Source: Bacteroidales bacterium (GTDB taxonomy: Bacteria; Bacteroidota; Bacteroidia; Bacteroidales; F082). From it: a stretch of 33,073 bases of DNA. Numbering within the stretch: position 1 is the stretch's first letter; each line of letters begins with the position of its first letter. Below, piece by piece: positions 1-33,073 of the stretch. The position numbers and the translations under genes were made by a program. Under the pieces are notes generated by a model that was not told the origin of the DNA, searched no databases, and saw only the letters and a list, made by a program, of their open reading frames with translations. The stretch lies in assembly GCA_029933225.1 (NCBI GenBank), contig JAOZOO010000001.1, positions 66,196 through 99,268 on the forward strand, in the 5' to 3' direction.

Positions 1-39
1 CGGCCTTATGAAATGATTTTTGAGGAGATTGAGTCCTGA
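1..39 (+). CDS. Possible C-terminal end of a truncated gene
   Basis: One frame is open from the first base of the window and ends at a TGA at 37-39. It would encode a 12-residue tail reading RPYEMIFEEIES. The other two plus-strand frames stop by about base 15. The window edge cuts the gene, so no family can be named. The stop lies in the first unit of the GAGTCTTGAGT-type repeat that follows, so the repeat may have supplied it. This could equally be chance. Confidence 0.3.
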   Translation, partial: RPYEMIFEEIES

Positions 40-73
40 GTTTTGAGTCTTGAGTATTGAGTCTGGAGTTTGG
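31..73. repeat. Tandem GAGTCTTGAGT-type intergenic repeat
   Basis: About five degenerate units of the form GAGTyTTGAGTnTTGAG run head to tail in this stretch. A close relative in the same orientation lies at 32982-33022, just after purA. Such low-complexity arrays are common between genes in Bacteroidota and have no known product. Confidence 0.7.
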
Positions 74-207
74 CAATGATATAAGTTGGACAATTTAACC
101 AAATCAACTAATATACTCACCTCTTCACAGTATCTGTTTTCCATTAACCATTTTCCATAACACCACTCACTGCAACCACTGCAACATCTGCCCCCGTTGC
201 ACCAACC

Positions 208-245
208 TCAAATTTCAAATTTCTGAATTCTGATTTCAGATTTCC
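208..245. repeat. AAATTTCAAATTT / CTGAAATCAG intergenic repeat beside hisS stop
   Basis: This AT-rich stretch begins just beyond the hisS stop codon on the minus strand. It contains the interrupted complementary segments CTGAA and TTCAG, so the hisS transcript could fold here. It also resembles the generic intergenic repeat at 25319-25446. A terminator role is possible, but no clear T-run follows the stem on the minus strand. The rest of 74-207 shows nothing I can name. Confidence 0.35.
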
Positions 246-247
246 CC

Positions 248-1612
248 CTATCCCTGGATTAGCCTAATCAGTTCGGAAAGCACCTCTTTGGTCTGTTCGC
301 CGGTTTCCATATCTTTCAGTGTGTAATGACCTGCTTTCATTTCTTCCTCGCCGATCAGCATCACATAATGAACACCCTTGCGATTGGCATACTGCATTTG
401 TTTTTTCATTTTGGCCGCATCGGGATACAACTCGGCGCTGATGCCAGAATTTTGAAGCACTTCCAGCACGCGCAAGGCAAATTCGCTTTCTTTTTTCCCG
501 AAATTGGCCAGCATCACCTCAGTGGTTCCTTTCTGATGTTCAGGAAAGAGGTTCATCTCTTCCAGCACGTCATAAATGCGGTCGGCGCCGAAAGAAACGC
601 CTACCCCCGAAACGCCGGGAAGACCAAAAATCCCGGTCAGGTCATCGTACCGGCCACCACCGCAGACGCTTCCGATGTTCACATCTTTTGCCTTAACCTC
701 AATGATGGCCCCCGTATAATAGTTTAATCCGCGGGCCAGGGCCTGGTCAATCTCAACATCTGCTTTGATCTCTACTTTTTTCAGATAATCAACGATCTCC
801 TGCAATTCATTGGTTCCCTGTGACCCGGAAGCTGTCCCTCCCACAAGCTCTTTCAGACAGGTGAGTCGTTTTTCATTATCACCGCTGAGATTGATGATGG
901 GTTCCAGCATGTTGATGTTGTCTTCCGATAATCCCCGCTGACGCAACTCTTCGTAAACGTTTTCAATCCCGATTTTGTCGAGTTTGTCAATGGCCGTAGT
1001 GATGTCGGTTAGCTTGTCCGGTGCATCGATCACTTCGGCAATACCGGTCAGCACCTTGCGGTTATTCAGCTTGATGACGATCTCTATTTTCAGCTTTTTG
1101 AAAATATCGTCAATCATCCGGATGAGTTCCACTTCGTTCAGCAATGAATCCGAGCCAATCACATCCACATCGCACTGATAAAACTCGCGGTACCTCCCTT
1201 TCTGCGGCCGGTCGGCACGCCAGACAGGCTGTATCTGGTAACGCTTGAAAGGAAATACAATATCGTTGCGGTGCTGAACCACGTACCTCGCAAAGGGGAC
1301 GGTCAGGTCGTACCGTAATCCCTTTTCCGAAATGGAAAAAGTGATTTTATTGATGTTGCCGGCTTCAACATCCCCGGGGGTGATGTTCTTTAAAAAATCG
1401 CCCGAGTTCAGTATTTTGAACAGCAACCGGTCACCTTCCTCTCCGTATTTTCCCATGAGGGTGGAAAGGTTCTCCATGGCCGGTGTTTCAATGTTCTGAT
1501 ATCCATAATGCTGGAAAACATTACGAATGGTGTCGAAGATGTAATTCCGCCTGACCATTTCTTCCGGGGAAAAATCACGGGTACCTTTGGGTATGGAAGG
1601 TTTTTGTGCCAT
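248..1612 (-). CDS. hisS: Histidine--tRNA ligase
   Basis: This cytoplasmic class II aminoacyl-tRNA synthetase charges tRNA-His with histidine using ATP. The 454-residue length fits the family. The N-terminus carries the GTRDFSP signature (residues 10-16). Motif 2 lies around residues 124-145, ending in the [10 protein letters not shown] segment. The two histidine-specific segments are ARGLNYYTG (293-301) and [11 protein letters not shown] (315-325). Motif 3 is [13 protein letters not shown] (338-350). The C-terminal anticodon-binding domain occupies about 360-454. The ATG at 1612 opens directly into the conserved N-terminus. The dikinase-like gene lies 73 bp upstream on the same strand, and a TAnnTTTG box sits between them, so hisS may have its own promoter. 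All signature motifs appear intact. Confidence 0.97.
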
Positions 1613-1649
1613 ATTTTAATTTGTTGAATGATTGCCTGTTTTGGCAGGG

Positions 1650-1657
1650 CAAAAATA
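1650..1657 (-). promoter_or_regulatory. Candidate -7 box for hisS (TATTTTTG)
   Basis: The minus strand reads TATTTTTG, an exact match to the Bacteroidota -7 consensus TAnnTTTG, about 38 bp before the hisS ATG. A small stem, TGCC/GGCA, lies in the predicted leader at 1633-1646. No convincing -33 TTTG is visible, so the call rests on one motif and its position. Confidence 0.45.
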
Positions 1658-1685
1658 AGAAATCGGAGCAACTATCGGGTTATAT

Positions 1686-4600
1686 TTAAAAGTGAAATTC
1701 CGAATACCTTTCTTTCATCTCGATTGGGTAATTTCCTGCATAAACATTCCCGAGATAACCGTCGATGGCTATTTTGTCGCCTGTGTGAAATTCATGTTCA
1801 TTCAACCGGCACAGTTTTTCATCATCATGAACCACCAGACTCGTGCAGTTGACCACAGCCGTTTTTCCCAGTCTCACTGCGGTAACGGCAGCATGGGAAG
1901 TAGCGCCTCCCTTGGCCGTGAGCAACCCGTCCGTGTCAAAGATCATTCCGATGTCGTCCGGTACGGTATCGGGACGAACAAGAATAATGTTATTGTCTTT
2001 GTGTTTTTTCCGCAGCATGGCAATATCACTTTCATTAAATGCCACCCTGCCGTTCATAGCACCCCCTCCGATGCCGATCCCTCTTCCGGCAAACGTCATT
2101 TGATCCATCGGTAAAACAAAAACTTCTTTTGCCTGATGTTTTGCCATATCGAGGTCTCTTATTTGCAAAATAAACAGGTCGTCCGGGTTCCCCGATTCAA
2201 AAGTAAATTCAATTTCCTGCGGGGCATAACCCAGGTCTTCGGTAAGTTTTGTGGCCAGTGAATGAAGCTTTTTGTAAATTTCAGGATACAACTCCTCGAG
2301 TGAATAAATCTCGGTGTGGTCGTTGATCTTCTGGCCTTTGCTTACCGGCAGCGGTTTTACCAGACCGGCAACAATATCCTCACCCTGACTACAAAGGGTA
2401 AAGTCGCCGTAAAGATTAACACCTTGCTGTTTCTTTTTCGGGTTCTGCGTAAACAACACACCCGTTCCGGAGAATTTGCTGAGATTTCCAAAGATCATCT
2501 TTTGAATGACCACGGCGGTACCCCATTCATCGGCAATCTGAAGATGCTTACGATAGACCTGTGCCCGTTTTGATGACCACGAGCCGAAAACAAGATTGAT
2601 AACGGAAAGCAGTTGTTTAAAAACCTCCTGCTCGAATTCAATATCATTGTCGATCAGCAATTGTTTGTAAGCCATCGCTATTTCTTTCATGGCGCCCGGG
2701 GTGAACTCCATTTTCTGGCTAACATGATATTTGCTCTTAAAATAGGTAATCACCTCATCAAATACGTCTCTGTCCAGGCCATAAGCCATACCCCAGCTTT
2801 GAAGCAGCCGCCGGTATGAATCCCATGCCGACCAGGCAAACTCTTTATTTTTCCCCAGTTCTTCCGTCACCAGATCATTCATCCCGACATTTAAAAAAGT
2901 ATCCATGGCGCCGGGCATGGAAATGGCTGCCCCCGACCGCACCGACAAAAGCAACGGATTCTGGGGGTTCCCGAATTGTTTTCCCGCGTTTCTTTCAATC
3001 AATCGTAAATGTGACCGGATAAGTTCACGGATTTCTTTTTTTAATTCTTCATGTTTGTTAATGGTATCATTACGCCGGAAAACCTCGGTTGTTAAAACAA
3101 ACCCGGGCGGAATAGGAAAACCCTCGATCCGGAGTTTTTTTAAATGATAAGCTTTGGAACCGAGATACACTTGGTTGTCAACCAATGGATTGGGAACCCG
3201 TAAACGGGTGATGACCAGATCGGAATTGTAAGACATGATCTCATCAATCATTTTTGGCGGCAGGTTGTCTGCCATTTTACCCAACGACTCGAGAATGCGT
3301 GACACAAAATTATCCAAAGGTTGAATCAGAAAACCACCGGCAATCACATCCCGGTAAAATGTTTCGGAAGTCCTGTTAACAAGTTCTACTTTTTGTCTTT
3401 CCGTCAATTTGTTTTCAGGATCATAAAGCTGTGGAATGACAATCTGAAGCGGAATCTCGTAAGTTTTTAAAAAATGTTTGATGATTATCCGTTTGATGTC
3501 CTCGGCAATAAACTGGAAAATATTGATGTACTGGTCGAAAGAAAAACTTTTTGACTGAAGGCTGAATTTTAACATCAGCAGGTTGGCATTAAAACTCTGG
3601 TTAGTGATTCCGTCCAGTTCCAGTCCCTCGCGGAAGTATTCCAGAATTTCATAGATATCGCTCAGCGTTTTTGCCGAAATATAACTCAGGTTGATACGCG
3701 AAACCACTTTTTCCATCAGCCGCGTGGTCACATGCTCGAGCCGGAAAGTAAGTCCAAGCGCTTCGAATTTCGGCTCCCTGTAAACACCGTACATCGAAGG
3801 TATTCCAATGGCGATGTGACGCTTGTGGTAGATATTTTCCCAGCTCTGGCTGGGTTTAGGGTTGAAAATGATTGCTTTCAAACGGTTCATGAACGAATAG
3901 ATCAGTTTCAGTGATCTCTCAAAATCATCATTGTCGAGCGCCGTACCCAGCTTTTTGATCTCGCTTTCTTCGATGAAGGAATACCGTCGCAACAAATGCG
4001 TAATATCAACGGTTTCAAAAGAATACTTTTCTTTCAGGTAGGCATACAGAATCTTGATATCGCGCAGCCTTTCAAGGTCACGCTGGTTAGTTTCGGTAAG
4101 TTTTTCCAGTATCTCTTCATATTCTTTGTCTTCAATGCGTAGCAACTCGTCGGGGGTATAACCCGATATCTTACACATTTCAACAACCATCCTGTGGATG
4201 GGTGCAAACCACTCGCTCTTTTTATCTATTGAGTTATACACATTTTTGGGCAGCGAACTTTTCAGCGCTTCCAGCTTGCCATCGCACCAGAAACGGAATA
4301 CTTTTTTGGTCAGATCAATCAGTGTATTGTTGCTTTCGGTATGTACCTGTTTGCGCAAAAAGTGGACAAGTTTATCCTTACGGTGCGATATTTCGTCTAT
4401 TGTGGTCGTCACATTTCTGATCTCACCTTCAGCGCCAATCTCATTGAAAAAAACCGGAAAGATCCTCGTCAGTTGTTTTACCTTCTTGTAAAAAGGTGCG
4501 ATGTTGGAGTTAAGTATTTTGGTGATGTCCCGCTGGAAGAGGTCGGTATCACTGATAAATATCCCGCCGAGTTGAAGGTTTACAATGAGTGTGGACAACA

Positions 4601-5810
4601 GCCTTTCCATTTCCGACCCGGAATATTCGATAAGCTCAAGCCACACCCTGATGTTCTTGATGTGATTGGGATTGACCGACAGTTGCCAGTCCTCGTTAAC
4701 ATAAACGATGCCGGGCGTTTCAAAACCGAAATTGATCAATTTGTTCTCGAAATAATAAATGAGCTGATTGTCGTTGTTCTCTTTTGAAATATCGATCACC
4801 TTTTTACCCACGGTCAGCAGCATGTCCAGCACAGAGGAGCCGTATTCTTTTTTTAACTCCTTTGCAAAATCGAATATCCGGTCAATGAAGGTCTTGAGAT
4901 CTTTCGGGTCGATTTCATCGATGGTGTGCACCAGCATGTTGTTGAGTTTCCATATCAGCCGTTCGCGCCACTGTTCCATGCCCTGAAGATGCATCAGGTA
5001 AAAAATGAAATAGAACTTTCCGACAAACGAAGCAAACATATCTATCGTCAGGGCGAACCATTCTGCAATTTCATCGAAATCGGGCATTGCTTCCGTCATC
5101 TCTTTCCATGTTACGGCGTCGTTGAGCTTTTGTCGTAACGAGCTAAACCAGGGCTTTCCGATCCTGTCGATCAGTTGTTTTTTATCAACGGAAAGAATTT
5201 CCTTTTTTTCCTCTAACCAAGATTCAACGTTCGAGTTTTTTTCCCAAAACCGGATGTTTTCTTCATAAATGGCCTTGGTTGTTTCAAACAACTGCGCAGA
5301 AAAGGTCTTCGATGAAGCTATATCGCCCATGTATCTTTTAAAATACTTCAAAGACAGGATGAAGCTGTACGGGTCTTTTTTAAATGCCTGCCGGATGGTA
5401 TCGCAATTGTAGCTCACCAGATCGTTGAAATCTTTTTTTTCAGAAAAAATCTTCCGGGTGAATTCCAGCAAGGTTCTGATGATCATCACATGCAGGTCGC
5501 TGTCGCCTTCCGTAAGCAGTAAATTCCGCATCATCTGAAGAGGGATTTTAAATGCTTTTACCGGGTCTTCCCTTCCGATATAAAACCAGTAATCGGTCAG
5601 TAAAATGCCCCTCAATTCCTCGGCAACAAACTTTTTATTGGAAAAAGGATGCTGATATTCGATTATGCAATCGTTTGCACGTTTATTGATGCCAAAGTAT
5701 TTTTTTGACAGGTCTATAAAGTCTTGATATTCAGGTAATATTTTTATGTCTTTGTAACGTGTTTCTGCAAGGTTGGCTTCAAGAGCTTTCGACACCAGTT
5801 TTTCTTTCAT
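1686..5810 (-). CDS. PEP-synthase/PPDK-like dikinase with large unique N-terminus and no PEP-binding barrel
   Basis: This 1374-residue protein has a PPDK-type nucleotide-binding domain at about residues 880-1220. That domain includes LGSKAYHLKKL, SVRSGAAISMPGAMDTFLNVG and the GTGVLFTQNP segment. A phosphohistidine swivelling domain follows at about 1235-1374, with GGATSHAAV placing the likely phospho-acceptor at His1306. Ordinary pyruvate phosphate dikinase and PEP synthase continue into a C-terminal TIM barrel that binds PEP/pyruvate; here the protein ends about 70 residues after the histidine. The first roughly 870 residues are largely helical and charged, and I do not recognise them. By analogy with rifampin phosphotransferase and glucan-water dikinase, which also lack the barrel, the enzyme may move a phosphate from ATP to a substrate bound elsewhere. 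The substrate is unknown. It is divergent from gapA. The ATG at 5810 is the only plausible start near the upstream promoter. Confidence 0.85.
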   Translation of the reverse strand: MKEKLVSKALEANLAETRYKDIKILPEYQDFIDLSKKYFGINKRANDCIIEYQHPFSNKKFVAEELRGILLTDYWFYIGREDPVKAFKIPLQMMRNLLLTEGDSDLHVMIIRTLLEFTRKIFSEKKDFNDLVSYNCDTIRQAFKKDPYSFILSLKYFKRYMGDIASSKTFSAQLFETTKAIYEENIRFWEKNSNVESWLEEKKEILSVDKKQLIDRIGKPWFSSLRQKLNDAVTWKEMTEAMPDFDEIAEWFALTIDMFASFVGKFYFIFYLMHLQGMEQWRERLIWKLNNMLVHTIDEIDPKDLKTFIDRIFDFAKELKKEYGSSVLDMLLTVGKKVIDISKENNDNQLIYYFENKLINFGFETPGIVYVNEDWQLSVNPNHIKNIRVWLELIEYSGSEMERLLSTLIVNLQLGGIFISDTDLFQRDITKILNSNIAPFYKKVKQLTRIFPVFFNEIGAEGEIRNVTTTIDEISHRKDKLVHFLRKQVHTESNNTLIDLTKKVFRFWCDGKLEALKSSLPKNVYNSIDKKSEWFAPIHRMVVEMCKISGYTPDELLRIEDKEYEEILEKLTETNQRDLERLRDIKILYAYLKEKYSFETVDITHLLRRYSFIEESEIKKLGTALDNDDFERSLKLIYSFMNRLKAIIFNPKPSQSWENIYHKRHIAIGIPSMYGVYREPKFEALGLTFRLEHVTTRLMEKVVSRINLSYISAKTLSDIYEILEYFREGLELDGITNQSFNANLLMLKFSLQSKSFSFDQYINIFQFIAEDIKRIIIKHFLKTYEIPLQIVIPQLYDPENKLTERQKVELVNRTSETFYRDVIAGGFLIQPLDNFVSRILESLGKMADNLPPKMIDEIMSYNSDLVITRLRVPNPLVDNQVYLGSKAYHLKKLRIEGFPIPPGFVLTTEVFRRNDTINKHEELKKEIRELIRSHLRLIERNAGKQFGNPQNPLLLSVRSGAAISMPGAMDTFLNVGMNDLVTEELGKNKEFAWSAWDSYRRLLQSWGMAYGLDRDVFDEVITYFKSKYHVSQKMEFTPGAMKEIAMAYKQLLIDNDIEFEQEVFKQLLSVINLVFGSWSSKRAQVYRKHLQIADEWGTAVVIQKMIFGNLSKFSGTGVLFTQNPKKKQQGVNLYGDFTLCSQGEDIVAGLVKPLPVSKGQKINDHTEIYSLEELYPEIYKKLHSLATKLTEDLGYAPQEIEFTFESGNPDDLFILQIRDLDMAKHQAKEVFVLPMDQMTFAGRGIGIGGGAMNGRVAFNESDIAMLRKKHKDNNIILVRPDTVPDDIGMIFDTDGLLTAKGGATSHAAVTAVRLGKTAVVNCTSLVVHDDEKLCRLNEHEFHTGDKIAIDGYLGNVYAGNYPIEMKERYSEFHF

Positions 5811-5848
5811 GAAACGTTTTTTTAGCGTTTTTTAACAATTTTTTATTA

Positions 5849-5856
5849 TACTTTTG
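5849..5856 (+). promoter_or_regulatory. Candidate -7 box for gapA (TACTTTTG)
   Basis: TACTTTTG matches TAnnTTTG and lies 78 bp before the gapA ATG, which implies a leader of roughly 70 nt. It overlaps the early transcribed region of the divergent dikinase gene. No clear -33 element is seen. Confidence 0.45.
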
Positions 5857-5877
5857 ACAAGCAAAAAATAAACCTTA

Positions 5878-5885
5878 CAAAGATA
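5878..5885 (-). promoter_or_regulatory. Candidate -7 box for the dikinase-like gene (TATCTTTG)
   Basis: The minus strand reads TATCTTTG, matching TAnnTTTG, 68 bp before the ATG at 5810. A T-rich TTTTTTG lies about 15 bp further upstream as a weak -33 candidate. With the box at 5849-5856, this makes the gap a compact divergent promoter region. Confidence 0.45.
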
Positions 5886-5934
5886 AGGTAATGATAAAAT
5901 CAAAAAAGATTGTTTAACTTAAAGTTTATAAACC

Positions 5935-6942
5935 ATGACAAAGATCAAAATAGGAATAAACGGTTTCGGACGCATCGGAAGGAATGTGTTCAAATTAATA
6001 CTTGAAAGAGATAACCTGGAAGTTATAGGCATCAACGACCTCACCGACACTAAAACACTTGCCCATTTGTTAAAATACGATTCCACCCAGGGGAAATTCA
6101 ACGGCACTGTTACGCATACTGATACGGCTCTTGTGGTCAACGGAAAAGAATATCCTGTGTTTGCCGAAAGGATGCCGTTAGATATTAAATGGAATCCGGC
6201 TCCGGATGTTGTTGTTGAATCCACCGGCATTTTCCGCCAGCGCGAAAGCAACAAAGGCGGATATGGTGACCACCTGAAAAACGGCGCCAAAAAAGTGGTG
6301 CTGACCGTTCCTGCCAAAGATGAAATTGACCGCATGATCGTCCTCGGTGTAAATGACAATGAGCTCCGTGACGAAGACCAGTGTGTATCCAATGCTTCCT
6401 GTACGACCAACTGTCTGGCGCCCATTGCCAAGGTGCTGAACGACCGGTTCGGTATCGAGAACGGTTTCATGACCACCATTCACTCCTATACCAACGACCA
6501 GCGTATCCTCGATGCACCACACTCCGATTTGAGAAGAGCCCGCTCGGCAGCCGTATCGCAAATACCCACCACAACAGGCGCCGCCAAGGCAGTGGGAAAA
6601 GTTATCCCCGACCTGGCCGGGAAATTAGACGGTCTGGCTGTCCGCGTTCCCACGCCGACAGGTTCCCTTGTTGACCTTGTTGCCAATCTGAAAACGGAAG
6701 CCTCCAAAGACGAAATAAAAGCCGCCATGAAAGAAGCCGCCGAAGGCCCGATGAAGGGTATCCTTGAGTATGCCGAAGACCCGATCGTTTCGGTGGATGT
6801 TATTCACAATTCGCACTCATCAATATTTGATTCGGAAAGTGTGATGGTTCAGGGAAAAACCGTTAAAGTGTTATCATGGTACGATAACGAATGGGGTTAC
6901 TCGGCCCGCGTGGTTGACTTGATCGAGAAGCTGAATTTTTAA
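5935..6942 (+). CDS. gapA: Glyceraldehyde-3-phosphate dehydrogenase, type I
   Basis: This cytoplasmic glycolytic/gluconeogenic enzyme oxidises glyceraldehyde 3-phosphate to 1,3-bisphosphoglycerate. The length of 335 residues is standard. The Rossmann start INGFGRIGR (residues 8-16) is followed by GINDLTD. Asp35 occupies the position that usually selects NAD over NADP. The catalytic site is SNASCTTNCLAP with Cys156, and the activating histidine is His183 in TTIHSYTNDQ. The C-terminal SWYDNEWGYSARV segment is also present. The gene has its own candidate promoter and is closed by a hairpin terminator, so it is probably monocistronic. Type I gap genes are often duplicated in Bacteroidota, so the gapA name is by family rather than orthology. 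Confidence 0.97.
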   Translation: MTKIKIGINGFGRIGRNVFKLILERDNLEVIGINDLTDTKTLAHLLKYDSTQGKFNGTVTHTDTALVVNGKEYPVFAERMPLDIKWNPAPDVVVESTGIFRQRESNKGGYGDHLKNGAKKVVLTVPAKDEIDRMIVLGVNDNELRDEDQCVSNASCTTNCLAPIAKVLNDRFGIENGFMTTIHSYTNDQRILDAPHSDLRRARSAAVSQIPTTTGAAKAVGKVIPDLAGKLDGLAVRVPTPTGSLVDLVANLKTEASKDEIKAAMKEAAEGPMKGILEYAEDPIVSVDVIHNSHSSIFDSESVMVQGKTVKVLSWYDNEWGYSARVVDLIEKLNF

Positions 6943-6961
6943 GATAATCTACATCTAATAA

Positions 6962-6988
6962 AAGCCATCCTGCAGGGTGGCTTTTTTT
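6962..6988 (+). terminator. Rho-independent terminator of gapA
   Basis: The arms AAGCCATCC (6962-6970) and GGGTGGCTT (6975-6983) pair over 9 bp with one G-T pair around a TGCA loop, and run into seven T residues at 6982-6988. It begins 20 bp after the gapA stop. This is the clearest intrinsic terminator in the window. Confidence 0.9.
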
Positions 6989-7000
6989 CTACTCTTACGT

Positions 7001-7133
7001 ATGCACTTTGTCCTCGTTTGCAACGAGACAAGTTTATGCATTGCACCTGAAATACAGCTTATTTGCTGTAAATATGCATGTTGGAAGCATTACAAATGCA
7101 GGAGATAAAGCATCCTCGTTGCAAACGAGGATG
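7001..7133. repeat. REP/BIME-like element bounded by CCTCGTTGCAAACGAGG hairpins
   Basis: The right end (7111-7133) is a perfect hairpin: CATCCTCGTT and AACGAGGATG around GCA. The left end (7008-7031) is a related hairpin, TTGTCCTCGTT and AACGAGACAA around TGC, with one bulged base. Between them ACAGC/GCTGT (7054-7069) forms a third stem, and ATGCA segments also face each other. Paired hairpins of this kind resemble the REP/BIME sequences mobilised in trans by RAYT (TnpA-REP) transposases. No such transposase is in this window, so the link is an inference. The element directly follows the gapA terminator. Confidence 0.6.
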
Positions 7134-7148
7134 AAGTTGTGGAAAAAG

Positions 7149-7293
7149 ATCATAATCAATCAGCGAAAATCTGCATCTGATAAAGTCGGCAGTCGGCAAT
7201 CTTCAGTCAACAGTCGGCAGTCAACTGTTATTTAAAAAATCATAATCAATCAGCGAAAATCTGCATCAAATAAAGAAAATCTGCATCAGATAA
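7149..7293. repeat. Direct repeats with ATCAGCGAAAATCTGCATC core plus CAGTCGGCAGTC array
   Basis: A 29-bp sequence occurs identically at 7149-7177 and 7239-7267, and its last 13 bp recur at 7275-7287. Between the copies, 7184-7226 holds degenerate AGTCGGCAGTC units. Both repeat types are familiar intergenic material in Bacteroidota. The array ends about 20 bp before the stop codon of the minus-strand gene at 7312. No gene is visible in 6989-7311. Confidence 0.75.
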
Positions 7294-7311
7294 AAAACCT
7301 GCGTCAACAGG

Positions 7312-9939
7312 TTACCGGAAAAGGGTTACCGATCCTTTTAACGTCATTTGTTCCAGTCCGTTGATTGTGATGATATATACCTCGCAGGTATAAAAATAAA
7401 CGCCGGCAGGACAATCCTGGTTGTTGCTCTGGTTTTTACCATCCCACTTGATCATTGGGTCATCCGTCGTAAACATGAGTTGCCCCCATCTGTTGAATAT
7501 TCTCATATCCACCCGATCAACATTCACATACGGATTGATGGGCCCGCCTTCGAGACATCCCATTGGTACAAGAAAGTCATTCTTTGTATCATTGTTCGGT
7601 GTAAAAACATTGGGCAGACAATATGGCGGGCACGTGTCGTAATCCACACAGACCGTATCGCTCATCTCACTCACATTACCGGTTGAATCGATGGCTGTAA
7701 CACTGTAACACCCCACCACATTCTGCATATCTTCATCAATCCAGCTCGTATCATAAGGATTGTCGATCGTTTTTATCAGTTCCATTTCTTCACCTTTCGT
7801 ACCGGTAAAATAAATCTCATACCGGGCAACATCCTGGTTACATGAATCGTAAGGTAATATCCACATCAGGGTATTGGTGACCTCTTCACAATCGGTTTCC
7901 ACGGTAAGAACAGGCTTACAGGGTGGAATATTATCAATGGGTTCATCGCAGGCTATTTGCGAAAAGTTGATCAACGGATCGAGCAATCCCGGCAGGGAAT
8001 AATGTCCGACCGATTTAACAAAATAACAATACCGTTGTCCGTTTTCCAATTCCTGGTCACGATACATTCCGAACAAAGAGGAGCCAATGGAATCATACAC
8101 AGATTCGCCGGGGCTTTTTCTGTAAATTGCATAATACTCATTTTGCCAGGGCACAACAGGCAACCAAATCAGCTTGATCTCCATATCTGTGGGTTCGGTT
8201 TGAATAAATATAGAAGATGCCTTCTGCGAGCTCCCGATATAGCCAATCGTCAGACTTTCCAGATCAACCTGATAAACATAAGGGCCGTCATTGGTATTCA
8301 TATTCACCGACTTATCCTTATATGTCGTATCGTTCAGGCCGGGCAGTTCGGTAACTTTCTGCGGGTTATCCCAGTTCAGCCCGTTGTTGCGCTGAAGCAC
8401 ATATTTATAAGGTCCGGGATACTGGATTGTATCTAATTCCGTCGGCTTCGACCAGGCCACCAGCACATTCCCGCTTTGCAGGTTCAGACTATCATTACTT
8501 ACATTTGTAATAATCGGAACATCCCGTTTCAGGTAGGCACAGGCTTCATTGGACGCGCGGCTTTCGGCTTCATCATTAAAAAAGGCAGTAACCCGGTAAC
8601 AATAATTGATCCCGTGTACCAGGCCGATACCTTCATTATCATCCCTGAAGGTAGTATCGTCGATGCCTTCCAGTGTTTTTATCAGCCTGAATCCGGTATA
8701 GAACGGCACACCCGTCTCACAATAGCCGGGCTCCCAGCCCGACGGCCCGCTACGCCGGTAAACCTTATATCCCGTGACATTCTTACAGACACTTTTATTC
8801 CATTGCAGGTTGATCCCGTTTCCAAGCGATTCCGCTTCCAGATTTTCGGGTGGCGGAGCAATCACACTGATAAAAACCGTTTTAAAATTCACCAGACTGA
8901 CCGGGAAACCACTGTCCCTTGCTTTAAAAATAGCCGAGTAAGGTTTGAAACGTACATGAGAACAGGTTGTCGGCCAGTTAAATGTAGTGGTCACCGTATC
9001 ATTTCCGGTAGCCGGATCCGGTTCAATATAGGCTTTGTTGGTTGATTGTTCAAACGGCCCGCCAAAAGCCGTCAACTCCACGTTGGTTCCGTCGGGATCG
9101 GTGGCCGTAATGTCAAACTGTAAAAAGTCACCGGCAATCACACAGGTGTCATCTATGCCAAACAAATTCGGCGGATCATGGTCGCAGGCCACAATGTTGA
9201 TCTGCATGTCCCGTCGCACCGATCCCACTTTTATCCCGAAACGCCATTCGGTAATGACGAAAGCGATGTTATATTCTCCCTGCAAAACGGGCACTTCCCA
9301 GTAAACCTCACCCGTTATGGAATCGATCTTAAAAATGCCGCCGGGCTGTGTTTTCGGGAAAGTATAACCCGGAATATCCATACCTCCCGCACCTTTGCAA
9401 ATGACCAGTTCATAGGATAAACTGTCACCGTCAACATCATAAGCAGCAGGATTGTAAACAAAAGTCTTCCCCACGCAGCCCTGATCAATGGGCGGGTTAA
9501 GCAACTGTACCGAATTGTTGAACCCCAGAAAAGGATTGATCACCAGCTCGGTTTCCACATACATCGGCACATTGACAGAATTGGGGATGTTGATCACGCC
9601 GTTATTCCGGTTGGGGTCTTCCACCGAGATGGTGTAATTACCCGGCGCCGGGAAAGTATGCTGGCCTTTGTAAAGGTTATAGGTAATGTCAAAAACACCG
9701 GGAACAGGCTCAAATACAATGCGCTTTATTTCATCACCCGTCCCGTCCCCCCAGTTGATGGGCATATAGGTACGCGTATCGTCAGCCGGGCTGGATGTCC
9801 GTGTGTACATTGTGATGGTGAACTCATAAGTCAGTCCCTGAATATGTTTATAGGTGATCTCGGCTGCACGTTGATGAGTCGCAAACCCCTGGCTTGCAAG
9901 AAATATCAAAAAAACAAAAACTAAAATTACTTTCCTCAT
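7312..9939 (-). CDS. Secreted multidomain protein with type IX (type B) sorting domain
   Basis: A cleavable signal peptide is clear: a basic start, a hydrophobic core VILVFVFLIFLA, and a likely cut after QGFA near residue 21. The mature N-terminus THQRAAEITY and the following WGDGTGDE region are typical of large Bacteroidota surface proteins with PKD/Ig-like folds. Fibronectin-III-like modules follow, for example PPENLEAESLGNGINLQWN and later segments rich in YKVYRR-type strands. The last about 95 residues (FTPNNDTKNDFL, IFNRWGQLMF, W-DGK, PAGVYFYTCEV, LKGSVTLFR) form a gliding-motility-associated C-terminal domain, the type B signal for the type IX secretion system. The product should be exported to the cell surface, possibly as an adhesin or sugar-binding protein; no enzymatic motif was seen. 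The length is 875 residues. It appears monocistronic. Confidence 0.9.
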   Translation of the reverse strand: MRKVILVFVFLIFLASQGFATHQRAAEITYKHIQGLTYEFTITMYTRTSSPADDTRTYMPINWGDGTGDEIKRIVFEPVPGVFDITYNLYKGQHTFPAPGNYTISVEDPNRNNGVINIPNSVNVPMYVETELVINPFLGFNNSVQLLNPPIDQGCVGKTFVYNPAAYDVDGDSLSYELVICKGAGGMDIPGYTFPKTQPGGIFKIDSITGEVYWEVPVLQGEYNIAFVITEWRFGIKVGSVRRDMQINIVACDHDPPNLFGIDDTCVIAGDFLQFDITATDPDGTNVELTAFGGPFEQSTNKAYIEPDPATGNDTVTTTFNWPTTCSHVRFKPYSAIFKARDSGFPVSLVNFKTVFISVIAPPPENLEAESLGNGINLQWNKSVCKNVTGYKVYRRSGPSGWEPGYCETGVPFYTGFRLIKTLEGIDDTTFRDDNEGIGLVHGINYCYRVTAFFNDEAESRASNEACAYLKRDVPIITNVSNDSLNLQSGNVLVAWSKPTELDTIQYPGPYKYVLQRNNGLNWDNPQKVTELPGLNDTTYKDKSVNMNTNDGPYVYQVDLESLTIGYIGSSQKASSIFIQTEPTDMEIKLIWLPVVPWQNEYYAIYRKSPGESVYDSIGSSLFGMYRDQELENGQRYCYFVKSVGHYSLPGLLDPLINFSQIACDEPIDNIPPCKPVLTVETDCEEVTNTLMWILPYDSCNQDVARYEIYFTGTKGEEMELIKTIDNPYDTSWIDEDMQNVVGCYSVTAIDSTGNVSEMSDTVCVDYDTCPPYCLPNVFTPNNDTKNDFLVPMGCLEGGPINPYVNVDRVDMRIFNRWGQLMFTTDDPMIKWDGKNQSNNQDCPAGVYFYTCEVYIITINGLEQMTLKGSVTLFR

Positions 9940-9958
9940 CCCTTCGTTCTGTGGTTTT

Positions 9959-9966
9959 CAAAACTA
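9959..9966 (-). promoter_or_regulatory. Candidate -7 box for the type IX-secreted protein (TAGTTTTG)
   Basis: The minus strand reads TAGTTTTG, matching TAnnTTTG, 20 bp before the ATG at 9939. The implied leader is very short, so the true start site could be different. Confidence 0.35.
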
Positions 9967-10122
9967 CAAATTATTACAAAACCAATGCCACAGGAAAATT
10001 TAGGGATAAGTTTTATTTTGATGTGCTGCGAGATTTTATTGATCGGGGAATAATTTTATAGAAAATACATTGTAAAAAAATAATAGAAAAGATAAATAAT
10101 TCAACGACTTTCCTGTTCTGTT

Positions 10123-10348
10123 AAAATAAGGTAATAAGGTTGCGGTTATTTTGTACCGGAAGCTACTAAGGTGTTATTTTTTCGATAAGGTTTTCTTCGA
10201 TGAATGCTATGAGAGATACCTCCGGAATAAGGGTGTTTGGCTGGTTCCGGTTTAAAAAAACCTTATTTCCAGGATTAAATGCAAACTAGAAAATTAACCT
10301 TAGTAGCCATATATTGTAAAATTAAAACTGACCTTATTACCTTATTTT
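10123..10348. repeat. 226-bp element of nested inverted repeats (MITE-like)
   Basis: The ends are a perfect 18-bp inverted repeat, AAAATAAGGTAATAAGGT at 10123-10140 and its complement at 10331-10348. Inside lies a second pair, GCTACTAAGGT (10162-10172) and ACCTTAGTAGC (10297-10307), at near-equal distances from the ends. A third, weaker pair is ATAAGGTTTT near 10185 facing AAAACCTTAT near 10257. The AAGGT core therefore occurs four times on one arm and is mirrored on the other. No transposase ORF lies inside. It could be a small non-autonomous mobile element, a long RNA hairpin or an operator cluster. Confidence 0.6.
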
Positions 10349-10600
10349 CTTCAGGGATTATGGGTTTCTTGTTTAATGTTGTAAAAACAAAATATGTGTA
10401 AAGGTTATTATTTTTGATTTCCATGATATCTGTTATTTCGTTTTCTGACCTCAAAATAAGATTTAGCCAACATAGAAGTTATCGCGGCCGTTTTTCTGCT
10501 TGCAACGTGCAACCTCATTCCGTTTTAAAGGGTCTTTAATTTATGTGATTTATAATCTGTCAAAATTCAGTGAAAATGCACAACCAACCTATAGTTTCAC

Positions 10601-10608
10601 TAATTTTG
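10601..10608 (+). promoter_or_regulatory. Candidate -7 box for spoT (TAATTTTG)
   Basis: TAATTTTG matches TAnnTTTG, 31 bp before the ATG. A GGAAGA purine stretch follows immediately ahead of the start codon and supports the start at 10632. Confidence 0.5.
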
Positions 10609-10631
10609 TACAATAAGTTATACCGGAAGAA

Positions 10632-12950
10632 ATGAAGCGTTTGGAAAAAGAAATAGAATCCGGAGGAGATGTAACTGTCAGGTCGAAGGTTAAAAAAGAG
10701 AAAAAGAAACATTTGACCAAAGAGGAAGATGAAAGGTTGCAGATTCTCAGGCGTTATCGCCGCCTTATCGAGGTGTGGGATACGCGGAAGGATACTATTG
10801 ACCGGTGGATGGTGCGTAAAGCGTTTCGTCTCGCTGCCGATGCACACCGCGATATGCGCCGCAAATCCGGTGAGCCTTTTATTTTCCATCCGCTTGAAGT
10901 AGCCACAATCGCCGCCGGTGAGATCGGTCTGGGTCGGACATCAATTATTGCAGCCCTGCTGCACGACACTGTTGAAGATACAGACATAACGCTCGCAGAT
11001 GTTCAGGGCATGTTCGGCGAGGAAGTGGCACGCATCATTGACGGACTGACGAAAATTGACGAGATATCCGACAGCACCACCACCGCCCAGGCCGAAACGC
11101 TGAAAAAGATCATTTTCACCCTCTCGGATGACGTCAGGGTCATCCTGATCAAACTTGCCGACCGGCTTCACAACATGCGCACGCTGGAGATCATGCCGCG
11201 TGAAAAACAACTGAAAATCGCTTCTGAAACGCTGTTTATTTATGCACCGCTCGCTTACCGGCTTGGCCTGTTCCCCATCAAAAGCGAACTTGAAGACCTT
11301 TCTTTCAAATACTCGCAACCACAAATCTACCGCGACATTAAAGAGAAAATGAATTCCGTCCGTCCTGCCTTGAATGAATATTTTGAAGAGTTTATTACCC
11401 CCATCAGAAAAGAGCTGGAAAAAGAAAATACGCCGTTTCAGATTCTGTACAACGAAAAAACAACCTATTCCATCTGGAAAAAGATGCAGGAGCACGAAAT
11501 GCCGTTCAACGAAATCAACGATACTTACAGCGTGGATGTCATCCTCGATGCCAAACCCGAAAAAGAAAAGCTGGAATGCTGGGGTGCTTATGCTATTGTA
11601 ACCACCTTGTATAAACCCAACAACGAAAGGCTTCACGACTGGATCAGCACGCCCAAGGCCAATGGTTATGAAGCCATTCACACGACGGTTATGGGCCCGC
11701 ACGGACACTGGGTAGACGTCCATATCCGCAGCCGGCGAATGGATGAAATTGCTTTGAAAGGTTATGCCGCTTACTGGAAATACAAAACGGAAACCCATCT
11801 TGACACCGGCCTGGATGAATGGTTAAGCAGAACACGTGAACTGCTCAATGAGAGCGATGAAGAAGCCATTGCTTTTATCAACAGCTTTAAACATAACCTG
11901 TTTTCGGAAGAAATCTTTGTCTTCACACCGGACGGTGACATGATCAACCTGCCGGCAGGCGCCACCGTTCTCGACTTTGCCTATGCCATCCACACCGACT
12001 TGGGGAATCATTGCATCGGGGCAAACGTGAATCACCGGCTGGTACCGATCAATTATCAGGTCAAATCGGGCGACCAGGTGGAAGTCATCACTTCGAGGAT
12101 ACGGCAACCCAACGAAGACTGGTTTAAATACGTAGTGACCGCCCGCGCCAAATCCAGAATTAAAAACGCCATCAGAAAAGACAGAAAATCATACCGGGAA
12201 GAAGGCGAGAAGAAACTGGAAAATTACCTGAAACAACTGAAGATTGAGAACACAAAACACGTAATCAACAAGCTGAACCAGGAATATAAACTGAACGGAA
12301 TTGTTGACCTTTATTATTTCATTGCCAAAAACAAGATCGGTTTCAAAGATGTAAAGGAAACGCTCACTCAAAACGAATCGCAGATCGGCTGGATGCGCAG
12401 GAACCTGTTTTTCCCGTTTGTCAAACCAAAACAACTCCCCGACGTTGTTTCCGAAAAAGATAAATCTGAAAACAAGGAGTCGGCCATCGAAATTGAACCG
12501 GGCAGCAAGGTCAAAGAAATCAACACTTTTGAATATTCGGTTTCAACCTGTTGCAACCCCATTCCCGGCGACGATGTCATCGGGCTGATCCTGCCTAACG
12601 AACCCATCCAGATACACAAAACCAATTGCGATGAAGCCATCCGGCTCATGTCGCAATACGGAAAAAATATCGTGAAAGCCAAATGGAAACAAAAGGAAGG
12701 GATCACTTTTGTGGCCGGGCTAAAAATCACGGCCATGGACAAGATCGGTTTCATCAGGCAGGTAACCGGACTGATCGCCGATGAATTTCAATTAAATATA
12801 CGCTCATTTAACCTCGAAAGCGTCGAAGGACTGATCAACCTGAACATGACCCTTTACATCAACAATACCACCCAGTTGAAACAACTGATCAGCAAGATCA
12901 AAAAAATGAAAGAGGTAATCAAGGTCTCACGGCAGGATAAGTTCAGTTGA
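10632..12950 (+). CDS. spoT: RelA/SpoT family (p)ppGpp hydrolase/synthetase
   Basis: This is a long RSH protein of 772 residues controlling the stringent-response alarmone (p)ppGpp in the cytoplasm. The HD hydrolase domain looks intact: HPLEVA (His86), LLHDTVEDT (His111, Asp112) and KLADRLHNMRTL (174-185). The synthetase-like domain spans about 265-385. It keeps Asp297 and PKANGYEAIHTT (341-352). However, the G-R-x-K loop before YSIWKKM reads YNEKTT, with Asn274 where Arg is usual, and the usual ExQIRT reads DVHIRS (362-367). The C-terminal half has a TGS domain (about 425-487), a Cys-rich STCCNPIPGDD segment (about 630-645) and an ACT domain at the end. Hydrolysis is therefore more certain than synthesis. 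Its stop codon directly abuts that of the convergent ATPase gene. Confidence 0.93.
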   Translation: MKRLEKEIESGGDVTVRSKVKKEKKKHLTKEEDERLQILRRYRRLIEVWDTRKDTIDRWMVRKAFRLAADAHRDMRRKSGEPFIFHPLEVATIAAGEIGLGRTSIIAALLHDTVEDTDITLADVQGMFGEEVARIIDGLTKIDEISDSTTTAQAETLKKIIFTLSDDVRVILIKLADRLHNMRTLEIMPREKQLKIASETLFIYAPLAYRLGLFPIKSELEDLSFKYSQPQIYRDIKEKMNSVRPALNEYFEEFITPIRKELEKENTPFQILYNEKTTYSIWKKMQEHEMPFNEINDTYSVDVILDAKPEKEKLECWGAYAIVTTLYKPNNERLHDWISTPKANGYEAIHTTVMGPHGHWVDVHIRSRRMDEIALKGYAAYWKYKTETHLDTGLDEWLSRTRELLNESDEEAIAFINSFKHNLFSEEIFVFTPDGDMINLPAGATVLDFAYAIHTDLGNHCIGANVNHRLVPINYQVKSGDQVEVITSRIRQPNEDWFKYVVTARAKSRIKNAIRKDRKSYREEGEKKLENYLKQLKIENTKHVINKLNQEYKLNGIVDLYYFIAKNKIGFKDVKETLTQNESQIGWMRRNLFFPFVKPKQLPDVVSEKDKSENKESAIEIEPGSKVKEINTFEYSVSTCCNPIPGDDVIGLILPNEPIQIHKTNCDEAIRLMSQYGKNIVKAKWKQKEGITFVAGLKITAMDKIGFIRQVTGLIADEFQLNIRSFNLESVEGLINLNMTLYINNTTQLKQLISKIKKMKEVIKVSRQDKFS

Positions 12951-14141
12951 TCAATACAGGAAGCCAAACAGCCAGAGTGGAATTTTACTTCCAACGCGAT
13001 ATTCAATATCATCGGCGGCGATGTATGCATTATCAATACCTGCGATTTGTTTTATAGTTTTATTTTTTCCGCCCACTTCAAATAAGTATTTTTCATCCAC
13101 CAGAAAATCACCTGTATCAGGATAATACACCTGATGATTTACCGACAATTGATTCAGAAAAAACGTTTCCCGTAGATTTCCGGTATCCGGATGATTTCCT
13201 GCCAGGGCATACATCAGGTTTGTGTTGTTCAAATACAATTTGTCAGGCTTATTCATATAGTTGATTCCCTTTGCAGTGGTAGTCAACCTTTTCAGAAGTT
13301 GTGCTTTTTCAAGATAAAAAAGGTATTTCAATAAAGTGTCACGTGTTGTACCTACCTGTTCAGTCAGTTTTTTGATGTTGGGTTTGAAAGGTACAATACG
13401 GGAAATAACCGACAGTATGCTTTTTATCTTTTGTACGGAATAATAATCCAGATGATAAACAGGTGGCAAATCGGTTTCCATGACCAGATTAATTGTTGCC
13501 AGGAGACGTTCCGAATAAGTTTCTATTGATTCAATAAAAAAAGGATAATAACCGTACTTCAGATACTCGGGAAATATTTTCAGCGGTTTGAATTTCCCAA
13601 GATATTTCCAGGTATCTCCCGGTTGATGGTTTATCACCTCTTCCAACGAAATTGCAGGAAAATAAATATCATATCTGAAGTGAATGAATTCACGAAACGA
13701 CAAGCCCGGAAGATGATAAACCAATACGCGCCTGCTTAAATCATGTGTTCCTTTATAAATATCAAGTGCCGACGAACTGGTAAAAACAATTTTCAGATCA
13801 GGAAGATTATCGTAAATGTTTTTCAGTTCCTGTGACCAGTTTTCATATTTATGAACTTCATCAATAAATAAATATTCTCCCCCTTTTTTATAAAAATCTT
13901 CAGCAAAATAAACCAGCCGGTTTGTCGAAAAATAAACATCATCCAGGCTAATGTATAATGCCTCTGTGTCTTGAGGCAACGATTTCATATATTGTAACAT
14001 AAGGGTGGTTTTCCCGCATCCTCTTGCCCCCGATATGCCAATCAATCTGTCATTCCAGTGTATTTCGTCTAACAGGTATCTTTTAAATTTTGTCGGGGTC
14101 TGTTTTAACCGGTTAAATGATATTTCATAAAATCGTTCCAT
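12951..14141 (-). CDS. AAA family ATPase with DUF4143-like C-terminus
   Basis: The protein of about 396 residues starts best at the ATG at 14141 (MERFYEISFN); a GTG five codons upstream is less likely. The Walker A motif is GARGCGKTT and the Walker B motif is YLFIDEVHKYENW, followed by a sensor-like VFTSSSALD segment and a winged-helix-like region. The C-terminal part resembles DUF4143, whose fold is nuclease-like. Here it reads DFLVDEKYLFEVGGKNKT, a plausible but short D/E-x-K arrangement. Members are widespread ATPases of unknown function, often found singly in accessory DNA. It is a distant paralog of the ATPase at 26834-28156 (GARQVGKT, FFDEIQN). Three 33-bp direct repeats lie immediately upstream. 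Convergent with spoT, with no gap between the stop codons. Confidence 0.85.
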   Translation of the reverse strand: MERFYEISFNRLKQTPTKFKRYLLDEIHWNDRLIGISGARGCGKTTLMLQYMKSLPQDTEALYISLDDVYFSTNRLVYFAEDFYKKGGEYLFIDEVHKYENWSQELKNIYDNLPDLKIVFTSSSALDIYKGTHDLSRRVLVYHLPGLSFREFIHFRYDIYFPAISLEEVINHQPGDTWKYLGKFKPLKIFPEYLKYGYYPFFIESIETYSERLLATINLVMETDLPPVYHLDYYSVQKIKSILSVISRIVPFKPNIKKLTEQVGTTRDTLLKYLFYLEKAQLLKRLTTTAKGINYMNKPDKLYLNNTNLMYALAGNHPDTGNLRETFFLNQLSVNHQVYYPDTGDFLVDEKYLFEVGGKNKTIKQIAGIDNAYIAADDIEYRVGSKIPLWLFGFLY

Positions 14142-14157
14142 AACATAGAATTTCACA

Positions 14158-14165
14158 CAAAAATA
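14158..14165 (-). promoter_or_regulatory. Candidate -7 box for the first DUF4143 ATPase (TATTTTTG)
   Basis: The minus strand reads TATTTTTG, matching TAnnTTTG, 17 bp from the preferred start codon and 9 bp from the nearest 33-bp repeat. A TTTTG about 15 bp further upstream, inside that repeat, could be the -33 box, though the spacing is short. Confidence 0.35.
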
Positions 14166-14174
14166 ACATATTCA

Positions 14175-14273
14175 CTAATGCAAAAGTGTTTTTTCTATAT
14201 TTTTTAACGAATAGAAAAGTGTTTTTCTGTCATATTTTGACGAATGGAGAAGTGTTTTTCGGGCAGTTTTTAA
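14175..14273 (-). repeat. Three 33-bp direct repeats upstream of an ATPase gene
   Basis: Exact 33-bp units start at 14175, 14208 and 14241. The shared plus-strand core is GAAAAGTGTTTTTC, preceded by CGAAT or CTAAT and followed by a T/A-rich tail. The units abut without spacers, so this is not a CRISPR. Thirty-three bp is close to three helical turns, so a bound protein would face the same side of the DNA at each copy. The repeats lie between the preceding gene's stop (14280) and the ATPase promoter. Confidence 0.85.
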
Positions 14274-14279
14274 AAATGC

Positions 14280-16082
14280 CTACTTTTCCCGGAGATACTC
14301 CATCAGCTTTTCCGTCAGCTTTCCGGATGCCGTGATCAGTGCCTTTTTGGTTGCTTTTTTGGTGTTTTGCCCGGCGCCTTTTACCTGCTCAATGAATGTT
14401 TTAAAAACTTCATCACCGGAAGCATTGTCCGTTACCGACAAGGTAGCATCCACATAGGCAAAATAAACACCCTGGTAACCTGTACCGGTGGTATTGGCTG
14501 CCTTGATGGAGATGGTATAATCGGCACCGGATTTTTTACTGACAAAATGATATCCCTGTTTTGCCAGCCGGTTTTTTATCTCCGGTTCGATGGTTTTGAT
14601 TTGTGCAGGTGTGTTATTGAGGGTTTCCTCACTCGTGATGTAATACGTCTGCGGCACGAACCTGACTGTAAAAATCACCGGTGTTACAGGATTGTTTTTC
14701 ACTGCCGTGACATAATACGCCGAATTGGTGTCTAATTTTGCCCATCCGGCAAGATCGATTTGTCCCTTGATTTCAGTTTTACCTTCTGGCAGGCGTACTG
14801 CTTCAAAATAAGCCTTTGCCACCCCGTTGCTGTTGCTGATTCCCCGGGCCACCGTTTTGCCGTCAACCGTACTGAAAATCAACGGTACATTTTCCATCGG
14901 GATAGTCACACCTCCTTTTTCAATCAACACCCTGACCTGAACCGGTTGGTCGGAGCGTTTCCCGATCTTCACACTGTCGGGAGCATCGATTTCCTGTAAT
15001 TTCACATGTTCCAGCAATCCGATCTTTCTAACCGGTAGTGGAACATAATTTATCTTTTCGGCATTCACCCACGAAACCGGCAAAACGCCTTCGGCTGCTG
15101 CCACCAGCTTATTGAATTTCAGGGCCTGAACGTGGATACGCAATTTATCGCCCTCTTTCCAGTAGTTACCTTTTATTATAAGCGGGTTGTCCGCTGCATT
15201 TTTAAAATCCTTTATCTGGTAGTTCCCGGCTTTGATCAGTGCATTTTTAATCTCCGTATTCCACTTATCGGAAAAGTCGCTGGTGAGTCCCGTATTTTCA
15301 AAAGTCAGCCGGTCAAGCGCCAGCGGAGTTTTTTGTTCCCCCAGTTGCAGTGACAAACCAAAGGCAATAAAATAGGCCGTCTCGCCCAGGTTCAGCTCTT
15401 TCGATTGCTGCAGTTTTGAAATTTCTATGTTCAGTTCCGTTTTCAGGTTGCGTATCTTTTTCATATCATCCGCAACAAACTGCTTCGGGTCAATGGCCAG
15501 CAAAAGCCACTGCGCCTGCTCGGCTTCCGTTGCCAGGGGCATCCCTTCGTAAAAACTTTTCAAAGCATTTTGTTTGTCACCTGAAGCAAGGTATTTTTTT
15601 CCTTCTTTCAGTTTCTCGCTAATCTTTTCCAAGTTTGAAGCAATCAGTTTCCGGTTGTAGTAAACCAGCTCTTTTTTACTGACATAGGCAAATGCATACA
15701 CATCATTCTTTTTCCTGTCGTAATATCTTTCCACGTTTAACCCGGTAACGGTGGCACTGGAAACCGAAGCGCTTTCGGATTTAAACTCTTCAGAGGATTT
15801 TCCGTTCACATTGCTTAAAACCATCGAGGTATTCGTTTCGATGCTCACCTGGATGGACTGTACTACTTTGGCTTTGGCCATTTCTTCGTATTTGTCCATC
15901 AGCTTTCCGGGATCTTCATTCTGGCTGTTGTGCCCCGACACAAACCCGGTGATGTATTCAGACTGGGGATACATCGAGTTTCTTTTGGCATAATCCACCC
16001 ATGCAGGTTGCTGGGCCATGATGCCTGTCGGAAAAACAAACATCAAAATGAAGAGTAATCCGTTTATGCTGTATTTTTTCAT
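14280..16082 (-). CDS. Exported multidomain protein with LPP20-like N-terminal domain
   Basis: A signal peptide (KKYSINGLLFILMFVFPTGIMA) is followed by QQPAWVDYAKR. The next about 130 residues contain YITGFVSG, a long A-K-rich helix (KYEEMAKAKVVQSIQVSIETNTS) and YAFAYVSKKELVYYNRK. This pattern is typical of LPP20/FlgT-N-like domains. A helical stretch of about residues 150-230 looks like a single TPR-type hairpin. Beyond it are a region resembling the middle domains of FlgT/LpoB-type proteins (about 240-335), an Ig-like segment (about 375-460) and a C-terminal alpha/beta domain containing YTISIKAANTTG and YFAYVDATLSV. No lipobox cysteine is present at the cut site, so the protein is likely periplasmic. 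It follows the CsgG-like gene on the same strand by 64 bp, with a hairpin between them. The exact role is unknown. Confidence 0.7.
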   Translation of the reverse strand: MKKYSINGLLFILMFVFPTGIMAQQPAWVDYAKRNSMYPQSEYITGFVSGHNSQNEDPGKLMDKYEEMAKAKVVQSIQVSIETNTSMVLSNVNGKSSEEFKSESASVSSATVTGLNVERYYDRKKNDVYAFAYVSKKELVYYNRKLIASNLEKISEKLKEGKKYLASGDKQNALKSFYEGMPLATEAEQAQWLLLAIDPKQFVADDMKKIRNLKTELNIEISKLQQSKELNLGETAYFIAFGLSLQLGEQKTPLALDRLTFENTGLTSDFSDKWNTEIKNALIKAGNYQIKDFKNAADNPLIIKGNYWKEGDKLRIHVQALKFNKLVAAAEGVLPVSWVNAEKINYVPLPVRKIGLLEHVKLQEIDAPDSVKIGKRSDQPVQVRVLIEKGGVTIPMENVPLIFSTVDGKTVARGISNSNGVAKAYFEAVRLPEGKTEIKGQIDLAGWAKLDTNSAYYVTAVKNNPVTPVIFTVRFVPQTYYITSEETLNNTPAQIKTIEPEIKNRLAKQGYHFVSKKSGADYTISIKAANTTGTGYQGVYFAYVDATLSVTDNASGDEVFKTFIEQVKGAGQNTKKATKKALITASGKLTEKLMEYLREK

Positions 16083-16094
16083 TTGTTTGCGTTT

Positions 16095-16126
16095 ATTTTA
16101 AAACGGACGGGTTAACCCGTCCGTTT
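16095..16126 (-). terminator. Hairpin terminator/attenuator between the CsgG-like and LPP20-like genes
   Basis: Positions 16101-16126 are a perfect 26-bp palindrome. As RNA it gives an 11-bp stem, AAACGGACGGG, with a TTAA loop. On the minus strand it is followed by TTTTAAAATAAA, a modest U-run, and then within about 10 bases by the next ATG. It could end the upstream transcript or attenuate the downstream gene. The perfect dyad could also be a protein-binding site. Confidence 0.6.
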
Positions 16127-16146
16127 GGATAAAATATATACTTAAC

Positions 16147-17412
16147 TTATTTCACATCCGATTTCGGAACATAGCCGGTTTTTGTTCCCCGTAATTGTAT
16201 TTTAATGAATTTACCCTCTTCGCCAAGCACTTTAAACTCCAGCCCGCCGGGCACTTTGGCCACAACCTGTGAAGATTTATCAGGGAATTCAAATACTTCA
16301 ATGCGGTCGGCGCTGCCACCTCTTATTTTCACTCGTTCGGCAAGAGCATTTGCCCCGCCACCGGTAAATGAATAGGGCTGAATAGGTCTGCCGATGTCTT
16401 CGAGATATTTTTCAAGGTCAATGCCCGCTTTTGCCCTTTCGGCAGCTTTCTGGTATTTTTCGTTTGTATAATCCAGCTCATACGCAATGCCGTAATATTC
16501 GGCTGCCTGTTCGTAAGCCCCTACCATTTCGTACAAAACACCAAGATTATAAGCGGTTTTCGGATTGTACGAATCTGCTTCATACATGGCATACACGATT
16601 GGAAAAGCATGATCCAGATCACCTTTTTTCAAAAAGTTCATGGCCTCTTTACCTTTATCCTTGAACTCCTTCAGTTTTACTTTTTCCATGTTATAAACAA
16701 TGTGCTCATAACCGGGTGTGAAATAGTCCACGAATTCCTCGGCCAGTTTTTTCAGGCAGACATCCGCCAGTTGATCGGTTGTCATCACGCCCGAAACTTT
16801 ATCACCGCAACCACTGTCTTTGAATGACGCTGATGCCGTTCTTGTTCCTACGATCTGTGCGGTTTCCACCGAAATGATTTTCATGGTTCCTTTGGCAGTT
16901 ACTGTACGTTTGAGGCATCTTCCCGTCAGTTCCGAGTTTGACCATTCATCGTTATGCGTATAATTTGCATTACCGATAACCAGCACATCCAGTCCGAGGA
17001 GTTTCCCTACCTCCGCAGCAGAGTTTTCATCAATGGCTCCCGAAAGGGCAAGCCGTTGCTCTTTCATTATTTTTTCAAGCTGCTCGCGCTCAATCACTTC
17101 ATAAAAATCCGTTGTCACACCTTTCACAAAAGTCTTTCCTTCGGTTCCTTTCCCCATGCCATAAAAACCACCTTTTTTATTGTAGATTCCCCGGTGCTGG
17201 TTCAGCAGGTCGGCCACAATGTAATTGGTCAGCACAATGTCTTTTCGGCGATTTGTAGAACATTCAAACTTGAGCACACCGATCTTTTTCATATTGTAAA
17301 ACGGTTTTTCCGGCGCCTTCAGAATAAATGTTTCAACCTTTTGTGCTTTTATTGAAGGGATGATCAATAATCCCATCAATAAAAACATGAAAAATTTTTT
17401 AAATGACTTCAT
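16147..17412 (-). CDS. Exported CsgG-like protein with TPR and SH3-like domains
   Basis: The 421-residue protein has a signal peptide (KKFFMFLLMGLLIIPSIKAQ). Residues about 38-235 look like the CsgG/FlgO/LpoB fold: KKIGVLKFECSTNRR, FYEVIEREQLEKIMKEQRLALSG, SAAEVGKLLGLDVLVIGNANY and the later KGTMKIISVETAQIVGTRTASASF. A TPR-like pair follows at about 250-330 (AMNFLKKGDLDHAFPIVYAMYEAD, AYNLGVLYEMVGAYEQAAEYYGIAYELD). The last about 65 residues resemble a bacterial SH3 domain (SQVVAKVPGGLEFKVLGEEGKFIKIQLRG). CsgG-like proteins act at the outer membrane as secretion pores or as lipoprotein activators; there is no lipobox here. It heads the minus arm of the divergent envelope cluster. Pore formation is not implied, because no barrel-forming strands were identified. 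Confidence 0.8.
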   Translation of the reverse strand: MKSFKKFFMFLLMGLLIIPSIKAQKVETFILKAPEKPFYNMKKIGVLKFECSTNRRKDIVLTNYIVADLLNQHRGIYNKKGGFYGMGKGTEGKTFVKGVTTDFYEVIEREQLEKIMKEQRLALSGAIDENSAAEVGKLLGLDVLVIGNANYTHNDEWSNSELTGRCLKRTVTAKGTMKIISVETAQIVGTRTASASFKDSGCGDKVSGVMTTDQLADVCLKKLAEEFVDYFTPGYEHIVYNMEKVKLKEFKDKGKEAMNFLKKGDLDHAFPIVYAMYEADSYNPKTAYNLGVLYEMVGAYEQAAEYYGIAYELDYTNEKYQKAAERAKAGIDLEKYLEDIGRPIQPYSFTGGGANALAERVKIRGGSADRIEVFEFPDKSSQVVAKVPGGLEFKVLGEEGKFIKIQLRGTKTGYVPKSDVK

Positions 17413-17442
17413 ATTTTGATTTGGTTTGGTTACTAATTTATC

Positions 17443-17456
17443 AGATAAAATTATCT
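17443..17456. promoter_or_regulatory. Inverted repeat AGATAA-AA-TTATCT in the divergent spacer
   Basis: A 6-bp inverted repeat around AA lies 31 bp upstream of the CsgG-like start, in the 226-bp AT-rich spacer between the two arms of the cluster. It is a possible operator, but such short dyads are frequent in AT-rich DNA. No TAnnTTTG box for the minus arm was found. Confidence 0.25.
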
Positions 17457-17603
17457 AATTTTTTTGATTTTATGCCCCGCCGCAAATAGTTTGGATAATG
17501 TCTAAATAAAAAAACTGTATTTAGTTTCTTCAAAAAAGAATACATTTTCTGTTTAGAACAGATTAAAATAGCAAATGCCATTCATTGAAATATGTAATTT
17601 TCT

Positions 17604-17611
17604 TATATTTG
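17604..17611 (+). promoter_or_regulatory. Candidate -7 box for the plus arm of the envelope cluster (TATATTTG)
   Basis: TATATTTG is an exact TAnnTTTG match, with a TTG at 17585-17587 about 16 bp upstream as a possible -33 box. It lies 28 bp before the ATG at 17639 and would drive the whole plus-strand run to 24227. Confidence 0.5.
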
Positions 17612-17638
17612 AGAAATTACTTAATGAAATTAAAAGAC

Positions 17639-18280
17639 ATGAAAAAAATTAATTACTTATTCATTTTTGTTCTTGCTGCATTGATTGCTGTCCCGGCCTT
17701 TGCCCAGAGCGAAAAAGAACTTAAAAAAGAGATCAAGGAAAAAGCCTTGAAAGATGCCCGGAAAGAAGCCAAACGGCTGAAAAAAGACGGCTTTTCGGTT
17801 GCGCCGGGACAATTGCCCATGGACAAACAAATCGAGAACACATGGATAAAAAGGTATGAAGTGACTGATGATGGGAACCCCAAATATTTCGTTGCCGACG
17901 CCCGGGCCACAGGTGAAACGCATTCTGCTGCCAAGATGCAGGCATACGAAATGGCCAAAATCAACATTGCGGAACAAATCGGCTCAAAAGTGGCCGGACT
18001 GGTTGAAACCAAACTGGCCAACTCGCAATTGAATGCCGAAGAAGCGGCATCCATCACCAAAACCGTTGGCAGTTTCAAATCCAAAGTCAAAGCCGACATC
18101 GGCAATATGCTCACACTGTTCGAAGCTTCCAAAAACATCGGGAAAAACACCGAAGTGTTCATCACACTCGCCTACGGCTATGATGCAGCCATGAAACTGG
18201 CCAAAGAAAAGCTGAGAAAACAAATGGAAGCCGAGGCCGATGTGAATGCCAAACAACTGGATGATATTCTTGATTTTTAA
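17639..18280 (+). CDS. Small exported LPP20-like protein
   Basis: The ATG at 17639 opens directly into a signal peptide (MKKINYLFIFVLAALIAVPAFAQ). Upstream in-frame TTG and ATG codons (17585, 17624) would add a hydrophobic or charged extension and are less likely. The mature part is about 190 residues. It starts with a very charged helix (EKELKKEIKEKALKDARKEA) and continues into an LPP20-like domain with a VADARATGETHSAAKMQAYEMAKINIAEQ helix and a VFITLAYGYDAAMKLAKEKL end. LPP20-like folds occur in FlgP and other outer-membrane-associated proteins; there is no lipobox cysteine. It starts the plus arm of the envelope cluster, 7 bp ahead of the transglutaminase-like gene, which suggests translational coupling. 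Function is not known. Confidence 0.7.
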   Translation: MKKINYLFIFVLAALIAVPAFAQSEKELKKEIKEKALKDARKEAKRLKKDGFSVAPGQLPMDKQIENTWIKRYEVTDDGNPKYFVADARATGETHSAAKMQAYEMAKINIAEQIGSKVAGLVETKLANSQLNAEEAASITKTVGSFKSKVKADIGNMLTLFEASKNIGKNTEVFITLAYGYDAAMKLAKEKLRKQMEAEADVNAKQLDDILDF

Positions 18281-18287
18281 TTCAAAG

Positions 18288-20927
18288 ATGAGTTCCATTC
18301 ATTCAGGCCACCGGCAGATTAGAAATCTATGTATTGTTTTATCTGTTTTTCTGCTCTCTATTTTAACTACTGCGGCACAAACCTTCGATGAGTTTGAAAA
18401 ACAGATTGATGAAGATTTTGCTGCGTTCGAGAAAAAAACGGATAAGATTTTTGATGATTATGTAAAAAAAATCGATCAGGAGTTTGCCGATTATCTTGCT
18501 GCCAATTTCAAGGAATACACACTGCAAAAATCAGAGCAAAAGAAGACCGGGCCCAAACCTGACAAAGTCCCCCGTTACACGGAAATCCCCGAAAAGAAAC
18601 GGGAGGAGATCAAAGTTACGGGAACGGCAGAGACCCTGGAAGAAAACAAAGTGATTTTGCCTGTAGTAAAAAAACAGGGAATAACGGATTTTGAGACCCG
18701 GAAGCTGGCTTTCGGTTTTTTCGGCACACCATTGAAATTTGTTTACGATGTGAATATCATTGCCCCTGCACGCAATATCCTTTCGGCCGGAGACATTGCT
18801 GCCTACTGGGAGGAGATGAGTAAAACCTGGTACAACCCGCTGCTCGACCAGTTCGATAACTACCGTCAGGTTCTGAACCTCAACGACTGGGCTTATTATC
18901 AGATGATCAGGAAATTTTCAGCCACCGCTTACCCGGATAATGAAAACATGCAAAACCTGCTGACATGGTTTCTGCTCACCCGTTCAGGGTATAAAAACCG
19001 TATTGCATTTGGTAATTTACACACCTACGTTTTAATATCATCAGTCTATCCGCTGGCCGGCAGCTATGTCCGGCTGAACAACATTAATTATTATTTGCCG
19101 GGTGAGGATCTCGGCCAGGCAAAAACCTATGCAAAAGATTTTCCGCAAGCGGATAAGATACTGGACATGAGCATCTCAAAGCCGATGAACCTGGCAGAGA
19201 AAAAGGTTGACAAACCATTTCATTTTAATCATGGCGGGAGAGATTATGAGGTTTCGTTAAGTTACAATCAAAACCTGATTGACTTTTACAACACCTGCCC
19301 CCTGGCCGATTTGAGTCTTTATTTCAACAGCGTGCCCGGCCCTGAGACCAAAAACTCGGTTTTACGGGCTTTCCGTCCGCTCATTACAGGGAAATCAAAA
19401 ATTGAAGCGGCAAACCTGCTGCTCAGCTTTGTACAGCAGGCCTTTGCCTACAAAACCGACCAGGATGCCTACGGAAAGGAAAAATATATGTTTGCCGACG
19501 AATTGCTTCATTATCCTTATGCCGATTGCGAAGACCGTTCGGTGCTGTATGCTTATCTGGTCAGAACGTTGCTGAACCTCGAGGTGACGGGACTCACTTT
19601 TCCGGGGCATGTAGCCACGGCTGTTCATTTCCTGAAAAATCCTCCGGGTGAATACATTTCGTATGCACGGAAAGAGTTCGTGATCGCCGATCCCACGTTC
19701 ACCGGCGCTCCGGTAGGTATGCTGATGCCGGGTATCAACAAATCGGAAGCAGAAATCATTGAGGTCAAACAGGATGTGATTTACCGGAATAAGGCAGCGG
19801 AAATATGGGATGTGGTCAGGAAATACGGCGGTTACCGGGGAGATGTTTTGCAGGATGTGGTGTTTGCTCCCTCGGGCAATGCTTACGTGTGCGGATATTT
19901 TGTCAAAGAAGCCAATTTCAGGCAATTTCATCTTGCATCCGATTTCGAAGGTCGCGATATGTTCATCGCCAAGTTTGATCCCGCGCTGAATCCGGTATGG
20001 GTGAAAACGGCCACGGGGCCTGGCAACGACATGGCGTACAGTATTGCCCTCGACCCCAGGGGTATTCTTTATGTTTACGGCAGCTTTGAAGAGTCACTGA
20101 ATTTCGGCGGACAAACCATCGAAGCCACCGGTGCGCCGGATGTATTTGTAACACGCTACGCCCCCAACGGGGATGTGCGCTGGGTAACCAAGGCAGGTAT
20201 TGACAAGGTGGACCATTCGGCTAATTTTATGTTTTCCGCTGTTTTTAACCCCGCCGGCCAAAAGACCAGTGCCCGTCTTTACAACGAAACCAAAAACTTT
20301 GATTTTTACGGGTTAAACCTTGACGGTAACGGCAACGCCGTGATCACCGGATCGTTTTATGCCACCACCGGGCTGAATACAACGGATTTCGAGAATTACA
20401 ATTTCGGCAGCGAATTCAACATCCCCAACGCTTTGTATGATACCAGTTACCGTCTCCACTCAAAATTGAATTACGAACGAACCATAGCGGGACTTTTTGC
20501 GGCTTTACGCCTCATCCGGTTCAACAGCTTCGAACTGAAAGGTTCAGCACTTCAGAGTACAATTGAAAAACACAACCAACCTTTTATTGAACAGGCCGCT
20601 GATTTTTACAAAAACATGGGGAAAATGAAATTTGTGATCAACAACACGGGCATTGTGGTCATCAATACCGAACAACGGGCACCGGTTGATTTCGGGTTTA
20701 TCAGAATAAATAACAATGCACGTCTCAAGGTCATCATTTACGAAAACGGGAATTCAAAACTCGATATACTTTCCGGAATTGAGGTTGTGGATCCGACCGG
20801 CGAAGCGCGGTTTGACATGAACAGCGTTTCGCTTTCAAAGGAAAAAGGCGATTTGTTGCTGGATTATGATGATGACCACACCAAAATACAGGTCAATCTA
20901 AAGGAAGATTTACTACATTTGAATTAG
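18288..20927 (+). CDS. Exported transglutaminase-like protein with beta-propeller repeats
   Basis: The start at 18288 gives 879 residues and a signal peptide (NLCIVLSVFLLSILTTAAQ). The next about 50 residues form charged heptads (FDEFEKQIDEDFAAFEKKTDKIFDDYV), probably a coiled coil. A transglutaminase-like core follows, with the expected triad: Cys414 in YADCEDRSVLYAYL, His441 in FPGHVATAVHF and Asp468 in VIADPTF. This fold is used for cross-linking, proteolysis or as a binding scaffold. Next come SBBP-type beta-propeller blades (DVVFAPSGNAYVCGYF, FIAKFDPALNPVWVKTA, LYVYGSFEESLNFGG, FVTRYAPNGDVRWV). The last about 260 residues are unrecognised. It is separated by 7 bp from the LPP20-like gene and by 21 bp from the channel gene. 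The triad looks intact, but no substrate can be proposed. Confidence 0.75.
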   Translation: MSSIHSGHRQIRNLCIVLSVFLLSILTTAAQTFDEFEKQIDEDFAAFEKKTDKIFDDYVKKIDQEFADYLAANFKEYTLQKSEQKKTGPKPDKVPRYTEIPEKKREEIKVTGTAETLEENKVILPVVKKQGITDFETRKLAFGFFGTPLKFVYDVNIIAPARNILSAGDIAAYWEEMSKTWYNPLLDQFDNYRQVLNLNDWAYYQMIRKFSATAYPDNENMQNLLTWFLLTRSGYKNRIAFGNLHTYVLISSVYPLAGSYVRLNNINYYLPGEDLGQAKTYAKDFPQADKILDMSISKPMNLAEKKVDKPFHFNHGGRDYEVSLSYNQNLIDFYNTCPLADLSLYFNSVPGPETKNSVLRAFRPLITGKSKIEAANLLLSFVQQAFAYKTDQDAYGKEKYMFADELLHYPYADCEDRSVLYAYLVRTLLNLEVTGLTFPGHVATAVHFLKNPPGEYISYARKEFVIADPTFTGAPVGMLMPGINKSEAEIIEVKQDVIYRNKAAEIWDVVRKYGGYRGDVLQDVVFAPSGNAYVCGYFVKEANFRQFHLASDFEGRDMFIAKFDPALNPVWVKTATGPGNDMAYSIALDPRGILYVYGSFEESLNFGGQTIEATGAPDVFVTRYAPNGDVRWVTKAGIDKVDHSANFMFSAVFNPAGQKTSARLYNETKNFDFYGLNLDGNGNAVITGSFYATTGLNTTDFENYNFGSEFNIPNALYDTSYRLHSKLNYERTIAGLFAALRLIRFNSFELKGSALQSTIEKHNQPFIEQAADFYKNMGKMKFVINNTGIVVINTEQRAPVDFGFIRINNNARLKVIIYENGNSKLDILSGIEVVDPTGEARFDMNSVSLSKEKGDLLLDYDDDHTKIQVNLKEDLLHLN

Positions 20928-20948
20928 ATTTGGAAGAATGTCAGCCGT

Positions 20949-22784
20949 ATGAAAAACGACTTACGCTACTTTTACCTTCGTTTTAAAAACCGCGTTTTCA
21001 CACAGGTTATACCTGTGTTATTGTTTTTATTATTAAATGTGTTGTTCGCAGGCAGTGCTTTCCCGCAAAGCGAAAAAGACACCATTTCCATATCGGAGCT
21101 TATCCAACGGATGCAGGCCGACACCGATCCCATAGAGATCAGTAATGTGGTTATTGAGTTCAGGCCGGGCGATAAAAAATATGCGCAAAACAAAGTCTTT
21201 TACTGGGTTTACAGTATCAAACCGTCATCTCCGGGGGCCAAGCGGATTTATTTTTACGATTGTGATTTCAACACCGGTAAAAAAGCACCGCTGATCCTCG
21301 AGGGCTGGGAGTTCCGAAAGATGAACATGATCGGTTGTAAATTAAAGACTGATTTTTCATTTGAAAACTGCAAACAGTCAGGCCGTTACCCGATGCGTTT
21401 TGAGAACAACGTTTTTTATGACAATCTGCAGTTTGAAGGAAAAGACTCACTGACCTCCGTTCAATTTCTTAATTGCAGGTTCGGAAAACAATTGCTGGTG
21501 GAAACCAAACCCGGTGAATTTGAAATGGATGAGTGTGTTTTTGATGCCGACACCCTGAAATTCGGAAGAAGTATCGAAGGAAGAACCCTGTTTCAGTTAA
21601 GTTTCGCCGGGCAGAAAGCGGAGGATATTACCATTACCAACACGATATTCAGAAACAACGGATTAAACAATCTTTATTCTTTAAGTTTTGAAGGTGCAGA
21701 AGTGGAAAAGATCACCCTGCTGAATAATAAAATGGCATCCATTGATTTTACGGATATACAGGTAGAAAAGTCAATACTTATTGATTCGCTGAACGTGTCC
21801 GGTTTTATCGGGGTGCAGAATTTCGACTTCCCGGAGTCGAACACCAACATACCGTGGTATAATATTGCCGGAGAAAAGCTGGCCATCTTCCAGTTTTCAG
21901 AGTCTGATCAGATCATTCCCTATCAGGCCAAAACAAAAAATCAATTGTTAAACACTTTGCTTTACAACGATCTTGTAAGCGCATACAACAAGTTCAATAC
22001 CATTTACCACAGCCGGGGCGACATTTATTCGGCCAACCGGTCGTATGTTGAGATCAAAACCATAGAAACCCGCAGGCAAAAGTATCTGTTGGAAGAACAA
22101 TGGGACCTGAATGTTTACATCAATTACAAACTGAATGTATTTTTAAGCGATTTCTCGGATTTTGCCACCAATCCCGGAAAATCTTTACTTAAATCGGTGT
22201 GGGTACTTATTATCTTTACGGTTTTATACATGCTTACCTATTCGAAGTGGGATGACATGGATTATAACTATTTTATTGTTCAGTATTCCCGTTTTTCGCA
22301 ATACCTCAAGGAGAAACCTAATAACATTAAAGATGTTTACGGGGAGGACTATGAAAAACAATTCAAAGAGATTGAATCACTTGAAGAGAAATACATCCAG
22401 GCAGGCAAAAAAGCTCCCGTAGTCATCAGGTTAATGGGCAACCTGCTTTATCATCTTGGAAAATTCCGGTACACAATCATGCCGGGACTGATCCGGTTTT
22501 TCAACTTCCGGCCCGGAAAATGGAAAATAACCAATGGAATCAACAAAGTGCTTACCGTTATATTGATCAGTGTCATTTCCATTCTCTTTTTCGCCTATGT
22601 ACTTGTAGTTAAATTTATTGCCTCTTTTATGATCAGTCTGAACTGCTTTGTTGTGGTCGGTTTCGGCAACCTGCCCGAAAATGGATTTGCAAAATATTTT
22701 TCCGTTATCGAAGGTATTCTCGGCTGGTTTTTATTAACAATATTTACCATCACCCTGCTGAGTCAGGTGTTGCAGAGTGCTTAG
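20949..22784 (+). CDS. Beta-helix protein with potassium-channel-like pore domain
   Basis: The 611-residue protein starts with a signal-like hydrophobic segment (residues 18-37, ending AFPQ). Residues about 60-320 consist of short beta-strand repeats in the style of pentapeptide or right-handed beta-helix proteins, such as FYDCDFNTGK, MIGCKLKTDFSFENC and FLNCRFGKQL. A linker (LVSAYNKFNTIYHSRGDIYSANRSYVEIKTIETRR) resembles that of pentapeptide-repeat channel proteins. One membrane segment lies at about 411-431. A second lies at 532-556, a re-entrant pore at 560-577, and a third at 583-606. The pore reads CFVVVGFGNLP, recalling the K+ channel filter TxGFGD, with Val for Thr and Asn for Asp. The IEGILGWFLL helix fits Ion_trans_2 proteins. 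It is likely an inner-membrane channel with a periplasmic sensor; conduction and ion preference are inferred only. Confidence 0.7.
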   Translation: MKNDLRYFYLRFKNRVFTQVIPVLLFLLLNVLFAGSAFPQSEKDTISISELIQRMQADTDPIEISNVVIEFRPGDKKYAQNKVFYWVYSIKPSSPGAKRIYFYDCDFNTGKKAPLILEGWEFRKMNMIGCKLKTDFSFENCKQSGRYPMRFENNVFYDNLQFEGKDSLTSVQFLNCRFGKQLLVETKPGEFEMDECVFDADTLKFGRSIEGRTLFQLSFAGQKAEDITITNTIFRNNGLNNLYSLSFEGAEVEKITLLNNKMASIDFTDIQVEKSILIDSLNVSGFIGVQNFDFPESNTNIPWYNIAGEKLAIFQFSESDQIIPYQAKTKNQLLNTLLYNDLVSAYNKFNTIYHSRGDIYSANRSYVEIKTIETRRQKYLLEEQWDLNVYINYKLNVFLSDFSDFATNPGKSLLKSVWVLIIFTVLYMLTYSKWDDMDYNYFIVQYSRFSQYLKEKPNNIKDVYGEDYEKQFKEIESLEEKYIQAGKKAPVVIRLMGNLLYHLGKFRYTIMPGLIRFFNFRPGKWKITNGINKVLTVILISVISILFFAYVLVVKFIASFMISLNCFVVVGFGNLPENGFAKYFSVIEGILGWFLLTIFTITLLSQVLQSA

Positions 22785-22805
22785 AAAATTATCAAAAAAA
22801 AACAA

Positions 22806-23726
22806 ATGATTATGAAACATTTTATATTATCCCTTATCATTATCCTGCTTGCAACAGGCAGTTTTGCAACCGTCCTGAAAAAAGGTGACAGTTTGCAAAT
22901 TCTTTACAAACGCGTTTGGGCCTATGAAAATCCGGAAGACTTTTCCACACGGTTGGGGCCTTATTCCTACCTGAAAAAAATGATTTTTATCAGTGAAAGC
23001 GGGGAATATCCCGGTTATTATCAGGTAATAACACCGGATGGGAAAACCGCACTTATTAAAAAACATCTGCTGGCCGGCAGTCCCGGAATTACCAAAAAAC
23101 AAGTGCTGAATGATATCAGCGAAGGCAAACGGGAAAAAAACCAATACACGAAATTTCATTTCCTTGACAGGAAAAAACTGGGTTTATCACGATGGGCGAT
23201 GGTTGGTATATATGTGTTGATTCTGGCCTTATTGTTAGCTATTTGGTTCTTTTTTCCCCGCTTCGACCGGTGGATGCTCCGGCTTGATGGTAAAAATGAA
23301 TCGAATGCACAATTGCCCTGGTTTATCAAATATGCCGCTTTGCTTGGAATTGTTATTGGCGGAATAATGCTTTTCAAACCGGCTGAAACCGAATGGTTTC
23401 TGAATGAAGGTCTCCGACTTTGGGCCAATTACCCGACTTTTTGGGATTGGATACTCTGGGGACTTTGTCTGCTTTTTGCCGTTGACCTGATCGCCGGAAT
23501 AGTCACACCCTTCTTTCGTTTTTCCCTTGTTTTTGCCATTCTTTATGCGATCATTGCACTGGTTTTAATGTCATTATATTTTCTCGCTGGAATTGCCTCC
23601 GGCGGATTAATTGTCATCATCGCCATCATTATTTTCATTATATCGATTTTAGGAGGAGGCGGGAAAAGTTATGATGTTGTGGATAGTAGTACAGGACAGA
23701 AGGTGGGAACCATAAGCGGAGTATAA
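22806..23726 (+). CDS. Membrane protein with exported SH3-like domain
   Basis: This 306-residue product starts with a signal peptide (MKHFILSLIIILLATGSFA); the ATG at 22806 or 22812 gives nearly the same protein. Residues about 24-92 form a small beta domain (LKKGDSLQILYKRVWAYENP, GYYQVITPDGKTALIKKHLL) resembling bacterial SH3 modules. A charged linker leads to four or five membrane segments at about 130-150, 172-190, 210-232 and 235-285. The last ones are unusually rich in Ile, Val and Gly (GLIVIIAIIIFIISILGGGG). The short tail has VVDSSTGQKVGTISGV. It is 21 bp after the channel gene, and the next gene starts directly at its stop, so it belongs to the same operon. I do not recognise the family. 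Confidence 0.65.
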   Translation: MIMKHFILSLIIILLATGSFATVLKKGDSLQILYKRVWAYENPEDFSTRLGPYSYLKKMIFISESGEYPGYYQVITPDGKTALIKKHLLAGSPGITKKQVLNDISEGKREKNQYTKFHFLDRKKLGLSRWAMVGIYVLILALLLAIWFFFPRFDRWMLRLDGKNESNAQLPWFIKYAALLGIVIGGIMLFKPAETEWFLNEGLRLWANYPTFWDWILWGLCLLFAVDLIAGIVTPFFRFSLVFAILYAIIALVLMSLYFLAGIASGGLIVIIAIIIFIISILGGGGKSYDVVDSSTGQKVGTISGV

Positions 23727-24227
23727 GTGGATACTGCTGCAGCTACCGGTGATGTTTTTTCTGATGGATGGACTTTTTATTTTCTTTCTTTCCTAATGCT
23801 GGTGGTGCTGTATTTTATCCAAAAGTATGCTTTCCTGATCGACAGAAAACTGAACCTGATGGACAAAACAGGGAATAATTGGGAAGGAAAACCCTGGCCA
23901 CTGGTTTTTGCCTTGATGCTGGGCATGTTCATTTTGCTTTACAATGTTTTTTCTCCACGGGGCATGCAACCAAATCCTGCCGACTGGCGCTGGCCGGAAT
24001 GGGGGTTGGTTTTTAGTTCTCTCATCCTGCTGACCCTGCTTGCGTATGAAAGTTTCTCCCGCTTCGGAAAACGCATCGGGCTGATCCGGTTTGTAATATT
24101 CGTACTTTTATCCGCAGGGTTCTTTTTTGGTGGACTATACGCAGGGTTGTTGATCGTTTTGTTGCTGGCCTTTCTGATGCTGGTTTACTTTATCAGATTC
24201 TGGCGGAGGAGGATGAAGATCGATTAA
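23727..24227 (+). CDS. Small polytopic membrane protein, GTG start
   Basis: The frame opens with GTG directly after the TAA of the preceding gene, with no intervening base. No early ATG fits, since the first internal Met is already inside a membrane segment. The 166-residue product has four or five hydrophobic segments (about 15-34, 57-76, 90-108, 118-150), a KPWPLVFALMLGMF stretch and a basic end (RFWRRRMKID), consistent with a cytoplasmic C-terminus. Zero spacing suggests translation by re-initiation, in fixed ratio with its neighbour. It closes the plus-strand operon, and repeats follow. The function is not recognisable. Confidence 0.6.
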   Translation: MDTAAATGDVFSDGWTFYFLSFLMLVVLYFIQKYAFLIDRKLNLMDKTGNNWEGKPWPLVFALMLGMFILLYNVFSPRGMQPNPADWRWPEWGLVFSSLILLTLLAYESFSRFGKRIGLIRFVIFVLLSAGFFFGGLYAGLLIVLLLAFLMLVYFIRFWRRRMKID

Positions 24228-24262
24228 AGGGTATAAAGGTATAGAGGTATAGGGTATAAGGG
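24228..24262. repeat. GGTATAGAGGTATA-type microrepeat
   Basis: Units of GGGTATA(A/G)AGGTATA begin immediately after the operon's last stop codon. A further copy lies at 24383-24400 with the core GGGTATAGAGGTATAAGG. Between and around them, in 24306-24472, the sequence is A/G-rich and carries no gene. Confidence 0.6.
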
Positions 24263-24268
24263 GGAACG

Positions 24269-24305
24269 AACACCTTCCAGAGTCCGCAGGACCTGGAAGA
24301 GTGTT
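24269..24305. repeat. REP-like imperfect palindrome
   Basis: The arms AACAC-C-TTCCAG-A-GTCC and GGAC-CTGGAA-GA-GTGTT pair around GCA, giving 15 paired positions with small mismatches or bulges. The element is 42 bp past the operon stop and may stabilise or end the transcript. It is distinct in sequence from the 7001-7133 hairpins. The end of the window (33060-33073, GGAAGGTTCCAGGT) may begin another copy. Confidence 0.6.
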
Positions 24306-24472
24306 TTAAGGAAATTGAAGAATTGGGAAAATGGAGAAATGGGAATTAGTTAATGGAATGGTGGAAGAATAAAAAGTGTAATGGGTATAGAGGTATAAGG
24401 GTTGATGGGTCACAATCTACGATAACATGTCAAAAAGAAATAAATGAAAAAAATAACAAAAAGAAATAACCC

Positions 24473-25315
24473 ATGCTAAACTTCCTCATTTCCATCGTCG
24501 TCTTTGCCGCTTCCGTTTTTCTGCTGGGCGTTTCCATCCGCTATGGTTTGCGGAGCGCCGGACGGCTCGATGAATATTTTACAGCAAAATCAAACAGAAG
24601 CTTCACCGGATTCAACTGGTATTACCGCATTCCGTTTTCTGTCGGATTTATTCCGGAATATTATTTCTATCTCGTCATCGGCAGGGACAATTATTTCAAA
24701 ACCAACTGGTGGCCTTTGAAGACATCGGCTTTTATTTCGGTATTGCTCTCCCTTGCCATCCTGAAAAGCCGGTCGGCAGTGTATGATTATTTCACCCTTG
24801 CTTTTGTAAAACAACACGGATTTACCGCCCTTTTCACATCCGGCAGTTTTATCTGGTTCCTGAACATAATCACCCTGCTCTATTTTGTTCTTTTTGTGCT
24901 GGTCGTTATTGAAAGTATAAAAATGCACGGCGCATATTCTCCGGTCAGGATAATTATTTACACCGTTTTAAGCTTTCTGATGGCTGACCTGACCATCATT
25001 GTTCTCGGCCTGATTGTTTTGTTTTCGGTTATCTATATTATCCTGAAAATCATTAAATTTATTTTCTTTTCAAGCAAAAGATCCCGTCATCGTGAAGAGG
25101 AGGACGATGACGAGACCTTAACGGAAACATGGCAAAAAGGTCTTACCCCGTTCAAAGCGGAGGTGAAAGCGTGGGAACAGGAATTAAAAGCCGGAAGAGT
25201 GAGGAGAACCAAATCGAAAAAGCCGAAACACAAACCGAAAATCCGCAGAAGAAAACCGAAGATCAAACGAACAACTACTTTCGATGATGACATCCCGCGA
25301 TTGCATCCTGACTGA
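24473..25315 (+). CDS. Polytopic membrane protein with long basic C-terminal tail
   Basis: The 280-residue product has an N-terminal membrane segment (about residues 3-24), two central ones (about 82-97 and 118-146) and a long hydrophobic stretch (about 160-203). The remaining about 75 residues are hydrophilic. They start with acidic EEEDDDE, then become extremely Lys/Arg-rich (TKSKKPKHKPKIRRRKPKIK), and end DDDIPRLHPD. Such a tail may bind nucleic acid, acidic lipid or a protein partner, but nothing decides between these. There are 245 bp of repeats between it and the operon before it, so it may be transcribed separately. I do not recognise the family. Confidence 0.6.
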   Translation: MLNFLISIVVFAASVFLLGVSIRYGLRSAGRLDEYFTAKSNRSFTGFNWYYRIPFSVGFIPEYYFYLVIGRDNYFKTNWWPLKTSAFISVLLSLAILKSRSAVYDYFTLAFVKQHGFTALFTSGSFIWFLNIITLLYFVLFVLVVIESIKMHGAYSPVRIIIYTVLSFLMADLTIIVLGLIVLFSVIYIILKIIKFIFFSSKRSRHREEEDDDETLTETWQKGLTPFKAEVKAWEQELKAGRVRRTKSKKPKHKPKIRRRKPKIKRTTTFDDDIPRLHPD

Positions 25316-25318
25316 GGG

Positions 25319-25446
25319 AAACTCCAAATCTCAAATGACAAATGACAAACAAATTCCAAATTGCAAACGACAAATATCAAACAATCTCCATATATCAAAT
25401 TCCAAAATCCAAACAAATAACAAAATCCCAAATCTCAAATAATCAA
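25319..25446. repeat. CCAAATCTCAAATGACAAA-type intergenic repeat
   Basis: Degenerate units of the form CAAAT(C/T)(T/C)CAAAT and GACAAA follow one another for about 125 bp. The strand is very poor in G. The array starts 4 bp after a stop codon. It belongs to the same general class of intergenic filler as 208-245. A second motif, CTTTGTGAACCTTTG...CTCTGTGTAA, lies at 25518-25557 and resembles 31612-31650. Otherwise 25316-25603 contains nothing recognisable. Confidence 0.65.
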
Positions 25447-25603
25447 AACAAATTATAATTACACAGTATAATATTATGTTTCAATATGTTAAGTCGCCCT
25501 GTTTTTTTAAATATTTCTTTGTGAACCTTTGGGTCTTCTCCGCGTACCTCTGTGTAACAGCTATTTCACAATCCCGAAATTACCGGACAAAAAAGAAACT
25601 TTA

Positions 25604-26680
25604 ATGAAGAAGAAAGAGATTATTAACGATGTCATTAATAAACTTTCCGACGCTCTCTCAAAAGAACGGCTGAAGGGATATTACGGAACGCCCGATTCCA
25701 CAGAAAAGATCGGGCTTTTTGAACAGGCATTCGGCGTGGAACTCCCCTATTCATTCAAAGTTTTCCTCCGCAATTTCGACGGATTGTTCATCGCAGACCG
25801 GGAAACCGAAAACATGATACAGGCCGGGGAAATGGAAGAGGCGAAATGGAACAGCACCCGCATCTTAAGCATTGATGAAATCATCGAGGAATATGAGAAC
25901 CTTTATCTTGACGACTGGAAACTGGAACCAAATTTTGATGGGTTTTATCCGTACATTCCTTTTTGCATCACTGCAGAAAACGAGAAACTGATTTTTATTG
26001 ACAATTCGCTTCAAAAGGAAGAATCAAAAGTCTTTGCGGCTTTTCACGATACCCCGGCTTCCGGCTGGTTTGCGGCTTTTGAAAATTTTACGGAGTTCCT
26101 GATTGACTTTTACAACAGAGGAGGAAATCCTGACCTGTTCTCAAATCAATCGGAGGCGACTGTTGAAACCTACCTTGAACGGCTCAACGACAGAGAGGAA
26201 GAAAAAGACGACCCCGCAGAAGTCGTTAAACGCACGACCGCCTACCTGGAACTATTTCCCGACAATTCCATTAAGTACACCATCAGGGGGGATGCCTATG
26301 CTGACCTGAAGCAGTATAAAAAAGCGCTGGCTGATTTCGAAAAAAGTCTCGAACTGGACCCGAAACTGGCGCTGGCCTATTATTGTCGCGGCAGCATGCT
26401 GCTGTCGCTGAAAAAAGCCCGGCAGGCACTCATTGACCTCGACTCAGCCTGTAAGCTTGAACCCGGCGATTCTTATTACCTGAACGGCAGGGCCGAAGCA
26501 TTTTTCGCTTTAAACAGGATAGATGAAGCGTTATCCGATTGCAATAAAGCCATTAAAATTGATAACCGGTATTTCAGCGCTTATTATCTGCGGCGCAAAA
26601 TTTACACCGCCCTGGGGCAAACCGGAAAAGCGGAAGCTGATGCGAGGGTGATTGAAGAGTTACTGGAAGAAGATGAATAA
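25604..26680 (+). CDS. SMI1/KNR4 (SUKH) domain fused to TPR repeats
   Basis: The ATG at 25604 is chosen because upstream codons run through repeat DNA. The 358-residue cytoplasmic product (no signal peptide) begins with a helix (KKKEIINDVINKLSDAL). A SUKH-type core follows: FEQAFGVELPYSFKVFLRNFDGL, then WNSTRILSIDEIIEEYENL and IPFCITAENEKLIFIDNS. Residues about 205-355 form four TPR motifs, for instance YTIRGDAYADLKQYKKALADFEKSLELDPKLALAYY. SUKH domains are common among immunity proteins of polymorphic toxin systems and also occur in housekeeping scaffolds; TPRs mediate protein binding. No toxin gene is adjacent, so an immunity role is not supported directly. It is followed by the repeat-preceded ATPase. 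Confidence 0.8.
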   Translation: MKKKEIINDVINKLSDALSKERLKGYYGTPDSTEKIGLFEQAFGVELPYSFKVFLRNFDGLFIADRETENMIQAGEMEEAKWNSTRILSIDEIIEEYENLYLDDWKLEPNFDGFYPYIPFCITAENEKLIFIDNSLQKEESKVFAAFHDTPASGWFAAFENFTEFLIDFYNRGGNPDLFSNQSEATVETYLERLNDREEEKDDPAEVVKRTTAYLELFPDNSIKYTIRGDAYADLKQYKKALADFEKSLELDPKLALAYYCRGSMLLSLKKARQALIDLDSACKLEPGDSYYLNGRAEAFFALNRIDEALSDCNKAIKIDNRYFSAYYLRRKIYTALGQTGKAEADARVIEELLEEDE

Positions 26681-26713
26681 TTGAACAGCCCATTTTCACA
26701 AAATGAAAATGAC

Positions 26714-26812
26714 TTTACCCTTGTATTTTTAAAGCACCACTTTAGTTTTACCCCTGTATTTTTAAAGTAGCGTTTTAATTTTAACCTTGTATTTTTAAAA
26801 TTTACATTATAT
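26714..26812 (+). repeat. Three 33-bp direct repeats upstream of the second DUF4143 ATPase
   Basis: Units start at 26714, 26747 and 26780 with a period of exactly 33 bp and no spacers. The shared core is TTTACCCTTGTATTTTTAAA, with one or two changes in copies two and three. The third copy runs into the promoter's -7 box. The number and period equal those of the array at 14175-14273, although the sequence is different. Confidence 0.9.
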
Positions 26813-26815
26813 TTG
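26808..26815 (+). promoter_or_regulatory. Promoter of the second DUF4143 ATPase (TATATTTG)
   Basis: TATATTTG is an exact TAnnTTTG match. It has a TTG at 26787-26789, inside repeat copy three, 18 bp upstream as the -33 element, which is near-ideal spacing. The ATG follows 18 bp downstream. Copies one and two would then be duplicated upstream sites. Confidence 0.65.
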
Positions 26816-26833
26816 CTTGAAAATTAATGAGCA

Positions 26834-28156
26834 ATGGAAAGAGATATTCACAAAAAACTTCTTGAATGGAAAAACTCAACAATACGTAAGCCTTTGATGA
26901 TCAAAGGAGCACGCCAGGTGGGGAAAACTTATAGCGTGATGGAGTTCGGGGAAACCCATTATAAAAAAGTGCATCAAGTCAATTTTGAGAAAAATCCGAA
27001 ATGGAAAGAGGTTTTTGAAACGGATCTGGACGCAGAAAGAATTCTCGGAGAACTGGAGGTTCTACTTAATTCCAGAATAAACTTTGAAGAAGATCTTTTG
27101 TTTTTTGACGAAATACAAAATTGCCCGAACGCTATTATGTCATTACGGTATTTCTATGAACAATTGCCCGAAGTTCACCTGATAGCTGCGGGATCGCTTC
27201 TTGAATTTGCTTTAAAAAACATCTCCTTTCCGGTAGGCAGGGTTCAAACCCTGGAAATGCTGCCCATGAGTTTTCCGGAATTTTTAAAAGCTTCAGGTAA
27301 AGAGAAAATATATGATATCGTCACATCACCTCCTGAAAAGCTTTCACCGGTAATTCACCAAACAATACTTGAAGAGGTTTTTAATTACTTTTTTGTCGGC
27401 GGCATGCCCGAAGCCGTCAGGCATTATATTGAAACAGGAAGAATTTCAGAGATTTTTGAGATCCATTCCGATCTGATTTATACATACACTCAGGACTTCT
27501 CCAAATATTCTCCTGCCGTGAACCGGGATTGTCTATATATGGTACTCATTTCGGCGGGTAAATCCGTTGGAAGCCAGATAAAATACTCCCGGCTGGCTGA
27601 AGGTTTCTCAAATCCTACCATTAAAAGCGCTTTTACAGCACTTGCAAATGCACGGTTGGTCAGAAAAGTAAAAGCAGCCAGTCCGGCAGGACTGCCTCTG
27701 GAAGCAGGAGCCAACGAAAAAATATTTAAATCCGTCTTTCTGGATATCGGGTTGATGGCACACATCAACGGGCTAAACAACAGCTACCTGGAAATCAAGC
27801 ACAACATAAACTCTGTATTCAATGGCGCAATGGCAGAACAATTTGCAGGGCAGGAATTTCTGGCGGCAGGACAAAAAAATCTCTATTACTGGTCAAGACA
27901 GTCCAAAAGCAGCAATGCCGAAGTGGATTATTTGTTACAATGCGAAAATGATATTTGCCCTGTTGAGGTTAAAAACAGTGCTTACGGGCGTTTGAAAAGT
28001 CTGCATTTGCTACTTGAGCTTTATCCCAACATTAAAAAGGCCTATGTTCTCTCGCATGCCGAATACGGAAAAGCCGAATACGGAAAAGTGGAATTTACAC
28101 CTTTATACTATGCCAATTATATCGCTTCAACTTCCAAATTTGAATCCCACACCTGA
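26834..28156 (+). CDS. AAA family ATPase, DUF4143
   Basis: The 440-residue protein carries Walker A (MIKGARQVGKTY, about residues 22-33), Walker B (DLLFFDEIQNCPNA, about 92-105) and a sensor segment (HLIAAGSLLEFALKN). The GRVQTLEMLPMSFPEFLKA stretch is diagnostic of this family. The C-terminal DUF4143 domain ends in a PD-(D/E)xK-like arrangement: AEVDYLLQCENDICPVEVK. The family is very widespread and its function is not established. The three 33-bp repeats just upstream suggest autoregulation or a bound partner. The last 30 bp overlap the end of the convergent AAA gene. The final residues contain a small duplication, AEYGKAEYGKVE. Confidence 0.9.
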   Translation: MERDIHKKLLEWKNSTIRKPLMIKGARQVGKTYSVMEFGETHYKKVHQVNFEKNPKWKEVFETDLDAERILGELEVLLNSRINFEEDLLFFDEIQNCPNAIMSLRYFYEQLPEVHLIAAGSLLEFALKNISFPVGRVQTLEMLPMSFPEFLKASGKEKIYDIVTSPPEKLSPVIHQTILEEVFNYFFVGGMPEAVRHYIETGRISEIFEIHSDLIYTYTQDFSKYSPAVNRDCLYMVLISAGKSVGSQIKYSRLAEGFSNPTIKSAFTALANARLVRKVKAASPAGLPLEAGANEKIFKSVFLDIGLMAHINGLNNSYLEIKHNINSVFNGAMAEQFAGQEFLAAGQKNLYYWSRQSKSSNAEVDYLLQCENDICPVEVKNSAYGRLKSLHLLLELYPNIKKAYVLSHAEYGKAEYGKVEFTPLYYANYIASTSKFESHT

Positions 28157-30847
28157 ATTCCTGCGTGAGCTTTCTGCTTTGAACTCCCGGACATCTTCCA
28201 GCATCAGCGTACCCATGGCTGCCGGCGTTCTTTTCTCTTTGGGCAATGAAGCCATACGCAGCTCCTGGTTCCGGTGGGCTTTTTCCACCATCTTCCTGAC
28301 AGCACGGGCATTACCGAAAAACTTATCGCGGTTGGCATAAAGTGCCGATAAATATTCCCGGATATGGTCGCCAGCTTGTTCATCCGGTTTCAGCGATTTG
28401 TCTTCAAGCATTCGCAGAGCGATGGTGTAAAGCTCTTCCTCCGTGAAATCCTGAAAATGGAATTTACGGTCAAAACGGGAGTCGAGTCCGGGATTGGATT
28501 TCAGAAAACGTTTCATGTTTTGCGTGTAGCCGGCAACGATCAGCCCGAATTCTTTCCGGTTGTCTTCCATTTGCTTGATCAGTGTGACCACCACTTTTTT
28601 CCCGAATTCATTATTATGGCCTTCAGTCAGCGAATAGGCCTCATCAATAAAAAGGATACCACCTTGTGCTTTTTTAATCACCTCCATGGTTTTGAGTGCT
28701 GTCTGTCCCACATACCCGGCCACAAGATCGCTGCCGTCGGCATCAATGAGATGTCCCCTTTCGAGCAGGCCCAGCGCTTTGTAAAACTTGCCCATGATGC
28801 GGGCCACCGTTGTTTTCCCTGTCCCAGGATTTCCCATAAACACACTGTGCATCGAGAAAACTTTCAGCACATCGCGCCCCATTTCCTTGTAATATTTTGT
28901 CAGCTTAACCAGTTCGGTGATTTCCTGCTTGATGTTTTCCAGTCCGATCAGCTTATCCAACTCTGACTGTGCTTCCTTCAGCAGTTCCTGGTCAATGGGA
29001 AGATGCAGTATTTTATCATCTTTCATGACGCTGATGTCCTCGATGTCTTCCATTTTGATCTCCGACAGTTCTCTTTTTGTAAAATTTCCCGTTTTGTTTG
29101 TTTTCATCAACCGGATACCGAGGTTCATTTTGGCTTCATCCACCAGGGCATGGGCAAAGCGGGCATTGCCAAAAGTTCTGTCCCGTTTCCGGTAGGCAGC
29201 GGTAACTATCTTTTCAATCTTTTTTCTGGCTCCCGCCGAAAAATAAACGTCTCTTTCCTTTGCTGCATACTCGGCAATTTTCATCAGTTCATCCGGCGTA
29301 TAATCTTCAAAATGAAAATGATTTCTTATTCTTGAATTCAAACCGGGATTGGAATTCATAAGATTTTCCATTTCCTTTGGATAGCCCGCCATGATAATGG
29401 CAATATCGCCGTCGCCGTCGCTCATCTCCGTGATCAGTGCAGCAATGGCTTCCGGGCCGAAATCACTTCCGCCGGTGTCTTTATAAAGCATATACGCCTC
29501 GTCAATGAACAAAATGCCACCCCGTGCTTTTTCAATGGCCGCTTTGGTATCTTTTCCCGTTTGTCTTACATAGCCCGAAACCAGGTCGGTGGCTTCCACG
29601 GTATGCACATGTCCTTTGGAAAGAAGCCCAATCGCATGATAAATCCTGCCCAGCAATTTAACCACGGTCGTTTTGCCCGTGCCCGGGTTTCCGGTAAATC
29701 TCGCATGCAGTGTGATTTCGTCTTCCTCTTCAAATCCTCTTTCTTCACGTATCTGCAAATAGCTCATGTAATCAACGTACTCCCTTATCTTTTTCTTGAT
29801 GGTCTCCAGCCCCACCAACTTGTCGAGGTCAAGCATGATCTCTTCCAGCGGCCGGTCGTCAATGATGATGTTTTCTTTTTCCGTTTCCTGATTTTTAGAG
29901 TCTGAAACAGGTTCTTCTATTTTTTCTTCCGTTTCCGGTTTTTCATCGGTAAGCGTTGAATCTTTTAAAGCGGCCCCGGAGAACTGCTGATGTACTTCTT
30001 CATTCACAAGCGCTTCGTAATCGCTGATCCTTTCCACGAATTTATTTCCAATGGAAAAAGGAACTATCGCAACGACGGTATCCATAAAAATCACTTCCAT
30101 GGTATAATTGTCCTCAATCCAGAAACCCGGTTCGCGGGAACCCCATCCCGCACCGACAGTAAAAATTTCTCCGGCATCTTCTTCAGGGGTTATCAATATC
30201 ATGGTATCACTGGAGCCGATCAACTGCCCCGTGTCATCATAAATGTTGAAAAAGAACTCACTCAGCCATTCTTCAGGCAGCTTATTCTCAAATCTGAGCT
30301 CCCCCATGATGTAACGGGTTTTGTTCCTGTCAAACTTCTTGTAATATTTTCGTTTGTCGATTTCCACATCTCCGTAAGGCGCTTCATAAGTACGCAGTGT
30401 CAAAACCTTGAAATAGGGATTATTGCTTTCCGATACATATCCGTGGTCTTCGATGTAAAACTTTGCCGTCCCCACCAGCTCGTCTTCGATGTAAGCTTCC
30501 CAGAGGTAGCTCCCTTTTTGCCAGTATTTCCCGAACTCCTCATTACCCCAGCCGTAATCTACTGTTACGACATTCTGATCCGATTTTACCTCAATTGTTT
30601 TCTTCTCAACACAATGCTCAATGGTTTTTTTACCGTCATCAATTGTATATGCCTTCAGTGTAATCTCTGTCTCCCAGTCCTTTTCGTCAAACAGCTTATT
30701 GTAAAATGCTAATTCAATGCTTATATAATTGATCTCCCAGCGTTCATACAATCTCCTGAATTTTTTCACATTAGTGAGCGCTTTACTCCACGAATAAGGG
30801 CGCAGACTTTTAAATTTATAATATGATTTTTTATTTTTCCCGAACAT
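28127..30847 (-). CDS. Tandem CbbX/SpoVK-type AAA protein with duplicated beta-rich N-terminus
   Basis: The 906-residue protein has two AAA modules of the CbbX/CfxQ/SpoVK type. The first (about residues 340-600) has Walker A GNPGTGKTT (386-394) and Walker B GGILFIDEAYML. The second (about 625-890) has GNPGTGKTTVARIMG, GGILFIDEAYSL and the terminal arginine-finger region SNPGLDSRFDRKFHF. Each is followed by the FGNAR lid signature. Before them, two beta-rich copies (about 40-135 and 178-268) share a pattern of GWG..E.G, an aromatic-rich turn, and E-x-hydrophobic strands ending F-x-I; an acidic linker (about 300-330) follows. CbbX-type AAA proteins remodel protein partners, such as inhibited Rubisco. 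The N-terminal pair probably recognises the target here, which is unknown. It is divergent from fur and overlaps the ATPase stop by 30 bp. Confidence 0.85.
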   Translation of the reverse strand: MFGKNKKSYYKFKSLRPYSWSKALTNVKKFRRLYERWEINYISIELAFYNKLFDEKDWETEITLKAYTIDDGKKTIEHCVEKKTIEVKSDQNVVTVDYGWGNEEFGKYWQKGSYLWEAYIEDELVGTAKFYIEDHGYVSESNNPYFKVLTLRTYEAPYGDVEIDKRKYYKKFDRNKTRYIMGELRFENKLPEEWLSEFFFNIYDDTGQLIGSSDTMILITPEEDAGEIFTVGAGWGSREPGFWIEDNYTMEVIFMDTVVAIVPFSIGNKFVERISDYEALVNEEVHQQFSGAALKDSTLTDEKPETEEKIEEPVSDSKNQETEKENIIIDDRPLEEIMLDLDKLVGLETIKKKIREYVDYMSYLQIREERGFEEEDEITLHARFTGNPGTGKTTVVKLLGRIYHAIGLLSKGHVHTVEATDLVSGYVRQTGKDTKAAIEKARGGILFIDEAYMLYKDTGGSDFGPEAIAALITEMSDGDGDIAIIMAGYPKEMENLMNSNPGLNSRIRNHFHFEDYTPDELMKIAEYAAKERDVYFSAGARKKIEKIVTAAYRKRDRTFGNARFAHALVDEAKMNLGIRLMKTNKTGNFTKRELSEIKMEDIEDISVMKDDKILHLPIDQELLKEAQSELDKLIGLENIKQEITELVKLTKYYKEMGRDVLKVFSMHSVFMGNPGTGKTTVARIMGKFYKALGLLERGHLIDADGSDLVAGYVGQTALKTMEVIKKAQGGILFIDEAYSLTEGHNNEFGKKVVVTLIKQMEDNRKEFGLIVAGYTQNMKRFLKSNPGLDSRFDRKFHFQDFTEEELYTIALRMLEDKSLKPDEQAGDHIREYLSALYANRDKFFGNARAVRKMVEKAHRNQELRMASLPKEKRTPAAMGTLMLEDVREFKAESSRRNSGVGFKFGS

Positions 30848-30882
30848 GACCGTGTTTTTAAAGTAAAGTTTTCATTCGTTTA

Positions 30883-30890
30883 CAAACTTA
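30883..30890 (-). promoter_or_regulatory. Candidate -7 box for the tandem AAA gene (TAAGTTTG)
   Basis: The minus strand reads TAAGTTTG, matching TAnnTTTG, 36 bp before the ATG at 30847. No TTTG was found at the -33 position. Confidence 0.45.
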
Positions 30891-30995
30891 TGCATTGATT
30901 TGAGACTTTGGAAATAAATAACTGATAATTTTTTATTTCTATTTAAACCATATAAAAATTATTTATCGTATTTTTACCACCCAAATGGGAAGGGC

Positions 30996-31496
30996 ATGAA
31001 AGCAAATAATAAAAAAGACACTTTTGAATCGGTAAAAAAGATTTTCACCGAATACCTTGAATCAAGAGGACACCGCAAAACACCGGAAAGATATACCATC
31101 CTCCGGGAAATTTATGCAACCGAAGGCCATTTCGACATAGAGACGCTGTATATCCGAATGAAAAACAACAAATACAGGGTGAGTCGGGCCACACTTTACA
31201 ACACCATCGAGTTGCTTTTGGATTGCAACCTCGTCACCAAACACCAGTTCGGCAACAGTTGTGCACAGTTTGAACGCTCGTTCAAATTCAAGCAACACGA
31301 CCATTTTGTCTGTACCGAGGACGGTACGGTGCTGGAGTTTTGCGACCCGCGGGTGGAAGAGATCAAAAAGTCGGTTGAAAAATTGCTGGGCGTGGAGGTA
31401 ACTTACCACTCGTTAACCTTTTACGGCAAATGCAAGAACCACAAAGATGCCGCTAAAAAAGAGACGGCAAAAAAAGCAGCGGTGAGTAAAAATTAA
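30996..31496 (+). CDS. fur: Fur-family metal-dependent repressor
   Basis: The 166-residue DNA-binding regulator has a strong purine-rich GGGAAGGG just before its ATG. The winged helix spans about residues 10-90 ([35 protein letters not shown]). The metal-sensing signature [15 protein letters not shown] is followed by CDPRVEEI and [11 protein letters not shown], keeping the regulatory His/Asp/Glu positions. The usual structural zinc pairs C-x2-C are incomplete: the first reads CTED and the second CKNH. The C-terminal tail is Lys/Ala-rich. Fur, PerR and Zur cannot be told apart here. An imperfect dyad with arms GATAATTTTTTAT and ATAAAAATTATTTATC (about 30924-30966) lies in the promoter region and could be its own operator. 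purA follows in the same direction after about 190 bp. Confidence 0.88.
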
Positions 31497-31529
31497 TAAC
31501 TATTCTTATCGGCCCCGCAACATTTTTCC

Positions 31530-31537
31530 TAAATTTG
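31530..31537 (+). promoter_or_regulatory. Candidate -7 box for purA (TAAATTTG)
   Basis: TAAATTTG matches TAnnTTTG and gives a leader of about 145 nt. The leader contains a CGCCAG/CTGGCG hairpin at 31575-31589 and an intergenic repeat. The hairpin has no T-run, so it is not an obvious terminator for fur. Confidence 0.4.
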
Positions 31538-31611
31538 TGTACTTAACCGGGATTGCCCAAAGAGTCAGGTTTCACGCCAGGGTCTGGCGAAATGTTCGTA
31601 CCGGAATTCAA

Positions 31612-31650
31612 AAAGAAATCTTTGCGTTCTTTGCGGCTTTGCGTGAAATA
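31612..31650. repeat. CTTTGCGTTCTTTGCGGCTTTGCGTGAA intergenic repeat
   Basis: Three CTTTGCG-type units lie 38 bp before the purA start. A diverged relative is at 25518-25557. This is common intergenic filler in Bacteroidota and here forms part of the purA leader. Confidence 0.6.
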
Positions 31651-31687
31651 ACACACTCTTTCAAACAATCCCAGTAATGATATTAAT

Positions 31688-32980
31688 GTGACAAAAGCAG
31701 ACGTATTACTCGGCCTCCAGTGGGGCGATGAAGGAAAAGGCAAAATTGTGGATGTGCTTACCCCCGGGTATCACATCATCGCCCGTTTTCAGGGCGGACC
31801 CAATGCCGGACATACCATTGAATTCGACAACAAGAAGTTTATTCTGCATACCATTCCATCCGGTATTTTCAGTAATGACAAGGTAAATGTGATCGGCAAC
31901 GGGGTCATCATCGACCCGTATGTAATCAAAAAGGAAATCGAACAACTGACCGACGGTGGTATTGAAGTAGGCGACAACCTGCTGGTTTCAAGAAAGTCGC
32001 ATCTTATCCTGCCGACACACCGCCTTTTGGATGCCGTTTATGAAAAAGCCAAAGGCGATAAAAAGATCGGTTCCACACTGAAAGGCATCGGCCCGACCTA
32101 TACCGACAAGATCAGCCGCAACGGGTTGCGCATCGGTGATCTGGAAAAAGCAAACTTCGACGAACTCTACCATGCTTCCCGCGAGCGTCACCTGAAAACC
32201 GTCCGAATTTACCAGCAGGATTTTGAATCCGTCCTTATTGACGGAATGCCTTTTACGGAATATGAAAATGTTTGGTTTGAAGCGCTGGAAACCGTCCGGG
32301 GATTAAAAAAGATCAACAGTGAGTATTACCTGAACAATGCCCTTGCGCAGGGTATGAGGGTCCTTGCCGAAGGCGCACAGGGCACCATGCTCGACATTGA
32401 CTTCGGCTCCTATCCTTTTGTCACCTCTTCCAACACCATCACGGCGGGGATGTGCACAGGACTGGGGATGGCGCCGTCAAAGGTTGGCGAAGTTTACGGG
32501 ATATTCAAGGCTTACTGCACACGCGTGGGTAGTGGTCCTTTCCCCACCGAACTTTTCGATGATACCGGCCAGCAACTGCGGGACATCGGTAACGAATACG
32601 GTTCAACAACCGGAAGACCGCGGCGGTGTGGGTGGCTCGACCTGCCTGCACTGAAATATGCCGTCATGCTGAACGGCGTAAACGAGCTGATGATGATGAA
32701 AGCCGATGTATTGAATCCGTTTGATGAAATCAAAGTGGCTGTAAAATACAAAGTGAACGGCGAGATAACAGAAGAGATTCCTTACGACGAAACCGGCGTG
32801 GAAATAGAGCCCGTTTACGAAACGCTGAAAGGGTGGAATACGGAACTCTCACCCGAAGGAAAATATGAAAACCTTCCTGAAGAATTAAAGAATTACGTTT
32901 CATTTATCGAAGAGCAGTTGAATGTGCCCGTAAAGATCATCTCCGTCGGGCCTGACCGTGATCAGACGATAAGGAGATAA
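31688..32980 (+). CDS. purA: Adenylosuccinate synthetase
   Basis: This cytoplasmic enzyme joins aspartate to IMP using GTP, the first committed step to AMP. At 430 residues it has normal length. The GTP-binding loop WGDEGKGK covers residues 12-19 with catalytic Asp14, and His42 lies in GGPNAGHTIEF. GIGPTYTDKISRNGLRIGDL, the GAQGTMLDIDFGSYPFVTSSN segment and the C-terminal VGPDRDQTI guanine-binding loop are all present. The start is a GTG at 31688, since the frame has no ATG before the conserved N-terminus; the overlapping ATG at 31686 is out of frame. It lies downstream of the fur-like gene in the same direction. A tandem repeat begins one base after its stop. Confidence 0.97.
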   Translation: MTKADVLLGLQWGDEGKGKIVDVLTPGYHIIARFQGGPNAGHTIEFDNKKFILHTIPSGIFSNDKVNVIGNGVIIDPYVIKKEIEQLTDGGIEVGDNLLVSRKSHLILPTHRLLDAVYEKAKGDKKIGSTLKGIGPTYTDKISRNGLRIGDLEKANFDELYHASRERHLKTVRIYQQDFESVLIDGMPFTEYENVWFEALETVRGLKKINSEYYLNNALAQGMRVLAEGAQGTMLDIDFGSYPFVTSSNTITAGMCTGLGMAPSKVGEVYGIFKAYCTRVGSGPFPTELFDDTGQQLRDIGNEYGSTTGRPRRCGWLDLPALKYAVMLNGVNELMMMKADVLNPFDEIKVAVKYKVNGEITEEIPYDETGVEIEPVYETLKGWNTELSPEGKYENLPEELKNYVSFIEEQLNVPVKIISVGPDRDQTIRR

Positions 32981-32981
32981 G

Positions 32982-33022
32982 AGTCTTGAGTTTGGAGTTT
33001 TGAGTCTTGAGTTTGGAATTTT
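32982..33022. repeat. Tandem GAGTCTTGAGTTTGG-type repeat after purA
   Basis: Units of GAGTCTTGAGTTTGGA follow the purA stop with no gap. They closely resemble the array at 31-73 in both sequence and orientation. The last bases, 33023-33073, are G-rich with no gene visible, and their final GGAAGGTTCCAGGT may start a REP-like copy cut by the window edge. Confidence 0.7.
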
Positions 33023-33073
33023 GCGGTTACGGGATGCGGGGTGCAGGGAATGGATGAATGGAAGGTTCCAGGT

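Follow-up and report, generated by a model that had tools for sequence, protein, structure and literature searches.

A divergent envelope gene cluster of Bacteroidales joins CsgG- and LPP20-like proteins to a LapG-fold peptidase-like protein and a channel-like protein

A divergent cluster inherited as a unit

Five genes of a Bacteroidales bacterium, A to E, form one conserved unit, and computation yields the folds, the catalytic and pore motifs and the predicted locations of their products. They lie in the window, by which we mean the whole 33,073-nucleotide stretch analysed here (assembly GCA_029933225.1, contig JAOZOO010000001.1, positions 66,196 to 99,268); the genome that holds it comprises 361 contigs and is 92% complete. 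An earlier note on this DNA had described a divergent cluster of seven proteins, five of them with signal peptides. All seven open reading frames were confirmed at 14280-24227 in two divergent arms, A and B leftward and C to G rightward, separated by a 226-bp spacer with the Bacteroidota-type -7 element TATATTTG at 17604 (Table 1). An N-terminal hydrophobic signal-like segment was found in six of the proteins (A-F) rather than five. The cluster itself stood, but its range had been drawn too short on the right, where it extends to H, the SUKH-TPR gene and sometimes CbxX. Likewise, the seven genes hold together only in part: A-E are conserved, whereas F, which is weakly similar to G, has no separate orthologue in relatives.

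Table 1. Features of the cluster, in positions of the window.
Feature	Position	Strand	Evidence
A, 600-aa secreted protein, N-terminal LPP20-like domain	14280..16082	-	sub-cut-off LPP20 and profile-profile matches
B, 421-aa secreted protein, CsgG-like + TPR + SH3b	16147..17412	-	profile searches, signal-like segment
CsgG-like stretch of B, aa 99-206	16795..17118	-	profile match
Divergent promoter spacer	17413..17638	.	TATATTTG at 17604-17611 (+)
C, 213-aa secreted LPP20-family protein	17639..18280	+	profile-profile match
D, 879-aa periplasmic LapG-fold cysteine peptidase-like protein with SBBP/CylK-type propeller	18288..20927	+	alignment, predicted model
D N-terminal aromatic-rich helix, aa 33-72	18384..18503	+	model
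D predicted catalytic Cys414 (in D413-C414-E415), His441, Asp468	19527..19691	+	50-sequence alignment
D beta-propeller, aa 496-693	19773..20366	+	CylK Z 14.6; CylK E 1e-19
E, 611-aa inner-membrane channel-like protein, periplasmic beta-helix	20949..22784	+	topology, model
E beta-helix, aa 44-330	21078..21938	+	Z about 17; pentapeptide protein 9e-5
E pore loop, filter GFGxxP aa 571-576, between TM 536-554 and 586-604	22614..22688	+	
F, 306-aa protein, several TM segments	22806..23726	+	partial likeness to G
G, 166-aa 4-TM protein	23727..24227	+	13 loci
H, 280-aa membrane protein, conserved beside G	24473..25315	+	13 loci
SUKH (SMI1/KNR4)-TPR cytoplasmic protein, often next in arm	25529..26680	+	11 loci
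CbxX-type double AAA+ protein, cluster end in some relatives	28127..30847	-	7 loci

To follow the cluster through relatives, B and E were each searched in the same 100 related genomes at a threshold of E < 1e-100. Each of the two proteins was present in 24 genomes, both in 23 and neither in 75, and the two exceptions (G002 and G027) were genes at the ends of short contigs. The co-occurrence has a hypergeometric p of about 1e-20, a value computed over genomes that are not independent, and so frequent a joint presence of the two proteins rules out chance linkage. Each of A, B, C, D and E was found in all 23, as expected of the conserved undescribed envelope cluster that the earlier note had proposed. 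The B-A order, the C-D-E order and the divergence of the arms were maintained across loci, the arms lying on different contigs in two genomes (G053 and, at a contig end, G012), and the pairwise distance matrices of the A-E genes were concordant (r 0.83-0.96). Collectively, this makes it very probable that the A-E cluster works as one functional unit.

Strong matches to B and E were confined to one family-level group, in which they are patchy (about 24 of the 60 family genomes); among 40 other families sampled, neither protein appeared at a strong score. In an order-wide sample, B occurred outside the family only once, in a genome (G515) with A, B and C together and neither D nor E, which suggests that the candidate scaffold has uses of its own.

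D has the fold and motifs of a LapG-type peptidase

D had been described as a transglutaminase-like protein with propeller blades. The propeller was borne out, aa 496-693 fitting that of CylK, but the classical transglutaminase identity is superseded by a LapG fold, and D is better read as a periplasmic, LapG-fold cysteine peptidase with a C-H-D triad and a calcium motif. In the predicted model (pLDDT 88.7, pTM 0.88), aa 303-496 resembled LapG in Foldseek searches (4u65_E, probability 1.00; 4fgo, probability 0.99); across LapG chains the probabilities were 0.96-1.00 and the Z-scores 9-10.5, with a TM-score of 0.48 by target for 4fgo. The Foldseek E-values were modest (5e-3 and weaker), and much of the weight of the LapG assignment is therefore borne by the triad and the D-C-E motif. 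C414, H441 and D468, together with D413, E415, D416 and R417, did not vary across 50 sequences drawn from several phyla. In the LapG homologue DvhG, the nucleophile is C317, flanked by the calcium-binding residues D316 and E318 (PMC13090378); D413-C414-E415 follow in the same order. A search of solved structures by sequence with the catalytic domain gave no match. We consider it likely that D is an active peptidase.

D does not appear to belong to a Lap system. PF06035 gave no match to D at E ≤ 1 in its own genome, while the positive control matched elsewhere, and no GGDEF domain was detected in the 92% complete genome; D is thus LapG-like but no member of a Lap system. Nor was a LapG-type [TAP]AAG site conserved in A-E, G, H or the accessory protein X described below.

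The D core also occurs without the propeller in Gammaproteobacteria, Cloacimonadota, Poribacteria, KSB1 and others (taxa as in the records of the metagenome-assembled genomes). Among cultured bacteria, Odoribacter laneus, Labilibacter marinus and Carboxylicivirga linearis have D at full length. Taking both kinds of D together, an LPP20-family gene lay no more than two genes away from 39 of the 72 D genes versus 10 of 782 background ORFs; the profiles of these LPP20 neighbours were built partly from such D neighbours, and 16 of 25 match Pfam LPP20 independently. An LPP20 neighbour was missing for 14 of the 23 core-only D genes.

E resembles a two-transmembrane channel

The earlier claim of a beta-helix protein with a channel pore was upheld as far as a channel-like protein goes. 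From its N terminus, E has a signal-like segment, a periplasmic beta-helix, a first transmembrane segment (aa 412-430), a cytoplasmic linker and a TM-pore loop-TM unit. The beta-helix was modelled mostly at pLDDT > 85 and resembled known beta-helix proteins, its sequence match being to a protein of the pentapeptide-repeat type. The pore half was modelled with moderate confidence only, and the transmembrane half had no fold match in a result list filled by beta-helix matches. The GFGxxP filter was near-invariant in 27 E homologues, one of which has GYG. A paralogue of E (L069) passed the Ion_trans_2 profile (PF07885; 25.3 bits versus a cut-off of 22.5), E itself not being listed. Potassium channels carry a threonine in the filter; E homologues mostly have V, A or S at this position, which makes potassium selectivity doubtful. 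Overall, E probably conducts ions.

A, B and C as candidate scaffold proteins

Profile searches upheld the CsgG and LPP20 assignments of the earlier note, the latter more weakly. B scored 38.2 bits against CsgG (PF03783; cut-off 20.8) and also matched TPR and SH3_3, and its homologues matched CsgG in 14 of 14 cases, SH3_3 in 13 and TPR_1 in nine. A reached 17.8 bits against LPP20, below the cut-off of 25.9 yet spanning the full profile, with the LPP20-like domain at aa 26-134; in profile-profile comparison with the LPP20 neighbours it reached 76% (E 2e-5). Among 13 A homologues, eight matched DUF4136 and four LPP20, and a relative of A in a second D cluster (L177) scored 25.7 bits against the same LPP20 cut-off. 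C had no direct Pfam match, including to PF02169, and is assigned by profile-profile comparison (90-93%, E about 1e-6) to a D-linked family of which 16 of 25 members match PF02169. Searches of solved structures gave no match with the CsgG domain of B alone, nor did a PDB search with C.

Is B an outer-membrane pore? No lipobox-like motif was present in any of 24 B sequences. C166 and C202, invariant in 14 homologues, lie in hydrophilic stretches at the positions of the CsgG membrane hairpins, as judged by eye from the alignment and the CsgG layout rather than from a structure. With no lipobox and with hydrophilic, cysteine-bearing loops, B lends no support to a pore or ring in the outer membrane.

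These features bear on the idea that the cluster encodes a secretion or surface-display apparatus, in which B would be a CsgG-like outer-membrane pore and D would process an exported substrate in the fashion of LapG. Every B homologue scanned has the CsgG domain, one subclade carries a HerA-like ATPase and a lytic transglycosylase, and surface adhesins are the targets of LapG proteases (PMC13090378). Against this stand the loops and missing lipobox of B, the lack of CsgF in the genome, and the finding that neither a substrate gene nor a cleavage site is conserved in the cluster; we regard such an apparatus as improbable.

Accessory genes and a second D cluster

Around the core, the relatives carry further conserved members (G, H, SUKH-TPR and CbxX; Table 1). 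Gene X, encoding a Zn-ribbon-like protein of about 240 aa, occupied the divergent spacer of 20 loci and is absent from the window. A HerA-like ATPase was present in seven loci of one subclade, six of which also had an MltC-like lytic transglycosylase inserted before B. This enzyme and D have an N-terminal segment in common (profile-profile 88.7%, E 2.5e-6, aa 8-61, partly signal peptide), as if both docked on one partner. Elsewhere in the same genome, a second D cluster (G000:C60, L177) comprises LPP20, c11, D, YfaP-like, caspase, LPP20/DUF4384 and MltC-like genes.

The SUKH, AAA+ and HerA-type partners, the caspase of the sister cluster and the patchy distribution in the family would suit a role in phage defence or abortive infection, with disturbance of the envelope setting off both the protease and a depolarizing channel. 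PADLOC, however, returned nothing for A-F, H or SUKH-TPR and only generic AAA/HerA similarity for CbxX and HerA, and the closely concordant distances of the core genes give no sign of fast mosaic turnover. A known defence system was rejected for want of a PADLOC match in the core, and a defence role in general seems a remote prospect.

A peptidoglycan or outer-membrane remodelling or tethering module deserves more weight, unlikely as we judge it to be. Here A-C would be accessories of the LpoB/FlgP type, D (with a lytic transglycosylase in some clades) would trim envelope proteins, and E would be an osmotic safety valve that takes no signal from D. Such a module would account for the MltC-like enzyme, seen both in related clusters and in this genome's other D cluster, and for the SH3b domain of B; in addition, LPP20-fold proteins build the FlgP rings (PMC12222027). 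Yet there is no lytic transglycosylase in the window cluster, and within the family E is always co-inherited with A-D.

A possible route from envelope to cytoplasm

The reading that we prefer, while holding it to be somewhat short of an even chance, is that the cluster specifies an accessory system spanning the envelope: a scaffold (A-C), a protease (D) and a regulated cation channel of the inner membrane (E). A, B and C would build the scaffold in the periplasm, close to peptidoglycan and the outer membrane. D, as a calcium-dependent cysteine peptidase of the LapG type, would use its N-terminal helix and its propeller to dock on this scaffold. E would be a potassium-channel-like pore of the inner membrane with its beta-helix in the periplasm. 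A signal from the envelope, be it calcium, damage or a change in spacing, might change the scaffold and D; proteolysis or contact by D could then shift the gating of E, and cation flow through E would report the state of the envelope to the cytoplasm, where SUKH-TPR and the AAA+ partners are candidate receivers. Peptidase activity of D, conduction by E, contact between the two and the direction of control are what we infer. The trans-envelope sensing or channel complex suggested earlier is plausible; a coupling of D to E, taken by itself, is rather unlikely. Bolder still, and unlikely, is a trans-envelope signalling free of c-di-GMP, in which calcium-dependent, LapG-type D on an LPP20/CsgG-like scaffold would gate E directly with the beta-helix as receptor, the D core being at the same time an undescribed multi-phylum protease family often paired with LPP20.

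CsgG- and LPP20-type envelope proteins are widespread, and their roles outside curli and flagella are largely unknown; in the present cluster their genetic linkage to both a catalytic protein and an ion channel makes a role testable. The D family, combining a LapG fold with an LPP20 neighbour, would amount to a broad class of periplasmic peptidases, as yet without a name, that operate independently of c-di-GMP and span Bacteroidota, Gammaproteobacteria, Cloacimonadota, Poribacteria, KSB1 and others. In the open-licence literature, no paper joined CsgG, LPP20 and transglutaminase, CsgG, LPP20 and HerA, or LPP20 and transglutaminase-like proteins, and on BTLCP we found general papers only; this absence is weak evidence that the system is new.

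Comparison with known systems

No core protein was named above cut-off by NCBIfam, and each known system shares only some features with the cluster. The CsgG-like domain in B and the LPP20-type domains in C and A recall FlgO/FlgP/FlgT and LPP20; here the partners differ, being a protease and a channel. The parallel with FlgO/FlgP/FlgT drawn in the earlier note thus holds for the shared domains only. A flagellar system is ruled out by the absence of the flagellar export gene FlhA (FHIPEP) from the genome, in keeping with the earlier remark that flagellar genes are absent. B matches the family of the curli channel CsgG (PF03783) above cut-off and departs from it in its added TPR and SH3b domains, lack of a lipobox and probable absence of membrane hairpins; with no CsgF in the genome, a curli system is likewise excluded.

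E has the TM-P-TM arrangement and GFG filter of bacterial 2TM potassium-type channels (Ion_trans_2), from which it is set apart by the sensor-like periplasmic beta-helix and by the filter lacking the usual threonine. D resembles LapG/DvhG (BTLCP, Lap) in its fold, in its C-H-D triad, in the D-C-E motif for calcium and nucleophile and in its predicted secretion, and differs in the additional N-terminal helix and propeller and in having no PF06035 match. Unlike the Lap system, the cluster has no [TAP]AAG substrate and, with no GGDEF protein in the genome, no control by c-di-GMP and LapD. The second type of D cluster (G000:C60, L177, and L115-like loci) combines a D paralogue with an LPP20 lipoprotein, an A-like protein and an MltC-like enzyme; it lacks the CsgG-like B and the channel E and carries caspase and YfaP-like genes.

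Variation in and around the cluster

In a genome from another family (G515), locus L190 on contig C442 carries the LPP20-like genes A and C and the CsgG-like gene B as A-B-C, all in one direction, without the peptidase-like gene D or the channel-like gene E. In genome G053, the arms lie in two different contigs (loci L051 and L052); because each is interior to its contig, either the arms are separable with both retained, or the bin is misassembled. A cluster subclade (L056, L059, L060 and L062-L065) has a HerA-like ATPase between B and the Zn-ribbon-like gene X, accompanied there by a MltC-like lytic transglycosylase in every locus except L065, which is cut off.

Relatives lack the two AAA_14/DUF4143 ATPases at these cluster positions, and both may thus be recent insertions. 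Elsewhere in the window, the 186-aa minus-strand ORF had no Pfam match.

Coordinates of additional features
Feature	Position	Strand	Remark
AAA_14/DUF4143 ATPase	window 12951-14156	-	flanks or interrupts cluster
AAA_14/DUF4143 ATPase	window 26834-28156	+	flanks or interrupts cluster
Large secreted protein	window 7312-9939	-	CHU_C type IX secretion signal
Overlapping opposite-strand ORFs	window 5919-6942		186 aa (-), 335 aa (+)
Second D-type cluster (L177)	G000:C60:5048-14661		same genome as window

Paralogues of D and E

L177 encodes an LPP20 lipoprotein, an LPP20-like protein (c11), a D paralogue, a YfaP-like protein, a caspase (C14 match, E 2e-43) that also bears a Fib_succ_major domain, an LPP20/DUF4384 protein and a MltC-like lytic transglycosylase. 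Paralogues of E, in gene surroundings that differ from the cluster, were found in L067, L068, L069 and L071; their filter, TLGFG, is near-canonical, and the L069 paralogue passed Ion_trans_2.
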